Shown here piece after piece: positions 1 to 64,000 of a stretch of 64,000 bases of DNA. Position numbers and translations under genes: made by a program. Below the pieces are notes generated by a model. The model was given only the letters and a program-made list of their open reading frames with translations. It made no database searches and had not been told where the DNA came from. How positions within the stretch are numbered: the stretch's first letter is position 1; every line of letters starts with the position of its first letter. Source of the DNA: Phycisphaerae bacterium (GTDB taxonomy: Bacteria; Planctomycetota; Phycisphaerae; UBA1845; Fen-1342); the NCBI GenBank assembly GCA_017999985.1, contig JAGNKU010000017.1, positions 1 through 64,000 on the forward strand, in the 5' to 3' direction.

Positions 1-347
1 GGGCCGAAGTCCTTCGCGAGCGTTTCGCCGTACAGCTCCTTCACCGGGCGCATCGCGTCGCGGATGTTGTCGAGCTCGCGCGACACGTTGCCGTCGGGGT
101 CGCGGTAGTACTTCTCGGCGAACAGCCAGTAGCGGGCGATCAGCTCCTTGACGGTGATCTCCTGCGGCGAGACACGGAGCTTGCGGCCGTTGGCCAGCCA
201 GTCGGCGACCAGCGCGTTGTAGCGCTGGCGGGCCTCGGGCGTGTGGTGCAGGCCCAGGTAAAAGCGCCGGCCGGAAAGCTCGACGTACGCCTGCTGCGTG
301 AACTTGTGGATGCGGAACTTGGGCAGCCGTTGGGATTTCGCGGTCAC
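1..347 (-). CDS. Tyrosine site-specific recombinase/integrase, N-terminal part (cut by window edge)
   Basis: About 115 residues read from a GTG at 347, preceded by a GGGAGA ribosome-binding site; the gene runs off the left edge, so the catalytic domain is not visible. The visible part has a short arm-binding-like start (VTAKSQRLPKFR), then YVELSGRRFYLG, and an alpha-helical segment resembling the core-binding (SAM-like) domain of phage-type integrases that act by cutting and rejoining DNA at att sites. It lies 114 bp downstream of a tRNA-Gly on the same strand, the usual arrangement when an element has integrated at a tRNA 3' end, so the element would extend leftwards out of the window. A decayed second copy of its first codons occurs at 51913-51984. 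Family assignment rests on the N-terminal half only. Confidence 0.65.
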   Translation of the reverse strand, partial: MTAKSQRLPKFRIHKFTQQAYVELSGRRFYLGLHHTPEARQRYNALVADWLANGRKLRVSPQEITVKELIARYWLFAEKYYRDPDGNVSRELDNIRDAMRPVKELYGETLAKDFG

Positions 348-461
348 GACCGTCTCCCAAAAGCGATCGTGTACACTACACGAATCGCGCCTCGGGTTAC
401 GGCCGCTCCGCCTTGCGGGCGGGTCGTCGCAACTAGCGACGTCAGCGTCCTTTACGTCAAA

Positions 462-533
<72 letters not shown>

Positions 534-699
534 AGGCGATAAAAACCTCAACGCCGGGCATTATCGAGGGTTGCGCTCCACCCGTCAAGATCACGTTCAG
601 GCAGTTAGCTCCCGTTGGATGCGGTTTCAGGCGGTTAGTTACATGCGACCCGCCAGAAAACCGCCAGTAGGCGGGCCACGGATGGTTCAGTGGTAGGCT

Positions 700-1464
700 G
701 GCCTCGGCCGCCCGCACGTCGTCGATCGCCTTGTTGAGCCGGGCGACGATGTGGTAGCGGTCCAAGATGTGCAGGGCTTGCCCGGCCTTCTTGGCGATCA
801 CCTTCAGGTACGGCTGCCACATGTCGCTGCAGACGAATTGCAGCGCCGCCGTCCGTTCGCGACCCAGCATGCGGAAGAACCGCAGCAGCGTCTTGGCCGT
901 ACGTTCCGGCCCGAGCCACAGCAATCGGCGGCAAGCGCTGTCGATCTGGTAGACCACGGTCAGGTAGCGGTGGCCCTTCTGGAACTGCACCTCGTCCACG
1001 CCGATGGCCGTAATCCCGCTCAAATCCCGGTGCGCCAGGCCGTATTCAACCACCCAGGCCACGGCGCGGAACACGCTCTCCCAACTGGTGCGGAAGATGC
1101 CGGCCACCTCGCGCCAGCTCAGCCGCCGGGCCCAGCGCGCCAAGAAGACCGCGTAGGCGGTGGTCAGGTGGTGCTTGCCGTCCGCCCAGGGCAGAAGCTC
1201 GGCCGTCACGCCGCAGCGCGGGCAGTCTACCCGCCGGCGGGCGTAGAGCAGGAACACGGCCAGGCCCCACAGCGGGACGAACGCGAACCGCCGCACCGGC
1301 AGCGTGTCGTAGCCCGGTCCGCGGCGGCCGCAGCCGGCACAGACGGGGCGGGAGCGGCGATGCGGCCGCACGGTGATCTCGATCTCGTCGTCGACGAGGC
1401 GGGCTTTTTCGTAGACGAAGCCCTTGACGGGGTGGACGCGATTGAGGACGGTCTTGACGCGCAT
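700..1464 (-). pseudogene. ISL3-family transposase, 3' truncated
   Basis: The protein starts at 1464 and matches the ISL3 family: two zinc-knuckle cysteine pairs (C42/C45 and C81/C84), a helix-turn-helix region near 115-135, and the first two acidic residues of the DDE catalytic triad (D157 in GVDEVQFQKG and D214 in CSDMW), followed by the family motif LDRYHIVARLNKAIDDVR. The family sequence stops at about residue 255 (near base 700). The reading frame continues through unrelated sequence and into the tRNA, which cannot be real coding sequence. The last catalytic Glu and the C-terminal third are missing, so this is an inactive remnant. No terminal repeats were identified. Confidence 0.85.
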
Positions 1465-1694
1465 CGTTCGGCAGCTCCGCTCGGGTTGGTACCTTCACCA
1501 GCACCAACCTACCGGAACTCCGGACGATGCGTTGTTTACGGCAACCCCCGCGCCGGCCGGCCACGCCCAGCGCGCGCTTCGCCGCGTTCCCCGGCGACGG
1601 CCCGGCCGCGCTGTCCCGCCGCCGTCCTCACCGCGGAGGGGAAGAAGCCCAAGGACGGGGCCTGGGGGAAACTGCGGAGCTGGTTCCCCCAGCA

Positions 1695-2249
1695 TCAACT
1701 AGCAACCCACGAATTCTGCCGAAGAGCCACCTTTCGGGCGACGGCCGCCGGGACAGCCTCGTCGAAAAACAGCCAGATATGCCCACCCTCGCCAGAGCGC
1801 GACCTTTCCAGAGCGGCTGGGACGCTCATCCTGCGGCATGTCTCCAGGAACGCGGTCACATCCTCGCGCCAGTGGGCCTTGTCGAAATCGGCCGCCAGGA
1901 AGAAGCAACTTTCATCCAGAAGCATCGGATAGACGCCCATGACGAAATCGCGACCGTTGTTATCGCGGCCGGAAAGATGCCAGCGGATCGCCTCGTCCGT
2001 AACGGGCAGGAAGTGCCGGTTCGGGTATTCGGCGCATTTGATTCTGGGCTTCTCGCACAGGCCCCGTGCCCATTCGTTGCCACACGCCGGTTGATAACCG
2101 GTTTTACCGGTCTTGCGACTCTCGAAACGCCGCGGATAGACATCATCGCGACCCCGAAAGAGCGAGCGGAACAGCGCGACCTTCGCCTCCGGGGAAGATT
2201 GGTTGCTCAGGATGGCCTGTGACGCGCACATGCAGTCGTTCCGCGCCAT
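1695..2249 (-). pseudogene. TOTE conflict-system archaeo-eukaryotic primase (AEP) domain fragment
   Basis: A 184-residue fragment matches the archaeo-eukaryotic primase domain found at the start of large TOTE conflict-system proteins, which are usually followed by superfamily II helicase and nuclease domains. Visible: KVALFRSLFRGRDDVYPRRF, a cysteine-bearing segment (C56, C65, C72), the catalytic DxD in FLAADFDK (D121, D123), and the S-x-H motif in RSRSGEGGHIW (H157). The match ends abruptly after VAARKVAL-like sequence; helicase and nuclease parts are absent, and the 5' side abuts a transposase tail at about 2250. It is therefore a broken remnant of a larger defence-type gene. TOTE assignment is from remembered family sequence, not a search. 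Confidence 0.75.
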
Positions 2250-2456
2250 CGTAAGGTGTCACAGCACGTCGCGCAATTCGATCAGGGCCACCTGCCGACC
2301 TGGCAGATGCTGCTGATCAAGGTCGCCGGCCAGGTGCTCCAGTCGGCCCGCCGGATCCTGGTGCGCGTGCCGGCCCACTGGCCGTATCTGCACTACTTCC
2401 GGCATGTCTGTGAACGGATTCGGGCCTGGCGCCCCCCGTGGCCCGCGCCGTTCTGA
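2250..2456 (+). pseudogene. C-terminal fragment of a DDE transposase (IS1380/IS4-like)
   Basis: Roughly 65 codons ending at TGA 2456 encode a tail with WQMLLIKVAGQVLQSARRI and RVPAHWPYLHYFRHVCERI, the typical arginine-rich end of IS1380/IS4-type transposases. No catalytic residues are present and the upstream part is replaced by the TOTE fragment on the opposite strand. It is an insertion-sequence remnant; the family is tentative. Confidence 0.5.
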
Positions 2457-2594
2457 CCACCGTACAACCCGGTTCGCCAGTTGGGGGTAGGGGGTGTTTT
2501 GCGCCCGCCACGTCCGCCACCCGCGCACGACACCCGCCGACGCCGTTGCGCCACCCTCCACACCAAATCACGGAGCCGTATGAATAATCCGGGG

Positions 2595-2621
2595 TATGAC
2601 TTCAAAGTGCTGGAACTTCTG
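2595..2621. repeat. 27-bp repeat, left copy (inverted partner at 52020-52046)
   Basis: Bases 2595-2621 (TATGACTTCAAAGTGCTG... then GAACTTCTG) are exactly the reverse complement of 52020-52046. The right copy lies just beyond the stop codon of an IS1634-like transposase tail, so this is most simply the end of such an insertion sequence whose coding part is gone here. Confidence 0.75.
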
Positions 2622-2664
2622 TATGCCCCAAACCACAAGGAGTGTCAACTATACTGTGCTGGAC

Positions 2665-3765
2665 TTAATATGCCCCCGCCACGCGCACCGCCGGCCGCCG
2701 AGAAGCCAAGTTTGCATACAGCTCGGCGTATTGCCGCACCATGCGGTCACGCCCACCGATCACCGCGGCAACTCCGCGCGCCTCCGCTGCCTGCCGCCGC
2801 GACTGCTCATCACATTCCAGCGCCCGCAGCATGCAGCGTGCCGCCGCCTCCGGATCATTCGCCCCACAGAACCACGCGGATCGCCCCGCCGTGAGTAGCT
2901 CCCGCATCGCCGGGACATCCGACACCACCAACGGACACTCCGCCGCCATCGCCGCCAGCACGCTCTCCTGCGGCGCGTCCCCGGCCGGCAGATACACGCC
3001 GAGATCTGCTGCGCACACCAGGTCCGCCACCGCCATCACACGCGACACGTGGCACGCCATCCACTCGTGCCGGCACGCCTGCACCAGCCGCCGCACACGC
3101 GCCGCTTCACGTCCGCCTTCCGGCAACATCACCCGCACCTCGGGCCGCACTTTCTCGAGCAACAACGCCGCCCACGCGCCCACGTACGCCCCGCTCCCCC
3201 GCGTCGCTGGCGGCAACACCGCGACCGCCACGTCTCCCGCTGCCAATCCCAGCCGTTCACGCGCCGCCGCCCGCCGCCCGCCATCCTCCGGCGCCAGTTC
3301 AACCGCGCTGCGCACGAGCGCGCACCGCGCCGCCGGCAACCCGAGTCCCAGCAGCCGCGCGCGCGTCGTCGCCGACCGGCACACCAGCGACAAGGTGCTC
3401 CTGGCCGCCCACCGCGCGATCGGCTCCAGCTTGTCCCCCGCGTCGACCTCCAGCACCACCGGCCGGTGCGTCGCCGCCAGCGTCAACCCCCACTCTGCCG
3501 CCGCTGCCGTCCACGCGTGCAGGATGATCACACCCGGCTCCCCGCCCGCCCCGCACCGCGCCAGCACACGTCGCAACGCCGCCCGTCGCACGCCGCTCAG
3601 CGCCACGGGCACATGCACGCGCGCCGCCACCGGCGCATCCACGGATGGACCTGGCCCTGCCCCCAACTGCATGATCGTCCGTGCATGCCCCTCCCCTACG
3701 CCCCGCCACACCGCCTCCAGCGCGCGACACCGCACCTCCGACATATCGGACGTGACCAAGTGCAT
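2665..3765 (-). CDS. Glycosyltransferase, GT4/GT-B-like
   Basis: A 366-residue protein. Its C-terminal half shows the GT-B family 4 pattern: a VSRVMAVADLVCAADLGVYLP segment, then an acceptor/donor-site stretch APQESVLAAMAAECPLVVSDVPAMRELL (EX7E-like region), and DPEAAARCMLRALE. Family 4 enzymes move a sugar from a nucleotide donor to a glycan or lipid acceptor in the cytoplasm. The ATG at 3765 (MHLVTSDMSEVR) was chosen because sequence upstream in this frame has no glycosyltransferase character; no strong ribosome-binding site is visible. It is followed by IS debris and preceded at 145 bp by a zinc-ribbon gene on the same strand. Substrate unknown. Confidence 0.8.
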   Translation of the reverse strand: MHLVTSDMSEVRCRALEAVWRGVGEGHARTIMQLGAGPGPSVDAPVAARVHVPVALSGVRRAALRRVLARCGAGGEPGVIILHAWTAAAAEWGLTLAATHRPVVLEVDAGDKLEPIARWAARSTLSLVCRSATTRARLLGLGLPAARCALVRSAVELAPEDGGRRAAARERLGLAAGDVAVAVLPPATRGSGAYVGAWAALLLEKVRPEVRVMLPEGGREAARVRRLVQACRHEWMACHVSRVMAVADLVCAADLGVYLPAGDAPQESVLAAMAAECPLVVSDVPAMRELLTAGRSAWFCGANDPEAAARCMLRALECDEQSRRQAAEARGVAAVIGGRDRMVRQYAELYANLASRRPAVRVAGAY

Positions 3766-3909
3766 GATAGTCACATTCGCCGATCGCACGCGCAAACCGT
3801 CCGCTGGCAGCCTGTCAAACTCGCGGCCGCATTGTACGCGCAACCTATTGAACAGCGACAACCCCCGCCCGCGACACCCCACCGCGCAACCCACGCCGGG
3901 CTACGCCGA

Positions 3910-4233
3910 TCAGGCCGTCCCTTCTTTCGCTTCCTTCGCGTCCGGCGACTTCATGCGGATCGTGCCGCGCAGCCGGCGCCCGGCGACCGACTCCGTGTTC
4001 GGGTCGGAAGCCGGCATGCTGATGACCTTCGGCTTGGCGGGCGCCATGTCCTCTTCTTCTTCATCCGCCGGCGAGCTCAGCCAAGTGAGGATGCTATCCT
4101 CAAGGCTCTGGCTCTGCGGGATGTCGAAGCGCTCGCCACACCGCTTGCACCGCGCTGACCGACCCTGTGCCTCGACCGGGAGCCGATACTTCGCTCCGCA
4201 GTGCGAACAGGCACACTTGATCGTCTCAGCCAT
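3910..4233 (-). CDS. Small zinc-ribbon protein (MJ0042-type zinc finger)
   Basis: A 107-residue protein with an N-terminal zinc ribbon made of C9-x2-C12 and C29-x2-C32 (CSHCG...CKRCG), with the KYRLP and RFDIP segments typical of MJ0042-type fingers. The remainder is low-complexity and acidic (ADEEEED), ending in a charged tail. Such proteins are common and poorly characterised in planctomycetes; they may bind nucleic acid or act as adaptors. It shares the strand of the downstream glycosyltransferase and the upstream fusion gene. No more specific role can be read. Confidence 0.75.
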   Translation of the reverse strand: MAETIKCACSHCGAKYRLPVEAQGRSARCKRCGERFDIPQSQSLEDSILTWLSSPADEEEEDMAPAKPKVISMPASDPNTESVAGRRLRGTIRMKSPDAKEAKEGTA

Positions 4234-4506
4234 GACTCACCTCGTTCATTCCGCGCGCACGATGCACGTACAGCGGACGCCGTGCGCGTACCAAATAAAC
4301 CGCACGCGGCCTCAGTCGCACAACCCAATTGTCGGCTGAGTATGAAGCGTATGAACGAGATGAGAAAAACGATGGCGTTTCACAGAGCACGCTCAGCCCA
4401 CATGCTCCACTATTATCGTATCGGCCTGCACGTGGCTTTGCAAGAGCTTTGCGCCCTTCATCCATCCAGTTCGCCATTTGTTATACGGCTGAAACACATC
4501 GGATGT

Positions 4507-6150
4507 TCACGTCCGACTCCACTCGGCACACCGCTCACAAATCGGGAGCGATTCCAGATTCAGCCCCCGATGCGCCTCTCGCACCGCCACCAACCGCGCC
4601 CCACCCCACGCCGCGCCCACCCCCTCCGTCACCCAGTTCCCCATCCGCACCTCACCCCCACAATCCTGACCACACAGAGCCACTGTCCCGTCCGCCAGCA
4701 ACATCATCCGCGTCGCCAGCCGCCGACAAGGCTCCCTCAGGTCCGGCGTCGCCCGCAACAACGTGTCCGCCGGCAGCAGCCCGCCGTAGTCGTTGTACCC
4801 CGTGATCACCGCGCTTCCCACCTTCTGAATCCAGTGGTCGTAAAACCGCTCTAGCTCGTCCATCGTCGCGGCACACCGCGTCAGACTGCAAACCACCAGC
4901 GGCTCGGGGGCTTTCCGCTCTCGCCGCAACGCTTCCAGGCGTTCCACATTCGCAACGACCTGCGCGTAGAGATCCGCCCCATGCACCCGCCGGTACGTCT
5001 CCGGGCTGTGAGCGTCGATCCGCACCTCGACCACGTCCACGGTGTTATCGAACAGTGCCGCCACATGCTCCTCGGTCAACTCCGCGAGCGCCGTCCCCAC
5101 CCCGATCCCATACACCCCCGCCGACCGCAGGATTCGGCACACCTCCGCAAACTGCGGATGCAGCAGTGGATCACCATGCCCGCCCAGAAACACCAGCCGA
5201 TCATCGTACCGCGCCAACTCCGCCGCCAGCCGCTGCACTGCCGCCAAGTCCGCGATCTCTCGCCGCGGCACTCGCGCCCCCCGCGGCCGCAACGTCGTTT
5301 CAGGCAACGGATCGGCCGTCGTCAGCTCCAGCTCCACCTCCACCGGCAACGCCCCCGCCCGGTCATGCCCCACACCCTGGGTCCATTCACACAGCGCCGC
5401 CGCGTCTGCATCCTCACCCAGCTCCGCCAGCGCCATGTCGAGCAATTCCCGGCTGCGGCGCGTATCGCCCGTGAACCGCGCCGCCGTCTGCACGACCTGC
5501 CGCGGCACGCCGTAGCACGCCGGCTGCGTGATCGGATCGCCCTGGGCCAGCTCCGGCCGATACGCCAGCAGCAGCCCCACCGGGATGTTGAACTCCAGCA
5601 GGTCCTGCAGTGCCTCCCGCCGCATCACCGCCCCCGCCAGCCCCGGCGGCGCTTGCGTGAAGACCATCTTCGCCTCGTGCTCGGTCGCCTGTGTGTGCGC
5701 CACCATCGCCGTGGCGATTCGCACATCCAGCACCGGCGAATGTCCCTCGATACACAGGACCGCGTCGCAGCGGTAATGGTCCAACACGAGCGCCGCCGCC
5801 TGCGGATCGATGAACTCGTCAAACCAGCTCGACCCCACCAACCCCCCACGCCACGATTCCAGGTTCCACTTCCGCGCCGCGGTCAACAAGGCCCGGCGTG
5901 GCCGCGGCGACGAATCCAGCGGCAGAACCTCGATCCGGTCCTCCACGCCGGCGTCGCGCACCACGGCCGCCGCGGCGTCGCCATCCCGCGCCCGCACAAA
6001 CAAACACCGCGCGCTGACGCCCTCAATGCGTGCTACCCGCAACAAGGTCCGCGCCAGAATCCCGCGTCCGCCCACCGTGGCCAACAGGGCCGAAGCATTC
6101 CCCGCTGGCCCCGTGACAAAATCAGCAAATACAGCGGCGACAATATTCAT
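4507..6150 (-). CDS. Cytidylyltransferase-like / degenerate radical SAM-SPASM fusion protein
   Basis: A 547-residue two-part protein. Residues 1-250 resemble a nucleotidyltransferase of the kind that activates sugars (ADF, GGRGILARTLLRV, LDHYRCDAVLCIEGHSP), but classical catalytic motifs are not clear. From about 270, VEVELELTTADP is the first strand of a radical SAM barrel. In an active enzyme CX3CX2C would follow; here the stretch ADPLPETTLRPRG has no cysteine at all, while the rest of the barrel (VFLGGHGDPLLHPQF, VEVRIDAHSPETYRRVHG) is kept. The C-terminal SPASM-like cysteines are also kept (EPCRR, ALCGQDCGG, ICERCAEW). The protein is therefore expected not to bind the SAM-cleaving 4Fe-4S cluster. 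It starts at ATG 6150, divergent from the methyltransferase gene. Confidence 0.75.
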   Translation of the reverse strand: MNIVAAVFADFVTGPAGNASALLATVGGRGILARTLLRVARIEGVSARCLFVRARDGDAAAAVVRDAGVEDRIEVLPLDSSPRPRRALLTAARKWNLESWRGGLVGSSWFDEFIDPQAAALVLDHYRCDAVLCIEGHSPVLDVRIATAMVAHTQATEHEAKMVFTQAPPGLAGAVMRREALQDLLEFNIPVGLLLAYRPELAQGDPITQPACYGVPRQVVQTAARFTGDTRRSRELLDMALAELGEDADAAALCEWTQGVGHDRAGALPVEVELELTTADPLPETTLRPRGARVPRREIADLAAVQRLAAELARYDDRLVFLGGHGDPLLHPQFAEVCRILRSAGVYGIGVGTALAELTEEHVAALFDNTVDVVEVRIDAHSPETYRRVHGADLYAQVVANVERLEALRRERKAPEPLVVCSLTRCAATMDELERFYDHWIQKVGSAVITGYNDYGGLLPADTLLRATPDLREPCRRLATRMMLLADGTVALCGQDCGGEVRMGNWVTEGVGAAWGGARLVAVREAHRGLNLESLPICERCAEWSRT

Positions 6151-6312
6151 ACGGTCTGCTTCACGCGAAGTGGGCGCTCATTACCGTCACGCCACGCACC
6201 CCGCAGCATAGCCCCCCGGTGGTCGAATTCAACGGGGGCGCCAGCACCTCCTCTTCCCCGGTGTGCGGCCTTCGCTGGCACAGTCACCCGCGCGCCGCCA
6301 GAATGCACCATC

Positions 6313-7179
6313 ATGCCAAGGCGCAGATGGGTTGCACTGGGTGCTCGCGTGGCGCGTTTGCTGCTGCGACCGCCGCGTCGCACCGCGGAGTTGGTCCGGC
6401 AGAGCTACGACCGCGTCGCGTGCGGCTACGACCAGGCCTGGACCGACCACATGCGCGGTTTCTCTGATGAGCTGCTCGCGCGGCTCGCTCCGTGGCACGG
6501 CGCGGAGTGCCTCGATCTCACCTGCGGCACCGGCCACGTGACCAACGAACTGGCGCGCCAGACCGACACACGCGTACAGGGCGTGGACGCCTCCGCGGGA
6601 ATGCTCGCGCAGGCCCGCGCGCAGTTCGGCACCCGCTGCACGTTCATCCAGGCCGACGCGACCGACTACTTGCACACTTGCCCGCGCCACAGCTTCGACA
6701 TCATCACCTGCGCCTGGGGCCTCGGCTACACGCACCCGTGGCGCATCATCCGCGCGGCGGCCCGCGTGCTGCGCCCTGGCGGAAAGCTCGGGATCATCGA
6801 CAATTCGCTTTTCTCGCTCGCCGGCGTGCTCTGGACCTCCGTCCTGGCATTCGCCGAGCAGCCGCACACGCTCGTGCATGCGATGCAGGTGCGCTTCCTG
6901 CCGGGTAGCTGGTGCCTCACACTCCTGATGCGCGCCGCCGGTCTCGCGGTACTGTCCGCCTGGGATGGCGCCAAGACCTACCGCGTACCCACCGGCGACG
7001 CCGCGATCGCGCGTCTGACCGCCACCGGCGCCGCCGCCGGCTTCGAGTTCGCCGCCGACGAGCACCACCGCGCGGCCATCTTCGCGCGGTTCGCTCACCT
7101 GCTCGAAGAACGCTGCCACGGAGACGCCGGCATCCCCGTCACGCACCGCTACCTGGCCGCCGTGGGGCAGAAACGATGA
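6313..7179 (+). CDS. Class I SAM-dependent methyltransferase
   Basis: A 288-residue protein starting at ATG 6313 (MPRRRWVALG). Residues 30-40 (QSYDRVACGYD) match the start of UbiE/COQ5-like methyltransferases, and motif I is LDLTCGTG at 67-74, followed by GVDASAGMLAQA (acidic residue binding the SAM ribose) and FDIITCAWGLGYTHP (motif post-II), then RVLRPGGKLGIIDN (motif III). The stop overlaps the ATG of the following UbiA-like gene (ATGA), so the two are translationally coupled. In this context a small or lipid substrate, such as a prenylated ring or isoprenoid lipid, is plausible but unproven. Confidence 0.85.
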   Translation: MPRRRWVALGARVARLLLRPPRRTAELVRQSYDRVACGYDQAWTDHMRGFSDELLARLAPWHGAECLDLTCGTGHVTNELARQTDTRVQGVDASAGMLAQARAQFGTRCTFIQADATDYLHTCPRHSFDIITCAWGLGYTHPWRIIRAAARVLRPGGKLGIIDNSLFSLAGVLWTSVLAFAEQPHTLVHAMQVRFLPGSWCLTLLMRAAGLAVLSAWDGAKTYRVPTGDAAIARLTATGAAAGFEFAADEHHRAAIFARFAHLLEERCHGDAGIPVTHRYLAAVGQKR

Positions 7180-8009
7180 TCGCCCTGCTACGCCTGTGCC
7201 GTCTCTACTACGCTCTGCCGATGTCAACCATCCTGACGCTGACGCTCTGGTACCTGCTCGGCAGCAGCATCGGCACCCAGTGGGTCGGCGTACTCTGCGC
7301 CACGTTCGCCCTGGCGCTGGTCATCGCGGGCGGCTACGTGCTCAACGACGTCTGCGATTGGCGCATCGACGCCATCAACATGCCGCAGCGCCCGATCCCG
7401 TCCGGCCACGTTCGGCGCCGCACCGCGCTGTTCTTGGCACTCGGTCTATTCTGCGGCGGCCTGGCATTCGGACTCGCGTGTCGCTGGCAATTCCAGCTTA
7501 CCCTCCTCGGCGTCATCGGCCTGCTCATCCTCTACAACCTGCGGGCCAAGCACTGGGGCCTCGGCAAGCAACTGACCGTCGCCGTGCTCATGATCAGCTT
7601 CTATCCGCTCGCGTTTGCACAGGCCGGCCTGCAGGAAAACAGCCGCGTCGGCACGCTCTTCGTCTTCCCCGTCTGGCTATTTCTCACCTGCTTCGGCTAC
7701 GAGACGCTCAAGGACATCCGCGACACACAGGGTGACAAGCTCATCACACGCGTCCCGTCGTGGATCCAGCGCCGCCCGCAGTTCGCGTTGCGCGTAGCGC
7801 GCGCCGCGATCGTGGCCGGCGCGCTGGCACTGCTCGGGCCGGCGTTCCTCGGCTGTGGCTGGGTCTACGCGATCCTCGTCCCGCTGCCGATCGGCCTCGG
7901 TGTCTGGGCCGCCTGCCTGCCGCAACTGCACGCTCGCATGGCGATCTACGGCCAGCTCTTGCTGGTCGGCATCGCCGCCACCCTGGATATGCTCATCCTG
8001 GGTTCTTGA
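7176..8009 (+). CDS. UbiA-family prenyltransferase
   Basis: A 277-residue integral membrane protein with about eight hydrophobic segments. The two Asp-rich motifs of UbiA enzymes are present: NDVCDWRID at 57-65 (N-D-x-x-D-x-x-x-D) and DIRDTQGDK near 187. UbiA proteins transfer a polyprenyl chain from its diphosphate to an aromatic or other acceptor, with Mg2+ held by these aspartates. It starts inside the stop of the methyltransferase gene, and its last 17 bp overlap the convergent radical SAM gene. Coupling to a methyltransferase suggests a quinone-, chlorophyll- or ether-lipid-like pathway; which one is unclear. Confidence 0.85.
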   Translation: MIALLRLCRLYYALPMSTILTLTLWYLLGSSIGTQWVGVLCATFALALVIAGGYVLNDVCDWRIDAINMPQRPIPSGHVRRRTALFLALGLFCGGLAFGLACRWQFQLTLLGVIGLLILYNLRAKHWGLGKQLTVAVLMISFYPLAFAQAGLQENSRVGTLFVFPVWLFLTCFGYETLKDIRDTQGDKLITRVPSWIQRRPQFALRVARAAIVAGALALLGPAFLGCGWVYAILVPLPIGLGVWAACLPQLHARMAIYGQLLLVGIAATLDMLILGS

Positions 8010-9204
8010 ACTGCTCCCCCGCTCTCAGCAACCGCCGGTATCCCTCAGGCAACGGCCCCTGTGGGTGACACGCCCCGCAGATCCGCTCGCTCTCCGCGCG
8101 CGGCAGTGGCAGCGGTCCGCCTGCTTCATTCAGCAGCGGGCCAACAGCGTTCATCAAGCAGCCCCGGCGTGGCACCGGGAAGAACGCGCCCATGCGGTTC
8201 CAGATGCTGAGCAGCGGCTCGGTCACAACGCTGCCAAAGCTCAGCGGCGTCAGATCGCACGGGCACACCTCGCCGGCCGCGTCGATGAAGAGATGGTGAA
8301 ACCCCGCCCCGCAGCCAAACACTTCATCCGACTCCAGGTACGCGAACGCCGCAATCGCCGGCCCCGTCGCCCGGCGATTGTACGCACGCTGAAAGTCCGC
8401 CAGCGCGCCCCGTTCGTCCGCATTCAGCGTCGCGGCCGCACAGCCCCGCCACGCACCCGTCGCGACCGGCGTCAGGATGCGAAACTCGCCGGCCCCCCAG
8501 CGCTGTGCCAGTGCGTACAACGCTGCGAGGTCGCCGCCGGCCAGCTTCTCTCGTGTCCCAACCGTCGAGATGGCAAGGTAAATGCCCGCGTCGCGACAGG
8601 CATCCGCCGCGGCCACCGCTTCAGCAAACGACCCGGAGCAGCCGCGCACGCGATCATGCGTCGCGGCGGCCGCGCTCTCCAGCCCGATCGTGACACACCC
8701 AACACCGGCGTGGGCCAGGCGCGCCGCCCGCCCCGCATCCAGCGTGTGCCCGGTCGTGAACAGGACCGTCGTCATTTCTGGTCCGGCGGCGCCGATCAGG
8801 TCCTCCAGGTCGTCCCGGAGCAGCGGCTCCCCGCCGGTGAGCCCCAGCGTGCAGGTGCCCAGGGCTTTGATCTGCGCCACCACATCGCGCATCTGCGCCG
8901 CGGACATCTCAGCATTCGTCCGCCCCGCGTAGCTGCAATGTGCACAGTGAAACGGGCAGCGCCCCGTCACGGCCAGGTAAGTCGAGTACGGCACACGCCG
9001 CCGCTCGATGACCGCCCGACAGAAGCGGTCGAACGCCGGCGACGGGTACGGCGGAAAGAACGTGTTGATGTGCACCTGGCCCGCGAACCGGTGCGGCTTC
9101 TCGCTGCGCATCCGGCGGAGCAGGTACCACAAGTGCTGCGCCGGCACCCGCCCGACCATGCGGGCAAACATCCGCAGCACCAACAACGTGCGGGCGATGC
9201 TCAT
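7993..9204 (-). CDS. Radical SAM enzyme with C-terminal auxiliary cysteines
   Basis: A 403-residue protein beginning at ATG 9204, which overlaps the stop of the upstream membrane-protein gene by 4 nt. It has the radical SAM cluster motif CPFHCAHC (C83, C87, C90), the glycine-rich GLTGGEPLL segment that contacts SAM, and a SPASM/Twitch-like tail with cysteines in GCGAGFHH, GEVCPCDLTP, RRGCLMN and ERICGACH. The N-terminal 70 residues are basic and may associate with the membrane. It converges with and overlaps the methyltransferase-UbiA pair by 17 bp. Auxiliary-cluster enzymes often modify peptides, but lipid-modifying members also exist; the substrate is not evident. Confidence 0.85.
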   Translation of the reverse strand: MSIARTLLVLRMFARMVGRVPAQHLWYLLRRMRSEKPHRFAGQVHINTFFPPYPSPAFDRFCRAVIERRRVPYSTYLAVTGRCPFHCAHCSYAGRTNAEMSAAQMRDVVAQIKALGTCTLGLTGGEPLLRDDLEDLIGAAGPEMTTVLFTTGHTLDAGRAARLAHAGVGCVTIGLESAAAATHDRVRGCSGSFAEAVAAADACRDAGIYLAISTVGTREKLAGGDLAALYALAQRWGAGEFRILTPVATGAWRGCAAATLNADERGALADFQRAYNRRATGPAIAAFAYLESDEVFGCGAGFHHLFIDAAGEVCPCDLTPLSFGSVVTEPLLSIWNRMGAFFPVPRRGCLMNAVGPLLNEAGGPLPLPRAESERICGACHPQGPLPEGYRRLLRAGEQFKNPG

Positions 9205-9701
9205 CCGGCCTCGTCCTCGCCAGTCGGCACCGCCGGCGGTGTCTCTGGAGGGGGCGTCGCCGCCGGCGCGAACCAGCGCAACAACGCGCCGCAAATCGCG
9301 CCGACGGCCAGGCCGGCGACGGCCCCGCAGCCCAATCCGATGAGTAACACCATGTCGTCCGCATGACTCGACATGAACATGAGTAGCGCGTGCAGGAGAA
9401 TTGTCGAGAGTACGCCGACGCCAAACCCGACCAGGGCTCCGAGCCCGGCCAGTCCGCGTTCACTCGAGCGCCGCGCCCTCCGGATCATCACCCAACACCA
9501 AGCCACGCCCGCGAGCAGTCCGGCGAAAGCACCGCAGCACAGGCCAATCACACCAAACACCGGCGCGTCCCAACTGACCATGAATCCGTAAGCCGCCCCG
9601 GCGAACAGCCCGAAGAAGCCCGCCGTCACCGTGCCCAAGACGAGCACAATGCACGTAAAGAGGACAACGGACCGACGCGCAACGTGGGTCTCACTGCTCA
9701 T
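9201..9701 (-). CDS. Small polytopic membrane protein (paralogue of its upstream neighbour)
   Basis: A 166-residue protein with four or five hydrophobic segments rich in Gly and Ala (GLFAGAAYGFMV, GLLAGVAWCWVMI, GLGCGAVAGLAVGAICGALLRW) and a proline-rich tail. Its layout and several motifs (CWVMIRRARR, VGAICGALLR) match the next gene upstream (CQAMIARAVR, VGAICGSVCR), indicating a tandem duplication. Both ends overlap neighbouring genes by 4 nt, so it is part of a three-gene operon ending in the radical SAM enzyme. No known family is recognised. Confidence 0.7.
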   Translation of the reverse strand: MSSETHVARRSVVLFTCIVLVLGTVTAGFFGLFAGAAYGFMVSWDAPVFGVIGLCCGAFAGLLAGVAWCWVMIRRARRSSERGLAGLGALVGFGVGVLSTILLHALLMFMSSHADDMVLLIGLGCGAVAGLAVGAICGALLRWFAPAATPPPETPPAVPTGEDEAG

Positions 9702-10192
9702 GCTTCACCCCGTTTCTCGCCCGGGACTTCGGTCCACCGCGCGTTTTCCGTTCCGCGGACTGCTTGCCTGACCGCTGCCCGGCAGACGCTGCCGCAGATC
9801 GCGCCCACGACGAGCCCCGCCGGCAGGCCGACCACCATCCCAAAATCGAGCATGCCCAGACCACCGAGTCCCGCCACCCGCGCCAAGGCGATATGTAGGA
9901 CTAACGTCGATAGCGCACCGGCGACCAGCCCGCACACCGCGCCAATCCGCCCGAGCTTTCTCGGGCCGAACCGCACCGCACGCGCGATCATCGCCTGGCA
10001 CCAGAGTAGTCCGACCACGAACCCGGACCCGGCACCCCACCACATTCCGGCGGACGCGAGCTTCGCTTCGGCGCGAACACTCTCCGACACGTACATCTGC
10101 CCCGCGACACCGCCAAAGAACGCCCCTACCAGCGCGGCAACCACTGACACACCGATCGTAAGCCCCACGAGCGGCCCAACCTTGGTCTTCAT
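9698..10192 (-). CDS. Small polytopic membrane protein, first gene of operon
   Basis: About 164 residues from ATG 10192 (MKTKVGPLVG); an ATG four codons upstream (10204) is also possible. It has four or five glycine-rich transmembrane segments, including VAALVGAFFGGVAGQMYV and GLPAGLVVGAICGSVC. It is paralogous to the following gene, with which it shares a 4-nt stop/start overlap. It leads the operon that ends in the radical SAM gene. Function unknown. Confidence 0.7.
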   Translation of the reverse strand: MKTKVGPLVGLTIGVSVVAALVGAFFGGVAGQMYVSESVRAEAKLASAGMWWGAGSGFVVGLLWCQAMIARAVRFGPRKLGRIGAVCGLVAGALSTLVLHIALARVAGLGGLGMLDFGMVVGLPAGLVVGAICGSVCRAAVRQAVRGTENARWTEVPGEKRGEA

Positions 10193-10204
10193 GCTCGCTC
10201 CCAC

Positions 10205-10688
10205 CGTTCGCTGCGGCGGGCCAACCCGCCAACCCCTTCGTCACTACGTCGCTACGTCACTACATCGCTTCTTCCCGCCTGAGCATTGAAAACCAACACC
10301 TGACGACTGTCGACTCCGTTTTTTCAGCAGTGCTGGCCCTCTCTGCGTTCGCCGCGCCCTCCGCGGCTATCCTGTCCATGGAGGGTTGCATGTCCCACGT
10401 GCCCGCATCGTGCACCGTTGCCGCTCACATTGTCACCTTGTTACCTGTGGACCTCGTTACGCCGTTCCTCCGGCTGACAGCTTCAATGTCTCAATAACGA
10501 AGGATGCCAAGTAGGCCGCGCAAAATGATCCGCTTCCCCCCTGGTTCGACACGATCAGCGACGCCCGCCGCGTTTGGCGTGCAAACAGCGGCACCCAGCC
10601 CTGTGCCTGACTTGGCCCGGGCTGGGTGCCAGCGATTCTGTCGATCAGACGGCGCGCAGCTTCACGGCGCCGTCGCCGCGATTGCCCG
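10205..10688. other. Intergenic stretch, no gene seen
   Basis: This 484-bp gap separates the start of the membrane-protein operon from the end of a giant secreted-protein gene, both on the minus strand. It should contain the operon promoter near 10205-10300. Short in-frame stretches here have no family character, and I see no RNA gene or clear terminator hairpin. Confidence 0.4.
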
Positions 10689-13600
10689 CTACGGGCAGTC
10701 GATCGGCAGCGGGTTCATCGTCAGCAGCGACACGAACGGATTGATGTCGCCAAACGACGGGTACACGCCATCGCCGTTGATGTCACCGTTCGCCGGCGGG
10801 CAGTCCGGGTACGTGGCCAGCCACGTCGCGTGGTTGGACAAGTACAGCACGAACGGGTTGATGTCGCCGAAGTTGACCTGCCCGCTGCAGTCCAGGTCAC
10901 CGTAGCAGGCCGGCGGCGCCGACTGCCCGATCCACAGGTCGCGGATGTTGATCTCGTCGAAGCCGATGCCGCCCCAGTCGGTGCCGAAGAACTCGATCTG
11001 CGCCACGCGGCTGAGGTCGAAGCCGTCATCGCTGAGGTCATCGCCGACGCCGGGGTGCGCGGCGAGCTGCTGCTGGATGTTGACGTCGACGGTGAGCCAC
11101 TCCGGATACTGGTGGCCATACAGCGGGTTCGGCTGCCCGTCGATGGTCGGGTCGTAGAAGTTCGGCCCGTAGCAGATGCCCATACAGCCGCGCAGCCCGT
11201 ACGCATCGCGCAGCGTCACCATGATCGGCGCATCCTGATAGGGCTTCGGCTCGCAGTTCGGGTCCTCGGGATCGCAGCTCCAGTTCGACGCATCCTGGAA
11301 ATAACGGGCCGCGAAACGCAGATTCATGTTCGCGCCCGAGAGATCCACCGTGCCGTAGCAGGTCTTCAGCAGCCGAATCCACGGACCGTGGTACCAGCCG
11401 CCGCCGATCAGCATGTAGCCGGTCGTCCAGGTCGTCGGCGTCCCGTAGATGTCCTCGCCCACGTAGATCGAGGCGACCTCGGAGTAGCCTGACCACCACG
11501 GGTCTAGCGGGTCGACCCCGACGAGCGGCTCATAGATCACCGGGCCGACGCCGGGGTAATCGATCTGCGTATCGAGCGCAAGCTCGACCGGCAGCGGCAG
11601 GCCGCCACCGACTGTCACGACCACGTCATCCGTGTCGCGGGCGCACGGGTCGTCGCCCTGCACCTTAAGTGTGATGTAATGGACACCGGACAGCAACTGC
11701 ACGGTCGGCGTCGCGCCGGTTGCGAGCTGCGTGGAGCCTTCAAACCACGCGTAGGTGGTGGCGTTGATGCTGCCAGTGCCGTTCAGTTGGACCGCCTTGA
11801 GCTGACCGCACGTGCCCGGGACGCTCTGGTCGGGGCCGGCGTTCGCCGTCGGCGGCGGGAGCTGGATGAACGTCACGTCCGCCACGCCCATCGTGTAGTT
11901 GGCCGTGCCGCCCCACACTACGCTCTCGATGCGGAAGCCGGTGATCTGGGTCGCATCGAATTCCGGGTTCTGCTCACCCGGGTGCGGGTCGTCGATGCAC
12001 GCGGAGAGCGTGTACCATTGGCCGTCGTTGGGCACGTTGAACGGATACCCGCGATAGCCGTTGTTGGCTGTGTACAGGCGCAGCCACCAGCCAACCGTGC
12101 TGGGCAGGTCCGTGCCACCGTTGCGGAGCGTAAAGGTGAGCTTACCGCCGGTGGCGTCGAACGGGCACACGGGCTGCACGTTCAGGCCGTAGTAGCCGTT
12201 GGCGCCCTGCACATCCATCGCCACGCCAGTCTTGCCGTAAATGGTCTGAATGTAGACGGGGTACGGGCCGCTGACGCCGGCCGTGGAGTCGAAGTCGTTA
12301 AACCAGCCGGCCTCCGGGGCACCGCACGCGTCGAGCGTGATCTGCACCGTGTCCGGATCGCTGTTCACGCCGTTCGTGTCACGCACCACCAGTGAGATAC
12401 TGCTGGTCTGACCGGGCGGCAGGATGACCTGCGGCGTCGGGCCGGTGCCGATGACCTGGCTGCCGCGCGTCCACGTCCAGCTCGCGATGCTCGCGCCCGG
12501 TGCGGTCGCGTAGCTGCCGGTGCCGTCGAGCTGCACGATGCCCGGCGCCAGCGGACCCTGATCCGGGCCGGCGTCCGCGACGGGCTTGTTGATCGGCGGG
12601 ATGACGGCGCCCGTTACCCAGAACGTGGCGGTTGGATCGCTGTCGGGGTTGGTCGAGTTTGAGCAGCCCTGCTTGATCCAGACCTCGCCGTTGTGGAAGC
12701 ACGCCGCACTGCCGCTGCTGCTGAAGGCGGGCAGGATGCCGAGCGTCCACTTGTCCTGCGCGATGTCGTAGACGCCGTACCGATCGGTCACGCCGCCCCA
12801 GCCTTCGTGGTCGGCATTGCTGCGCCCAAAGAGCACGAAGACGCCGCCCAGCGGGCCGATGACCGGGCTCTTCCAGTTCGGGGGAAGCGTGACGACAGCC
12901 GACCCGTAGCCGGGCTCGATCGGGAGCGGGCCGAGGTCCTCGGCCGGAGTGAGATTCGGTGGATCCGTCCAGTCATCCCAATTCGGACCGATGTAGAAGT
13001 TTGGGCTGTACTCCGCCGGATCGAAGCGATAGAAGCGGTCGCCGGTCCCGGGCGGATTCGTCTGCCAATCATTCTTGATGCCGTAGATCATGCCGCCGAC
13101 GTTCGCCATTTGGACAACACGGCTGAACCAGTTCGAATTCTGGCCCAACATGCTGGTCTTGATCGAACTGCGCGTGCAGTACGGCGCATCCAGGTCCAGG
13201 AGGTCGATCTGCGCCAGCGCGCCGCCCTGGTTGGTATCCGACGCGTGCACATTGCTGAAGAGGTCGTTGCCGGCCACGACAAAGCCAGTGTTACCGAACT
13301 TGTCATTCGCGTGCGTGGACCAGTTGGTGGAAGCAATGTCATAGACCAGCAGTTGCCCGACATCGTTCGTACGGATGTATGCCAGCAGGCTGCCCTGCGT
13401 TCCCAGCGTCGGCGCGTAGGCCAGCGAGCCGCTCATGTTGCCCCAGTCCCAGAAGTACCCGGGCGGCGTGGCCAGCGTCTCCCACGTGCCGCCGGTGGTC
13501 GTGCGATAGAAGTCGCCGGGGCCTTTGACCCAGTACAGGTGCGTGCCCGACGAGGCGAGCGAATTGGAGAACCAGTCGCCGGTGGCCGGCCCGGTCACCG

Positions 13601-14681
13601 TGTTGAACGCGAACTGCGTGGAGCCGAAGTCGCCGACCGTGACATCCACCGTGTCGGGCGCGGTGCTCCACACGCCGTCCGCGTCGACCGCGTAGACTTG
13701 GAACGTCCGCGTTTCCTGGCACCACTTGGGCAGCGCGACCGGCGACGACTGGTCATTGGCCACGCTCGTGTTGCCTTCCGTACCGCCCGCGGGCAGAACG
13801 ACCCAGCGTTCCGTGTCGGGCGAGCCGCCCGCCGCGATCGTCGGCACGTCGCCACACGCAAACGATGCGTCCGGGCCGGCGTCCGCCGTGGGGGGCGTGG
13901 GCGCAAACGGCGTCGCCGTCACCGCAACGTTGTCGATCCGCACGATCGCCGTGACGCCCGCTGCGGCGGCGCCGCGGAACTGCAGCCGGTCGAGCTTGGT
14001 GACCGGGCTGCCGACATAGGCGTTCATCCACGGATACCGCACGCCGTTGAGCTCGCCGTACAGAAGCCGGCCCACGCCGTCGCCCAGCCCGGTGCCGAAA
14101 TAGGCAACCCACTTGTAGTGGTTCCAGCTCGTCGCGTCGGGCAGCGGACTGAGCATCTTCGGATTCACCTGCGCCTCGTTGTTCCAGCCCGGCGGCTGGC
14201 CGCTGGAACTCTTGGACCCGTACCAACTGTTGTTGATCCCCGCCGGCTCGAAGTTGTGCCCGCACATGAAGCCGATGAAGCTCGTCTCGCCATTGGCAAT
14301 GTCGAGCAGGCGCGGGCGGAAATCCATGCTCGTCATGCTCGTCGCGTTCACGACCTTCATGTCGTACTCGAAGGTCACCAGCACGCCCGTGCCGAACGTG
14401 ACAGGCGGGAACGGGTAATGGATGCGGCCGCCCGTGATGCTGGTGAACTCCACGCATTGCCCGGCGCCACCGCCGGCGTTGTCGGTGTTGATGACCGTCC
14501 CGACCATCACGCCGGTTTCGCCGTAGTACCACCCCTGCTGCCCGACGAGGGTCCCGGTCGCGTAGCCCTCGGCGGCCTCGAAGCCGATGCCGGGGATCTG
14601 CGCCCCCGCCTGACCCACCACCACGAGCACCAGGGCCACACCCGCCATCATGCTCAGCCTGCTGGCCTGTACCGTTCTCAT
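10689..14681 (-). CDS. Large secreted protein: propeller-like region, PKD-like repeats and C-terminal dockerin-like module
   Basis: A 1330-residue exported protein: a signal peptide (AGVALVLVVVGQAGA) and predicted cleavage near AQIPG. Residues 30-260 look like a lectin/concanavalin-like sandwich. Three PKD-like segments begin with TADAGPD, VADAGPD and TANAGPD. Between the first two, about residues 360-700, is a beta-propeller-like region (GMIYGIKNDWQT, DLGPLPIE, VTLPPNW) shared with the divergent neighbour. The C-terminal 70 residues hold two calcium-binding loops, GDLDCSGQVNFGDINPFV and GDINGDGVYPSFGDINPFV, as in dockerins, ending PLPIDCP. The role is probably extracellular polysaccharide or cell-surface binding. 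The ATG at 14681 is followed directly by the signal peptide. Confidence 0.85.
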   Translation of the reverse strand: MRTVQASRLSMMAGVALVLVVVGQAGAQIPGIGFEAAEGYATGTLVGQQGWYYGETGVMVGTVINTDNAGGGAGQCVEFTSITGGRIHYPFPPVTFGTGVLVTFEYDMKVVNATSMTSMDFRPRLLDIANGETSFIGFMCGHNFEPAGINNSWYGSKSSSGQPPGWNNEAQVNPKMLSPLPDATSWNHYKWVAYFGTGLGDGVGRLLYGELNGVRYPWMNAYVGSPVTKLDRLQFRGAAAAGVTAIVRIDNVAVTATPFAPTPPTADAGPDASFACGDVPTIAAGGSPDTERWVVLPAGGTEGNTSVANDQSSPVALPKWCQETRTFQVYAVDADGVWSTAPDTVDVTVGDFGSTQFAFNTVTGPATGDWFSNSLASSGTHLYWVKGPGDFYRTTTGGTWETLATPPGYFWDWGNMSGSLAYAPTLGTQGSLLAYIRTNDVGQLLVYDIASTNWSTHANDKFGNTGFVVAGNDLFSNVHASDTNQGGALAQIDLLDLDAPYCTRSSIKTSMLGQNSNWFSRVVQMANVGGMIYGIKNDWQTNPPGTGDRFYRFDPAEYSPNFYIGPNWDDWTDPPNLTPAEDLGPLPIEPGYGSAVVTLPPNWKSPVIGPLGGVFVLFGRSNADHEGWGGVTDRYGVYDIAQDKWTLGILPAFSSSGSAACFHNGEVWIKQGCSNSTNPDSDPTATFWVTGAVIPPINKPVADAGPDQGPLAPGIVQLDGTGSYATAPGASIASWTWTRGSQVIGTGPTPQVILPPGQTSSISLVVRDTNGVNSDPDTVQITLDACGAPEAGWFNDFDSTAGVSGPYPVYIQTIYGKTGVAMDVQGANGYYGLNVQPVCPFDATGGKLTFTLRNGGTDLPSTVGWWLRLYTANNGYRGYPFNVPNDGQWYTLSACIDDPHPGEQNPEFDATQITGFRIESVVWGGTANYTMGVADVTFIQLPPPTANAGPDQSVPGTCGQLKAVQLNGTGSINATTYAWFEGSTQLATGATPTVQLLSGVHYITLKVQGDDPCARDTDDVVVTVGGGLPLPVELALDTQIDYPGVGPVIYEPLVGVDPLDPWWSGYSEVASIYVGEDIYGTPTTWTTGYMLIGGGWYHGPWIRLLKTCYGTVDLSGANMNLRFAARYFQDASNWSCDPEDPNCEPKPYQDAPIMVTLRDAYGLRGCMGICYGPNFYDPTIDGQPNPLYGHQYPEWLTVDVNIQQQLAAHPGVGDDLSDDGFDLSRVAQIEFFGTDWGGIGFDEINIRDLWIGQSAPPACYGDLDCSGQVNFGDINPFVLYLSNHATWLATYPDCPPANGDINGDGVYPSFGDINPFVSLLTMNPLPIDCP

Positions 14682-15094
14682 GCTGCGTGCCTCCTGTCCA
14701 CCCCGTGACGATCTGTCACGTACACCGAACTTGTGGGCTGCGTCGCCGGTCCGCCCGGATCCCCGGCGTGACCGCGGATCGAACGGCCGTGCCGGCGGCC
14801 TCCGCCGGGCACCAGTCCCGAATGACGACGCGGGTGATCTGCCGCGTCACCCGTCCACTCTGCCATTGTACGATATCGACACATAAATGAAACCGGATTC
14901 GGCGTCGCGGCGGCGGGCAAAATCGGCGCGGCCGGGGCCTGGCGCCTGCCTGGCCCGGCGTCGGTTGCCCAAGCCCCCCAATCTGGCCCCATGGGGTGCA
15001 GTCCGGCCGCCGCCGGCTTCTCAGGCACCACCCACGGCGGTACAGTGCCCACGCACAGCCGACAGACGCGACAACCCATTCCAGGAGCAACCAC
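14682..15094. other. Divergent promoter region between two giant secreted-protein genes
   Basis: This 413-bp gap lies between the two divergent genes that share a propeller-like region, so it must carry both promoters and is a natural place for shared control. It holds an AT-richer stretch near 14868-14890 with GTACGATATCGAC, close to an inverted repeat. No operator is proven and no gene is seen. Confidence 0.35.
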
Positions 15095-18000
15095 ATGAGG
15101 AGCTTCTTGTTGGCGAGTATCCTGGTCACCATCCCGGCTCTCGCCCAGCAACCCGACGATGTCCAGATCGTTACGGCGAACCTGACGCTCGAGCAGGACG
15201 CCGTGCTGCGAACGCCGCTGGTCATCAAGGCCAGCGACATCGTCATTGACGGCAACGGCGCCACGATCCAAGGTCCGGGGCAGCCGGGTGATTTGAAGAC
15301 GTTCGTCGGCGCGGGCGTGCGCGCCGAGGGCTGCGCCCGGGTGACGCTCCGCAACCTGAAGGTCCGCGGGTTCGAATCCGGGCTCGTCGCCACGGACGGC
15401 GAAGGCTGGGTGATCGAGGGGTGCGACTTCTCCGAGAATTACCACGACCCGGACTACGGCTGGGGCGATTACCAGCGCGTGGGCGGCCTGATCCTGACGC
15501 GCATTCACAAGAGCACCATCCGCGGCAACCATGCCAACCGGGTCTGGAACGGCCTCGATTTCTGGGAGTGCGACGACAACACGGTCGCGGACAACGACTT
15601 CTCACATTGCTCGAACGTGTGCCTGAAGATGTGGACGGCGTGCCGCAATGTCGTGACCGACAACAATCTCTCATACGGCCTGCGGATCAGCCCGGGCGAG
15701 GTCCACGCCCGTGACTCGACGAGCGTGCTGATCGAGAGCGGCTCCAACGACAACCGCTACGAGCGCAACGACATCACGCACGGTGGTGACGGCGTGTTCA
15801 TCCGCGTGCTGAATGGCTGGGTCTCGACCGGCAACATCTTCATCGAAAACGACTGTTCGTACGCGAACAATAACGGCTTCGAGGCCTGGAGCCCGGGGAA
15901 CACGTATCTCCGCAACAAGGCCAACCATTGCAGCTACGGCTTCTGGCTGGGCGGCTCGGACCAAACGGTGCTGATCGGCAACGAGGCCGGCTACAACGGC
16001 CAGCCGGACGGCTTCCACAACGCACCCGAGTCGGACTTCGTCCACGGCGGCATCGTCATCGTCCACGGCACGGGCAGCCACTCCGTCATCGACGGCAACT
16101 ACTGCCATCACAACAACGGGGCAGGCATCGTCTTCCGCGGCGATCTGGGCACGGAAGGCGCCAAGTGGAAGATGTTCCATCTCATCGTCCAGAACAACCG
16201 CCTGGTCGGCAATCGCTGGGGCATTTTCGGGCGCTTCACCGACTGGCTAGACCTGGCGGGCAACACGTTCGAGGACAACCAACAGGACGAGATGTTTGAA
16301 AAGGTCACGAACCTCACGCGGCGGCCCGCGGACCCGCAGGGCAAGCCCGCGCCCACCGTGAAGCTGGAGGCACCGTCCAAGGCGCTCGTTGGCGAGAAGG
16401 TCGTCTTTGACGCCACGGGCAGCACCGACGCTGCCGGACGGCAGCTCGAGTTCCGCTGGGACATCGGGGGCACCATCGCCACCGGCCCGCGGGTCGAGCA
16501 TGTCTTCAAGGCGCCCGGGTATTACCGCGTGGGCGTCACGGCCCACAACGGCCACCTTGCCGGCCTCGCGTTCCGGGACTGCTACGCAGTGGAACGCGTC
16601 GAAGAGATCGCCACCGAGGGGCAGGCCCAGCAGTGGGACGCGCAGATGAGCGGCTGGCCGGGCCGCGTCGAGCTCGCGAACGACGACGTCGCCCTCATCG
16701 GGCAGAAGTCGCTCCGGATGCGACCGGCCCCCTACGCGGGCGCGGAAGTAGCCGCCATATTCCCGAAGGGCCACAACGCCGGCTGGAAACTCAACGACAA
16801 ACAACGCCTTTCGTTCTGGCTCAAGTTCCGCAACGAGAATAACGGCGGGTTCCAGGGGCCCAACCCCATCGTGCGGCTGCACGCGCAGAGCGGCGCGTTT
16901 ACCTACGTGCCCATTTACGGCGGCATGCCGCGCAATCTGCTGGGCGACCTGCCCTACAACGAAGCCCGGTACGGGTGGCTGCGCATCACGGTGCCGTTGG
17001 CCGGCAGCGACGAATGGATGCGCTCGGAGACCTTCGCGGGTGGCGCGCCGCCGCACGTCGACCACGGGTTGAAATTCACCACCGTCGAGACGAACGTGGC
17101 CACCCAGGAATCATGCTCGCTGGTCTCGACCGGCGAACACCTCTACCTGGCCACGGTCGAGGAAGAGCGGCTCATGCGCTCGAAGGACGGCGTCAAGTGG
17201 GACGAGCTGCAGAGCCCGGGCGCGGCGCTCGGCGGACCGGGCGGCGAATGGATGAACGGCATGCTGGCGTACCGCGCCGCGGCCGGAAAGGCCGGCAGCC
17301 TATACCTGCGGCGCCACGACCCGAAGCGCGACGAATTCGGCGACGATTTCTTCCGCCTCGTGGCCTATGACGTCGCCGGCAATACGTGGTCGTGGACGCC
17401 GACCGTCACGATCATGAGCCACGGCACGGTCGTGGTCGGCGACTACCTGTTCGGCATCGCCCACGCGGTGGGCGGCAACTACGGCGGTCCGATCTGCCGC
17501 GTGAATCTGGCCGAGCCGACGGCCAGAGAGCAGCGCAGCGTGCTCGCGCCCATGCCGGGCAAGGACGCGTGGTGGTTCAGCCGGGCGGCCCAGTTCGCCG
17601 AGCTCGGCGGCAAGATCTACGGAATCAAGAACGATTGGCAGACGCCGCAGCCGGAGAAGGCGGACGAGATCGGCGACCGGCTGTTCGTGTTCGATCCGGC
17701 CGCGTACCAGCCCTCGGAATTCAAGGGCGGGAAGGTCTGGGACGAGCAGCACTGGAAGGCGGCGAACACGCCGCTGACGGATCTCGGCCCGCTGCCGTTT
17801 GAGATTGGTCACGGCGCGGCGCTGGTCGCGCTGCCGCCGAACTGGGCCGCGGGCATCGGCGCGCAAGGCGGCCTGTTCATCGTGGCCGGCAACAGTCCCG
17901 CGAACCACGAAGGCGAGGGCATGCCGTCAAACAAGTACGCGCTGTACGACATCGCGAGCGCGCGCTGCGTGCCCGGCGTCCTGCCCAGCATCACCGGCAA

Positions 18001-18244
18001 CGGCACGGCGGCCGCTCTGCACAACGGCAAGCTCTACATCAAGCGCGGCGGGGTGAATTACGCGCCCTCGAACAGCGAATTGTGGATCGTCGAGCCGGTC
18101 TCACAGGAAGAAGCCCGCGCCGCGCAGGAGCGGCTCGCCAAGGAACGCATCACCCTGGACCGGGTGGACTACCTGAGTATCCAGTTCGATTCGTGGGGCA
18201 ACGACCCCTTCACCATCTGGATCGACGGCCTGGCATTCGAGTAA
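15095..18244 (+). CDS. Secreted right-handed beta-helix protein with PKD, carbohydrate-binding-like and nested propeller-like domains
   Basis: A 1049-residue exported protein. ATG 15095 is chosen for the AGGAG site at 15083-15087 and the signal peptide MRSFLLASILVTIPALA. Residues 25-405 form a NosD/pectate-lyase-type parallel beta-helix (repeated N-x-I/V-x-x-N turns, e.g. GNHANRVWNGLDFWECDDN), often seen in polysaccharide lyases. Residues about 420-500 are PKD-like. From about 510 a carbohydrate-binding-like sandwich starts (SLRMRPAPYAGAEV, LSFWLKFRNEN, WLRITVPLAG). Its final strands appear only at 1018-1049 (DRVDYLSIQFDSWG, FTIWIDGLAFE). The 350 residues in between are the propeller-like region shared with the divergent gene (GKIYGIKNDWQTP, DLGPLPFE, ALPPNW). 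No dockerin tail is present. Confidence 0.8.
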   Translation: MRSFLLASILVTIPALAQQPDDVQIVTANLTLEQDAVLRTPLVIKASDIVIDGNGATIQGPGQPGDLKTFVGAGVRAEGCARVTLRNLKVRGFESGLVATDGEGWVIEGCDFSENYHDPDYGWGDYQRVGGLILTRIHKSTIRGNHANRVWNGLDFWECDDNTVADNDFSHCSNVCLKMWTACRNVVTDNNLSYGLRISPGEVHARDSTSVLIESGSNDNRYERNDITHGGDGVFIRVLNGWVSTGNIFIENDCSYANNNGFEAWSPGNTYLRNKANHCSYGFWLGGSDQTVLIGNEAGYNGQPDGFHNAPESDFVHGGIVIVHGTGSHSVIDGNYCHHNNGAGIVFRGDLGTEGAKWKMFHLIVQNNRLVGNRWGIFGRFTDWLDLAGNTFEDNQQDEMFEKVTNLTRRPADPQGKPAPTVKLEAPSKALVGEKVVFDATGSTDAAGRQLEFRWDIGGTIATGPRVEHVFKAPGYYRVGVTAHNGHLAGLAFRDCYAVERVEEIATEGQAQQWDAQMSGWPGRVELANDDVALIGQKSLRMRPAPYAGAEVAAIFPKGHNAGWKLNDKQRLSFWLKFRNENNGGFQGPNPIVRLHAQSGAFTYVPIYGGMPRNLLGDLPYNEARYGWLRITVPLAGSDEWMRSETFAGGAPPHVDHGLKFTTVETNVATQESCSLVSTGEHLYLATVEEERLMRSKDGVKWDELQSPGAALGGPGGEWMNGMLAYRAAAGKAGSLYLRRHDPKRDEFGDDFFRLVAYDVAGNTWSWTPTVTIMSHGTVVVGDYLFGIAHAVGGNYGGPICRVNLAEPTAREQRSVLAPMPGKDAWWFSRAAQFAELGGKIYGIKNDWQTPQPEKADEIGDRLFVFDPAAYQPSEFKGGKVWDEQHWKAANTPLTDLGPLPFEIGHGAALVALPPNWAAGIGAQGGLFIVAGNSPANHEGEGMPSNKYALYDIASARCVPGVLPSITGNGTAAALHNGKLYIKRGGVNYAPSNSELWIVEPVSQEEARAAQERLAKERITLDRVDYLSIQFDSWGNDPFTIWIDGLAFE

Positions 18245-18536
18245 GCGGCCGTCGCAGCGCGACCGAAGAGCAGGCCTCCATTTACCAGTAGCGGTGTCCC
18301 CGCGGGTACGTGCGCCCCCGTGGCGGCGGCAGGCGCAGCGCGCGGCACGGCGCGAATGTAAAGAAGCGTCAAGCCGCTTGTTTTTCGCATTCTGGCTTCA
18401 TTAACATCGACCGTAGCAGGGCCTGCGGTCGGGGACACTCCCGCGGCACGTGGCGATGAGCGGTGCAACGACTCTCGCCGGCGCCGCTGTTCCCGGGGGT
18501 GGGGTCGGCCGCGGCGACACCGGAAGGAGACGCAAC

Positions 18537-21281
18537 ATGCTTCGGGCGCTGGGACTCGGATTGTTCTTCTCACTGGCGCGGGCGGCAGTCGGCGACGTTG
18601 TGATCAGCGAATGGATGCACGCCGGCACGGGCAGCCTGGGGGAGTACGTCGAGTTCACCAACACCGGGCCCGGCCCGGTCGACATGACCGGCTGGAGCTT
18701 CGATGATGACAGCGGCATCGCCGGGACCGTCAGTCTCAGCGCCTTCGGCATCGTCGCGGCCGGCGAGTCCGTGATTCTGACGGACGACACGCCGGAGAGT
18801 TTTGCGGCCGCGTGGGGACTGACCGATGTCCAGATCGTCGGGGGCAACACCGCCAACCTCGGGCGCAACGACACGATCAATCTGTATGATGCCGGCGGCA
18901 ACCTGGTCGACAGCCTGGCCTATGGTGACGAGAGCTACCCGGGCACCGTCCGCACCCAGACCAAGAGCTGCAACGTCCCGCCCACGGACTATGGGTACAC
19001 GGTCGCCCAGGCCGCGTGGGTGCTGGCAGCGGTGGGCGATGCCTATGGTTCGTACGCCTCGACCCGCGCCGAAGTGGGCAGCCCGGGGACCGTCGTGAAG
19101 TTCGCGCGGAACGATTTCGACCTGGACGGCGATGTGGACGTGGATGACTTCGCGATCCTGAGCGGCTGCATGACCGGGCCGGCCATGCCGTATGACCCGC
19201 CGCCGCCGGCCTGCACGCTGAATCCTGACACGGACGGTTACCTCGCGGCCGACCTGGACGAGGATGGCGACCTGGACCTGGCCGACGTCAGTGTCTTCCA
19301 GATCTGCGCGAGCGGTCCAGGCAATCCGGCCGATGTCTTCTGCGGCGAGAGTTCGGAACCGCCCGGCGAGACCTACATCAATCTGCACGGGACGTATATC
19401 ACGGTTGAAGGAGACCACGTTACGGTGGACGGCACCACCGCGACGATCACGGCGCAGGGCACGTACATCATCACCGGCACGCTGAACGACGGGCGGCTCG
19501 TCGTGAGCAGCGCGGACAACGGCGCCGTCGAACTGCGGCTGAACGGCGTCAACGTCAGCAACTCGACGAACGCGCCGATCTACGTCCTCGCCGCCGGCCT
19601 GGTCGAGGTCGTGCTGGTCGACCAGACCGTGAACTACCTGTCAGATGCCAGCACCTACGTGTACGAGGACCCGACCGCGGATGAACCCAACGCGGCCCTG
19701 TTTAGCAAGGACTCGCTGCGCATCTCCGGCACGGGCACACTCACCGTGCATGGCAACTACAACGACGCAATCGCCAGCAAGGACGAGCTGGTCATCGCCG
19801 GCGGCACGCTCAACGTGATCGCGGTTGATGATGGCATCCGCGGCAAGGACTACCTGCTGGTCGAGGGTGGAGACATCACGGTCTCCGCCGCGGGCGACGG
19901 CCTGAAATCCGACAACGCCGACGATGTCCTGCTGGGATACATCGCCGTCGAAGACGGGACCATCCACGTCACGTCCGGCGGCGACGCGCTGGCGGCGGAA
20001 ACCGCCGTGCTCATCACCGGCGGTGATTTCACGCTCCTGTGCGGCGGCGGGCACACGGTCACGATTCCCGAGGATCTGTCGGCCAAAGGCATCAAGGGGC
20101 TCGCGAGCGTCGCGATCAGCGGCGGCACTTTCAACATTGACGCGGCCGACGACGCGATCCACTCCAACGCCGCGATCACCGTCAACGCGGGGACGCTGAC
20201 GCTCGCGACCGGCGATGATGCGCTCCATTCGGACCTCACGCTGGCGATCAACGGCGGGACGATCGACATCACGCACTGCTTCGAGGGGATCGAGAGCGCG
20301 GATATCACCATCACCGACGGCGACTTCCACATTCTCTCGAGCGATGACGGCATCACGGCTGACGCGAACGTCAACATCTCCGGCGGAGAATTCACCCTCA
20401 TCTGCGGCGGCGGCCACACCGTCACGATTCCGAGCACCGCTTCGGCCAAAGCCATCAAGGGGCTCGTGAGCGTGGTGATCGGCGGCGGCACGTTCAGCAT
20501 CGACGCCGCCGACGATGGCGTGCACTCCAACGCCGCCGTGACGATCAGCGGCGGGACTCTGACCATTGCGACCAACAGCAGCACGAGCGCCAGCTACGGG
20601 GATGGCGTGCATTCCGATGGCGCAGTGAACATCACGGGCGGGACCGTCACGGTCACGACCGGCTACGAGGGAATCGAAGGCCGGTTCCTGACGATCGACA
20701 ACGGCACCATCCACGTGACGACGACCGACGACGGCATCAACGCCGCCGGCACCGCGTCGGGCAACTGGCTGCACATCAACGGGGGCTACATCGCGGTGAA
20801 CGCGGCCGGCGACGGGATCGACGTGAACGGATCGATCACGATGACCGGCGGCACGGTCATCGTCCACGGCCCGACGCAGGATTACAACGCCGCCATCGAC
20901 TACGATGGCACCTTCGTCATCAGCGGCGGGTTCCTGGTAGCGGCGGGCAGCGCCGGCATGGCGCAGGCCCCCAGCAACTCATCCACGCAGCGCTCGGTGA
21001 AGATCACCTACAGCCAGTGGAAGTCGGCCGGCACGCTGGTCCACATTCAGAAGACGAGCGACAGCGCGAACATCCTGACGTTCGCGCCTGCGAAGATTTA
21101 TCGCTCGGTGGTGCTTTCGGCCCCAACGCTGACGGCCGGCACGTCGTATCAACTGTACCGCGGCGGCACCTGCTCGGGCACCGTGATGGACGGCCTGTAC
21201 TCCGGCGGCACCTACAGCGGCGGCACGCTCACCAACACCTTCACGACGACCAACATCGTCACGAACGTGAGCGCACCGTAA
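18537..21281 (+). CDS. Secreted lamin-tail / dockerin-like / DUF4353-type carbohydrate-binding protein
   Basis: A 914-residue exported protein; ATG 18537 is chosen for the AAGGAGA site at 18523-18529 and the signal peptide MLRALGLGLFFSLARAAVG. Residues 20-190 are a lamin-tail-like (LTD) domain (ISEWMHAGTGSLGEYVEFTN, ILTDDTPESFAAAWGL). Residues 200-280 carry two EF-hand-like loops (DLDGDVDVDDFAILSGC and DLDEDGDLDLADVSVFQIC). The remaining 600 residues are a repetitive beta-solenoid of the DUF4353 carbohydrate-binding type, with recurring DDGIRGKD, GDGLKSDN, DDAIHSNA, DDALHSD and DDGITAD turns. The Asp-rich turns suggest metal binding. It probably binds or organises extracellular polysaccharide; no catalytic motif is seen. 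Confidence 0.8.
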   Translation: MLRALGLGLFFSLARAAVGDVVISEWMHAGTGSLGEYVEFTNTGPGPVDMTGWSFDDDSGIAGTVSLSAFGIVAAGESVILTDDTPESFAAAWGLTDVQIVGGNTANLGRNDTINLYDAGGNLVDSLAYGDESYPGTVRTQTKSCNVPPTDYGYTVAQAAWVLAAVGDAYGSYASTRAEVGSPGTVVKFARNDFDLDGDVDVDDFAILSGCMTGPAMPYDPPPPACTLNPDTDGYLAADLDEDGDLDLADVSVFQICASGPGNPADVFCGESSEPPGETYINLHGTYITVEGDHVTVDGTTATITAQGTYIITGTLNDGRLVVSSADNGAVELRLNGVNVSNSTNAPIYVLAAGLVEVVLVDQTVNYLSDASTYVYEDPTADEPNAALFSKDSLRISGTGTLTVHGNYNDAIASKDELVIAGGTLNVIAVDDGIRGKDYLLVEGGDITVSAAGDGLKSDNADDVLLGYIAVEDGTIHVTSGGDALAAETAVLITGGDFTLLCGGGHTVTIPEDLSAKGIKGLASVAISGGTFNIDAADDAIHSNAAITVNAGTLTLATGDDALHSDLTLAINGGTIDITHCFEGIESADITITDGDFHILSSDDGITADANVNISGGEFTLICGGGHTVTIPSTASAKAIKGLVSVVIGGGTFSIDAADDGVHSNAAVTISGGTLTIATNSSTSASYGDGVHSDGAVNITGGTVTVTTGYEGIEGRFLTIDNGTIHVTTTDDGINAAGTASGNWLHINGGYIAVNAAGDGIDVNGSITMTGGTVIVHGPTQDYNAAIDYDGTFVISGGFLVAAGSAGMAQAPSNSSTQRSVKITYSQWKSAGTLVHIQKTSDSANILTFAPAKIYRSVVLSAPTLTAGTSYQLYRGGTCSGTVMDGLYSGGTYSGGTLTNTFTTTNIVTNVSAP

Positions 21282-21597
21282 GACCATCCCCGGCGGCGGC
21301 GCACAGGCCAGCGTCAGTCCATTCACAACTGGCACCGGAGGCTGCACGCGGAGCCGTGAGCCGCGCGGTTGCGCGGCGCATTTGAACTGGCCCGGGGGGA
21401 AAGCATTGGCAGTTGCGCGCCACCTGCGATAGCATTCTGGGGCCGGTGAAAGCTCACCGGTCCCACAGTTGCGCGGGCGCAGCCCCGTCCCGCCCGCGCG
21501 GTTGGTGGGCAGCACGACGACTCTCCGGATGACGCGCACCGGCTGTCGTCCAGAGACGGCTTCAGGGTCTCCGGACCTGGGTTAGGAGTGACTGTCC
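21282..21597. other. Intergenic stretch with one hairpin
   Basis: This 316-bp gap between the DUF4353-type gene and the AsmA-like gene contains a perfect 7-bp stem at 21443-21460 (CCGGTGA, loop AAGC, TCACCGG). It has no U-run, so it is either a weak terminator for the upstream gene or a structured leader. A TAGGAG ribosome-binding site for the next gene lies at 21582-21587. Confidence 0.4.
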
Positions 21598-24500
21598 ATG
21601 CCGGAACCCGCCCTGCCCCAACCTGAGGACAGCGCCCCGGTCAACGCGGCCGCACCCGACTCCCTGCCGGCCACCCCGCCGCCGGCGCGCCGTCGCAGGC
21701 GCTGGGTGCGGCGGCTGGCGGTCGGCGTGCTGGTGTGTGTGCTGATCCTGGCGCTGCTGATCGGGTTCGCGCCGGCCATTGTGTCGCTGCCGCCGGTCCA
21801 CAACGCCATCCTTGCCGTGGTGAACGGAAGACTGCAGGGCACGATCGCGGTCGAAGGGCTGTCGCTGTCGTGGCGCGGGCCGCTCGAGATTCGCGGGCTG
21901 CGCATCAGCGACCCGGAGCAACAGCCGGTCGTGCAGGTCCGGCGTGTGACCGCCGACGTCGGCGTGTGGCCGCTGATCACATCCGCGCGCGCCCTGGGCG
22001 AGATAGTAGTGGACGCGCCGGTCGTGCTCATTGACCAGCAGCGCGACGGCCAGGTTTCACTGGCCCGGGCCTTTCAGTCGCGCATGCCGGCGCCCCCCGC
22101 GTCAACGCCGGCCGGTACGCTGCCGCCCCTGCAAGGACGTTTGCTCATCAGGGACGGTACCGCGAAGATGGTGCGCGCGAACGCGGGATCGTATGAGGTC
22201 ACCAAGCTCGACGCTGAGGCTGATATCAAGACGTTGAACGATATCGCGGCGCGGTTCGACCTGATCTTGGCTGATGGCTCGAAACTCGCCGGCGAAGCCA
22301 CGCTCCAAGGGCCGTTGTCGCAGGGAGAACTGAACCTGGCGACGGCGAGCGGCACCCTGCGGCTGAAGACGGACGGCCCTGTCGACGTGGGGCCGCTCGC
22401 GGTACTCGCCGGGCAAGCCGGACTGGCGGGCGGCGTCAGCGTCGACCTCAACGCCGCGATTGATGCGGGCGCGCTGCAAGGCCAGGTCGCGCTGGCGGTC
22501 ACGGGCCTGCAGAGCGCGCAGCGGGCGGCGGCCAGCGCCGCGCCGATCGACGCCGAGCTGCAGGGACAGGTTCGCTGGGCCGACAACCAGCTTGTATCCA
22601 ACTTCGATCTGTCGGGAGCGGCTGGGCAGGCGCGCGTGGCGCTCGACTACCGCCACACCGAGCAGCCGCTGAACCTCACGGCGGACCGGATCATGTCGGC
22701 GGTGCTGACGGGCGAGCCGCTGGCGCTGCCCGATTTCAGCGTGCAAGCGCACGCCACGGTTGATATCGCCCGGCTGGGCCAAGCCGCGCCGGAGCTGCTC
22801 GGGGTTCGCTCTGGGGCGGAGCTGACCGGCGGCCGCCTGGAGATCGCGCAGTTGACGGTGCAAGGCGGCGCGCAACCGGTCGTGAACGCCGCGCTCGTCC
22901 TGAAGGACCTGGCAGCGCGCCGGGGCGACCAGCCCGTGCAGCTCGACACCCTGACGTTCAACCTGGATTCAGCCCTGGAGCCGGGCCAGGGGCTCCAGTT
23001 GCGACAGCTCGAACTGCAGTCCGGCTTCGCGCGCGTCAGCGCCAGTGGGCTGGCCAGTGACCTGCGCGCAACATTTCAAACCAACCTTGGCGAGCTGCAG
23101 CGTGAATTGAATCAGGTCTTCGATCTAGGCGCGTTTGAACTGGCCGGCACACTGCACGGGCAGGTGGTCCTGAAGCGGGCGGATGCTGAGCGGGTGGACG
23201 TGACGCTGCAGGCAAACGCGGAGCAGCTCCGCTACGCCGATGGCGCCCGGACACTCGCATTGCCGCGGGCCGTCCTCGGCCATGCCGGGCAGCTCTTGCT
23301 CGCGGGTGAGGCGCTCACCCGGATCGTCGCCCAGCAGACCAATGTGGACCTGAACGGCGAGTTCGTTGCCTCGGCTTCCGGTTGGTACGACGTCCAGCAG
23401 CGCGGCCTCCAGGCCGCACTGGAAATTTCACGCGGCGATCTGGCACTCCTGGGCGGTCGCGCGAAACAGCTCGGGATCGGTGACCTGGCACGCTACTCCG
23501 GCGCGCTTCAGGCACAGGTCGGCGCGGAACGCACCATGGGCACACAGCCGTTGCTCACGCGCGGCGCGCTGCTCGTGCAGAACCTCGGCGTGGACGGAAA
23601 ACCCGTCGTACAGGGCGAAACCAGACTCACGTGGGACGGCGCGCAACTCGCGGCCGACGGCCGAAGCCTCCAGCTCGCCACTGCGAAACTGGACAGCGCG
23701 TTCGCGCGCCTCACCGCCACGGACGTGCGGTGGCAATCCGGCCGCAGGCACGCGCTAACCGGCCAAATCAACGCCGCGGCGAATGTGGCGCATGCGCTGC
23801 AGGCCATCGCTCCAGTGGCCAGATGGGAGCAGCCGCCGGAGCTGGCCGGCCAACTCACGCTGCACGCGACCGGCACCGTCGCGGGCGACGTGCTGAGCTT
23901 CGTCGGCGAGGGCGCAGTCGAACAATGTGTGATCGGCACGGGCGCCGGCGCGATCCGGGAGCCGCGGGTCCAGTTCGCCTGTGACGTAAAGCTCGAGCAG
24001 GACAGACAGCTCCTGTCGCTGCGCAAGTGCCAGCTCGCATCGAAGCTCCTGACGGTGGACGTCGCCGGCAAGGCGGCCGATTACACGGACCAATGCCAGT
24101 TGAATCTGCGCGGCAGCTACTCCGCGTCGTGGGAGGCGCTCAGCGCCCTGTTGCATCAACTGGCACCGTCCACCGCCGACAGCGTGCGGGTCGCCGGCAC
24201 CAGCGCGAGCGACTTCAAGATCACCGGTCCGCTGCGGCAGTCCGGCGTGCAACCAAGCTTCCGCGGCGTAGGCGCGAGCGTCGCCGTGACGTGGTCCGCG
24301 GCGGAGCTGTACGGCGTGAAACTGGGCGCCGCCAACCTGGCACCCGTCCTGAAAAACGGTCAGGCCACGCTGCGCAAGACCGCGATCCCGGTGGCGGATG
24401 GCCAGGCCAACGTCGCGGCGGTCGTCGATCTCGCGCCATCCGAGCCGACCCTGAAGCTGGCCAAGCTTCAGTTGCTGGAAAACGTAACGCTCACGAAGGA

Positions 24501-25116
24501 GCTGGGCGCCCAGCTCCTCGGCCGGATCAATCCTGTCTTTATGCACGTCGCGAGTATCGAAGGCCGCGTGAACCTGCGCGTGGAGGACGTGCTGATCCCG
24601 CTGGGGCCGTCGGTCAAGCAGCGCGGTGCGGCGCAGGGCCGGCTGGACCTCAGGCAGGTGCAGATGCGGCCGAGCGGGCTGCTGGGCGAGCTAATCGCGC
24701 TGGGCGGGCTGCAAGCGGGCGGTGCCTACCCGGTGCAGATCGGCACGCTGACGTTTGTCATGCAGGACGGGCGCATCCGCTACGACAATCTCAGGCTGAC
24801 ATTCCCCGAGAAGTTCGACCTGATATTCCGCGGCTCGGTCGGCCTCGACGACACGCTCGATCTCGTGGTCTCCGTGCCCGTGCGGGCCGCGCTGCTCGAT
24901 CGGCTGGGCGTGAAGGGGCCGACATTGGAGCATGCGCAGATGCTCGGCGGCGCCCGCGTGGACATCCCGCTGGTTGGCACGCGCGCGCAGCCGCGGCTGG
25001 ATTTTGCCAAGGTGGACGTACAGTCGCTGCTCAAGGACGTTCTGCTCAAGCAACCCGGCAAGCAGATCGAGGACCTGCTCAGGGGCCTGCCGGGCGACCA
25101 GCGCAAGCGGCCCTGA
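21598..25116 (+). CDS. AsmA-like / TamB-like envelope protein
   Basis: A 1172-residue protein with a proline-rich cytoplasmic start, one transmembrane helix at about 37-60 (RRLAVGVLVCVLILALLIGF), and then a very long beta-rich periplasmic body. The segment after the helix (VNGRLQGTIAVEGLSLSWRGPLEIRGLRISD) is the typical opening of AsmA/YhdP/TamB-like proteins, and the C-terminal part (LRQVQMRPSGLLGELIAL, YDNLRLTFPEKFDLIFRGSVGLD) fits an AsmA-like ending. Such proteins form hydrophobic grooves that help lipids cross the periplasm to the outer membrane. It is followed 40 bp later by a YihY/BrkB-like gene, suggesting an envelope operon. TAGGAG precedes ATG 21598. Confidence 0.8.
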   Translation: MPEPALPQPEDSAPVNAAAPDSLPATPPPARRRRRWVRRLAVGVLVCVLILALLIGFAPAIVSLPPVHNAILAVVNGRLQGTIAVEGLSLSWRGPLEIRGLRISDPEQQPVVQVRRVTADVGVWPLITSARALGEIVVDAPVVLIDQQRDGQVSLARAFQSRMPAPPASTPAGTLPPLQGRLLIRDGTAKMVRANAGSYEVTKLDAEADIKTLNDIAARFDLILADGSKLAGEATLQGPLSQGELNLATASGTLRLKTDGPVDVGPLAVLAGQAGLAGGVSVDLNAAIDAGALQGQVALAVTGLQSAQRAAASAAPIDAELQGQVRWADNQLVSNFDLSGAAGQARVALDYRHTEQPLNLTADRIMSAVLTGEPLALPDFSVQAHATVDIARLGQAAPELLGVRSGAELTGGRLEIAQLTVQGGAQPVVNAALVLKDLAARRGDQPVQLDTLTFNLDSALEPGQGLQLRQLELQSGFARVSASGLASDLRATFQTNLGELQRELNQVFDLGAFELAGTLHGQVVLKRADAERVDVTLQANAEQLRYADGARTLALPRAVLGHAGQLLLAGEALTRIVAQQTNVDLNGEFVASASGWYDVQQRGLQAALEISRGDLALLGGRAKQLGIGDLARYSGALQAQVGAERTMGTQPLLTRGALLVQNLGVDGKPVVQGETRLTWDGAQLAADGRSLQLATAKLDSAFARLTATDVRWQSGRRHALTGQINAAANVAHALQAIAPVARWEQPPELAGQLTLHATGTVAGDVLSFVGEGAVEQCVIGTGAGAIREPRVQFACDVKLEQDRQLLSLRKCQLASKLLTVDVAGKAADYTDQCQLNLRGSYSASWEALSALLHQLAPSTADSVRVAGTSASDFKITGPLRQSGVQPSFRGVGASVAVTWSAAELYGVKLGAANLAPVLKNGQATLRKTAIPVADGQANVAAVVDLAPSEPTLKLAKLQLLENVTLTKELGAQLLGRINPVFMHVASIEGRVNLRVEDVLIPLGPSVKQRGAAQGRLDLRQVQMRPSGLLGELIALGGLQAGGAYPVQIGTLTFVMQDGRIRYDNLRLTFPEKFDLIFRGSVGLDDTLDLVVSVPVRAALLDRLGVKGPTLEHAQMLGGARVDIPLVGTRAQPRLDFAKVDVQSLLKDVLLKQPGKQIEDLLRGLPGDQRKRP

Positions 25117-25155
25117 GCGGACCCGCGCGGCGCGGCCCAAGGGTGAGCGCAGCCT

Positions 25156-26553
25156 ATGAACAATCGATTCCGTGAGCGTCTGCGAGACTCCGTCGTGAAC
25201 CCGGGGGAGACATTGGACCGCTGGGCGCGCCTCGTCGGCTTCCAGGTCGCGCTGTGGCGGCACTGCGCCCGCCGCCTGCGCGAGCACGATGTGATGGGCA
25301 TGAGTGCGGCGCTGTGCTACCGCACAATCTTCACCCTGATCCCCGTGCTCGTCCTCGGTCTGCTCGTGGCCAAGTCGCTCGGCACGCTCGACGACAGCAA
25401 GCGGAGCCTGCGGGCCTTTCTCACGGCGTCCGGGTTTGCCCAGATCGCGATTCAGGACAGCGAACCGACTGCGCCGCCGGACGCGACCGCCACGCCGTCG
25501 TCCGCCGAGGCCGCCACCACGCAACCGCTGACCGTCATCAACGTGGCCGACGAGATCGAGCACATGGTCACGCGCGTGGAGGCGCAGCTCACCGTCGGCC
25601 GCATCGGCCCGGTGGGCGGCGCGCTGCTGATCTGGACCGCGGTCGGGCTGCTCTCGGCCCTCGAACAATCACTCAACCGCATCTTCGGCTCGGCCCGCAG
25701 CCGCTCGGTGGCACGGCGGCTGCTCCTTTACTGGTCCGCCCTCACGCTCGCGCCGGTCACGCTCGCGGTCGCTTCCTACCTGGGTCAGAAGGCCATCGAC
25801 ATCTTCGCCCGCGCCCCCGGGATGCCCTGGCTCCTGCTCGCGGGGGGCTGGGCTGGGCCGATCGTCGTCGGGGTGCTCGTGCTCGCCACGCTCTACAAGC
25901 TCCTTCCCAACACGACCGTGCGCTGGCGCTCGGCCATTGGCGGGGCCGCGGTGGCCACCGTGCTCTGGCTGCTCGCGAAGTGGGGGTTTGCAATCTACAT
26001 CGAACGGCTCGTGATGAAGGGCAATGTCTACGGCGTCCTGGGGCTGCTGCCGCTGTTCCTGTTGTGGCTGTACTACTCGTGGCTGATCCTGCTGTTCGGG
26101 GCGGAGCTGGCGCACACGGCGGTCAACCTGAACGAGCTGCGACAGATGGAGGTGGCCGAACGGACCGTCTTGGGACCGTCCGATGTGCTGGCCGCGGCGG
26201 TGGCCGTCGCGCAGCCGTACGAAGCCGGGCGCGGGCCGGTCGCGGTCGACGAGATCGCGGCCCGACTGCGCCTGCCGCCGGCGAACGTGCAGGCGCTGCT
26301 CGATCGCCTAGTCGCGGCCGGTTTCATCTGTGCGGCGGAGGACGTCACCGGGTCGTGTTACGTGCCGGCACGTCCGCCGGAGCAGATCCCGCTGCTCGCG
26401 TTGCTCGATCTGGGCGATCCGCGCGCGGTACCTGGCGCGCAGCCCGGCCACGCCCCGGAGCTGGCGGCGGCGGTGACCCAGGTGCAGTCTCAGGCGCGCA
26501 GCGCAGCTGCCAACCTGACACTGCGCGATGCGCTCGGCGAGAAACAGGCGTGA
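25156..26553 (+). CDS. YihY/BrkB-family inner-membrane protein with C-terminal winged-helix-like tail
   Basis: A 465-residue protein. The family signature is clear: MGMSAALCYRTIFTLIPVLV near residue 50, WTAVGLLSALEQSLNRIFG near 160, YKLLPNTTVRWRSAIGGA near 260, and YGVLGLLPLFLLWLYYSWL with FGAELAH near 300-320; six transmembrane segments are expected. Two additions are unusual. A Thr/Ala-rich loop with VINVADEIEHMVTRVEAQL sits between the first and second helices. A C-terminal extension, about 330-465, contains a winged-helix-like segment (VAVDEIAARLRLPPANVQALLDRLVAAGFI), typical of BrkB relatives with a soluble domain. Envelope function is likely; the substrate is unknown. Confidence 0.85.
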   Translation: MNNRFRERLRDSVVNPGETLDRWARLVGFQVALWRHCARRLREHDVMGMSAALCYRTIFTLIPVLVLGLLVAKSLGTLDDSKRSLRAFLTASGFAQIAIQDSEPTAPPDATATPSSAEAATTQPLTVINVADEIEHMVTRVEAQLTVGRIGPVGGALLIWTAVGLLSALEQSLNRIFGSARSRSVARRLLLYWSALTLAPVTLAVASYLGQKAIDIFARAPGMPWLLLAGGWAGPIVVGVLVLATLYKLLPNTTVRWRSAIGGAAVATVLWLLAKWGFAIYIERLVMKGNVYGVLGLLPLFLLWLYYSWLILLFGAELAHTAVNLNELRQMEVAERTVLGPSDVLAAAVAVAQPYEAGRGPVAVDEIAARLRLPPANVQALLDRLVAAGFICAAEDVTGSCYVPARPPEQIPLLALLDLGDPRAVPGAQPGHAPELAAAVTQVQSQARSAAANLTLRDALGEKQA

Positions 26554-26595
26554 CACGACCACGCTCGCGCCGAACACCGCTCCGTGCAGGCCCGT

Positions 26596-26820
26596 TCAAA
26601 CCGGGAACCCAATGGTCGGATGTGCGTGAGCGCTCGTGACTGCGGTGAGGGCGTTGGCGGCGTTCACCGCGTGGGTGACGTCGAGCGTCGCATCGGGATC
26701 GCCGTCGCCGTCGAGGTCATCGTCGCGGTAAAAGCCGGGGGTCGCGCCGTCACCGGTCCAGTTGCCGAAGTCGTCCAGCGTCCAGCCGAGGTCGCGTTTG
26801 AGCGGCACGGACGGAACGCG
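26596..26820 (-). pseudogene. Rhs repeat fragment
   Basis: About 70 codons read PLKRDLGWTLDDFGNWTGDG, then DGDPDATLDVTHAVNAANAL, nearly matching an internal part of the large Rhs protein encoded near 31085-31205. Compared with that copy this one has extra sequence between GDG and DPDATLD. It has no start, no core and no tip, and lies immediately downstream of the SMI1-type immunity gene. It is a leftover of an older Rhs copy or a displaced cassette. Confidence 0.8.
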
Positions 26821-26829
26821 GTGCGGCGG

Positions 26830-27252
26830 TCACTGGCCGGGTTCGTAAGCTATCAGGTACTCCAACCACTCAAGGAGCGATGTTCCGACCACTCTAGGAG
26901 GAAACGCGGTTGGGTCACTAAAGGACGTTTCTACTATCGGCATGTCAGGCACCCGCGTGTCAAAACCGTAGGCGATGTCGCCGCCGTCGCTAGCGAACAC
27001 AACCACGCCAGGAAAAGTCTCGTGCACTAAGTCTCCCTCCAAACCGAGAATGACATTGCCAATCGACATGATCATTACGTAGTTCGCCTTCCCGATTGGG
27101 CCCTCACATCCGTCCATTACGCGCAGTAAATTTAAATACTCGTGCGGGAGCTTGGCACCAACGGCATCGTTTAGTCTCGCGATCTGCTCGGGTTGCGCTG
27201 GTGGTCCTCTGAAATGGAAATCATCAACGACCTGTGCTATCCTTGCATCCAT
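26830..27252 (-). CDS. SMI1/KNR4-family immunity protein candidate
   Basis: A 140-residue protein from ATG 27252, preceded by an AGGGA site. It carries the SMI1/KNR4 pattern: an N-terminal helix, then PAQPEQIARLNDAVGAKLPHEYLNLLRVMDGCEG, a beta core, and FASDGGDIAYGFDT, which is the family's conserved GDG-type segment. These proteins are the most common immunity proteins against polymorphic nuclease toxins. It begins 14 bp after the stop of the orphan Rhs tip with the HNH-like domain, so the pair is a toxin/immunity cassette. A longer start at 27303 would overlap the toxin end and is less likely. Confidence 0.85.
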   Translation of the reverse strand: MDARIAQVVDDFHFRGPPAQPEQIARLNDAVGAKLPHEYLNLLRVMDGCEGPIGKANYVMIMSIGNVILGLEGDLVHETFPGVVVFASDGGDIAYGFDTRVPDMPIVETSFSDPTAFPPRVVGTSLLEWLEYLIAYEPGQ

Positions 27253-27266
27253 CGACTCATTTCCCT

Positions 27267-28181
27267 CTAGTGTGGTGTAGCATCCCTCTGATGGCGGGCC
27301 CAAAATGAATTGAGCGCGTCATGGGTAGCCTTGTCCACTATGGCAAAATTCGCTGGATTTGTCGGATCACCTCCGAATTTCACCGGGTGAATGTGATGCA
27401 CGAACTTGTCAGCGCACTGTGGATTGGCTCGCCTATAAGCTGCAACCGCCTTATTCGCAGCCGTCCTTGCCGCATCGTATGCCGCGCCCTCAAGCAGCAC
27501 AAACGGACCCTGTGGGCGCCGCACACGAGCAGGATACCCGGACCAGTCGAATATGGAAAACGCGCCCACCGCATATGGCCCGGGCGCGCCTTTCATGGCC
27601 CGTGCCCCTCGCATCTCACCGAGCACGCCGAAGAAGCCGCCGATCGCCTTCCCGGCGAAAGGTGCCGCACCGGCCGCGAACTCTAGGGCGTTGCCCCAGG
27701 TCAGACCGTTCTCGTCGATGTTCGCCGCCGCCAGCGCCATGTGGTGCATGCCGACGAGGAAAGCACCGCCGGGAACGAGGGCGCAGACCATCGACTCGAT
27801 GACCATCGTGCCGGCGGTGACAGCCATGCACTTGAAGAAGCGGTCAAAGTCCATGGCAGCACTGGTCCGGGCCGCATATATGCCCGTGATTGTCTCGACC
27901 ACGTCGTCGTATGGTTCGTCCCAAGGATTCAGGCCCGCAGGATCGCGGAGCGTTACCGGGTTCCCGCCGGCGTACTGGTACAGGTTCATCCCATCGCCGT
28001 AATGGCCCGTCGATGCGAACGCCGAGACAAAGTTGGCGAACGTTTCGCCGTTCATCGCCAAGGCGGCGACCACCAGCGAGGCCGACTCGTTCATGTCCAT
28101 CTGGAGCAGACGACCTAACTGCGGGCTGTACCAGCGGTTACGCATGTAGTACAGGCCCTTCGTATCCACCGTCAGCGGCTG
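27267..28181 (-). pseudogene. Orphan Rhs C-terminal tip with HNH-like nuclease toxin
   Basis: A 5'-truncated Rhs piece. It opens with the Rhs-core end (LYYMRNRWYSPQLGRLLQMD, then GDGMNLYQYAGGNPV and DPAGL) and continues into a unique tip of about 230 residues: a hydrophobic stretch (GTMVIESMVCALVPGGAFLVGM) and a C-terminal HNH-like toxin with KFVHHIHPVKFGGDPTNPAN and IVDKATHDALNSFW. Bases 27977-28181 are identical to 30227-30431 in the full Rhs gene. Beyond 28181 the Rhs sequence stops and IS66-like sequence begins, so there is no start codon of its own. It could become active by recombining into the complete gene. The SMI1-type gene directly downstream is its probable antidote. Confidence 0.85.
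27977..28181. repeat. 205-bp perfect direct repeat, copy in orphan Rhs tip
   Basis: Base-for-base identical to 30227-30431 in the complete Rhs gene (constant offset of 2250). It encodes the end of the conserved Rhs core. Identity ends sharply where the two C-terminal tips diverge on one side and where the orphan meets IS66-like sequence on the other. Confidence 0.95.
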
Positions 28182-28255
28182 CTCCGTCAGCACTCGGCCA
28201 ATCGCATCTTGAACTCAGCGCCGCAGATCTGCGACGATGCCGCCGGAGGTGCGGC

Positions 28256-28549
28256 ATGTCGGAGCGTGCGGCGTATTGGCAGCGGTTGCTGGGCGAGTGG
28301 GAACAGAGTGGCCTGAGTCAGGCGGAGTTCTGTCGGCGACGGGGAGTCAAGGCCGTGAACCTGGCGTGGTGGACACGCCGCTTACGGGGAAGTGCTGACA
28401 CGCCAAGTGCTGGTCGCCAGCGTGCGACGCGGAGCGCCGGCGTTGCGGTCAACCCACCGTCATGGTCCCGGTGGGTCGGCTGGCTGGCAACGGACCAAAC
28501 TCACGAGGCTCTACCCCCACACAAAACCGCCGAGAGGATTTCCGCTTGA
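28256..28549 (+). pseudogene. IS66-family accessory protein (TnpA-like) remnant
   Basis: About 97 codons from ATG 28256. The first 45 (MSERAAYWQRLLGEWEQSGL, then SQAEFCRRRGVKAVNLAWW) match the small helix-turn-helix accessory protein of IS66 elements. After WWTRRLRGSA the frame drifts into unrelated sequence, so it is frameshifted or truncated. No IS66 TnpB or transposase follows. The sequence GTCAGCACTCGGCC at 28186, at the junction with the orphan Rhs tip, may be the element's left end. The insertion probably cut the orphan tip off from its core. Confidence 0.7.
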
Positions 28550-28593
28550 AACCCGTGGCAAGACAGGATCAGCGCCGACTGATGCGGGGCGAC

Positions 28594-29520
28594 TCAGTCT
28601 CCGACAATTCGCGCTGGTGTGAACTGCGCACCACGCACCTTCTCTGCGCGGAGCAGTTCCATGACCCTTGGCTTGACCAGGAGCAACGGACGGGCATAGC
28701 CTTGGACATCGTGGTGCTCAGGGTCGTCGCGTGGAACAGAGCGGCCGAAGCACTCCCATGTCTGCACCGCGTCAGGTAACTGCTCGGGATCGACTTCGCT
28801 ACGTTCGTACACGATGTCCAAAGGCTCGCTACCCCTGGCGGCGTGCATGTCACGCTTGCAGACATCGCACCCCCATTCGCGTCCCCCCTCGACCAATGCT
28901 CCCGTGTCGCGTATGAGGTTCTCCGACTGCCGACTTATTCGCGGCATTACGTGCGCAGCGATAATCTGCCACCATTCGAGCGGCTCGCCTGTCCGGCAAG
29001 CGCGAGCTTGGCGCAATTCCGCGCCGGACAATCCGGCTTTTCGCAGCGAATCCGCGATCCGGGTGGAAACCAGGATAGGACCGCAGCCCCAGCCCGCGTC
29101 GCAAATGTCCGCCTTCTTCGGTAGCCTGCCGCGCCTAATCACTAGCGGCGATGTTTGCACGGCCCCGGTCCCGCACGCGGGACAGGCCACGGACAGGTCG
29201 TAAGTCGTTCCTGTGCGAATTTCGTGGCAGCACATCGGGGCCCGGCTGACCGTCAGCCAAAGCAGCGCTGCCCCGCATAGCTCATCGTCCGCGTAAACGT
29301 GTTCGATGCGCTCCGACCACGCAATTCCCGCGTCTCTTAGTGCGTCCCGCAGCAATTCGAGACGCGGATCGTCCGATTCGAACGTGTAGCCGAAGAAGCC
29401 ACAGAAGAACTTGTCGGGGCCCTTCAGTCCCTCGTCGCAGCCCACCTTCTGCGCCAACCGCAGCACGCGCGGATAGCCGGCGCGGCCCTCATTGAACGAA
29501 ATATAGTATCTAACTCTCAC
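28594..29520 (-). CDS. Double-CXXCG-motif immunity protein candidate (SitI6-like)
   Basis: A 308-residue soluble protein from a GTG that overlaps the Rhs stop codon by 4 nt (GTGA), so its translation is coupled to the toxin. The overall pattern MRVRYYIS near the start, CPACGTG near 115, WGCDVCKRD near 220 and SEPLDIV/LPDAVQTWECFGR near 235-255 resembles the myxobacterial double-CXXCG paralogous family. That family contains SitI6-type immunity proteins acting against SitA6 toxins with HNH-like domains. The two CxxC motifs probably bind one zinc ion. Position directly behind an Rhs tip with an HNH-like toxin supports an antidote role. The family link is from memory. Confidence 0.7.
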   Translation of the reverse strand: MRVRYYISFNEGRAGYPRVLRLAQKVGCDEGLKGPDKFFCGFFGYTFESDDPRLELLRDALRDAGIAWSERIEHVYADDELCGAALLWLTVSRAPMCCHEIRTGTTYDLSVACPACGTGAVQTSPLVIRRGRLPKKADICDAGWGCGPILVSTRIADSLRKAGLSGAELRQARACRTGEPLEWWQIIAAHVMPRISRQSENLIRDTGALVEGGREWGCDVCKRDMHAARGSEPLDIVYERSEVDPEQLPDAVQTWECFGRSVPRDDPEHHDVQGYARPLLLVKPRVMELLRAEKVRGAQFTPARIVGD

Positions 29521-32500
29521 TTGAAGTAGCCTTCAATTGCGCGTACCCAGTCAGGATAATCCTTGTAGACGTTGCGATACATGTTGATTATCTCCTCTCT
29601 TGTCGCGTTCTTTGTGCCCGTGCCGTACGAAATGATGCTCTGGAGTTCGTTCGTGACTTGCTGGTGAAGCTCCTTCGTAAGTATTACCGCCGGCGCTTCG
29701 CCCGCGCGTGCGCCGAAACGCTCGAGAAAGCGACATTCTATCAAATGGTGTGCCACGATCGAACCGTTCTTCCCCGCCGTCAGCTTCTGCGCCTCCTTGT
29801 ACGGCAGGATCTTGAACAGATGCTCCAGTCCCTCCTCCAGCGCCCGAATGCCCCGTGAGCTTTTGCGGCCCCAGGCAAACGCCTTCGACAGGCCTTGCAT
29901 GGCGTGCATGCCTTCCAGGCCGCGTTTGACCATCGGCATTGCCACCATGGCAATGTTGATCGCATCCCAGAACCCGCCTTTGCCGCTCGCAATCACCTGC
30001 ACGGACTTGAAGGCGTCGTACAACCCCGATCCCGGCAGGAGCGACCATGCGATTGAGAGTGTCGTGTTCAGGCCGAGCGAAGCCCACTTGGCGCCTTCGT
30101 TTAGGGTCCCGAGGGCGTATAACGCGTGACCGGTGAGGTCTGAGATTTGCTCATCAATCTCGTCCTCCATCCCCCACTCCAGTCCGGACGGATCCAGTCG
30201 ATTCACCGGATTGCCGCTGGCGTAGAGGTACAGGTTCATCCCATCGCCGTAATGGCCCGTCGATGCGAACGCCGAGACAAAGTTGGCGAACGTTTCGCCG
30301 TTCATCGCCAAGGCGGCGACCACCAGCGAGGCCGACTCGTTCATGTCCATCTGGAGCAGACGACCTAACTGCGGGCTGTACCAGCGGTTACGCATGTAGT
30401 ACAGGCCCTTCGTATCCACCGTCAGCGGCTGACGCGTCACGGGATTGGTCTTGTACAGCCGTTCGAAGAACAGGCCCTGATGACCCGCCGCACTGCGCGG
30501 CCAGGTCCCGCCCTGTGGCCGGTCCACGGCCACGAGCGTGCCGTACGGCTCATACGTGAATTGCGTGACGACCGCGCCACCCGCCCCGGTCAACGCGACT
30601 ACGTTGTGGTTCGCATCCTGCAGGTAGTACCACGTGGTTGGGGCGCCCGTACCACCCGCATGATCCACCTGGCAGATCAGCTCATCGACGTATTCCGGCC
30701 CGTATACGTAATCGCGCACGGCCGTGGAGGGGTCACCCGTCGCCGGCGTCGTCGTCTCGACTTCTTCGATCCGCCGGACGCCGTCGTAATAGAAGTCCGC
30801 GACCTGCTGGCCGCCGAGATGGTCGCAGCGCTGCGAGCGGCTCAACCGGCCCAGGGCGTCGTAGGCGTACTTCGCCACGATCCGGCCCATGGGCGGGTTC
30901 GTCGGGCTGAGGTAGATGAGCCGGCCGTCGGCGGCGAAGTGACTCGGATTCAGTTGGTCCGCGAGATTGACCTGGACCAGGCGGTTGAGGCCGTCGTAGT
31001 GGTAGAAGAACTCGCCGTCCCAGACCAGGTTGCCGGCCAGGTCGGTGATGATCGGCTGCGTGGTGCCGGGAGTAGTGGTCACCGTGGTGAGCGCGTTGGC
31101 CGCGTTCACCGTGTGGGTGACGTCGAGCGTCGCATCGGGATCGCCGTCGCCGGTCCAGTTGCCGAAGTCGTCCAGCGCCCAGCCGAGGTTCCGTTTGAGC
31201 GGCACCGTCGGGTCGGGGACGATGGCCGAGTTGTCGGCGGCGAGCCGGCCGACGCCGGACTGGATCAGGCGTTGCAGCGGGTCGTAGGCGTGGGCCTGCG
31301 AGCGGTCATTCTCGTGGGCGACACCGTTGATCGTCGCCTGCGCGACGCGGGCATACAGGCGGTTGCCGCTGGCGTCGTAGCCGTACTGGTAGCGGTGCAC
31401 CGTCTGGCCACCGGCCACAAAATGGAGATCAATGACGCGGCCGAACTGATCCAGGCCGTCGTAGTCGCCGCCGGACCCGAAGCTCTGCAGCACGCCGTTG
31501 CCGCGGGAGTTGAACACGCGCCGGCCGGTGCCGATGCAGCCGAAGGCGGCGTAGCCGGCGCTGCCGTCCGTCAGGCCGCAGACGCGATTGAGCGCGTTGT
31601 CAACGCTGCCCGCAGCGCCGTAATTGAAGTAGACCGGCGTGTCACTTGGATACGTGATACTGGCCAGGCGGTTGAAGTTGCCGGCGGCAACGCCGCCGTA
31701 ATCCCAGTCGTACCACACGAGGGGCGATTGTGGCGTAACGAGGTCGAAGTGCTGCTGTTGTTCGCTCTGCAGGTTCTGCCAGGGGTCGTAGGTGCAGATG
31801 CTCTGGGCGATGACCGTCGCTGAGCCCGTCCCGTCCCAGTTGTAGGCGGTCGCGGATTCCAATTGCTTGTCGGCCGTGTATGTGTAATGGATATGCTGCA
31901 CCCGGTCTGACGGCCGCCACGGTGCGGGCGGCTGGGGGTACGTGTAGTAGTACGGCGCATCATCGATCCACGCGTCGGTGAGCTGGCCGAGCGCGTCGTA
32001 CTTGTAGTATACAGCATTGCCGCGCGAATCGTCGCGCGAGGCGACCGCACCGTCGGAGTAGTACGTGAAGGACAGCGTCTTGCCGTCGGGATAAGTGACC
32101 GTTGAAACCTGCGCGCGGTTGGCGCTCTCGACATCCCACGAGCCCCAGTCGCCGCCGTTCTTCACGCGGGTGCGCCATTTCCAGCGATCCGTATCCCAAT
32201 CTACAACCACGCTGCCGCGCACGACTGCATCGGCGTACTCAAAACGCGTGATCTGAATCAACGGGTTATTGAGGTCGTCCCAATCGATCGTGGTCCACTG
32301 CGGCGTCGCGCCCTGGAAATACTCTGCGGCGACACCGGCCATTTTGCTCAGTTGGCCCCCCGCACCGTAGTGGTACGCCGTAATCTGCATCTGCGGCGGG
32401 GTTCCCGTGTCGTCCGCGTTTTCGACAGTGAGCAGCACGCGACCGAGCGCGTCGTACTGTGTACGCGTGACCGTTCCGTCCGGGTGATGTACCTCCACCT

Positions 32501-35500
32501 GCCGGCCGGCTTCGTCGTATACGAACTCCGTCACGAGGACGCCGGGGGTGCCGATGGGCGGCCAGGTCGGATCATTCGGGTCCGGCGGCAGACCGCCGGC
32601 TGAGTACGTGTCTTGGTTCGTGCCGTAATTCGCGGTTGCGATCACGCGGCCAGCGAGGTCGTACCAGTTGCGGACGAACGAGTCGATGGGCGTCGCGCCG
32701 TCGTACTCGCTGTGGGTCGTCATGACCGCCCGGTCGTTGGCGTCGTAGATCGTCGTCGTCGCCGCGACCGGCACATCGGCGGAGCCGCCTTGGCCGTCCG
32801 GCAGGTCGGAAGCGACGGTTTCGCTCAGGACCTGGCGGCCCTTGGCGTCGTAGGTGTACTTCTGTGTCGGCGCGTTGGGACTGTGCACCTCGACCGGCCG
32901 GTCGCCGTGGTCAAAGAACGTCCACGTCGCTGTATAGACCGGGCTGCCGTCGACGAGCCGCCATTGGCGCGTTTCCTCGGTCCGACCCCGCGCGTTGTAG
33001 CGGTATTCCGTCAATGACAGCGGCCCAGTCGCAGCCAGCGCTTCCGCGGTGCTCGTGATGACGGCCGTGCTTTCGGGCCACGCGATGCCCAGGCTGCTGG
33101 GATCCAGCGCGCCGGGTCCGTCGTCGGGGCCGTACTCGGCGACGATCACAGCGCGGTCGAGGTTGTCGTACCAAGTAAACGTCTGGCGAAGCAGCGGCGG
33201 GGGAGCACTCGGGGCATGCGGCCCGTATTCAACCTGGCTGCACGGCCGCATGCGCCAGTCGTACACGTAGTCCGTCGTCCAGCCGATCTCGTCCTCGTTG
33301 GGAACAACGCCATCTTTCCACCAACCGGTGCAACTGGGGTGGGATTCACCCGGTGCGCAGGCATTGGGGTCCCACAGGAGATATTGGTTCGCGGGCTCGT
33401 CGCGGTAGTGCCGAATCGTGACAAGCTCGTCCGCGTCGGTGACGCCCTCGCCGTAATAGCGCTTTTCGATGAGCAACATGTTGTCGGCCGCGTTGGACGC
33501 CGGCGCGCAGGGATCCGCGCAATCGATGCTGCCCCATGCGCAGTGCGTGTCGCTCGTGCCGCGGAACGTGCGCTCGAGCCGCGCGAGGCTGTCATACGTG
33601 TAGCGCGTGATTGTGCCGTCCGGCGACTGCTCACGGGCAACGAGATTGCCGCCGTAGTAGGACACGGTCGAGTTCAACCAGGCGCCGTGGCCGCCTTGCG
33701 ACATCCCGACCATCTGGCCGGATGGGTCGTATTCCGGGTAGGTCTCGGAGATTACGTCGCTCGCGGCATACGCAACGCCGGTAGTCGGCGGATACGGCGG
33801 CGTGCCCCAGGCGTCGTTCCATTTGATCTCCTTGACCGAAAGGACCTTGCCGGCGGCCATCTCGGTGCACTTGATGGGCGACAGGTATTGGCAGGTTCCG
33901 CCGCCCGCCGCGGGGGGCACAACATCCCGGTACTCCCAGGCGGTCAGGGCCAGCGGGTCGTTCGGGTTGCTTTCGTAGATGAGGTGCGTCTCGCGTCCAT
34001 TCGGGTAGGTCATCTTGACCGGGCCGTAGAGCGGGTTGTACGTCCAAGTGCTGGTCGCATTGAGCGGCGGCGTGGATGACAGCCGCTGCCAGCCTGCGGG
34101 ATACTCGACGCCGGTGTATCCGGGCGCCACGTCCACGACGGCCAGGACCGGCTGGCCGTAGTCGTTGTACCCCGTGTAGCTGATAAAGAACTCCGTCTCG
34201 CTGCCCACCCCGGTCCACTGCAGGTTGCCCCGCGTGTCGTAGACGTACTTCTCGAACGAATGCGCCGGGGCTCCGTCGCGGCCCGGCACGGCGGGTCGCG
34301 TAATCGACTTCGTGGTGACCGCGCTGTGCGCGCTGTTCGGGTCCGCGTACGTGTAGTCGTACGTGATCGTCACGTTGGCAGCGAACGTGATCTCAGTTTG
34401 GGGCGTGGCGTAGCGGGCTTCCTGCGTGATGACGCTCGGGCGCAGTGGATCGCGTGCGTATGCCTCGATCCAATGCGCGCCGTCGCAGTATACGTTCGGA
34501 TCCACCGGCTCACCCAGCGTGACCTCGCCAGTCCCAGCGCGGACGCCCACCGCCAGCAGTTCGCCGAGCGTGCGGCCCGTGGTCGGGTAATACATGAAGA
34601 CACGCACGAGACCCTGCGAGCTCGGATCGAGGTTGTCCTCGGACCCCCAGCCTTTGCTGCCGATCATGGCGACCCGGCCGTCGGCGTCGTAGAAGCGTTG
34701 CTCGCGGAAGCCCAGCTGCGCGACGACATCGCCGTAGTTGTCGGGCGTGAGATCCCAGGTAGTGTCGCTGAGCACGAAACCGGCGGGGTTCATTTCGACG
34801 ACACGCCGCTGGGCGATTTTCTTCTTGGTGCACGCGTTGTACGCGCAGTCTTGGTTGGGGTCGAGTTCGTCGATGACCATGATGTGGAAAGGCGCGTGGA
34901 ACGGCAGCGGTGCAAACTCGCCGGCCGGCCCGCCGGTCCAGCCCTGGTCGTAGCGGTAAGGCCAGCGATACAGGGTGTGCGTGTGTTCGGTACTACCATA
35001 CTCGTCACGGTCGCCCGTAACCTCGCCGGGATACTGATGCAGGCGGTAGAACCGCCACTCGCGTTGTTCGCCTGCGGTTTCGCCGGGTGTCTGCATGGCT
35101 TGCACACCAACCGCGACGTGCGTCCGGTGCTCGGGAGCACCCGGCACAAAATCGGCGAGGGCAGCAATGAGGTCTTCGGCATTGGGGACGGGCAGGTCCT
35201 GGCGCGCGAATCTCATGTCCGCCAGAGCTTTGAAAGTCACGCTCATCGTACCGGTGGCTGAATTCGGGTCATCGACAGCGACGTACTCGTTCGGGTCCTT
35301 CCCGATGAGCTCATTTACCGACCACCCTGACTGGTGCTTCAGAATCGCTGCGCACGCCTTGCCCCCCCACATGGCCGCCAAGTGCTGAAAACCGCGCGCC
35401 AACGTGCCGCCGCTCCATCCGCGTTGGTCATACCTATAGATCGTGTGCTCGGTCGTTTCCGCGGCGGTTCCGGCCTGACCACCGTCGGTCCCGCGCCGCG

Positions 35501-38264
35501 TGGTGCTGGCCTTCAGGAGGAGGTACCCGCCCCAGAAGCCCGGGCCCCAGCAGTGCGCGTTGTCATACAGCGCGCGATACTGCGAGCCGGCGGGTGCGTT
35601 CGCGTAAATGGACACGAAGCGCGGCGGATTCTCGCAGTCGTTGTTCTCCTCGTGCGTGTACTGCGTGCGCAAGACCCAGTTTGACGGGAGCGCGCCTTCG
35701 CCTGCGTAGAGTTCCTGTTCGACCGCGTCGTAATCATCGAACGACGACAGGCCCGCAAAGTGCTCGTGGAAGCGGAGTACGCGTGGCTCGGACGGCACCG
35801 CGACGTCCCCCTCGTACACGTGGATGGAGTAGAGCATGGTCTCCTGAAGCACATCCAGCGTGGGCACGAGCACACAATTCGAGTCATTCGGTTTGTAGGT
35901 CGTCGCGCCGAAAGTCCGGTAGCTGTAGAGCAGCGTCCACTTGACCGGGCCCACGCTCTCACCCGCGGCCGGAGCGGCCCGCAACTTGATGGCCTGAAGC
36001 TGCCCCTTCGCGTTGCAGTTTTGGCAACAGGGCGTGCAGCGATTCGGATTCTGATTGAAATTCTGCTCCGGCGCCCCATAGGTTCGAAATGGCCCATACG
36101 TGTATTCGACCCGGTTGCCGTAATTGTCGCGGATCTCGTTCACAACAGCGTAATATGGCAGACCAAACGGTTGCTCGTATCGGTTTGCCTGCGGATCGGG
36201 CGGTGGGTACTGCGGGTCCTGGGGATGTGCGTGCGGATCTGGCCAGAGGCTGCCTGCGGCAGGCGTCCACAGATCCTCGTAGTGTGGCGTAAACGTGTAG
36301 ATCAACGCGCCCCGGTGGGTGCGCACCTGGAACCACGTCGGCCGATTCGCCCCCCAATCACCGTTCACCTTGCCGCCGTCGTGCGTCAGCGTCGCATCAA
36401 ACCAGCTGGGGGCCGTGTACTCGCCGGTGCCTGCCTCATCGATGAACGGGATCGCGTGGTGCGCGTCAGGAATGAAATAGCACACGCGTTGACCGAATCC
36501 GGGATCGTCCACCCACTCCGTGGTGTCCTGGTACGCCGCGTCGACGAGCAGGATCGGGTTCTCGCTCATCATCCAGTTGCGGCCGTTCCAGTCCCAGAGT
36601 GGAGCGAGCACCTGCCGCCCCAGAAACTGAGAGGGACCACACTCCCGCTTGCACGCATGCCCGCATTGCGCAGCCAGCCACCACTCCTCGAAACCCTCGG
36701 CGTAAGTGCGCACGTGTCGAAACACCGCACTGCCGAACGGCAACTCGAAATCGATCGCCTGCAGGAGCGGTACGCCTGTGACGAGGTCGATTGCATCGTG
36801 GTGCAAAGCGCGCTCCGCATGCGGGTTCATCCGACTGTGCACCGTCTGCCGCGCGACCAGCGGCGACGAGCTGAGCCCCATGTCGAGCTTGCGCGGCGGC
36901 AGATCGCCGGGCCCGAAGCCGTCGATGACGTTCAGGTGCAACGGATACCCTGCCGGAACCCCGATGTCGCACTCCCCGTCCAAGAACCAGCACCGGGAGT
37001 CCGGCAGCGCCTGCGGGCAACGATCTTCATATCCCTTCGGTACCAGTGGATAACCATTTGCGTCACCACATTGATGGCACTCCACCTTCACCGCGTCCGC
37101 CAGGCACGAGCCCCCGCGGCTGATTTCTGAGTGTGCCACGATCAGGCGTGGCTCGGCGTCCTGGCCGCTTGAGCCCGTCGTCGCCGAGATACCCTCGACC
37201 CAGAACCAAACTGGCACGTACCGTCGTTCGCCGGAATAGATCTCCGCAAGGAATGGATTGATGTCGGCGAAGCTCAGGATCCCGTCGCCGTTCATGTCGC
37301 CGATGAGAGCAGCGCGCTCGGCCATGTCCGGAAACCAGTGGTTTGGATCTTCGGGGTCAAGGAGGATGTACTGCGTCAACCACGCATTGTAGTCTGCAAG
37401 CGCGGTCACGAAGGGATTGATATCACCAAAAGTGCAAGTACCGCTTGCATCCATATCGCCCCGCACCCACACGCTGTACTCGCGCGCACTGCCGGAGCAC
37501 ATGCCGGCGGTGAGCGCACAATTCGGGTCCGATTCGACCAGATCAGATTCGCCCGTCCATCTTGGCTTAGCCCACACCCTGAAACGCCCGGCATCGTACG
37601 AGAAGCAGTACTTCAGCTTGGTGGCGCATGGAAGCACAGAATTGCGCGGATCGACCTCCAGGATCAGTGGCACCAGATCATCTTCGCCGACAACCCCATC
37701 GGGATCGTTGCGGTCCGCGATCCCGTCTCCGTCATCATCGTCATCGTTCAAAAGGACGTACTTGGCTGGCCGGTTCGGATCATTGGGATCGGTCAGCAGC
37801 GGCTCCAGCTCGTCTTCGGCCGTATCGCGCTCGGGAAGCGCCGTGCCATTATCGTTGTCAGAGTCGATGTCGAGGTCGACCCAGTACACGTCCTGCCGCC
37901 CGGACGGCGCCTCGCGCGCGTCCTGGCCGGACTCGGCGCTGCGGTTCAGACCCAGCGACGCGCAGAAGCTGTCCACGTCGTGCACGGTGAGCTCCCCGTC
38001 GTGGTCGAAATCCGCAACGCTCAGCAGGTACTCCACGTCCCGGCCGTAGCGCGTACACCACGCGTGCGGACTGAGCAGCGCCAGCGTGAACGGCTCGATG
38101 TCCGCCAGGTCCACCACCCCGTCGCAGTTCAGGTCCGCGGGCGTGCCCGATGAGTCGGCCTTCACCCGGGCAACCCGCGCGAGCTGGACGGTCAGCCCGA
38201 TGAACAACCCCAGCGCGCAGAGCAACGTCGTGGACCGGGTCGCAAGACGGGACGCGGCATGCAT
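29517..38264 (-). CDS. Giant Rhs polymorphic toxin with N-terminal dockerin-like modules and HNH-like C-terminal tip
   Basis: A 2915-residue exported protein. ATG 38264 (MHAASRLATR) is chosen for the GGGAGA site just upstream and the signal peptide (STTLLCALGLFIGLTVQLA). Residues 35-110 hold two calcium loops (DLNCDGVVDLADIEPF, DFDHDGELTVHDVDSF). A further Asp-rich region precedes a dockerin-like pair near 275-340 (TFGDINPFVTALADYNAW, GDMNGDGILSFADINPFL). From about 480 to 2640 are YD/Rhs repeats (YTYDSLARLERTF, YDALGRVLLTVENAD, YDALGQLTDAWIDD), then the Rhs core end (YYMRNRWYSPQLGRLLQMD, DPSGLEWG near 2693). The tip (2694-2915) has VAHHLIECRFLERFG and LTKELHQQVTNELQ, an HNH-like nuclease pattern. 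A 4-nt overlap links it to its immunity gene. Confidence 0.9.
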   Translation of the reverse strand: MHAASRLATRSTTLLCALGLFIGLTVQLARVARVKADSSGTPADLNCDGVVDLADIEPFTLALLSPHAWCTRYGRDVEYLLSVADFDHDGELTVHDVDSFCASLGLNRSAESGQDAREAPSGRQDVYWVDLDIDSDNDNGTALPERDTAEDELEPLLTDPNDPNRPAKYVLLNDDDDDGDGIADRNDPDGVVGEDDLVPLILEVDPRNSVLPCATKLKYCFSYDAGRFRVWAKPRWTGESDLVESDPNCALTAGMCSGSAREYSVWVRGDMDASGTCTFGDINPFVTALADYNAWLTQYILLDPEDPNHWFPDMAERAALIGDMNGDGILSFADINPFLAEIYSGERRYVPVWFWVEGISATTGSSGQDAEPRLIVAHSEISRGGSCLADAVKVECHQCGDANGYPLVPKGYEDRCPQALPDSRCWFLDGECDIGVPAGYPLHLNVIDGFGPGDLPPRKLDMGLSSSPLVARQTVHSRMNPHAERALHHDAIDLVTGVPLLQAIDFELPFGSAVFRHVRTYAEGFEEWWLAAQCGHACKRECGPSQFLGRQVLAPLWDWNGRNWMMSENPILLVDAAYQDTTEWVDDPGFGQRVCYFIPDAHHAIPFIDEAGTGEYTAPSWFDATLTHDGGKVNGDWGANRPTWFQVRTHRGALIYTFTPHYEDLWTPAAGSLWPDPHAHPQDPQYPPPDPQANRYEQPFGLPYYAVVNEIRDNYGNRVEYTYGPFRTYGAPEQNFNQNPNRCTPCCQNCNAKGQLQAIKLRAAPAAGESVGPVKWTLLYSYRTFGATTYKPNDSNCVLVPTLDVLQETMLYSIHVYEGDVAVPSEPRVLRFHEHFAGLSSFDDYDAVEQELYAGEGALPSNWVLRTQYTHEENNDCENPPRFVSIYANAPAGSQYRALYDNAHCWGPGFWGGYLLLKASTTRRGTDGGQAGTAAETTEHTIYRYDQRGWSGGTLARGFQHLAAMWGGKACAAILKHQSGWSVNELIGKDPNEYVAVDDPNSATGTMSVTFKALADMRFARQDLPVPNAEDLIAALADFVPGAPEHRTHVAVGVQAMQTPGETAGEQREWRFYRLHQYPGEVTGDRDEYGSTEHTHTLYRWPYRYDQGWTGGPAGEFAPLPFHAPFHIMVIDELDPNQDCAYNACTKKKIAQRRVVEMNPAGFVLSDTTWDLTPDNYGDVVAQLGFREQRFYDADGRVAMIGSKGWGSEDNLDPSSQGLVRVFMYYPTTGRTLGELLAVGVRAGTGEVTLGEPVDPNVYCDGAHWIEAYARDPLRPSVITQEARYATPQTEITFAANVTITYDYTYADPNSAHSAVTTKSITRPAVPGRDGAPAHSFEKYVYDTRGNLQWTGVGSETEFFISYTGYNDYGQPVLAVVDVAPGYTGVEYPAGWQRLSSTPPLNATSTWTYNPLYGPVKMTYPNGRETHLIYESNPNDPLALTAWEYRDVVPPAAGGGTCQYLSPIKCTEMAAGKVLSVKEIKWNDAWGTPPYPPTTGVAYAASDVISETYPEYDPSGQMVGMSQGGHGAWLNSTVSYYGGNLVAREQSPDGTITRYTYDSLARLERTFRGTSDTHCAWGSIDCADPCAPASNAADNMLLIEKRYYGEGVTDADELVTIRHYRDEPANQYLLWDPNACAPGESHPSCTGWWKDGVVPNEDEIGWTTDYVYDWRMRPCSQVEYGPHAPSAPPPLLRQTFTWYDNLDRAVIVAEYGPDDGPGALDPSSLGIAWPESTAVITSTAEALAATGPLSLTEYRYNARGRTEETRQWRLVDGSPVYTATWTFFDHGDRPVEVHSPNAPTQKYTYDAKGRQVLSETVASDLPDGQGGSADVPVAATTTIYDANDRAVMTTHSEYDGATPIDSFVRNWYDLAGRVIATANYGTNQDTYSAGGLPPDPNDPTWPPIGTPGVLVTEFVYDEAGRQVEVHHPDGTVTRTQYDALGRVLLTVENADDTGTPPQMQITAYHYGAGGQLSKMAGVAAEYFQGATPQWTTIDWDDLNNPLIQITRFEYADAVVRGSVVVDWDTDRWKWRTRVKNGGDWGSWDVESANRAQVSTVTYPDGKTLSFTYYSDGAVASRDDSRGNAVYYKYDALGQLTDAWIDDAPYYYTYPQPPAPWRPSDRVQHIHYTYTADKQLESATAYNWDGTGSATVIAQSICTYDPWQNLQSEQQQHFDLVTPQSPLVWYDWDYGGVAAGNFNRLASITYPSDTPVYFNYGAAGSVDNALNRVCGLTDGSAGYAAFGCIGTGRRVFNSRGNGVLQSFGSGGDYDGLDQFGRVIDLHFVAGGQTVHRYQYGYDASGNRLYARVAQATINGVAHENDRSQAHAYDPLQRLIQSGVGRLAADNSAIVPDPTVPLKRNLGWALDDFGNWTGDGDPDATLDVTHTVNAANALTTVTTTPGTTQPIITDLAGNLVWDGEFFYHYDGLNRLVQVNLADQLNPSHFAADGRLIYLSPTNPPMGRIVAKYAYDALGRLSRSQRCDHLGGQQVADFYYDGVRRIEEVETTTPATGDPSTAVRDYVYGPEYVDELICQVDHAGGTGAPTTWYYLQDANHNVVALTGAGGAVVTQFTYEPYGTLVAVDRPQGGTWPRSAAGHQGLFFERLYKTNPVTRQPLTVDTKGLYYMRNRWYSPQLGRLLQMDMNESASLVVAALAMNGETFANFVSAFASTGHYGDGMNLYLYASGNPVNRLDPSGLEWGMEDEIDEQISDLTGHALYALGTLNEGAKWASLGLNTTLSIAWSLLPGSGLYDAFKSVQVIASGKGGFWDAINIAMVAMPMVKRGLEGMHAMQGLSKAFAWGRKSSRGIRALEEGLEHLFKILPYKEAQKLTAGKNGSIVAHHLIECRFLERFGARAGEAPAVILTKELHQQVTNELQSIISYGTGTKNATREEIINMYRNVYKDYPDWVRAIEGYFK
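30227..30431. repeat. 205-bp perfect direct repeat, copy in full-length Rhs gene
   Basis: Identical to 27977-28181. It covers the codons for the constant end of the Rhs core, immediately before the variable tip, and gives ample homology for swapping the HNH-like tips. Confidence 0.95.
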
Positions 38265-39809
38265 GACTATCTCCCTTTCATGTGGACCGTGTACTAGGCC
38301 GAGCGGCGATACGCGCAAAGTGACCAATCAGGGAATCCAACGCCCCACTGGCAGCCGGTGCCAGCGGGTGGGACCGTTCCAGACAGCACGGCTGCCGCGA
38401 AGGGAGTGACCCGGCTGAATACACCGGACGATTTTGTGCCCTGGTTTCACCAGCGTAGCCCATCCGCAGCCGTGCGACGACTTGCAGGTTGCGTGCTCCG
38501 CGGCGATGGAAATGCACACAGTCGCGCGAAGCGACGTGGATCGGAGTTGGTTCGCGTTACGTCTTCAATGCGGGTGCGCGGGCGGCCACATGGCGACACG
38601 TGTCCGGCGCTGGCGGTACCAAGGCGCGCGGCACCGGCCCGTCGCGCAACAACGCGCCGCAAGCGACCGGTCGCCGAGATAGCGACTGGTCATGACAGGC
38701 GGTGCTCGCACCAGAGCCGGCCGCCGCTACACACCCTATGTCACAAAAGCACCCTCTAAATACACAAGTAGTTTACAGCATGTTTTCGCTCTGGACAAGT
38801 CGCGTCTCGGAAAAATGTCGCGACATCATGCGCACGGCAATTACCGGTTCACAATCGCAACGTGCGTCACCTTCATGCCTGCACGCACACAGAGTGAAAC
38901 CGCGTGAATCGCAGGCGCATTGGTTGCATAACGATTACCGTGATTCGAGCGCACCATCGATCAGCGGGCATCCACCAGTCTCAAGCAGGACGCGCTGCGC
39001 GGTCAACGGTGTCTGAAATGAAACACCGCGTCGTGCCAGGAAAGCGATGCCGCCGCGCCGGCTGTGTTCTGCCCCAAGCGGTTCACGACGACGAGCGCTG
39101 CAGGACGGACAACCTGTGACGACGCCGTGATGCGACACCAATCAACGCCGCTCCGACGGTTACGTCGAGCTAGTTGAGATTCAACAACCGGCGCTGCGCG
39201 GTGCGGGGCGGTGGCAGCGTGATGCGACTGGATGTTCTCGGCAGCGCAGTTCGTGGGGCGACGGCGCGACTCACACAGCGGGGTCGAGCATCAGCGCATC
39301 CCCAGCAGGTCGGCGCGGTCTCGCCACGAACCACGCCCACCCGCAGGGACACAGGCACCGCGCGCAGGAGTGCCAACATCCCAGGTGTCGTCAGCGGACA
39401 CGTAGCGGTCCGCCGCTGAGCAAGTGGCAACCGCAGACCGCGAAACTCCGGGCCGTTCAACGGAACGCGGGGGCAGTGACGCCGCCCGCGCCGGCTGCCC
39501 CGACGCGACGCCTCGCGTCGCTTGCGACTCGGTAAACCGCTGCGGCTCAAAGTGTTAAGGCACGCACAGCAGGACAAGGCGGGCGGGCGGTGTGCCGGGG
39601 GACGCCCGCGCGACCCACGTGCACAGCGACCGCAGGTTTCGCCCGCCGGGCCGCGGCCCGCGTACAATCGCGTGCCGATCGCATGACGGCCGCCGTCCCC
39701 GCTATACAATAGTTCAACATGTTCCGGCGGCTTAGCCGGACGAGGTCATCCGGGAGTAGTCGGTTCAGAGCCAACCCGGTCCGGACTCGAACAGGAAGGA
39801 GCGACACGC
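38265..39809. other. 1.5-kb stretch with no supported gene
   Basis: Between the start of the giant Rhs gene and an acidic lipoprotein gene I find no reading frame with protein-family character; frames up to about 180 codons here look like chance openings in GC-rich DNA. The stretch 38740-38830 is noticeably AT-richer (CCCTCTAAATACACAAGTAG). Near 39708-39715 is TATACAAT, a possible -10 element for the lipoprotein gene. The Rhs promoter should lie just above 38280. Confidence 0.4.
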
Positions 39810-40340
39810 ATGAATCTGCGCCTGCCGACCGTTTGTGTGCTGCTGACGTGCCTGGGGCTGATGGGCGGCTGCCCGGTGAACCTCGAGGACCTGGAAGACA
39901 TCATCATCAATCTCGACCGCGATGATGCGCTGATTGTGGATGATGCCGATGACGTCTTCGTCGAGGACTACTACGTCATCGAGGACCAGGCCAGCTTCAT
40001 CAGCGATCCGTCGGTGATCGTCATCGAAGAGCTCCCGGACATCACGCTCCTGACGTTCGACAATCTCACCGGGCTGGACCTGGTCATCAGCTACTTCGTC
40101 GAGGATGTGTTTCAAGAGGTTTCGGTACTCGCCGACGAGACGGTCTACATCGAGTACCCCTGCCTCGCGGTGGTGCAACTCGACTTCGAGCATGACTACG
40201 ATCCGCTCACCGGGTTCTACCTCGGCAGTTTCGACTTAGGCGACATCTTCGTCGAAGAGGGCTTTGACTACTTCTGCGGCGATGAGATCGTCTTCACGTT
40301 TGACTTCGACAGCGTCTTCGTCGACGTGTTTCCGCTGTAG
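39810..40340 (+). CDS. Strongly acidic predicted lipoprotein
   Basis: A 176-residue protein with a hydrophobic leader ending in a lipobox-like LMGGC (Cys21). The mature part is extreme: about 40 Asp/Glu in 156 residues, one Arg, no Lys, and many aromatic residues (VEDYYVIED, FTFDFDSVFVDVFPL). Such composition suggests calcium or other cation binding, or contact with basic or mineral surfaces; no family is recognised. An AGGAAGGAG ribosome-binding site precedes ATG 39810. It stands alone on the plus strand. Confidence 0.75.
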   Translation: MNLRLPTVCVLLTCLGLMGGCPVNLEDLEDIIINLDRDDALIVDDADDVFVEDYYVIEDQASFISDPSVIVIEELPDITLLTFDNLTGLDLVISYFVEDVFQEVSVLADETVYIEYPCLAVVQLDFEHDYDPLTGFYLGSFDLGDIFVEEGFDYFCGDEIVFTFDFDSVFVDVFPL

Positions 40341-40559
40341 CCGATCGCTATCCGCGTAGGCTCGCGACGGGGACATGCGCGATCAGCCCGGGCGCCGGCG
40401 CCGCATGTGCCCGGTCCAGCGCGCGGTGAAGGCCTGCCGGCCAGGCGTGCAGCCCAGGGCGCGGCTTCCGACCGCAGGGTTCTGGCTGCAATAACCCGCT
40501 GCGTGTCGGCGGTCGTGCGGGCGTGGGCTACGTCCTGCGCGGTCGCAGAACGGACGCTC

Positions 40560-41132
40560 ATGGAAGCCGTGTCAGTAACGAACGTCCGTCGGTTCCAGCC
40601 GCAGCCCGAGTGGTTTGCGCGCGGCCCCGGCGGCATTCACGGCATCGTGCACGAAACCCGGGTGCTCATTTGGAGCCAGGTGCTCGCCGCGATGGTCGCC
40701 GACGAGGGGCTCGTCGTCGATCCCGATGTGCTTGGCTGGGCGTCCGCCCTGCACGACACCCAGCGGCTGAGTGACGACCGGGACCCGGAGCATGGTTCGC
40801 GGGCCGCAGCGTGGATCGAGCAGCGGCCCGACCTCATTCCCCCTCCGGTGCCACTGGCGCGGGTCGCGTACCTCTGCAGGTGGCACGTTCCGCCGGATCA
40901 CGCCGCGCCCGAGCTGACCGACGAGCTGCGGGTGTTCAAGGATGCCGATGCACTCGACCGCTGGCGCATCTACGACCTCGATCCGACCCTGCTGCGGACG
41001 CGCAGCGCCCACCGGCTGCTGACGGCCAGCCGCGAACTATGGTCGCTGACGGACGTGGTCAATGCCGGCGCGCAGGGGTTTCAGCAAGTGATCCAGGCTG
41101 CCGTGGGGATGGGGATCCTGCAAGACCGGTGA
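40560..41132 (+). CDS. HD-domain metal-dependent phosphohydrolase-like protein
   Basis: About 190 residues from ATG 40560 (MEAVSVTNVRRF). The HD pattern is visible: a first His in IHGIVHETRVLIW near 25-30, then the HD pair in LGWASALHDTQRL near 65, HGSRAA near 80, and a later CRWHVPPDH near 110 and FKDADALDRWR near 130. HD proteins hydrolyse phosphate esters of nucleotides or other small molecules using two metal ions. No strong ribosome-binding site is seen; a longer start is possible but the upstream residues look non-homologous. Isolated between unrelated genes, so its substrate is unknown. Confidence 0.75.
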   Translation: MEAVSVTNVRRFQPQPEWFARGPGGIHGIVHETRVLIWSQVLAAMVADEGLVVDPDVLGWASALHDTQRLSDDRDPEHGSRAAAWIEQRPDLIPPPVPLARVAYLCRWHVPPDHAAPELTDELRVFKDADALDRWRIYDLDPTLLRTRSAHRLLTASRELWSLTDVVNAGAQGFQQVIQAAVGMGILQDR

Positions 41133-41171
41133 TGACGCTGACCGGCCGGTCGCGCGCCGCGCCTCGGTTAT

Positions 41172-43097
41172 TCATCCGCCACTCAGCAGCATCACGAACG
41201 GGTTGATGTCCGCGAACGATGGGAAGACCCCGTCGCCATTGATGTCGCCGTTCGTGGCGAGGCAGTCCACGTACGTCGCCTGCCATGTGGCGAAGTTGCT
41301 CAAGTACAGCACAAACGGGTTGATGTCACCGAAGCCGACTACGCCATCGCAGTTGAGATCGCCGATGTGATGGGCCGCGATGTGGATCAGCTCGATGCCG
41401 TCGCCGGTGCCGAGGTTGCGGCTGTACTGTTTGTGGGTCGCGTCGTTCCAGTGCTCATGCACACCCAGGCTCGACAACCCGACTCCGGCCCCATCCGGAT
41501 TGTAGAATGTCCCCGACGGTGGGTTGTTCGCAAGGGCGGCCTCGTGCAGATAGTCTTCCTGTCCGCCCTGCAGGCTGCCAGGCGCCCCGGTCCCGCCGGT
41601 GACCACGTTCGGCCACTCCGCCAAAAGGAAATCGTATGCAACGGAGTCGAGCGCCACGGCGTCCAGCGACGCGAACAGACTCGAGGGCCAATCCGCCGTC
41701 GTGCCGCTGCCGAACGGCGGCAACAGCCACTTGTGCGGCCAGCCCTCGGCCCAGTAGCCGCCGTAGAGACCATCGATAAAGGATATCAACGTTTTGCCGC
41801 CGAGCTGGGCGTGCCCCACGAGGTCCACGAGGGCGCGATAGTGGCCGGTCCCGGGACTCCAGGCCGGATTGGGCAGGCTCAGGTGCAGGTTGTAATAGCC
41901 CGGCTCGTCGGGCAGGCGGATGAGTGAGCCGTAGTGGTTCTTCGCGCACAGCGTCACGCCCGACGAATGCCCTTTCAGGCAGGCGAAGTCGATCAGGTAC
42001 GCGGCCTGCGCGTAGCACAGGGGCAGGTAGTCCTGCAGCGTGCCCTGCGCCCCGCTGGTGCTCCAGTACACGGGCGTCTCCCACGCGGTGCCCTGCGAAG
42101 TCTGGGCTTCGTCGCGGCCCCACGCGCCGGTCCACGCCAGGTAGTGGACGTCCGGGAGCTCCGGGTGGCAGTGATTCCAGTAGTGGTTGGGAAAGAACGT
42201 GGTCGTGTCGCCCACGGTGATGTCCGACTGCGCCACCCCGACCACGTAGACCAGTTGACGCAACAGGGCGAGGATCATCTGGGGCGACGTGTTCACGCGG
42301 CCGAGCCGACCGGTCTGATTCCCGTCGGCATCGAAGAAGCTGGCGAAGATCCGGTTCGCCGTCACCAGATTGACCTTGATCGTGATCCGCTCACCAGGCT
42401 GGTAACCGATGTCGCCGTGGCCGTGGTTCTGGTTGAAGTGGCGGAAGATTGCGTCCCAGGCGGCGCCGTCGGTAGCCGCGCCCGCGACTCCCCGAATCGC
42501 CCGCGAGAGCATCTCGTCCACGATGGCTTGGTCCGTATGGCTGCTTTCCCACCAGTAACCGTCGCCGATGTCGTCGCCCGCATAGTTCGTGCCGGCCCAG
42601 TCAGTCGCGTTCGGATTATGCACCCACACCACGCGGCCCGGGTAGATGCCGCGCGGCACGCCGATCGGGTCGTTCGGCACCGGCGGGTCGGCGGCGGCCA
42701 CTGGCGCCAAGGGTCCGTGGCCGATCGCGATCAGGCCCGCGATGGCGGCGCCCATGAGCACGGCCGCGACGGTCAGACTGTTTCTGTGGTAGAGCATCCG
42801 CGCCCTGCGATACGCTGCAAAGGCGCCCGCAACAGCCACCAGCCAGACGAGAAACCCGCCGGCCAGTGGTCGGGCCACTTGCTGGCAGGGGTAGGCCGCC
42901 CGCGCCGGTTTCGGGACGACCCGGACCAGGAACCAGATCAGGGCGAGCAGCCCGGCCAGCGGGAAGATGTAGTGCCGCCAGCGCGCTCGCTCTGCCGCGC
43001 TGTGTTTCGCGGGGTGCGCGCGGCACGCGGCTTCACACCTGCATGGCGAAGCCGGGTCGACGACAACTGGCAGGTTCGACTCGCGACGTTCCCACAT
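41172..43097 (-). CDS. Membrane-anchored DUF362-like protein with C-terminal dockerin-like module
   Basis: About 641 residues from ATG 43097 (MWERRESNLP). Two or three hydrophobic helices lie within the first 120 residues (HYIFPLAGLLALIWFLVRVV, GFLVWLVAVAGAFAAY, LTVAAVLMGAAIAGLIAIG), then a DUF362-type body: ITIKVNLVTANRIF, NTSPQMILALLRQLV, DITVGDTTTFFP, ACLKGHSSGVTLCAKNHYGS, LISFIDGLYGG and LFASLDAVALDSVAYDFLL. It ends with two dockerin-like loops, GDLNCDGVVGFGDINPFV and GDINGDGVFPSFADINPFV. DUF362 proteins are often linked with iron-sulfur clusters, but no ferredoxin motif is present here. It follows the propeller/pseudopilin series on the same strand. Confidence 0.8.
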   Translation of the reverse strand: MWERRESNLPVVVDPASPCRCEAACRAHPAKHSAAERARWRHYIFPLAGLLALIWFLVRVVPKPARAAYPCQQVARPLAGGFLVWLVAVAGAFAAYRRARMLYHRNSLTVAAVLMGAAIAGLIAIGHGPLAPVAAADPPVPNDPIGVPRGIYPGRVVWVHNPNATDWAGTNYAGDDIGDGYWWESSHTDQAIVDEMLSRAIRGVAGAATDGAAWDAIFRHFNQNHGHGDIGYQPGERITIKVNLVTANRIFASFFDADGNQTGRLGRVNTSPQMILALLRQLVYVVGVAQSDITVGDTTTFFPNHYWNHCHPELPDVHYLAWTGAWGRDEAQTSQGTAWETPVYWSTSGAQGTLQDYLPLCYAQAAYLIDFACLKGHSSGVTLCAKNHYGSLIRLPDEPGYYNLHLSLPNPAWSPGTGHYRALVDLVGHAQLGGKTLISFIDGLYGGYWAEGWPHKWLLPPFGSGTTADWPSSLFASLDAVALDSVAYDFLLAEWPNVVTGGTGAPGSLQGGQEDYLHEAALANNPPSGTFYNPDGAGVGLSSLGVHEHWNDATHKQYSRNLGTGDGIELIHIAAHHIGDLNCDGVVGFGDINPFVLYLSNFATWQATYVDCLATNGDINGDGVFPSFADINPFVMLLSGG

Positions 43098-43277
43098 GAC
43101 GCGGCCCAGCGATCGCGAGCAGAACTGTCCTCGGCGCGTCTCAGCGGCGAGACCACAGCCTGCCCTCACGACCTGAGTATACCAACCCGCTGTCCGAGGC
43201 CGCAGCGAACGCGTCCAATTCCTGGTGCAGGCACGGGCGCGCCGCGGCTCGCCGCGGCGCGCGGCCGCCGGACCCGC

Positions 43278-44669
43278 CTACGGGCAGTTGATCGGCAGCG
43301 GGCTCGAGGTCAGCAGGCTCACGAACGGATTGATGTCGCCAAACGAGCCCTGCCCGTACGTCCCGTCACTGTTGATGTCACCATTCAGCGGGTTGCAGCC
43401 CGCGTAGGTCGTTTCCCACTGCGCGAAGTTGGACAGGAACAGGACGAACGGGTTGATGTCGCCGAAGTCCACCTGTCCGTTGCAGTCGAGGTCACCCGTG
43501 CAGACCTGGACCGGCGGGGCCGAACCGAAGACCAGCAGCAGGCGGTTGCTGAAATCGAGCACGAGCAGCCGGTCCGACACAGCCAGATAGTAAAAGTCAT
43601 AGAGCGCCACGCCGGGCGGAAGCGTCAGGGGCGCGCCGTCGGCGTCGCGGAGCACAAACGCCGGATTCGGCAGCGCGCCGGTCAGCGTGACGGTCTTAAC
43701 GACGTTTTCGAAGAGCTGCCCGGGGCTGCCGACCGCGCGGTCATTGAAAATGAGGATGTCCTGATCGGTCCCACCCGATGCGGCGGGGATCAGTTCCAGG
43801 TGCTGCCCAATGACGGTGGCGGCGAGTCGCAGCGCGATCGGCCGGCCATCGCCACAGCCGGGCTTCGGAGTTCCATCGGTGTTCAGCTCGTCCGTCAGAT
43901 GGACCCAGGCGTTGGTCGAGTTCGGGCTGTTGCGGATGGCGCCCTGCACCTGGTTGGAGCGGCGGCCCCAGGCGTTGCCGCTGGCATCATAGATGTGGTC
44001 GCGCCAGGCGGACTGGTCCGAAACGGTGCACGTGCCGCTGATGTCGGTGATGGCGATGCCATCGCTGGTGTCATAGAGGGTGATGCCGGAGTTGATCTCC
44101 AGCAGCGCGCGGCGGCCGGCGCCATAGGGCAGGATCGACAAGCCGCTGTCCTGGCCGCCGAAACCCGGATCATACGCCAGCCCCCCGCCGGGGAACGGCG
44201 AGGCGCACGGCACGGGGAAGTTGGAGCCGGACAGGATGCCGTTGCCGTTGCCCAGGTCGCCGTCGAACGTCGGCACCAGTGTATCGGTCGCGGCGTCGAT
44301 GGCGCGCAGGTTACAGGTCCCGCTGCCCAGCGGGCGATCACACAGCGCATAGAGGACGCCGTTGCGGATCACCAGGCCATCGTAGAAACGACCGTAGTTC
44401 ACGGTTTGCGTGGCCGAGCTCAGGACCACCGCGTCGTTCGGGTCGCTCAGGCTGATCTTCAGGATGCTGATGTCGCGGTCGACGCCAGAGCCGTTGTACC
44501 CGCCGATGTACGCGTAGGCGTCGTCAGAAACGACGTTCATAGGGTTGTTGCCCGCCGGCCCGAAGTGAACGCCCAGGTCGATCGCCGACTCGAGCCACAT
44601 GTCGGCGTGCGCGGCGCCGGCGGTCAGCGCCACCAGGCACAGGATTGCGAATAGACGTTGTGTCACCAT
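43278..44669 (-). CDS. Secreted propeller-like protein with C-terminal dockerin-like module
   Basis: A 463-residue exported protein; ATG 44669 follows AAAGGAGC and gives a signal peptide MVTQRLFAILCLVALTAGAAHA. The body is a propeller-like fold starting with SAIDLGVHFG, AYAYIGGYNGSG and ISILKISL, similar to the PEP-CTERM protein at 45686-46840 (ASIDLGSYF, NAYVGGLKNS, VGVVKIEN). The last 75 residues carry the dockerin-like pair GDLDCNGQVDFGDINPFV and GDINSDG...GSFGDINPFV, ending PLPINCP. It lies 33 bp after a pseudopilin gene and is probably co-transcribed with it. A surface role is inferred. Confidence 0.8.
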   Translation of the reverse strand: MVTQRLFAILCLVALTAGAAHADMWLESAIDLGVHFGPAGNNPMNVVSDDAYAYIGGYNGSGVDRDISILKISLSDPNDAVVLSSATQTVNYGRFYDGLVIRNGVLYALCDRPLGSGTCNLRAIDAATDTLVPTFDGDLGNGNGILSGSNFPVPCASPFPGGGLAYDPGFGGQDSGLSILPYGAGRRALLEINSGITLYDTSDGIAITDISGTCTVSDQSAWRDHIYDASGNAWGRRSNQVQGAIRNSPNSTNAWVHLTDELNTDGTPKPGCGDGRPIALRLAATVIGQHLELIPAASGGTDQDILIFNDRAVGSPGQLFENVVKTVTLTGALPNPAFVLRDADGAPLTLPPGVALYDFYYLAVSDRLLVLDFSNRLLLVFGSAPPVQVCTGDLDCNGQVDFGDINPFVLFLSNFAQWETTYAGCNPLNGDINSDGTYGQGSFGDINPFVSLLTSSPLPINCP

Positions 44670-44702
44670 GACTTTGCTCCTTTGTCCCGTCACTTTGGTT
44701 TC

Positions 44703-45545
44703 TCAAGGCGGCGTCGGCAGATTCCAACTCGGATCTTCGGGGGACCAGCGGACTTTCAGCGTTGACACCCACATGCTCGGGTTGTTCGGGTCCACCTCGA
44801 CAAGCTGCTCGCGGCGGTACAGCTCGACGTGCAGGTCGCTGAGCAGGAGGTTCACCTTGCCCTTGTGCCGCTCGAAATTGACGTAACCGTAGAATGGCCC
44901 GCGGTCGGCCTGCTCGGTGACCTTGGCCCACTTGCGATACAACGAATTGCCGGCGCCGCCCATGTAGTAGCGCGTGCCGAACAGCCCATCAGAGGCCCCG
45001 GTCAGCGGGTCAATGTTGGCAAAGACGGCCTGCCCCTCGCCGAACAGGAGCAGCGACGACGTGTCGCGCACGCGAAACGGGTTGAACGGCGCGCCGCGCT
45101 GGTAGTCCGTGGCGCGCGGGCGGCCGATGGGATAGTTGCTGGCGAAGATATTCATCGTGATGGAGCGGCCGGACGTCACGTCGGCCGGACATTGGAACAC
45201 ACCTGTGAAGGCGGCATTGGTTTGCGAGTTCTTGCGGCCGGGAATGTACCGCGGAAGCATGTGCGCGTAGTACCACCAGTCCATGTCCTGATACAGCGGC
45301 GGGGTACCCAGCGGTTTGCCCGGCGTATCCGTCGTGGCCCGGTTCGGCGGCGGCTGGTCGCGGTGGTCCTGTCCGTAGAACTGAAAGGCAATCCCGGCCT
45401 GCCGCATGTTGCTGGTGCACATGGTGGTCTTCGTGTTCTCGCGTGCCCTGCCCAGCGCGGGCAGCAGGATCGAGATCAACAGCGCGATGATCGCCACCAC
45501 GACCAGCAGCTCGATCAGCGTAAATGCGCCGCCGTTGCGTTTCAT
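44703..45545 (-). CDS. Type II secretion pseudopilin-like protein
   Basis: A 280-residue protein from ATG 45545, with AGGAGA upstream. The prepilin cleavage/methylation site is textbook: [27 protein letters not shown], with cleavage after the Gly before Phe and Glu at +5. The remaining body ([57 protein letters not shown]) resembles the H-x9-DG-type pseudopilin-like proteins that are numerous in planctomycetes and that may be assembled or displayed via a type II-like secretion system. It is sandwiched between two propeller-like genes on the same strand. Confidence 0.85.
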
Positions 45546-45685
45546 GCCTCGCGTCTCCTGCGGCACACCCGCCTGCCGACCATCGTCTGCCTTTCGCTGC
45601 CGCGTGATTGCACGCGCTCAGGTCTCAGACCATTACCAGCCGGCCGCGTCGGTCACTCCTTGACCAACCTGTAGCGCCGACGCGC

Positions 45686-46840
45686 CTAGCGTCGGCGCAG
45701 CAACGCCAGACCGCCGATGGCCAGCAGCGCCAACGCCGACGGCTCCGGGATCTGGTACACATCGAGCCGCCGCTCAACAAAGCTCGCGACCAGCAGCGTG
45801 GGCGTACCGGCGGCATCCAGACCGAAGGCGAGGTTCTTGATGTCACCCGTCCAGGGCGCGCCGATTCCATTTTCGTCGCCGAGCAGCGCAAGCTGCGTCA
45901 GGCCGGTCAGCGTGCCGTCGAGATTCCGCAGGTGCACATGCCGACTGTCCACGTTCTGCACGTTGCCGAGCGAGTCAGTGAACGTCGTCATGGTACGGCC
46001 CGACACGGCGATCAGGTCCGAGCCGAGGTCCTCCAGGATCGCCACGCCCTGCCCCACGACGTTGGCCGTCGTGCCTTTCAGCAGCGCGCGTGTGGTCAGG
46101 TTGGGCGTGCCGCCGAGAGTCTGCCACTGGTTGACGTTGACGCGGACCCCGTAGCCGACGGCCCCCTGGTTCTGGATGATGATGTCGCCGTCACTGTCGA
46201 AGGCCAGCGCGCGCCAGGTCGATCCGGAATCGGGCGAGGTGTTGATGATCCCGCCATTCGTGCCGTCGTAAACCGTGGCCCCGTTGGCCAGCGAAAGCAG
46301 GCGGCGACGGCCGGAGCCCTGGACCAGGAACGCGACGCCGGGCCCGCCGTTGTCGCCCACCGGGTCGATGGCCAGCGCGAAGGGCCGGCTGTTGCCCTGG
46401 GGACCGACGATGGACCAGACGAGCGTACCATCTGGGTTGTAGCGGTTGATCAAACCGGTGGCGCCCGTGCCGGAATCATGCGCCAGCAGGAGCGCCCCGG
46501 CGCCCCGCTCGAAGCCGAGGGCGTCGATGCCGCGGGTGTTGGCAACGTTCGCGATCAGCGTTCCGGGCAGCGGCGTGAACAGCGGCGCCCCGCCGAGCAC
46601 GTTCTCGATCTTGACGACACCGACGGTAGCGGGGCTGGTGGTCGAGTTCTTGAGGCCGCCGACGTACGCATTGGTGCCGTCGAAGGCGATGGACAGCGGG
46701 TTGTCGCCGTAGCCGCTGGTGCTGTTGAAGTAGCTGCCGAGGTCGATGCTCGCGGTGTGGATCAGCGGAAGCTGGGCCGCGCTGGCCGCCAGCCCAAAGC
46801 TCAACACGATGGGAATCAGGATGCGCCAGTTGCCTCTCAT
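45686..46840 (-). CDS. Secreted propeller-like PEP-CTERM protein
   Basis: A 384-residue exported protein; ATG 46840 follows GGAGGTG. Signal peptide: MRGNWRILIPIVLSFGLAASAAQ. The body is homologous in layout to the dockerin-bearing protein at 43278-44669. The C-terminus IPEPSALALLAIGGLALLRRR is a classic PEP-CTERM sorting signal: PEP, transmembrane helix, arginine cluster. Such proteins are cut and transferred by an exosortase, usually with extracellular polysaccharide; no exosortase gene is visible in this window. A candidate sigma70-like promoter lies at 46999-47025. Confidence 0.85.
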   Translation of the reverse strand: MRGNWRILIPIVLSFGLAASAAQLPLIHTASIDLGSYFNSTSGYGDNPLSIAFDGTNAYVGGLKNSTTSPATVGVVKIENVLGGAPLFTPLPGTLIANVANTRGIDALGFERGAGALLLAHDSGTGATGLINRYNPDGTLVWSIVGPQGNSRPFALAIDPVGDNGGPGVAFLVQGSGRRRLLSLANGATVYDGTNGGIINTSPDSGSTWRALAFDSDGDIIIQNQGAVGYGVRVNVNQWQTLGGTPNLTTRALLKGTTANVVGQGVAILEDLGSDLIAVSGRTMTTFTDSLGNVQNVDSRHVHLRNLDGTLTGLTQLALLGDENGIGAPWTGDIKNLAFGLDAAGTPTLLVASFVERRLDVYQIPEPSALALLAIGGLALLRRR

Positions 46841-46998
46841 GGTGCCACCTCCTTCAGAAATGTTCTGCACGCCGATGTGGATCGCATGACCCCCACTGCC
46901 GAGACTCCCGGCCTCGGCGGCGCCGGGTCACGCACACGGCCAATTGACCGGGCGGCCGGGGATTCCCTCGGTCTTCACGGCCAATAGGCCAACTGCAT

Positions 46999-47025
46999 AT
47001 TATATAACTATCCGTCGTTCCGCAA
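46999..47025 (-). promoter_or_regulatory. Candidate promoter for PEP-CTERM gene
   Basis: On the minus strand TATAAT (46999-47004) is preceded by TTGCGG (47020-47025) with a 15-bp spacer, shorter than ideal. The local AT-rich stretch stands out from the GC-rich surroundings, and it lies about 160 bp upstream of ATG 46840. Confidence 0.4.
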
Positions 47026-47181
47026 GGACTTCCGTAAGCCGTTCCCGCATCGCCGGCCCAGAGCGCCGCCTGAGCATAATGTCCCAACCGGACAGAAATA
47101 ATAACGATGCGCCGCCACTCGCCCGTCTCCTCATTCGATCGGAACGACGGGAAATCCTCGGGCACGGAAGCCACCCGCTCC

Positions 47182-48174
47182 TCACCAAGGGCAAGGGCCA
47201 GGCAGGCGCTTGATGAAAGCGGACAGGTTCGCCTGGTCCGGCGGCCCCGTCTCGCGCCAGAAAGATGGCTGACCGAGCTCGGCGAACAGCTCGCGTCCCA
47301 TCGTCTTGGCCGGATACACGCGCCCTTCCGCGTGCCCGTCCAGAAACGCCAGGCTCGCGCGCCCTGTGTACGTACCGTTCGCGCCGACCTTGAGCGCGTG
47401 GCGCGATGCGATCCGATCGATGCAGTTGAAGCTGCCGTCGGGGTAGCTGCTGTTCGTGTGGTAGGACGGGTGATCCTCGAACATGGTGATGAACCGCGAC
47501 GGCGAGAACCGGACCCGCTGCCCGGCTGTGAAAGAGACCGTCTGCTGGTGGCCGGGCAGTGAATTGTTCGGCGAATCCGCGACGTACGTGAAGCTCTCCA
47601 GTTGCTCGGGCGCCCGGTAACCAATGTAGGCGTTCATCGAGTAGCTCAGTCGGCCGTTGCCGCCGCCGCCGAGCGGCGAGTCATCGGCGGCGCCCGGTCG
47701 GTCGGCCGGACATACGTAGACCGACTCATGCCGCAGGTACCGAAAGAGCGTGCCCTTGGTCGGGACATCCGCGACGAACTCCGGGTCGAGGTGGTACGGC
47801 TGCTGATACGCGGGCTTGTATGTCAGACCCTCAAGCTTGTCGCGGGCTCCGTCCCAGGTCACCCCCGCCGGCCGCGGCCACTCCCCGTCGAAGAGGATCT
47901 GCATCCAGAACAGGGCGTGCGTGGCTGGGAGAACCTGTTCGTCGCCGATGTAGAGGAACATGCCGTTCATGAGTTGCTTGAGATTCGACTGGCAACTCAC
48001 GCTGCGGGCCAGGTCGCGCGCCTTGGACAGCGCTGGCAGCAGAATGGCGATCAAAAGCGCGATGATCGCCACCACCACGAGCAATTCGATCAGCGTAAAC
48101 GCCGGCCGCCGGCCTGAATGAATCGGGTTGGCCCGGGGGTTCCAGCGTGCAGCGCTGCTGAGCTGAGCCAGCAT
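47182..48174 (-). CDS. Type II secretion pseudopilin-like protein, second copy
   Basis: About 330 residues from ATG 48174 ([11 protein letters not shown]). The prepilin motif is [28 protein letters not shown], nearly the same as in the copy at 44703-45545, followed by [18 protein letters not shown], the expected continuation. The body has [22 protein letters not shown] and [15 protein letters not shown] (DG-type end). The upstream 25 residues before the motif are longer than usual. A start at 48243 would add more non-pilin sequence and is not preferred. With the propeller genes it forms a tandem two-unit array. Confidence 0.8.
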
Positions 48175-48481
48175 TTCCCGTGCGACCTCCGCGCGGCCAC
48201 AACGCCGCGCAAGATGTCTGGTTATGGTACCGGGTCCCGGCATCCACGGGCAAGGTCAATGCCCCGTGGGTCGAGCGCTGGTGGTCAACGCACATTCCGA
48301 CGCAGCGACGCAGCCGCACCGCGTTGCTCGTCGGCCGCGTCCGGATGAAGTAAGATCGTGGCCTCGTGAGCCCCCGACAGTTGCACGGCATGCACACCTG
48401 GCGTGGCCGACCGGAGGGCAACGCCAGGACGATCGCGGACCCGCCATGACAGCCCGTCGCGATGCTCGAATGGGAGCCAGC

Positions 48482-50437
48482 ATGAGGTGCGCGGAAGGAC
48501 CTCGGTGTGTTTCGCGCCGTGCAGCCTGTGAGTGGCGTGCTGCGACCCGGCGCGTTGCCACCCTCGTGGCGCTGGGAATCAGCGCTGCCGTGGCCGTCGC
48601 CAAGCCGCCGCCGCAGGCGCGCGTCGACGAAATCGCGGCGCTGTTGGATGCGCGACCCGCCGGCCTGGGGCCAATGTGCGCGGACCGGCGTACGTGGGAT
48701 GCCCTGTGGCAGCACCCGGCGTACCAGGCCGTGGTCCAGGCCGCGGAGCGTTTGCGCACTGAGCCGCTGCCGGAGCAGCCAGACGAATTGTTCCTGGACT
48801 TCTCGCGCACGGGTAAGCGCCGGCCGTGGGAGCGCGTGGCGTCCGCGCGGCGCGGTCGTGTCAAGACGCTGGTGCTGGCCGAGTGTCTGGAAGACAGGGG
48901 CCGGTTCGTGCCGGCGCTTGAGCAACTTGTGGCGGTGCTGTGCGCCGAGCCGACCTGGGTCTACCCGGCGCATGATCCGCGTCTGGTGAACTTCCGCGGC
49001 GAGCGCGTCGACATCGATCTGGGATCGTCGTACGTCGCGGGCGAATTGGCGCTGACCCGGTATCTGCTTGGTGACAAGCTCGGCGAGTCGACGCGGACGT
49101 TGATTGACGCCACGGTGCGCACGCGCGTGCTCGAGCCGTTCCGGGACATGGTGCTCGAGCGGCGCGACGCCAACTGGTGGCTCACGGGCACGAACAACTG
49201 GAACTCGGTTTGCCTGGCGGGGGTTACGCACGCGGCGCTGGCCCTCCTCGAAGACCGCGCTGAGCGTGCGTTCTTCGTCGCGGCCGTCGAGCAATATTCG
49301 CGTTACTTCCTGCAGGGCTTCACCGCCGACGGGTACTGCTCGGAGGGCCTGAGCTACTGGAACTACGGGTTCAGCCGCTACGCCACGCTGGCCGAGGCCA
49401 TCCGGCAGGCTACGCGTGGCGAGTTGAACCTGTTGGCCGTCGAGGCGGCGCGCCTCCCAGCGCAGTTCGGCAGCCGCGTCGAGATCCTTGGCGATGTTTA
49501 TCCGACGTTCGCGGACTGCCCCATGAACACGAAGCCGGATCGCACGCTTGTCGGCTACATCGACCGGACACTGGGCACGGGACGTCCGGCCGGGGCGGAG
49601 CGTTTGACCGACCCGGCGCGCGGCAGCCTGGCCGAAGTGCTGGCGTTCACCGACTGGCATAGCACGCCGAGTTCCGCGCCAACGTCGCGACCCGCGGAGC
49701 CCCGCCCGCTACGCACCTGGTTTGCGGAGGCAGGCGTGCTGATCGCGCGGCCGGCCGCAGACGGGGCGGGGCGCATGGGTGCCGCGATCAAGGGCGGGCA
49801 CAACGCCGAGCACCACAACCATAACGATGTGGGCACGTTCATCGTGGTGGTCGACGATCGCCCGGTGCTGGTCGACCCGGGCACCGAGGTTTACACGGCG
49901 CGGACCTTCAGCGACCGCCGCTACGACAGCAAGGTGCTGAACTCCTTCGGACATCCGGTCCCGCGCGTCGCGAACACGCTGCAACGCACAGGCCGCGAGG
50001 CACGTGGCGACGTGCTCAAGACGGACTTCACCGCGCGGCAGGACACGCTCGTGCTTGACCTGCGGTCAGCCTACGCGGTGCCGACCCTGCAGCGACTCGA
50101 ACGCGAATTCCGGTACGAGCGCGGCGACGTGGAGCGCCTCGTGGTGACCGACACCGTGGCCTTCTCCGGGCCGGAGCAGTTCGAGATTGCGCTCGTGACC
50201 TTTGGCGAGTGGAGTCACGTCGCACCCGATCGGCTGCGCGTCGAGGACGACGGGCGCGCCGTCGAGGTCGAACTGCTGGCCGACGGACTCGCGCTGGAGA
50301 TTACCGGCGCGGAGATCAACGAAGATGTGCGAATCAACCGGCAGCCGAGGCGGATCGCCGTTCGGATCGCTCAGCCGGTGCCGGCTGCGCGACTGACGCT
50401 GCGCATCAGCCCGGCCGCGCGTCAGAACAAGCCTTAA
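48482..50437 (+). CDS. Heparinase II/III-like secreted protein
   Basis: About 651 residues; ATG 48482 is chosen because GGGAG ends 5 nt upstream. An N-terminal hydrophobic stretch (RVATLVALGISAAVAVAK) serves as export signal. The middle part is an alpha-helical toroid (NWWLTGTNNWNSVCLAGVTHAAL, YCSEGLSYWNYGFSRYATL), where Tyr and His residues of heparinase-type lyases lie. The C-terminal sandwich begins with FAEAGVLIARP and carries the signature GHNAEHHNHNDVGTFIVVVDDRPVLVDPGT. Such enzymes cleave uronic-acid polysaccharides by beta-elimination. It is divergent from the pseudopilin/propeller array and 135 bp upstream of another secreted glycan-active candidate. Confidence 0.85.
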   Translation: MRCAEGPRCVSRRAACEWRAATRRVATLVALGISAAVAVAKPPPQARVDEIAALLDARPAGLGPMCADRRTWDALWQHPAYQAVVQAAERLRTEPLPEQPDELFLDFSRTGKRRPWERVASARRGRVKTLVLAECLEDRGRFVPALEQLVAVLCAEPTWVYPAHDPRLVNFRGERVDIDLGSSYVAGELALTRYLLGDKLGESTRTLIDATVRTRVLEPFRDMVLERRDANWWLTGTNNWNSVCLAGVTHAALALLEDRAERAFFVAAVEQYSRYFLQGFTADGYCSEGLSYWNYGFSRYATLAEAIRQATRGELNLLAVEAARLPAQFGSRVEILGDVYPTFADCPMNTKPDRTLVGYIDRTLGTGRPAGAERLTDPARGSLAEVLAFTDWHSTPSSAPTSRPAEPRPLRTWFAEAGVLIARPAADGAGRMGAAIKGGHNAEHHNHNDVGTFIVVVDDRPVLVDPGTEVYTARTFSDRRYDSKVLNSFGHPVPRVANTLQRTGREARGDVLKTDFTARQDTLVLDLRSAYAVPTLQRLEREFRYERGDVERLVVTDTVAFSGPEQFEIALVTFGEWSHVAPDRLRVEDDGRAVEVELLADGLALEITGAEINEDVRINRQPRRIAVRIAQPVPAARLTLRISPAARQNKP

Positions 50438-50572
50438 ACGGGCCATCACGCACAGCCCGCCGTGGTCGGGGGTGCCAAACTGCTTGGCCGCACCGCTGTG
50501 CACTGGGTAGACTCCACGGTGCCGTGTGTGTCGCGCGGTCCTGCACGGTGCAGGCGAACGAGGAGGTATGCC

Positions 50573-51802
50573 ATGTCACGTTGGGCCTTCGCAGCGACGG
50601 CTTTCTTCCTGGTGTTTTCGGGCGGCGGAATCATCGCGGCGCGGGCACAGGACGAGGTGGCGCACCTGGCGCCCGAAGAATTCGCGATTCTGGCGTGGGG
50701 CCACACGCCGGGCGACGCGGACACGCTGCGTGAGCTGCGGGCGTGCGGCTTCAACCTGGCCGGCTTTGTCGCGCCCGAACACCTGGACGCGGTCGCCGCC
50801 GCCGGGCTGAAGTGCATCGTGTCCACTCGGGAAACCCACGTGTCCGACGCCGCCGCCAGCCTCGACGACGCGGCGATTCAGCCACGTGTGGCGGCGCTGA
50901 CGGAGCGCGTGGCGGGACACCCGGCCGTGTTCGGCTACTACCTGCGCGACGAGCCGAGCGCCGCGCTGTACCCGGGGTTGGCGCGGTGGGCTGCGGCGTT
51001 CCGCCGGGCCGATCCGAAGCACGCCAGCTACATCAACCTGTTTCCCAACTACGCGTCGCCGGGTCAGATGGGGGCAGCGACGTACGAGGAGTATGTCGAG
51101 TCGTTCGTGACCACCGTTAAGCCTGCGTTCATCAGTTACGATCACTACGCCCTCATGGACGACGGGGCCTTGCGTGACGGCTATTTCCAGAACCTCGAGG
51201 TCGTACGCAGCGCCGCGCTGCGGCACAACCTGCCATTCTGGAACATCGTGCTGTCGAACGCGCACTTTCGCTACGCGGAACCGTCGGAGGCTGGATTGCG
51301 GTTCCAGGCCTACACGACGCTGGCGTACGGCGGGCGCGGGATCAGCTACTTCACGTACTTCGCGCCGGCGATCGGGAATTACCGGTTAGCGCCGATCGAC
51401 GCGTTCGGCCACAAGACGCCGACCTGGGACATGCTGCGCAGCGTAAACCTGCAGATCCACCGGCTGGGGCCGACGTACCTGACGCTCAAGAGCGTGAATG
51501 TGTTCCATCATCCGGACGTGCCGCCCAAGTGTGCCGGGCTGGACACCAGCCGACATCTGGCCGCCGTTCCGGGTGGGCACTTCGTGATCGGCGAGTTCGA
51601 GGGTCCGGGCGGTCGGCCTTTCGTGCTGATCGTCAACAAGGACCTCCGCGTCTCGACCGCGTTTGATGTGAAGTTCAAGCAGCCCGGCCGGGTCATGCAG
51701 ACCAACGCGTATACCGGCCAGACCACGCCCTGGGGTGGCGAGAACAATTGGCTGGCACCCGGTCAGGGCATGCTGCTGAGCCTCGAGCCGCCGCCGGATT
51801 AG
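50573..51802 (+). CDS. Secreted TIM-barrel glycoside-hydrolase-like protein
   Basis: A 409-residue exported protein; ATG 50573 follows AGGAGGT. Signal peptide MSRWAFAATAFFLVFSGGGIIAARAQ. The barrel shows AILAWGHTPGDADTLRELRACGFN near 30-55, GHPAVFGYYLRDEPSA near 115-130 (acidic residue in DEP is the likely acid/base), FISYDHYALMD near 190 and FWNIVLSN near 220, the layout of GH42/GH-A-clan-like or DUF4434-like proteins. The C-terminal sandwich (GRPFVLIVNKDLR, FKQPGRVMQTNAYTG) resembles a beta-sandwich of glycosidases. Substrate unknown. Probably co-expressed with the heparinase-like gene. Confidence 0.75.
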   Translation: MSRWAFAATAFFLVFSGGGIIAARAQDEVAHLAPEEFAILAWGHTPGDADTLRELRACGFNLAGFVAPEHLDAVAAAGLKCIVSTRETHVSDAAASLDDAAIQPRVAALTERVAGHPAVFGYYLRDEPSAALYPGLARWAAAFRRADPKHASYINLFPNYASPGQMGAATYEEYVESFVTTVKPAFISYDHYALMDDGALRDGYFQNLEVVRSAALRHNLPFWNIVLSNAHFRYAEPSEAGLRFQAYTTLAYGGRGISYFTYFAPAIGNYRLAPIDAFGHKTPTWDMLRSVNLQIHRLGPTYLTLKSVNVFHHPDVPPKCAGLDTSRHLAAVPGGHFVIGEFEGPGGRPFVLIVNKDLRVSTAFDVKFKQPGRVMQTNAYTGQTTPWGGENNWLAPGQGMLLSLEPPPD

Positions 51803-51912
51803 ACGTTGGAGGAGTTGAGCTCCTCAACGCTGACGTTGGCTCGGGCGGCGAAGCGGACGTGCGGCACAGAGTGTAGCTGCGGGGCGAGCGACTGATGCGG
51901 GCCGAGTGGCAC

Positions 51913-51984
51913 CGGGAGGCGGGGAAAGAGCTCGACGTACGCCTGCTGCGGGAACTTGGGCGGCCGTTGGGGTTGCGCGGTCAC
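51913..51984 (-). pseudogene. Remnant of integrase 5' end
   Basis: A GTG at 51984 begins MTAQPQRPPKF...QQAYVEL, matching the start of the integrase at 1-347 (MTAKSQRLPKF...TQQAYVEL) but lacking RIHKFT; the frame is lost soon after. The upstream DNA match (CGACCGT-TCCCAAAAGCGATCGTG) also agrees until about 52008, where IS-end sequence begins. A truncated second copy of the integrase start. Confidence 0.75.
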
Positions 51985-52019
51985 GACCGTGTCCCAAAAG
52001 CGATCGTGCGCAGACTAAT

Positions 52020-52046
52020 CAGAAGTTCCAGCACTTTGAAGTCATA
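52020..52046. repeat. 27-bp repeat, right copy (inverted partner at 2595-2621)
   Basis: Exact reverse complement of 2595-2621. It lies 50 bp beyond the stop of the IS1634-like transposase tail and directly beside the integrase remnant, and is probably an insertion-sequence end. Confidence 0.75.
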
Positions 52047-52095
52047 AGCGTTGGTGTGGGCGAGGGTTGCCGCGGAATGGGTGGGCGCGTACTGC

Positions 52096-52716
52096 CTACA
52101 GAGTGACTTGCAGTAGGTTGAGGGCCTGCTGTTGCAGCGGCGTGGGTTGGGTATAGATCGTCATCGTAGCCGTGTCTGAACCATCAAAGCGCACGCGGTT
52201 CTTGGCCAACGTAGCCAGGTCTGCCAGCAACGTCTGAAAACTGTGCACCGGCAGGCTTGCCGGCGTCTGGGCTTCAGTCGGCTTCTGTGCTGCAGCCGAC
52301 GTGCAGTGGCTCGCGGCCTTGCGCTGAGCCCGCGGCGAACGCTGCGCCGGGGCCACGATCGAGGTTCGCTGGGCTTGGGCCGTCGGGCGGTCATCGTCGT
52401 CCAACAGCAGCGGCGCCCAAGCTTGGCGCATGTGCCATTCGACGTAGTACGCCAGCCTGCACAGCAGCACGTGCGTCCGCACGCGATCCGCCGACCAGTG
52501 GTAGATGGGCCGCACTTTCAAATCGACCGTCTTGAGACTGCGAAACGCCCGCTCCGCCACCGCCAGGCCCTTGTACGCCCGCACGATTTGTTCAGCCGGA
52601 AAGGGATCGGTTGACGAGCCGCGCGCCGGCGCGGCTTCGGCCGGCAAGCTGGTGCGGATGACATAGATCCCATCCAGCGCGGCCTCGCCGGCGATGGTGA
52701 CCTGCCCCCAGTTTAT
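52096..52716 (-). pseudogene. IS1634-family transposase, C-terminal fragment
   Basis: The frame ending at TAG 52096 carries the C-terminal half of an IS1634-type (IS4-related) transposase: GEAALDGIYVIRTSLPAE, RAYKGLAVAERAFRSLKTVDLKVRP (the catalytic Glu region), YHWSADRVRTHVLLCRLAYYVEWHMRQAW and a tail PTPLQQQALNLLQVTL. The N-terminal half with the two Asp residues is absent; upstream is the end of an IS3-like element. Nonfunctional. Confidence 0.8.
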
Positions 52717-52807
52717 GTACCAGTTGCTATGAGAGTCGGACCACGTTTTCGATCCTCGACCGCCCTCTTCCCCTGGTGCGCTCCGGTTGGGGATTGAAGC
52801 CGGGGGT

Positions 52808-52826
52808 TTGGGGGCAGAGCCCCCAA
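52808..52826. terminator. Strong GC hairpin after chimeric transposase
   Basis: TTGGGGGC, loop AGA, GCCCCCAA forms a perfect 8-bp stem just past the stop of the transposase gene on the minus strand. No U-run follows, so termination is only a possibility; it may equally be an element-end palindrome. Confidence 0.45.
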
Positions 52827-52829
52827 GGA

Positions 52830-53864
52830 TCAGCATCGGCCGGCGAACACCGCCGGCGTCTGATAGCCCAAGGCGCTGTGGGGTCGCCGCTGATTGTACT
52901 CCTGCCGGTAGTCCTCCGTAATCACCTTCGCTTCCAAGACACTGGTGAACAGCTCGCGGTTCAGTAGCTCGTCGCGCAGCCGGCTGTTGAGCGACTCGCT
53001 GTACGCATTGTGCCGGGGCGTGTACGGCTTGGTCGGCAGGATCACCGTGCCGTAGTGCGCAGCAAAGGCCTGCAGCTTCGGGTTGAGCTCGGGGTCGAAC
53101 CAGTCGGCCTGGGTCACCGCGGCCTTCAGGTTGTCGATGACCAGCGTCTTCGGCACGCCGCCGAAGTGCCAGAAGGCGTTCTCCAGCGCCCGGATGAGAT
53201 TCTCCGTCGTCTGCCGCGCGACGGTGTCGGCGTAGCCCTTGCGCGAGTAGCTCAGGATGATCCGGAAGGCGTGAGGGTACTTCCGCTTGCCATCCGGCCG
53301 CACCAACGGCGCGCCCCGGCCGAAGTCCACCTGCGCCTCGTCGCCGGGCGCGACCTCGATCCGGCGGAACGGCAGCGGCTGACCCCGCTGGAGCCGCCGG
53401 CAGAAGCGCTTGACGCTGTCGTAGCGGCCGGTGAAGCCCTGCTCGCTCTGCAGGTCCTGCCAGATCCGCTGCGCCGAGAGCCCGCGCTCCAACGCCCCGC
53501 GGATCAGCTCCCGGAACGGCTCACACTGGCTGACCGGACCGCTGGACCCGAGGGGCAGGTTGGGCTGGTTTTGACCGCCGGCGCCGCCTTCCGACCCGGC
53601 CGTCACGCCGCTCGGCGTATCCTCCCACCCGCCTGACCCGGCGGGCAGGTTTGGCGGGTTTTGACCGGCGCCAGGCGGGTCACGCGGCCCCTCCGACCCG
53701 GTGGGCGGGTTTGGCTGGTTTTGCGGGCCCGCCGCGGCGCGGACGTAGCGGGCGACCGTCTCCCGGTCTACGTCGAGCGCCCGCGCGATCCGCCGCTGCG
53801 ACCAGCCCTGCGCCCGTAACGTCTGAATGGAGTGAATCTTGGCCATCTTGAGCCGATTCGCCAT
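52830..53864 (-). CDS. Chimeric transposase: IS21 IstA-like N-terminus joined to IS3-like C-terminus
   Basis: A 344-residue protein; ATG 53864 follows AGGAGG. Residues 1-45 are a helix-turn-helix (WSQRRIARALDVDRETVARYV) as in IS21 IstA. Residues about 50-105 are a Pro/Gly-rich linker with repeated QNQPNLP-type units. The catalytic region has IstA sequence (IEVAPGDEAQVDFGRGAPL, GVPKTLVIDNLKAAV). From NAYSES at about residue 286 to the end (ESLNSRLRDELL, RQEYNQRRPHSALGYQTP) it is IS3-family OrfB. The D-D-E residues all seem present, the last from the IS3 part. No istB gene follows, so it is probably inactive as an IS21 element. Confidence 0.75.
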   Translation of the reverse strand: MANRLKMAKIHSIQTLRAQGWSQRRIARALDVDRETVARYVRAAAGPQNQPNPPTGSEGPRDPPGAGQNPPNLPAGSGGWEDTPSGVTAGSEGGAGGQNQPNLPLGSSGPVSQCEPFRELIRGALERGLSAQRIWQDLQSEQGFTGRYDSVKRFCRRLQRGQPLPFRRIEVAPGDEAQVDFGRGAPLVRPDGKRKYPHAFRIILSYSRKGYADTVARQTTENLIRALENAFWHFGGVPKTLVIDNLKAAVTQADWFDPELNPKLQAFAAHYGTVILPTKPYTPRHNAYSESLNSRLRDELLNRELFTSVLEAKVITEDYRQEYNQRRPHSALGYQTPAVFAGRC

Positions 53865-53975
53865 GCACAGCCTCCTGCCGCCAACCGCTGGCTGCACAGG
53901 CTGTCACCGCGAACCGCGTTCTCCTCAAGTGGCTGGTTTTCACCCGCCCCCGCCTGGCTGGTTTTGCCCGCCCGC
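53558..53975. repeat. Dispersed repeats of GGCTGGTTTTG type inside and upstream of chimeric transposase gene
   Basis: Five or so copies of a unit near GGCTGGTTTTGACCGCC occur at about 53558-53580, 53648-53670, 53705-53726, 53931-53947 and 53955-53975. Three lie within the linker codons of the transposase and two upstream of its start. IS21 elements carry several transposase-binding repeats at their ends; here they reach into the coding sequence. Confidence 0.6.
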
Positions 53976-54024
53976 TGACAATTTACAAGAGGTTACAACG
54001 CGCCGCGCAATCGCGCACGGTGAC

Positions 54025-55050
54025 TTAGTCGATAATAGAGGCGACACTCGGAGCGCGAAAGAAGGAACGAACCATGGGCGGGTCGGCGTGGATCGCGGCG
54101 AGGTCCACCTCGACGCGAGCATGCAGGGACTCATTCTGCTGGAGCGGCGTTTTGGAGACGCCCTTTTGACGCAGATGGTTCCAAACGAATTCGTCCGGGT
54201 TGAGATCCGGCGCGTAGCCCGGGAGGAAATGCAGTTCCAGGCGGCCACCCAGCGACTGCACGAACTGGGCCACCACTTTTGCAATGTGCGCCGGATGCCG
54301 GTCCACCACCAGAAACACCGGCCGCCGACGATGACGCAGAAAGTCCTTAAGGAACAGGACGAACTGCGGAGCGTTCAGGCGACCGGTATAGACATTGTAC
54401 CAGAATGCGCCGAGCAGGTTCACGGCCGAGATAGCGTTCACCGCCTGGCGCTGGCCGCTGGTCGCAACCACCGGTGTATGGCCCCGCGCGCCCCACGTGC
54501 GCTGCAGCGGCGCATCGGAGCGGAGGCCGCCCTCGTCGAGAAAGAAGATATCGGCGCCGCAGCGGCGGGCGCGTTTTTCGAGGGCCGGGTATTCCGCGCG
54601 CTTCCATTTCTCGATCGCCACCGGGTCGCGTTCGTAGGCCTGCCGCAGCGGTTTCTGCGGGGTGATGTCCAACTCGGCCAGCAGGCGCCCCACCGACGTG
54701 ACACTCAACTGCACCTTCATCCGCTGCGCGATCAGCGCCGCGACGATCTTGCGCGTCCATAGGCCGAAGTCAAAGCCGTACTGCCGCGGGTTCTGGCCAC
54801 AGATCCAGCGCCGCACCTGTTGCTTTTGGCGGGCGGTCAGCTTGTCCGGCCGGCCGGTACCCCGGCGCGAAGCCAGTGCGGCTTCGCCGCCGCGTCGGGC
54901 GGCTCGCAGCCATTTGTAGATCACGGTGCGGCACAGCCCGTAGCTCTTCATGACTTCACCGGGGCGTTCGCCTTCCTGCACCCGGCGCACCGCCATCTTC
55001 CGAATCGCTTCACTCGCCTCATGCGTCAAGGTACGGCCGTCGATTCTCAT
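54025..55050 (-). CDS. IS630-family transposase
   Basis: A 341-residue protein from ATG 55050 (MRIDGRTLTHEA). N-terminal helix-turn-helix (VMKSYGLCRTVIYKWLRAARRGG), then the DDE/D core: FFLDEGGLRSDAPLQRTWG, VFLVVDRHPAHIAK and LPGYAPDLNPDEFVWNHL, all in the order and spacing of IS630/Tc1-type transposases, which cut and paste DNA into TA dinucleotides. The TAA stop falls within the terminal inverted repeat. All catalytic acidic residues appear intact, so it could be active. The element lies between the transposon graveyard and the hydrogenase operon's end. Confidence 0.9.
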   Translation of the reverse strand: MRIDGRTLTHEASEAIRKMAVRRVQEGERPGEVMKSYGLCRTVIYKWLRAARRGGEAALASRRGTGRPDKLTARQKQQVRRWICGQNPRQYGFDFGLWTRKIVAALIAQRMKVQLSVTSVGRLLAELDITPQKPLRQAYERDPVAIEKWKRAEYPALEKRARRCGADIFFLDEGGLRSDAPLQRTWGARGHTPVVATSGQRQAVNAISAVNLLGAFWYNVYTGRLNAPQFVLFLKDFLRHRRRPVFLVVDRHPAHIAKVVAQFVQSLGGRLELHFLPGYAPDLNPDEFVWNHLRQKGVSKTPLQQNESLHARVEVDLAAIHADPPMVRSFFRAPSVASIID

Positions 55051-55102
55051 GGCCGCCACTATACCAGAAAGCAGAGCAGATGTCAACCAAATTATGGACT
55101 AG
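54025..55102. mobile_element. IS630-type insertion sequence with terminal inverted repeats and TA flanks
   Basis: The left end 54025-54046 (TTAGTCGATAATAGAGGC...) and the right end 55081-55102 read inward (CTAGTCCATAATTTGGTT...) match at 15 of 22 positions. Each starts with a TA dinucleotide (54026-54027 and 55100-55101), the expected target duplication. The single transposase gene fills the element. Confidence 0.75.
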
Positions 55103-55251
55103 TTAGTAAGCACAAGACGCCTAGTGGCACAAAGTTGCGATTTCTGGGGAGAAGGGGCTGGTGACCCGGGGGTTCGTCCGGACGCTTGCGATAGAGGGTT
55201 GAACCCAGCCGGCAACTCACTCCTCGACAGACCTGGCTTCGTAGAAGGATG

Positions 55252-56850
55252 TCAGCAGTCCGTGCCGGGCGCCGAATCGGCGGCGGAATTGGGATGATCG
55301 TCGCTGCCAGAATCTGCGGGGGTCTCGAGCACCACTTTCGTGGCACGCGTGTCGCGAACAACGGGATGGGCCGTGACATCACCGCTGGCTGGCAGCGTCA
55401 CGGTGAAGCTCGATCCAGCGCCGACGCGCGATACCACACCGATCCGGCCACCGGCCTGCTCGACGACCTCGCGCACGATCGACAGCCCCAGTCCCGTGCC
55501 GGGAATCCCAGCCGTGATCACATTGGCACCCCGCCGGAACGCGTCAAAGATCGGTTCGTGCCCCGCCTCGCCGTCCGGGGGCTCCAACAGGCTGGGGTCG
55601 ATTCCGACACCCGTGTCGCTCACATGAATCCCGACCGACTCGATCTGGCCGTTCTCCTCCTTGGCCGTCACCATCACGCGCACGCGGCCGGGACCTGGCG
55701 TGTACTTGATGGCATTCTCGATCAGGTTGCCGAGGCAGTCGCGGAGGTCGTGCGCATCCACGCTGACGTAGAGATCGCCTTGCGGAGGCATCCACTCAAC
55801 CAGTTCGATCTGCTTGCCGTCCGCCAGCGGACGAAAACGCCGGCATAGTTCGGCCACGACCGCGCGCACGTCGGTCTGACTCTGCCGATGGCGCGCCGGG
55901 TCAGCTTCCTGCACCCGCGCCAGCGTGAGGAGCTCCGTGACCTGTGCGATCCCATCCTGGCAGCGGCGAATGACTTTGTCACACGTACCCGGCACGGCCT
56001 CGGGTGGGACGACGTTTGATCGGATCAGGTCGGTGAGGGTCTGGATGACTGCCAGCGGGCTCTTGAGCTGGTGCGCTGCGGTCTGCATGAAGCGCGAGCG
56101 CCGTCGTTGCAGATCTTGGATCGCCAACTGGGCTTTTTGCAGGGCCGCGTTTGTTCGGTGCAGGTCACCCTCCTGAGACTGAAAGTGCTTCCCGATCCAC
56201 GAATTGAAGTACAGCGCGCCGACAATTCCAGACGCCACCGCGGCCAATGCCGTCAGCACGTATCCCGGACGCGCGTAGATCCCGAGGGGACACCACGGCA
56301 GAAAGTCAAAGTGCGGGCTAAGCCAGTGCTGCCATTCGCCGATCGCAAGCACCGAGTAAAGCGCCAACGCCCATACGGCCTGGGCTACAGCCTGCCAGCG
56401 TACGAGTACGAGCGACACAATCGCCACGTGGAACAGGTAGAACACAGCGAACGGGTTTTCCACGCCGCCGGTGTAGCGCAGGATGCCCGTCAGCAAGAGC
56501 AGGTCGACGACAACTTGTGCATTGGCAAAGCCCACCAGGTAGGGCACGCGGGCATCGGGCGGCGCCACGCGCCGCGGCGGGCCAAAGAGCCACCTGGAGA
56601 TGAAGGTCCAGATGAGGTTCACCGCTCCCAGGGCGACCAGAACTCCGAGCAGCGCCGCCGGCCGCCGGACGTCGCTCCACACCACGTGCTCGAGCGCGAG
56701 CAGCGCCGTGGTGGCGATCACGAAGCCCCAGCGCAGGCGAATAAACCAGCGCAGCCGGAACATGACCACGAGCAGCGCGGCTCTGGGGTCGAAGTCGTCC
56801 GCACTACACGCGTGGGGCGCGCCGGTTGCATTTGTGGGCTGGACTGACAT
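55252..56850 (-). CDS. Membrane sensor histidine kinase
   Basis: About 532 residues from ATG 56850; a TTG seven codons upstream is an alternative. Residues 30-215 hold about six transmembrane helices forming the sensor (no large extracellular loop). The dimerisation box QTAAHQLKSPLAVIQ places the phosphorylated His at 260, and the ATPase has NLIENAIKYTPGPGRV (N box), SDTGVGIDPSLL (G1), PIFDAFRRG (F box) and GTGLGLSIVREVVEQAGG (G2). It is the last gene of the hydrogenase/heterodisulfide-reductase operon, 78 bp after a single-domain response regulator, its likely partner. The signal may be redox- or membrane-linked. Confidence 0.9.
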   Translation of the reverse strand: MSVQPTNATGAPHACSADDFDPRAALLVVMFRLRWFIRLRWGFVIATTALLALEHVVWSDVRRPAALLGVLVALGAVNLIWTFISRWLFGPPRRVAPPDARVPYLVGFANAQVVVDLLLLTGILRYTGGVENPFAVFYLFHVAIVSLVLVRWQAVAQAVWALALYSVLAIGEWQHWLSPHFDFLPWCPLGIYARPGYVLTALAAVASGIVGALYFNSWIGKHFQSQEGDLHRTNAALQKAQLAIQDLQRRRSRFMQTAAHQLKSPLAVIQTLTDLIRSNVVPPEAVPGTCDKVIRRCQDGIAQVTELLTLARVQEADPARHRQSQTDVRAVVAELCRRFRPLADGKQIELVEWMPPQGDLYVSVDAHDLRDCLGNLIENAIKYTPGPGRVRVMVTAKEENGQIESVGIHVSDTGVGIDPSLLEPPDGEAGHEPIFDAFRRGANVITAGIPGTGLGLSIVREVVEQAGGRIGVVSRVGAGSSFTVTLPASGDVTAHPVVRDTRATKVVLETPADSGSDDHPNSAADSAPGTDC

Positions 56851-56928
56851 TGCCTTGCCGGGCAGCCTCAACCACCATCCGATGCGCTCCCCGCGCCCGC
56901 GATCGTGCCATGGACCACAGGAGGCCGG

Positions 56929-57363
56929 TCAGCAGGACGCAGCCTGCGAGTCAGGCCGCCCGCTGTGTTGCTCGACAATCCAACTCACGGCCTCGCGTAG
57001 CGTCTTCGCATCGAAGGGTTTTTCCAGGAACATGTCAGCCGACATCGCGTCGGGACATACTTCGCGGCCATACTCCATGCCGATCGACTGGCCGATCGCA
57101 GACATCAGAATGAGCGGAATGCTCTTCAGTTTGCTGTCCCGCCGCAGCTCACAGGCCACCTGCAGACCCTCGGAGGGGTGCGTGAGCATGATATCCAACA
57201 ACACAATGTCCGGGGGGTCGCGCCGAATAGCCTCCAGCCCAGCCTGTCCCGTCTGATAACAGGCCACCGTGCAGCCGAGCGGTTCGAGAATCATCTGGAC
57301 GGCCAAGTGTATATCCGGGTCGTCGTCGATGAGCAGAATCCGCGCTGGCTTCTGGGCGTTCAT
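56929..57363 (-). CDS. Single-domain response regulator
   Basis: A 144-residue receiver domain with acidic pocket D13/D14, phosphorylation site D57 (IVLLDIMLTHPSEG) and conserved Lys115 (FLEKPFD). No output domain follows, so it would act through protein contacts or phosphorelay. An insertion (GQSIGMEYGREVCPDAM) sits in the beta4-alpha4 loop. It lies between the CNBD protein and the histidine kinase on the same strand and with short gaps, so all three are probably one sensory unit. Confidence 0.9.
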   Translation of the reverse strand: MNAQKPARILLIDDDPDIHLAVQMILEPLGCTVACYQTGQAGLEAIRRDPPDIVLLDIMLTHPSEGLQVACELRRDSKLKSIPLILMSAIGQSIGMEYGREVCPDAMSADMFLEKPFDAKTLREAVSWIVEQHSGRPDSQAASC

Positions 57364-57386
57364 GCCCGCCTGCCCTCTGGTGCGCC

Positions 57387-57833
57387 CTACGCGCCGGCCG
57401 CCAACTGCACGAGTGCCCCTTGCAGACGCCGACTGAGCGTGCCGGCCAGTTCTTTCAGCAGATGATATCCCAGCGTGTGGTCGTGTTCACACAACTTGCG
57501 AATCCCAGCCGCGTCAATCCGCACGGCGCGCCCGGCAACACGTGGCACGGCGGTCGCCGTGCACCGGTGCGGCTCGACCAGCGAGGACCAGCCAATCAGG
57601 TCGCCCGCGACGACCGTGTCCACGACGCGGCCCTCGTCCACGTGGTGTTGGTACACGATGTCTATCTCGCCTTCACGGAGAATATACAGGGCCTGGGCGG
57701 ACTCACCTTCCCGGAACAGCGGTTGGCCCACCGGGAACGCGCGCTCCTCCGTGATCGCTGCCACGGCCTTCAGGCTTTCGGGGCTGACGCCAGCGAAGTA
57801 GGGCAACGAGCGCAGGACCTCGATTGAGACCAT
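57387..57833 (-). CDS. Cyclic-nucleotide-binding-domain protein (CRP effector domain only)
   Basis: A 148-residue CNBD: LRSLPYFAGVSPESLKAVAAI, REGESAQALYILREGEIDIVY, VVAGDLIGWSSLVEPHRCTATAVP (phosphate-binding-cassette position), and a C-helix LLKELAGTLSRRLQGA. The DNA-binding domain of CRP/FNR is absent. The family binds cAMP, cGMP or other ligands; the GDLIGWSSL cassette lacks the classical Arg-Ser-Ala combination, so ligand identity is uncertain. The gene follows the hydrogenase protease gene by 4 bp on the upstream side. Confidence 0.85.
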   Translation of the reverse strand: MVSIEVLRSLPYFAGVSPESLKAVAAITEERAFPVGQPLFREGESAQALYILREGEIDIVYQHHVDEGRVVDTVVAGDLIGWSSLVEPHRCTATAVPRVAGRAVRIDAAGIRKLCEHDHTLGYHLLKELAGTLSRRLQGALVQLAAGA

Positions 57834-57837
57834 GATG

Positions 57838-58371
57838 CTACCTCCACTCGGTCAGCAAGGATTGCACCAGCTCCGCAGCGCGGGGGACACTTGCGGCCAC
57901 CGCGGGCGTACACCGTTCGCTGAACGCTTCTACCTCAGCAGCTTCGATCGCAACGATCCGCATATCGCCGGGTAGCGGCAACTTGAAGCCGGCGTGTCGC
58001 CCGAACTCCAGGGCGGTCCACAGGTCCACGTCATGCGCGGAATTGCCGTGCCGGGTTGGCGGTGCTTGTGCGGCCAGGATGCGGATGCTACCGGGGACGG
58101 CGCCGCTGCGTTGCGCGTCGACAATGATGGCGCGGTCGTAGCCGACCAGGCGTTCCATCAGCCGCAAGCCGCCCCAGTAATCCTCGGCCAACTCCAGACC
58201 CGGCCGGTCAGTCAGCGCGGGCCTCAATCGCTCGACGACGCGGAGTCCGACGCTGTCATCGGTCAACAGGGGATTGCCCAGCCCCAACACAATGGTCCGC
58301 GGCGTTTCCGCGGTAGCGACGTCCGCCGTGGACTGAACTGCACAACTTGGGGTCGGCGCTGCCGTCGACAT
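57838..58371 (-). CDS. Hydrogenase maturation protease
   Basis: A 177-residue protein; ATG 58371 (MSTAAPTPS) is preferred because upstream residues overlap the large-subunit gene. Hallmarks of HyaD/HycI-type endopeptidases are IVLGLGNPLLTDDSVGLRVVERL (nickel-binding acidic residue in the LTDDSVG segment) and IIVDAQRSGAVPGSI. It clips the C-terminal tail of the large subunit after NiFe insertion. Located right after the large subunit gene, whose stop is 17 bp upstream of this start. Confidence 0.85.
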   Translation of the reverse strand: MSTAAPTPSCAVQSTADVATAETPRTIVLGLGNPLLTDDSVGLRVVERLRPALTDRPGLELAEDYWGGLRLMERLVGYDRAIIVDAQRSGAVPGSIRILAAQAPPTRHGNSAHDVDLWTALEFGRHAGFKLPLPGDMRIVAIEAAEVEAFSERCTPAVAASVPRAAELVQSLLTEWR

Positions 58372-58388
58372 TGGAGCTTCCGCAAGTA

Positions 58389-59876
58389 TTACTCGCCGGC
58401 ACGCCGAGCGGTGCGACGGATCGTCTGGAGTACCTGCCCATCGGGCGCCCGTACGATGACCGTGAGCGGCATCTGGCCGGGCAGGTAGTGGGTTGCACAG
58501 CCAAAGCACGGATCATACGCCCGAAACGCCATCTCGATCTTGTTGAGCACACCCTCGGTGACTGTCGTGCCCTTGCGGATCAGCGTCTTGGCCGCCTGCT
58601 TGATCGAGAGGTTGATCGGGGCGTAATTATTTGTCGTGCCGACAATGAGATTCACGTGGGTCAGTACGCCGCGCTCGTCGGTCGAGTAGTGGTGAGTCAA
58701 GGTCCCACGCGGGGCCTCGACACACCCGACGCCCTCGTCAGGCGTCGCCGTCGGCAGTACCCGGTATTCCTTGCCGGTGATCTCCGGGTCGATCGCCAGT
58801 TCGACCCAGCGCTCCGCGGCATAGAGCAGCTCGATCAGCCGCGCCCAGTGGGTTGCCAGCGTGTGGTTTACCGGCTTGCCGCCGAGCGTCTCGTACATCC
58901 GCTCGTATTCCTTCTGGGCCAGCGGGGTGGCCATGCCGTCGGCGGCGTTCAGGCGGGAAAGCGGGGTTGCTTTGTACAGGCCGGAGTCCTCGCCATCGAC
59001 AAAGCCCTTCCAGCCCACTTTCTTGAGGAACGGGAATTTCAGGTAGGACCACGGCTCGACGTGCTCGGCGACGTAATCGCGGTAGTCACGCGCCGCGTAC
59101 TTGGCGTGTTCCTTGCCGTCGGGACCGACGACGCGGATCAGGCCGTCGTAGAAATTCACGTGGTTGTTCGCATCGACCGTGCCCATGTTGTACGTACGGT
59201 GCGTGTACGCGTCGCTGGTGATGAGCCGCACGTACTCCTTGTTGCCCAGCACGATGTCGTTGAAGAGCTGGAGCGAAAACCGGGCGAACTCGATGGCGTC
59301 GCGTCCCAGCGCCTCGATCTCCTTGCGTTGCTCCTCGTTGATGCCGCGACTGACGCCGCCCGGAAGGCCCCAGTTCGGGTGCACCTTCCGGCCGCCAATC
59401 AGCTCGATGAGATGGTGCCCATCGCGGCGCATCTTGAGGACTTTGCCGGCGATCTCCATCCCGACTTTCTGGATGACGCCGAGGATGTTGCGCTGCTCCG
59501 GCGGGGCGTCAGGCCCCATCACAAAGTCCGGGCCGCCGAGCGCGTAGAAATGCGTGGTGTGGTCCGTCGCGAAGAAGATGCAGTAGAACATCTCCCGCAG
59601 CTTCTTCGCCGTCGGTGGCGGATCGACGTGGAAGAGCGCGTCAAGCGTTTTGGTTCCGGCGATGTGATGTGCTTCCGGGCACACGCCGCAGATGCGGGAG
59701 GTGAGGTTGGGCATGTCCTCGGCCAGCCGGCCGACACAGAAACGCTCGAAGCCGCGTAGCTCGGGGATCTGGAGGTACGTCTCGGCCACGTCGCCCTTGG
59801 GGGTCAGGAAGATGTCGATCTTGCCGTGGCCCTCGAGCCGCGTGATCGGGTCAATGCTGATGCGCTGCGTTGTCAT
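58389..59876 (-). CDS. mvhA: [NiFe]-hydrogenase large subunit, group 3c-like (MvhA-type)
   Basis: A 495-residue catalytic subunit. Nickel-iron ligands: SRICGVC (C63, C66) and DPCFGC (C457, C460), with DPCFGCATH ending at His463 and a 32-residue tail behind it. Family pieces include RLEGHGKI near 13, FYALGGPDF, HHLIELIGGRKVHPNWGLPGG and TVDANNHVNFYDG. It splits or makes H2 in the cytoplasm together with the small subunit. The gene is preceded by the small-subunit gene and followed by the maturation protease. The symbol reflects closest remembered type; group 3c is supported by the adjoining mvhD and hdrA genes. Confidence 0.9.
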   Translation of the reverse strand: MTTQRISIDPITRLEGHGKIDIFLTPKGDVAETYLQIPELRGFERFCVGRLAEDMPNLTSRICGVCPEAHHIAGTKTLDALFHVDPPPTAKKLREMFYCIFFATDHTTHFYALGGPDFVMGPDAPPEQRNILGVIQKVGMEIAGKVLKMRRDGHHLIELIGGRKVHPNWGLPGGVSRGINEEQRKEIEALGRDAIEFARFSLQLFNDIVLGNKEYVRLITSDAYTHRTYNMGTVDANNHVNFYDGLIRVVGPDGKEHAKYAARDYRDYVAEHVEPWSYLKFPFLKKVGWKGFVDGEDSGLYKATPLSRLNAADGMATPLAQKEYERMYETLGGKPVNHTLATHWARLIELLYAAERWVELAIDPEITGKEYRVLPTATPDEGVGCVEAPRGTLTHHYSTDERGVLTHVNLIVGTTNNYAPINLSIKQAAKTLIRKGTTVTEGVLNKIEMAFRAYDPCFGCATHYLPGQMPLTVIVRAPDGQVLQTIRRTARRAGE

Positions 59877-59895
59877 CGGCGACTGCTCCTCGTAA

Positions 59896-59942
59896 GGTGG
59901 GCGCTGCCCACCATTGGGGTCGCGCGGTGGGCGATGCCCACC
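59896..59942. repeat. Two tandem palindromes between hydrogenase subunit genes
   Basis: GGTGGGC-GCT-GCCCACC (59896-59912) and GGTGGGC-GAT-GCCCACC (59926-59942) lie in the 66-bp gap, the second touching the stop of the small-subunit gene. The GTAGGGTGGGC(A)TGCCCACC type of palindrome is a common dispersed repeat in some bacterial genomes. It could adjust mRNA stability between the two subunits. Confidence 0.8.
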
Positions 59943-60950
59943 CTACGCGACGGGTTTGGGCAACGGCAGTTCATGACGTTCGGCGTCGGGCACGAGGGCC
60001 GCCCGCCGCAGGAGACTATGAGCCAGGCTGAACCGGTAAAACGTGCCCACGGGGTCCGGGATCCCCTCGGTGATAATGCGCTCGATCTCGTCGGGGTCCT
60101 GCGCGTCGATCACGGACGCCAGGGCCGTCATCAGCCGCCCGCCGAAGTCCTCCACGCCGGCATTGGGACCGTAACAGCCGATGCAGGGTGAATTCACCTG
60201 CGGGCAACGTGCGCCACAGCCGGCACGGGTGGCGGGACCGCAGCACAGGATTCCTTGTTCAAGCAGGCACGTCTCGGCGTCGGGAATAACCTGCCAGGTT
60301 CGCTTGAAAGCCTTGATCTTCTTCTCGCTGCGCTTGCGCGGGCATTCGTCGCAGCAGGTCGTTGTCGCCCCGATTACTGCGCCGGCGGCCGGCAACTTGC
60401 CCTCCAGGATGGCCACCACGGCGTCCCAGATCCGGTCGGCTTCCGGCGGGCAACCGGGCAGGAAATAGTCGACCGGCACAGTCTGCGCGAGAGTGTGGAC
60501 CGTGTCGTAGAAGACGGGCAGCGAGAGGTGGTGCCCGTTGGACTGCACCTCCGGCAGTGGTATCACGCGCCCGGGGTTGTCCGTTGACGCGCTCTCGCAA
60601 TAGACGGTCTCGAAGATCTCCTGGCGGTTGGTCAGGTTCGCCAGGCCGGGGATGCAGCCCTCCGTGGCGCATGAGCCGAACGCCACCAGGACCTTCGACT
60701 TCTGCCGCAGCAGCTTGGCCATGTACTCCTGTTCGCTGGTGCGGACGCTGCCATTGAACAGGCAGACATCGACGTATTGGTCCGGCCAGTTTTCGACATC
60801 CCGCACCTTCGTGTCCATGATGCAGGGGCACAAGACGATGTCGAATGCTGCCGCGACGTCGAGGATCTTCTCGTTCAGCGCGAGGATCGAGATCTCGCAC
60901 CCGCCACACGAGGCGGCCCAGTAGATTGCCAGTTTGCCCCTGTCGCTCAT
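59943..60950 (-). CDS. mvhG: Hydrogenase small subunit, group 3c-like (MvhG-type)
   Basis: A 335-residue iron-sulfur protein with no Tat signal, so cytoplasmic. Cluster ligands: SCGGCEISIL near 14-18 (proximal cluster), AFGSCATEGCIPG near 92, DYFLPGCPPEADRIWD near 165, and a rich C-terminal set (TTCCDECPRKRSE, LCCGPATRAGCGARCP, SPCIGCYGP). It transfers electrons from the NiFe site towards MvhD/HdrA. The start overlaps the end of the mvhD-like gene by 4 nt. It is followed by tandem palindromes before the large subunit. Confidence 0.9.
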   Translation of the reverse strand: MSDRGKLAIYWAASCGGCEISILALNEKILDVAAAFDIVLCPCIMDTKVRDVENWPDQYVDVCLFNGSVRTSEQEYMAKLLRQKSKVLVAFGSCATEGCIPGLANLTNRQEIFETVYCESASTDNPGRVIPLPEVQSNGHHLSLPVFYDTVHTLAQTVPVDYFLPGCPPEADRIWDAVVAILEGKLPAAGAVIGATTTCCDECPRKRSEKKIKAFKRTWQVIPDAETCLLEQGILCCGPATRAGCGARCPQVNSPCIGCYGPNAGVEDFGGRLMTALASVIDAQDPDEIERIITEGIPDPVGTFYRFSLAHSLLRRAALVPDAERHELPLPKPVA

Positions 60951-61444
60951 CGCCCGACCTCCATGGCTGCCTGGTGCTCAAGCAGGATCTTCTCGACGTC
61001 GTCCAGGTGTCCGTTTTCCTCAGCCCAGTTCGTGGACCAGCGCAGGGGCCCGAGAGTCCGAATGTCCTCGACCATCGCGTCGATTGACTCGGCGAGCTGG
61101 GTGGCCTCCGCGGCCGACGCCCACACCAGGCGCACACGCCGCTCGCTGATGCCCAGGGCCCGCAGCGTGTGCCGCAGCATGGCAAACCGCCGCATTGTCT
61201 TGTAATTCTGTTCGAGGTAGTGACACTCCCCAGGGTGGCAGCCGGCAATGAGCACGCCGTCTGCACCCAGCGCGAGCGCCTTGAGCACGAACGATGGATC
61301 GACGCGACCGCTGCACATCAGGCGGACTACGCGCACGTTGGGTGAGTGCTTGATCCGGGCCGTCCCCGCGCCGTCGGCCGCGCGGTACGAGCACCAGTTG
61401 CAGAAGAAGCCAACGATCTTCGGTTCATAGATTTCGCGCTGCAT
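60947..61444 (-). CDS. mvhD: MvhD/FlpD-like iron-sulfur adaptor
   Basis: A 165-residue protein with IVGFFCNWCSYRAADGAG near 10-27, RLMCSGRVDPSFVLKAL near 42-58 and GADGVLIAGCHPGECHY near 60-76. These segments form the [2Fe-2S]-type site of MvhD, which connects the hydrogenase to HdrA. Overlaps the small-subunit gene by 4 nt and follows hdrA by 11 bp, supporting a single operon and complex. Confidence 0.9.
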   Translation of the reverse strand: MQREIYEPKIVGFFCNWCSYRAADGAGTARIKHSPNVRVVRLMCSGRVDPSFVLKALALGADGVLIAGCHPGECHYLEQNYKTMRRFAMLRHTLRALGISERRVRLVWASAAEATQLAESIDAMVEDIRTLGPLRWSTNWAEENGHLDDVEKILLEHQAAMEVGR

Positions 61445-61455
61445 CCGGCTACTCC

Positions 61456-63486
61456 TTAGGGCGCAGTGGGTTCCAAGCTGGGCTCTTCGTCGATCTCAGC
61501 GGGCTCGCCCTCGCCGTGCACATCCCACAGCAACCCTGCGATCTCCGCCTCCACCTGGTCGTTGCTGAAGTGCGCCCCCGCAATTGCGCCGGCTGGGCAC
61601 GCGGCCACGCACGTGCCACAGCCTTTGCACAGGGCCGGGTTCACCCGGCTGACCTTGTCCTCTGTCAGGAAGTCGATTGCGTTGAACGGGCAGAGGTTGT
61701 TGCAGATGCGGCAGCCGGAGCAGTTGTCCTCGTTGATCGACGCCACCACCGGCTCGATCATCACCGTACCCTTGCTGATCATGCCCTGCACCCGGGCGGC
61801 CGCCGCCGCACCTTGTGAAACCGAGTCCGGAATGTCCTTCGGGCCGTGGCACGCGCCGGCGATGAAGATACCCTCGGTCATCGTCGCGACGGGGTCGAGT
61901 TTGGCGTGGCGCTCGATGAACCACCCGGCCATGCTGCACGAGATGCCGACCTTGAGGCCGGTCTCGCGCGCGTCGCGCCGCGGCTCGATGGCTCCCATCA
62001 GTACTACCATGTCCACCGGTATGCGGCGCTGCTTGCCCAGCAGCGTGTCCTCGACCTGCACAACCAGCTTGCCTTCCTCCTGGGGTGTACGGGCCATGTC
62101 GGTGATCTCGGCCACCTTGCCCCGGACGAACAGCATGCCCTCGTCAAGCAACCGCTGGTAGAACTCCTCGTAATCCTTCTTGTTCGGCCGCATGTCGATG
62201 TAGCAGGCGTAGACCTTTGCTCCGGTCTTTTCCAGCACCAGGTGGCCGAGCTTCAGCGAGAGCATGCAGCAGATGCCCGAGCAGTAGGTGTTGTAACGCT
62301 GATCGCGGCTGCCCGCACAGTGCACGATGCAAACCGACTGCGGCTCGGTGACGCCGTCACGGAGCACGATCCGTCCGCCAGTCGGTCCCGAGGCGTTGCA
62401 CATCCGCTCGAACTCGAGGCTGGTGAACACGTTCGCCAGTTTGCCGTAGCCGTACTGTGGAATACGACGGCAATCGAACAGATCCCAGCCCGTCGCCAGG
62501 ATGATATTCCCCACTTCCACTTCGAGAATTTCGTCTTTCTGGTCGAAATCGACCGCTCCCGTCGGACAGAGCTTCTCGCACGCGCGGCAACGCTGTCGCT
62601 CGAACCAGATGCACGACTTCGTGTCGATCGCCGGGATCTTTGGCACCGCCTGCGGGAAGGGCGTGTAGATGGCCTTGCGATAGCCCATGCCGGCCTCGAA
62701 CACCTCGTCGACAACCTTGCGCGGACATTTCTCGATGCACAGGCCGCAACCGGTGCATTTGTCCTCACGCACGTAACGGGCCTTGCGGCGTATGCGCACA
62801 CGGAAGTTGCCGATCGAGCCGGACACCTCCTCCAGCTCGGAGTACGTCAGGAGTTTGATCTTCTCGTGCTGCCCCACCTCCGACATCTTTGGTGTCAGAA
62901 TGCACGCGGCGCAGTCTAACGTCGGAAACGTCTTGTCATATTGGGCCATGTGGCCGCCGATGCTCGGTTCGCGCTCGACGAGGTAGACCGGGTAACCGGC
63001 GTCGGCGAGTTCCAGCGCGGCCTGGATGCCGGCAATCCCGCCACCGACCACCAGCGTGTGCGGATTCACCGTTACGGGCATCGGCTCGAGCGGCCGATGG
63101 TGCTGCACCCGGGCCACGGCGCCCGCTACCAGGGCCTTGACCTTGCTCGTGGCCGCCTGCTTGTCCTTGGTCACCCAGGACACGTGCTCGCGGATGTTGG
63201 CCATCTGCAGGAGGAAAGGATTGAGCCCGGCGTTCGCACACGCGCGGCGGAAGGTCTTTTCGTGGAGGTGTGGCGAGCACGCGGCAATCACGATTCGCGT
63301 GAGCCCCTCCTTCTTGATGTCGTCCTCAATCAGCGCCTGGCCCAGCGAGGAGCACATGAACTTGTACTCGCGGGCCACCGCCACGCCCGGAAGCGTGGTG
63401 GTCCAGCGCGTGACTTCTTCCACATCCACCGTACCGGCGATGTTGCTGCCGCAGTGGCAGACGTAAACGCCAACTCGTTCGGCCAT
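61456..63486 (-). CDS. hdrA: Heterodisulfide reductase subunit A-like flavoprotein
   Basis: A 676-residue protein. Residues 1-130 contain GVYVCHCGSNIAG (Cys pair) and the AACSPHLHEKTFRRA segment. The FAD-binding fold is at about 144-180 (TLVVGGGIAGIQAALELADAGYPVYLVE). Ferredoxin motifs: CTGCGLCIEKCPRK near 240, CRACEKLCP near 290, and CSGCRICNNLCP and CKGCGTCVAACP in the C-terminal third. HdrA is the flavin subunit that splits electron pairs in heterodisulfide reductase. Here it combines with MvhADG homologues to a bifurcating or confurcating complex. The C-terminal tail (EGEPAEIDEEPSLEP) is acidic and possibly disordered. Confidence 0.9.
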   Translation of the reverse strand: MAERVGVYVCHCGSNIAGTVDVEEVTRWTTTLPGVAVAREYKFMCSSLGQALIEDDIKKEGLTRIVIAACSPHLHEKTFRRACANAGLNPFLLQMANIREHVSWVTKDKQAATSKVKALVAGAVARVQHHRPLEPMPVTVNPHTLVVGGGIAGIQAALELADAGYPVYLVEREPSIGGHMAQYDKTFPTLDCAACILTPKMSEVGQHEKIKLLTYSELEEVSGSIGNFRVRIRRKARYVREDKCTGCGLCIEKCPRKVVDEVFEAGMGYRKAIYTPFPQAVPKIPAIDTKSCIWFERQRCRACEKLCPTGAVDFDQKDEILEVEVGNIILATGWDLFDCRRIPQYGYGKLANVFTSLEFERMCNASGPTGGRIVLRDGVTEPQSVCIVHCAGSRDQRYNTYCSGICCMLSLKLGHLVLEKTGAKVYACYIDMRPNKKDYEEFYQRLLDEGMLFVRGKVAEITDMARTPQEEGKLVVQVEDTLLGKQRRIPVDMVVLMGAIEPRRDARETGLKVGISCSMAGWFIERHAKLDPVATMTEGIFIAGACHGPKDIPDSVSQGAAAAARVQGMISKGTVMIEPVVASINEDNCSGCRICNNLCPFNAIDFLTEDKVSRVNPALCKGCGTCVAACPAGAIAGAHFSNDQVEAEIAGLLWDVHGEGEPAEIDEEPSLEPTAP

Positions 63487-63497
63487 GAGCCGGCCTC

Positions 63498-64000
63498 CTA
63501 TGGTGCGACTGGTTGCTGTGGCACCGGCTTGGGACCGGTGTCTGCGGCCGCAGCCGGTACCGGCGGAGTGCCGGCGACGCAGGCCTCGGCCACTAGCTCA
63601 ATCAGGTCTTTGACGATCAGGCGGCCTTCCAGCCCGGCCGTCTTCACCGCGTCGCGGTACATCGTGAGGTCCTTCGGGCACGCGACGACGAAATACTGTA
63701 CGCCGGGCAGCGTCGCTGCTTCGCGCACGCGGCTTTCGGCGGGGCGCTCCTTGACGTGGCCCTCTTCCATCCAGATGCGCCCACCGCCGGCGCCACAGCA
63801 CAGGGCCCGGTCGCGATTACGCGGCATCTCGACCAGTTGGCAACCCAGGGCCGTCAGCACACGACGCGGGGCGTCGTAGACCTCGTTGTAGCGGCCCAGG
63901 TAGCAGGGGTCGTGGTACGTCACGACGCAGCCCAGCTTCTGGCGCACGGTTAGCCGCCCACCGCGCACGAACTCGTCCAGCAGCTCTGTGTAGTGCCGCA
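63498..64000 (-). CDS. HdrD/HdrB-like CCG-domain iron-sulfur protein, C-terminal part (cut by window edge)
   Basis: At least 167 residues visible, running in from beyond the right edge (RHYTELLDEFVRGGRL). The CCG cysteine-rich domain is plain: YHDPCYLGRYNEVYDAPRRVL, ALCCGAGGGRIWMEE (CCG motif), and FVVACPKDLTMYRDAV. Such domains hold the noncubane 4Fe-4S clusters that reduce disulfides, or similar sites in GlpC/LldE. Its stop lies 12 bp before hdrA. The remaining C-terminus is Pro/Ala-rich (ADTGPKPVPQQP). The upstream ferredoxin half, and whether it is HdrD or a fusion, cannot be seen. Confidence 0.85.
   Translation of the reverse strand, partial: RHYTELLDEFVRGGRLTVRQKLGCVVTYHDPCYLGRYNEVYDAPRRVLTALGCQLVEMPRNRDRALCCGAGGGRIWMEEGHVKERPAESRVREAATLPGVQYFVVACPKDLTMYRDAVKTAGLEGRLIVKDLIELVAEACVAGTPPVPAAAADTGPKPVPQQPVAP

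Follow-up and report, generated by a model that had tools for sequence, protein, structure and literature searches.

Dockerin-like modules in Rhs toxins of Phycisphaerae appear to share a genome-specific recognition code with C-terminal protein tags

A Phycisphaerae genome encodes an Rhs-type polymorphic toxin of 2,915 amino acids that carries two dockerin-like pairs, A and B, between its apparent signal sequence and its shell. Judged by their residues, pair B and the modules embedded in the shells of other Rhs proteins look like members of their own genome's system of C-terminal tags, while pair A seems to be a separate and older component. Because the Rhs modules carry the tag residues of their own genome, the comparison favours docking of these toxins to a lineage-specific partner common to the C-terminal tags.

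The window, that is, the whole stretch of DNA analysed, comprises 64,000 nucleotides (positions 1-64,000, forward strand) of contig JAGNKU010000017.1 from Phycisphaerae bacterium GCA_017999985.1 (lineage Planctomycetota; Phycisphaerae; UBA1845; Fen-1342). G000 denotes the source genome, other G labels comparison genomes, C labels contigs and (-) the minus strand. The family comparison set contains 27 genomes from 24 genera, which for the cohesin search were the source genome and 26 relatives.

Anatomy of the Rhs locus

The main Rhs gene occupies 29517..38264(-). Its open frame runs over 29517-38327(-) with an ATG at 38264 and a TTG at 38327 as a possible start, in agreement with the gene limits and ATG start of the original prediction. 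Both the YD repeats (PF05593, 45.3 bits, cut-off 22) and the Rhs-associated core (TIGR03696, 39 bits, cut-off 32.5) score over curated cut-offs, which identifies the product as an Rhs polymorphic toxin and bears out the predicted Rhs shell. The shell spans 30195..36812(-) up to the core motif NPVNRLDPSGL and starts in the same way in ten named loci, from MAGs of Phycisphaerae and one Planctomycetaceae. Export, likewise predicted, is supported by a Sec-type signal sequence recognised by eye, MHAASRLATRSTTLLCALGLFIGLTVQLARVARVKA (aa 1-36, ending in ARVKA; 38157..38264(-)).

Between the signal sequence and the shell lie pair A and a beta-domain, 'VDLDIDSDN...VWFWVEG', placed at 37005..37880(-), its end being approximate, by alignment with G004, G015, G020, and G021. 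This domain contains pair B as well as, between pairs A and B, a thrombospondin-3 (TSP3)-like loop, NDDDDDGDGIADRND (37701-37748). Within the shell, the segment 'AGNLVWDGEFFYHYDGLNRL' at 30969..31037(-) is, by comparison with other Rhs proteins, the empty counterpart of the site at which those proteins have a dockerin-like module; the main Rhs protein is naturally without one there.

The variable C-terminal tip, a putative toxin (29520..30194(-)), shows by eye an AHH...H motif, and its residues VAHHLIE...ELHQQ can be set against the Tox-AHH (HNH/EndoVII nuclease) motif [AG]HH, N, H, H, Y. The tip has no Pfam or NCBIfam match, no hit to a Tox-AHH-kind profile at E <= 10, and no homologue across 392 planctomycete genomes. 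The start of a candidate immunity gene of 308 aa (28594..29520(-)) and the Rhs stop codon share a 4-bp overlap (GTGA); this gene matches no Pfam or NCBIfam family, and the search of the 392 planctomycete genomes for relatives of the tip and this gene returned only one weak P0002 match. Further along lies an orphan, displaced Rhs tip cassette (27267..28193(-); TIGR03696, 44.4 bits), 260 bp of which are 93% identical to the core region 30180-30439 of the main Rhs gene. Behind it comes a SUKH-1 (SMI1/KNR4) family gene (26830..27303(-); PF09346, 30 bits, cut-off 25.4), which probably encodes the immunity protein for this cassette. With its variable tip, immunity-like gene, and displaced tip cassette, the locus is built like a typical polymorphic toxin locus. 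A fragment at 27890-28549, between the main Rhs gene and the displaced cassette, resembles the IS66 accessory protein TnpA.

Two dockerin-like pairs ahead of the shell

Pair A (aa 43-106; 37947..38138(-)) follows directly behind the signal sequence, with the loops DLNCDGVVDLADIEPF (aa 44) and DFDHDGELTVHDVDSF. Pair B (aa 269-345; 37230..37460(-)), of the GDINPF type, is inserted in the beta-domain and has the loops DMDASGTCTFGDINPFV and DMNGDGILSFADINPFL (aa 270-345). The GDINPFV pair of the original prediction is thus present, but is itself a second complete dockerin-like pair. Each pair consists of two calcium-loop and helix repeats with ligand-type residues at positions 1, 3, 5, and 12, the pattern of type I dockerins, and the calcium-ligand residues are intact in 29/29 shell-embedded and 8/8 N-terminal Rhs modules.

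In structure models, both pairs have a dockerin fold, as had been predicted for the N-terminal modules. The AlphaFold2 model of pair A has a pLDDT of 93, and the 24 PDB chains that score Z 4.1-7.9 are without exception dockerins, the first unrelated chain following at Z 2.4. Pair B was modelled within a larger model at a pLDDT of about 70-84, and its best 21 structural matches (Z 4.0-7.4) are all dockerins. VIA-align listings consist of Foldseek's own best chains, so that the lack of other folds in them carries little weight. Profile A1 includes both pairs, which makes its E-values for them (4e-28 and 4e-25) circular, and the independent evidence is structural. Searches with Pfam and NCBIfam would not by themselves have revealed these dockerins: PF00404 (Dockerin_1) stays below its cut-off in the main Rhs protein (15.3 bits for pair A versus 22.9). 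Other modules of G000 pass that cut-off.

Module sites in related Rhs proteins

Dockerin-like modules occupy three sites in Rhs proteins: behind the signal peptide, within the beta-domain, and within the Rhs shell. The N-terminal layout of the main Rhs protein recurs in G004, in G020 (two genes, one of them split), and in G015, as expected if the fusion is not peculiar to this genome; G021 also has it, but in a protein of 617 aa that lacks a shell. The insertion of pair B interrupts the 'VDLDIDSDN...LWVEG' domain, which is unbroken in G012, G017, and G002. In G012, this beta-domain common to the Rhs N-terminus (G012:C29:16479-16712, L112) gives a weak cohesin match (E 0.017), and its sequence would possibly fit a cohesin-like sandwich with an inserted dockerin.

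The shell site lies between 'YDADGNL' and 'YTWDAENRL', ahead of the core. Modules are embedded there in C9, C27, and C4 of G000, and the shell-embedded form was matched in 16 of the 27 family genomes and 15 of the 24 genera, many of the loci having been read directly. Not every long Rhs frame of the family has a dockerin-like module: about 15 of some 36 are without one. The orthologous shells found outside the family, among them those loci with the same shell start that the family search did not match, have no module, and their N-termini carry TSP3 repeats or are beta-helix-like, Cys-rich, or bare.

Rows of orphan Rhs tip cassettes were seen in G015 (L160, L186-L188) and G011 (L164, L189). Each cassette begins slightly upstream of the shell-embedded module, which places the module within the common block of the cassettes.

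Two further patterns were considered and set aside. No protein has both N-terminal and shell-embedded modules, but about two would be expected by chance, and we make no claim of mutual exclusion. A recent jump of a module into an Rhs gene is not visible, since the embedded modules share no more than 70% identity with the nearest of the sequences compared, which were own-genome tags and embedded modules from other genomes.

Dockerin-like modules as C-terminal tags

In G000, the dockerin-like module usually sits at the C-terminus of exported proteins, as a tag. The module profile matches at least 150 places in this genome (218 candidates), and the module ends within 25 residues of the stop codon, mostly within 8, in 130 of the 144 copies positioned in the census. 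Three neighbouring exported proteins in the window carry such a tag by profile match (10713..10901(-), 41178..41363(-), and 43305..43496(-)). Rhs modules depart from this placement: none of the five in G000 (C17 A and C17 B, the two modules of the main Rhs gene, and those of C9, C27, and C4, the last a partial one) is C-terminal, versus 130/143 others (Fisher 1.6e-5). A module is present in five of the six long Rhs genes or gene fragments of G000 (the enrichment test for Rhs modules used an estimated gene total of 4,300). The Rhs gene of C8 has a dockerin-like pair immediately behind its signal sequence, which at 21.8 bits is just below the PF00404 cut-off.

The tags of nine genomes have paired cysteines, at position 4 of loop 1 in 190/193 and in the linker in 188/193, suggesting a disulfide. 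Shell modules in Rhs proteins keep the Cys pair (29/29 and 27/29), and pairs A and B are without it. Near-identical internal modules at the contig ends of C9, C11, and C15 of G000 point to repeated genes that break the assembly.

A genome-specific tag dialect

C-terminal tags were compared among nine genomes, with 130 tags from G000 and 5-16 from each of the others; they were collected with G000 queries, a bias against detecting other dialects. Of about 60 columns, the four that diverge most between genomes are loop positions 11, 11, 10, and 10 (of repeats 2, 1, 2, and 1, respectively), with JS values of 1.66-2.07 bits between genomes and entropies of 0.40-0.75 bits within a genome; the maximum reached by any column in 200 label shuffles was 1.29 bits. 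Positions 10 and 11 of both repeats still rank first when G000 is left out; with subsampling to five tags per genome, they did so in 221 of 300 draws. Loop position 14 is N or D depending on the genome. The resulting dialects read F-G-D-I-N-P-F in G000 and G002, V/I-L-D-I-N-P-F in G015, V-F-D-I-D-P-F in G009, V-G-D-I-N-P-F in G004, G-F-D-I-D-P-F in G011, F-A-D-I-D-P-F in G016, F-D-D-I-N-P-F in G021, and N-F-D-I-D-P-F in G023. Dockerin loop positions 10 and 11 are established determinants of cohesin specificity (PMC8063739; numbering matched to the ligand residues there).

Rhs modules follow these dialects. Scored on columns 10, 11, and 14 of the two repeats, shell-embedded modules place their own genome at a mean rank of 1.41 of 9 over genomes, where 5 is expected, a value equalled in none of 5,000 label permutations in which genomes rather than modules were the unit and kinship among genomes was ignored; modules of a given genome share descent, as do the genomes among themselves. 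The mean own-genome rank of the same modules on the remaining non-ligand columns is 3.02. Pair B puts its own genome in first place in each of G000, G004, and G015, the three testable genomes, and its other columns place the own genome fifth, third, and first, respectively. In the main Rhs protein, pair B reads FGDINPF/FADINPF, the dialect of G000 (rank 1 of 9). Pair A departs from the dialect, ranking 9 of 9 in G000 and eighth in G015, the G004 copy being cut short in the alignment. The suggestion that the Rhs protein uses the same modules as neighbouring secreted proteins therefore holds for pair B and fails for pair A.

Possible function of the modules

We consider it about an even chance that these proteins are Sec-exported Rhs toxins held by dockerin-like modules whose lineage-specific partner is also that of the roughly 150 C-terminal tags of G000. 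The toxin would leave the cell via Sec and probably reach the cell surface or a surface-bound complex, where the modules, presumably calcium-binding and recognised by a single partner, would hold it for delivery of a putatively toxic tip. Since an Rhs protein has to end in its exchangeable toxin, the docking module would be placed away from the C-terminus; it would be pair B in the N-terminal beta-domain here, and lie inside the shell in most other module-bearing Rhs proteins of the family. Pair A may be an old structural or stalk module outside the code. Docking to a common partner would explain the fold, the ligand residues, the dialect, and the shift away from the C-terminus.

A more specific proposal, which we put forward tentatively and hold to be somewhat doubtful, is a docking code for each species. 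One lineage-specific, non-cohesin receptor would read positions 10 and 11 (and 14) of at least 100 tags, and Rhs toxins, bearing the password of their own species internally, would be displayed only on kin with a matching receptor.

The original prediction had the toxin docked onto a cohesin-like partner on a surface scaffold for contact-dependent delivery. The dockerin fold of the modules suits a toxin docked onto cohesins, as does the 'planctosome' of cohesins and dockerins proposed for other planctomycetes (PMC6461901). PF00963 (cohesin) passes its cut-off in 8 of the 27 genomes, but has no hit over cut-off in G000, where one protein reaches 19-20 bits, and nothing at E <= 0.1 in the tag-rich relatives G015, G023, G011, and G002; a divergent cohesin may nevertheless be encoded. 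The protein at 19-20 bits (C6:76979; L001:1180-2367 on C6 of G000) could be counted in favour of cohesins, being exported, cohesin-like below the threshold, and itself ending in a dockerin-like pair. Positions 10/11 (F-G, V-L, V-F, etc.) are unlike the clostridial S-T or S-I/L patterns (PMC3413522). Of the readings considered, docking to classical cohesins has the weakest support and is, in our estimate, improbable.

The modules might instead have no partner at all, staying unfolded in the low-calcium cytoplasm and folding outside, where they would stiffen the exported N-terminus, a role that TSP3 repeats may have in orthologous shells. Ligand residues kept without exception in the Rhs modules fit such calcium-triggered folding, TSP3 loops do stand at the N-termini of related Rhs proteins (L116, G035, and G045), and pair A, being off dialect, suits a stalk. 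What this leaves unexplained is why positions 10 and 11 are uniform within genomes, different between them, and copied by the Rhs modules, and why the same module is placed as a C-terminal tag elsewhere; we regard it as unlikely. Rather less likely still is homogenisation without function, in which duplication or gene conversion multiplied the modules inside each genome, local copies entered Rhs genes, and the dialect is a founder effect. Copy numbers of 55 to at least 150 per genome and near-identical copies at contig ends would be in keeping with it, and columns outside the dialect also hold some own-genome signal (the mean rank of 3.02). However, homogenisation should affect all columns, and inside a genome the variation is 1-2 bits in the linker and at other surface columns, but much less at positions 10, 11, and 14. 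Pair B, moreover, keeps its orthologous long linker and its place in the beta-domain from genus to genus and still has the dialect of each genome, which the adjacent pair A has not.

If the recognition positions are uniform in each genome, different between genomes, and copied into unrelated Rhs toxins, one receptor per lineage is to be expected, which bears on the binding target of the many dockerin-like modules in planctomycetes. Should docking to this common partner be true, Rhs toxins would gain a mode of display other than type VI spikes.

Relation to known systems

Rhs toxins, dockerin-like modules in planctomycetes, and a proposed 'planctosome' (PMC6461901) are already known; the dockerin-Rhs fusion at three sites and a genome-specific recognition code common to C-terminal tags appear to be new. 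A search of the accessible literature found no paper joining polymorphic toxins or YD repeats/Rhs with dockerins, and none on the 'GC-type dockerin'. The Rhs polymorphic toxins with Sec signal peptides described by Zhang et al. 2012 (PMC3482391) likewise have a YD-repeat shell, a DPxGL core, a variable tip, an adjacent immunity-like gene, and orphan tip cassettes, and that survey lists both Sec export of polymorphic toxins and their occurrence in planctomycetes. Modules of the dockerin type, before or within the shell, are not described in PMC3482391, from which the terms 'dockerin' and 'EF-hand' are absent.

With clostridial cellulosomal dockerins (PF00404; CaDoc0917, 2ccl, 1ohz), the modules share two calcium-loop/helix repeats, the fold, and variable positions 10 and 11, but differ from them in the GDINPF signature, the conserved Cys pair of the tags, the C-terminal placement on many exported proteins, and a source genome without a cohesin over cut-off. 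NCBIfam NF041540, 'GC-type dockerin domain-anchored protein', embodies the same idea of dockerin-type anchoring with weak similarity (13.4-20.8 bits, under the cut-off of 29). The 'planctosome' proposal for Nemodlikiaceae likewise has non-cellulosomal dockerins on exported planctomycete proteins; in the available part of that source (PMC6461901) it comprises peptidases with cohesins, and neither Rhs proteins nor a genome-specific code are mentioned there.

Other exported proteins in the window

Beside the Rhs gene, on the opposite strand, 39810-40340 encodes a very acidic exported protein or lipoprotein of 176 aa with no family match. The protein at 18450-21281 has a lamin tail domain and a Cthe_2159 domain with a dockerin-like pair between them. 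A PEP-CTERM-like tail on the protein at 45686-46870 represents a second type of C-terminal tag beside the dockerin tags.
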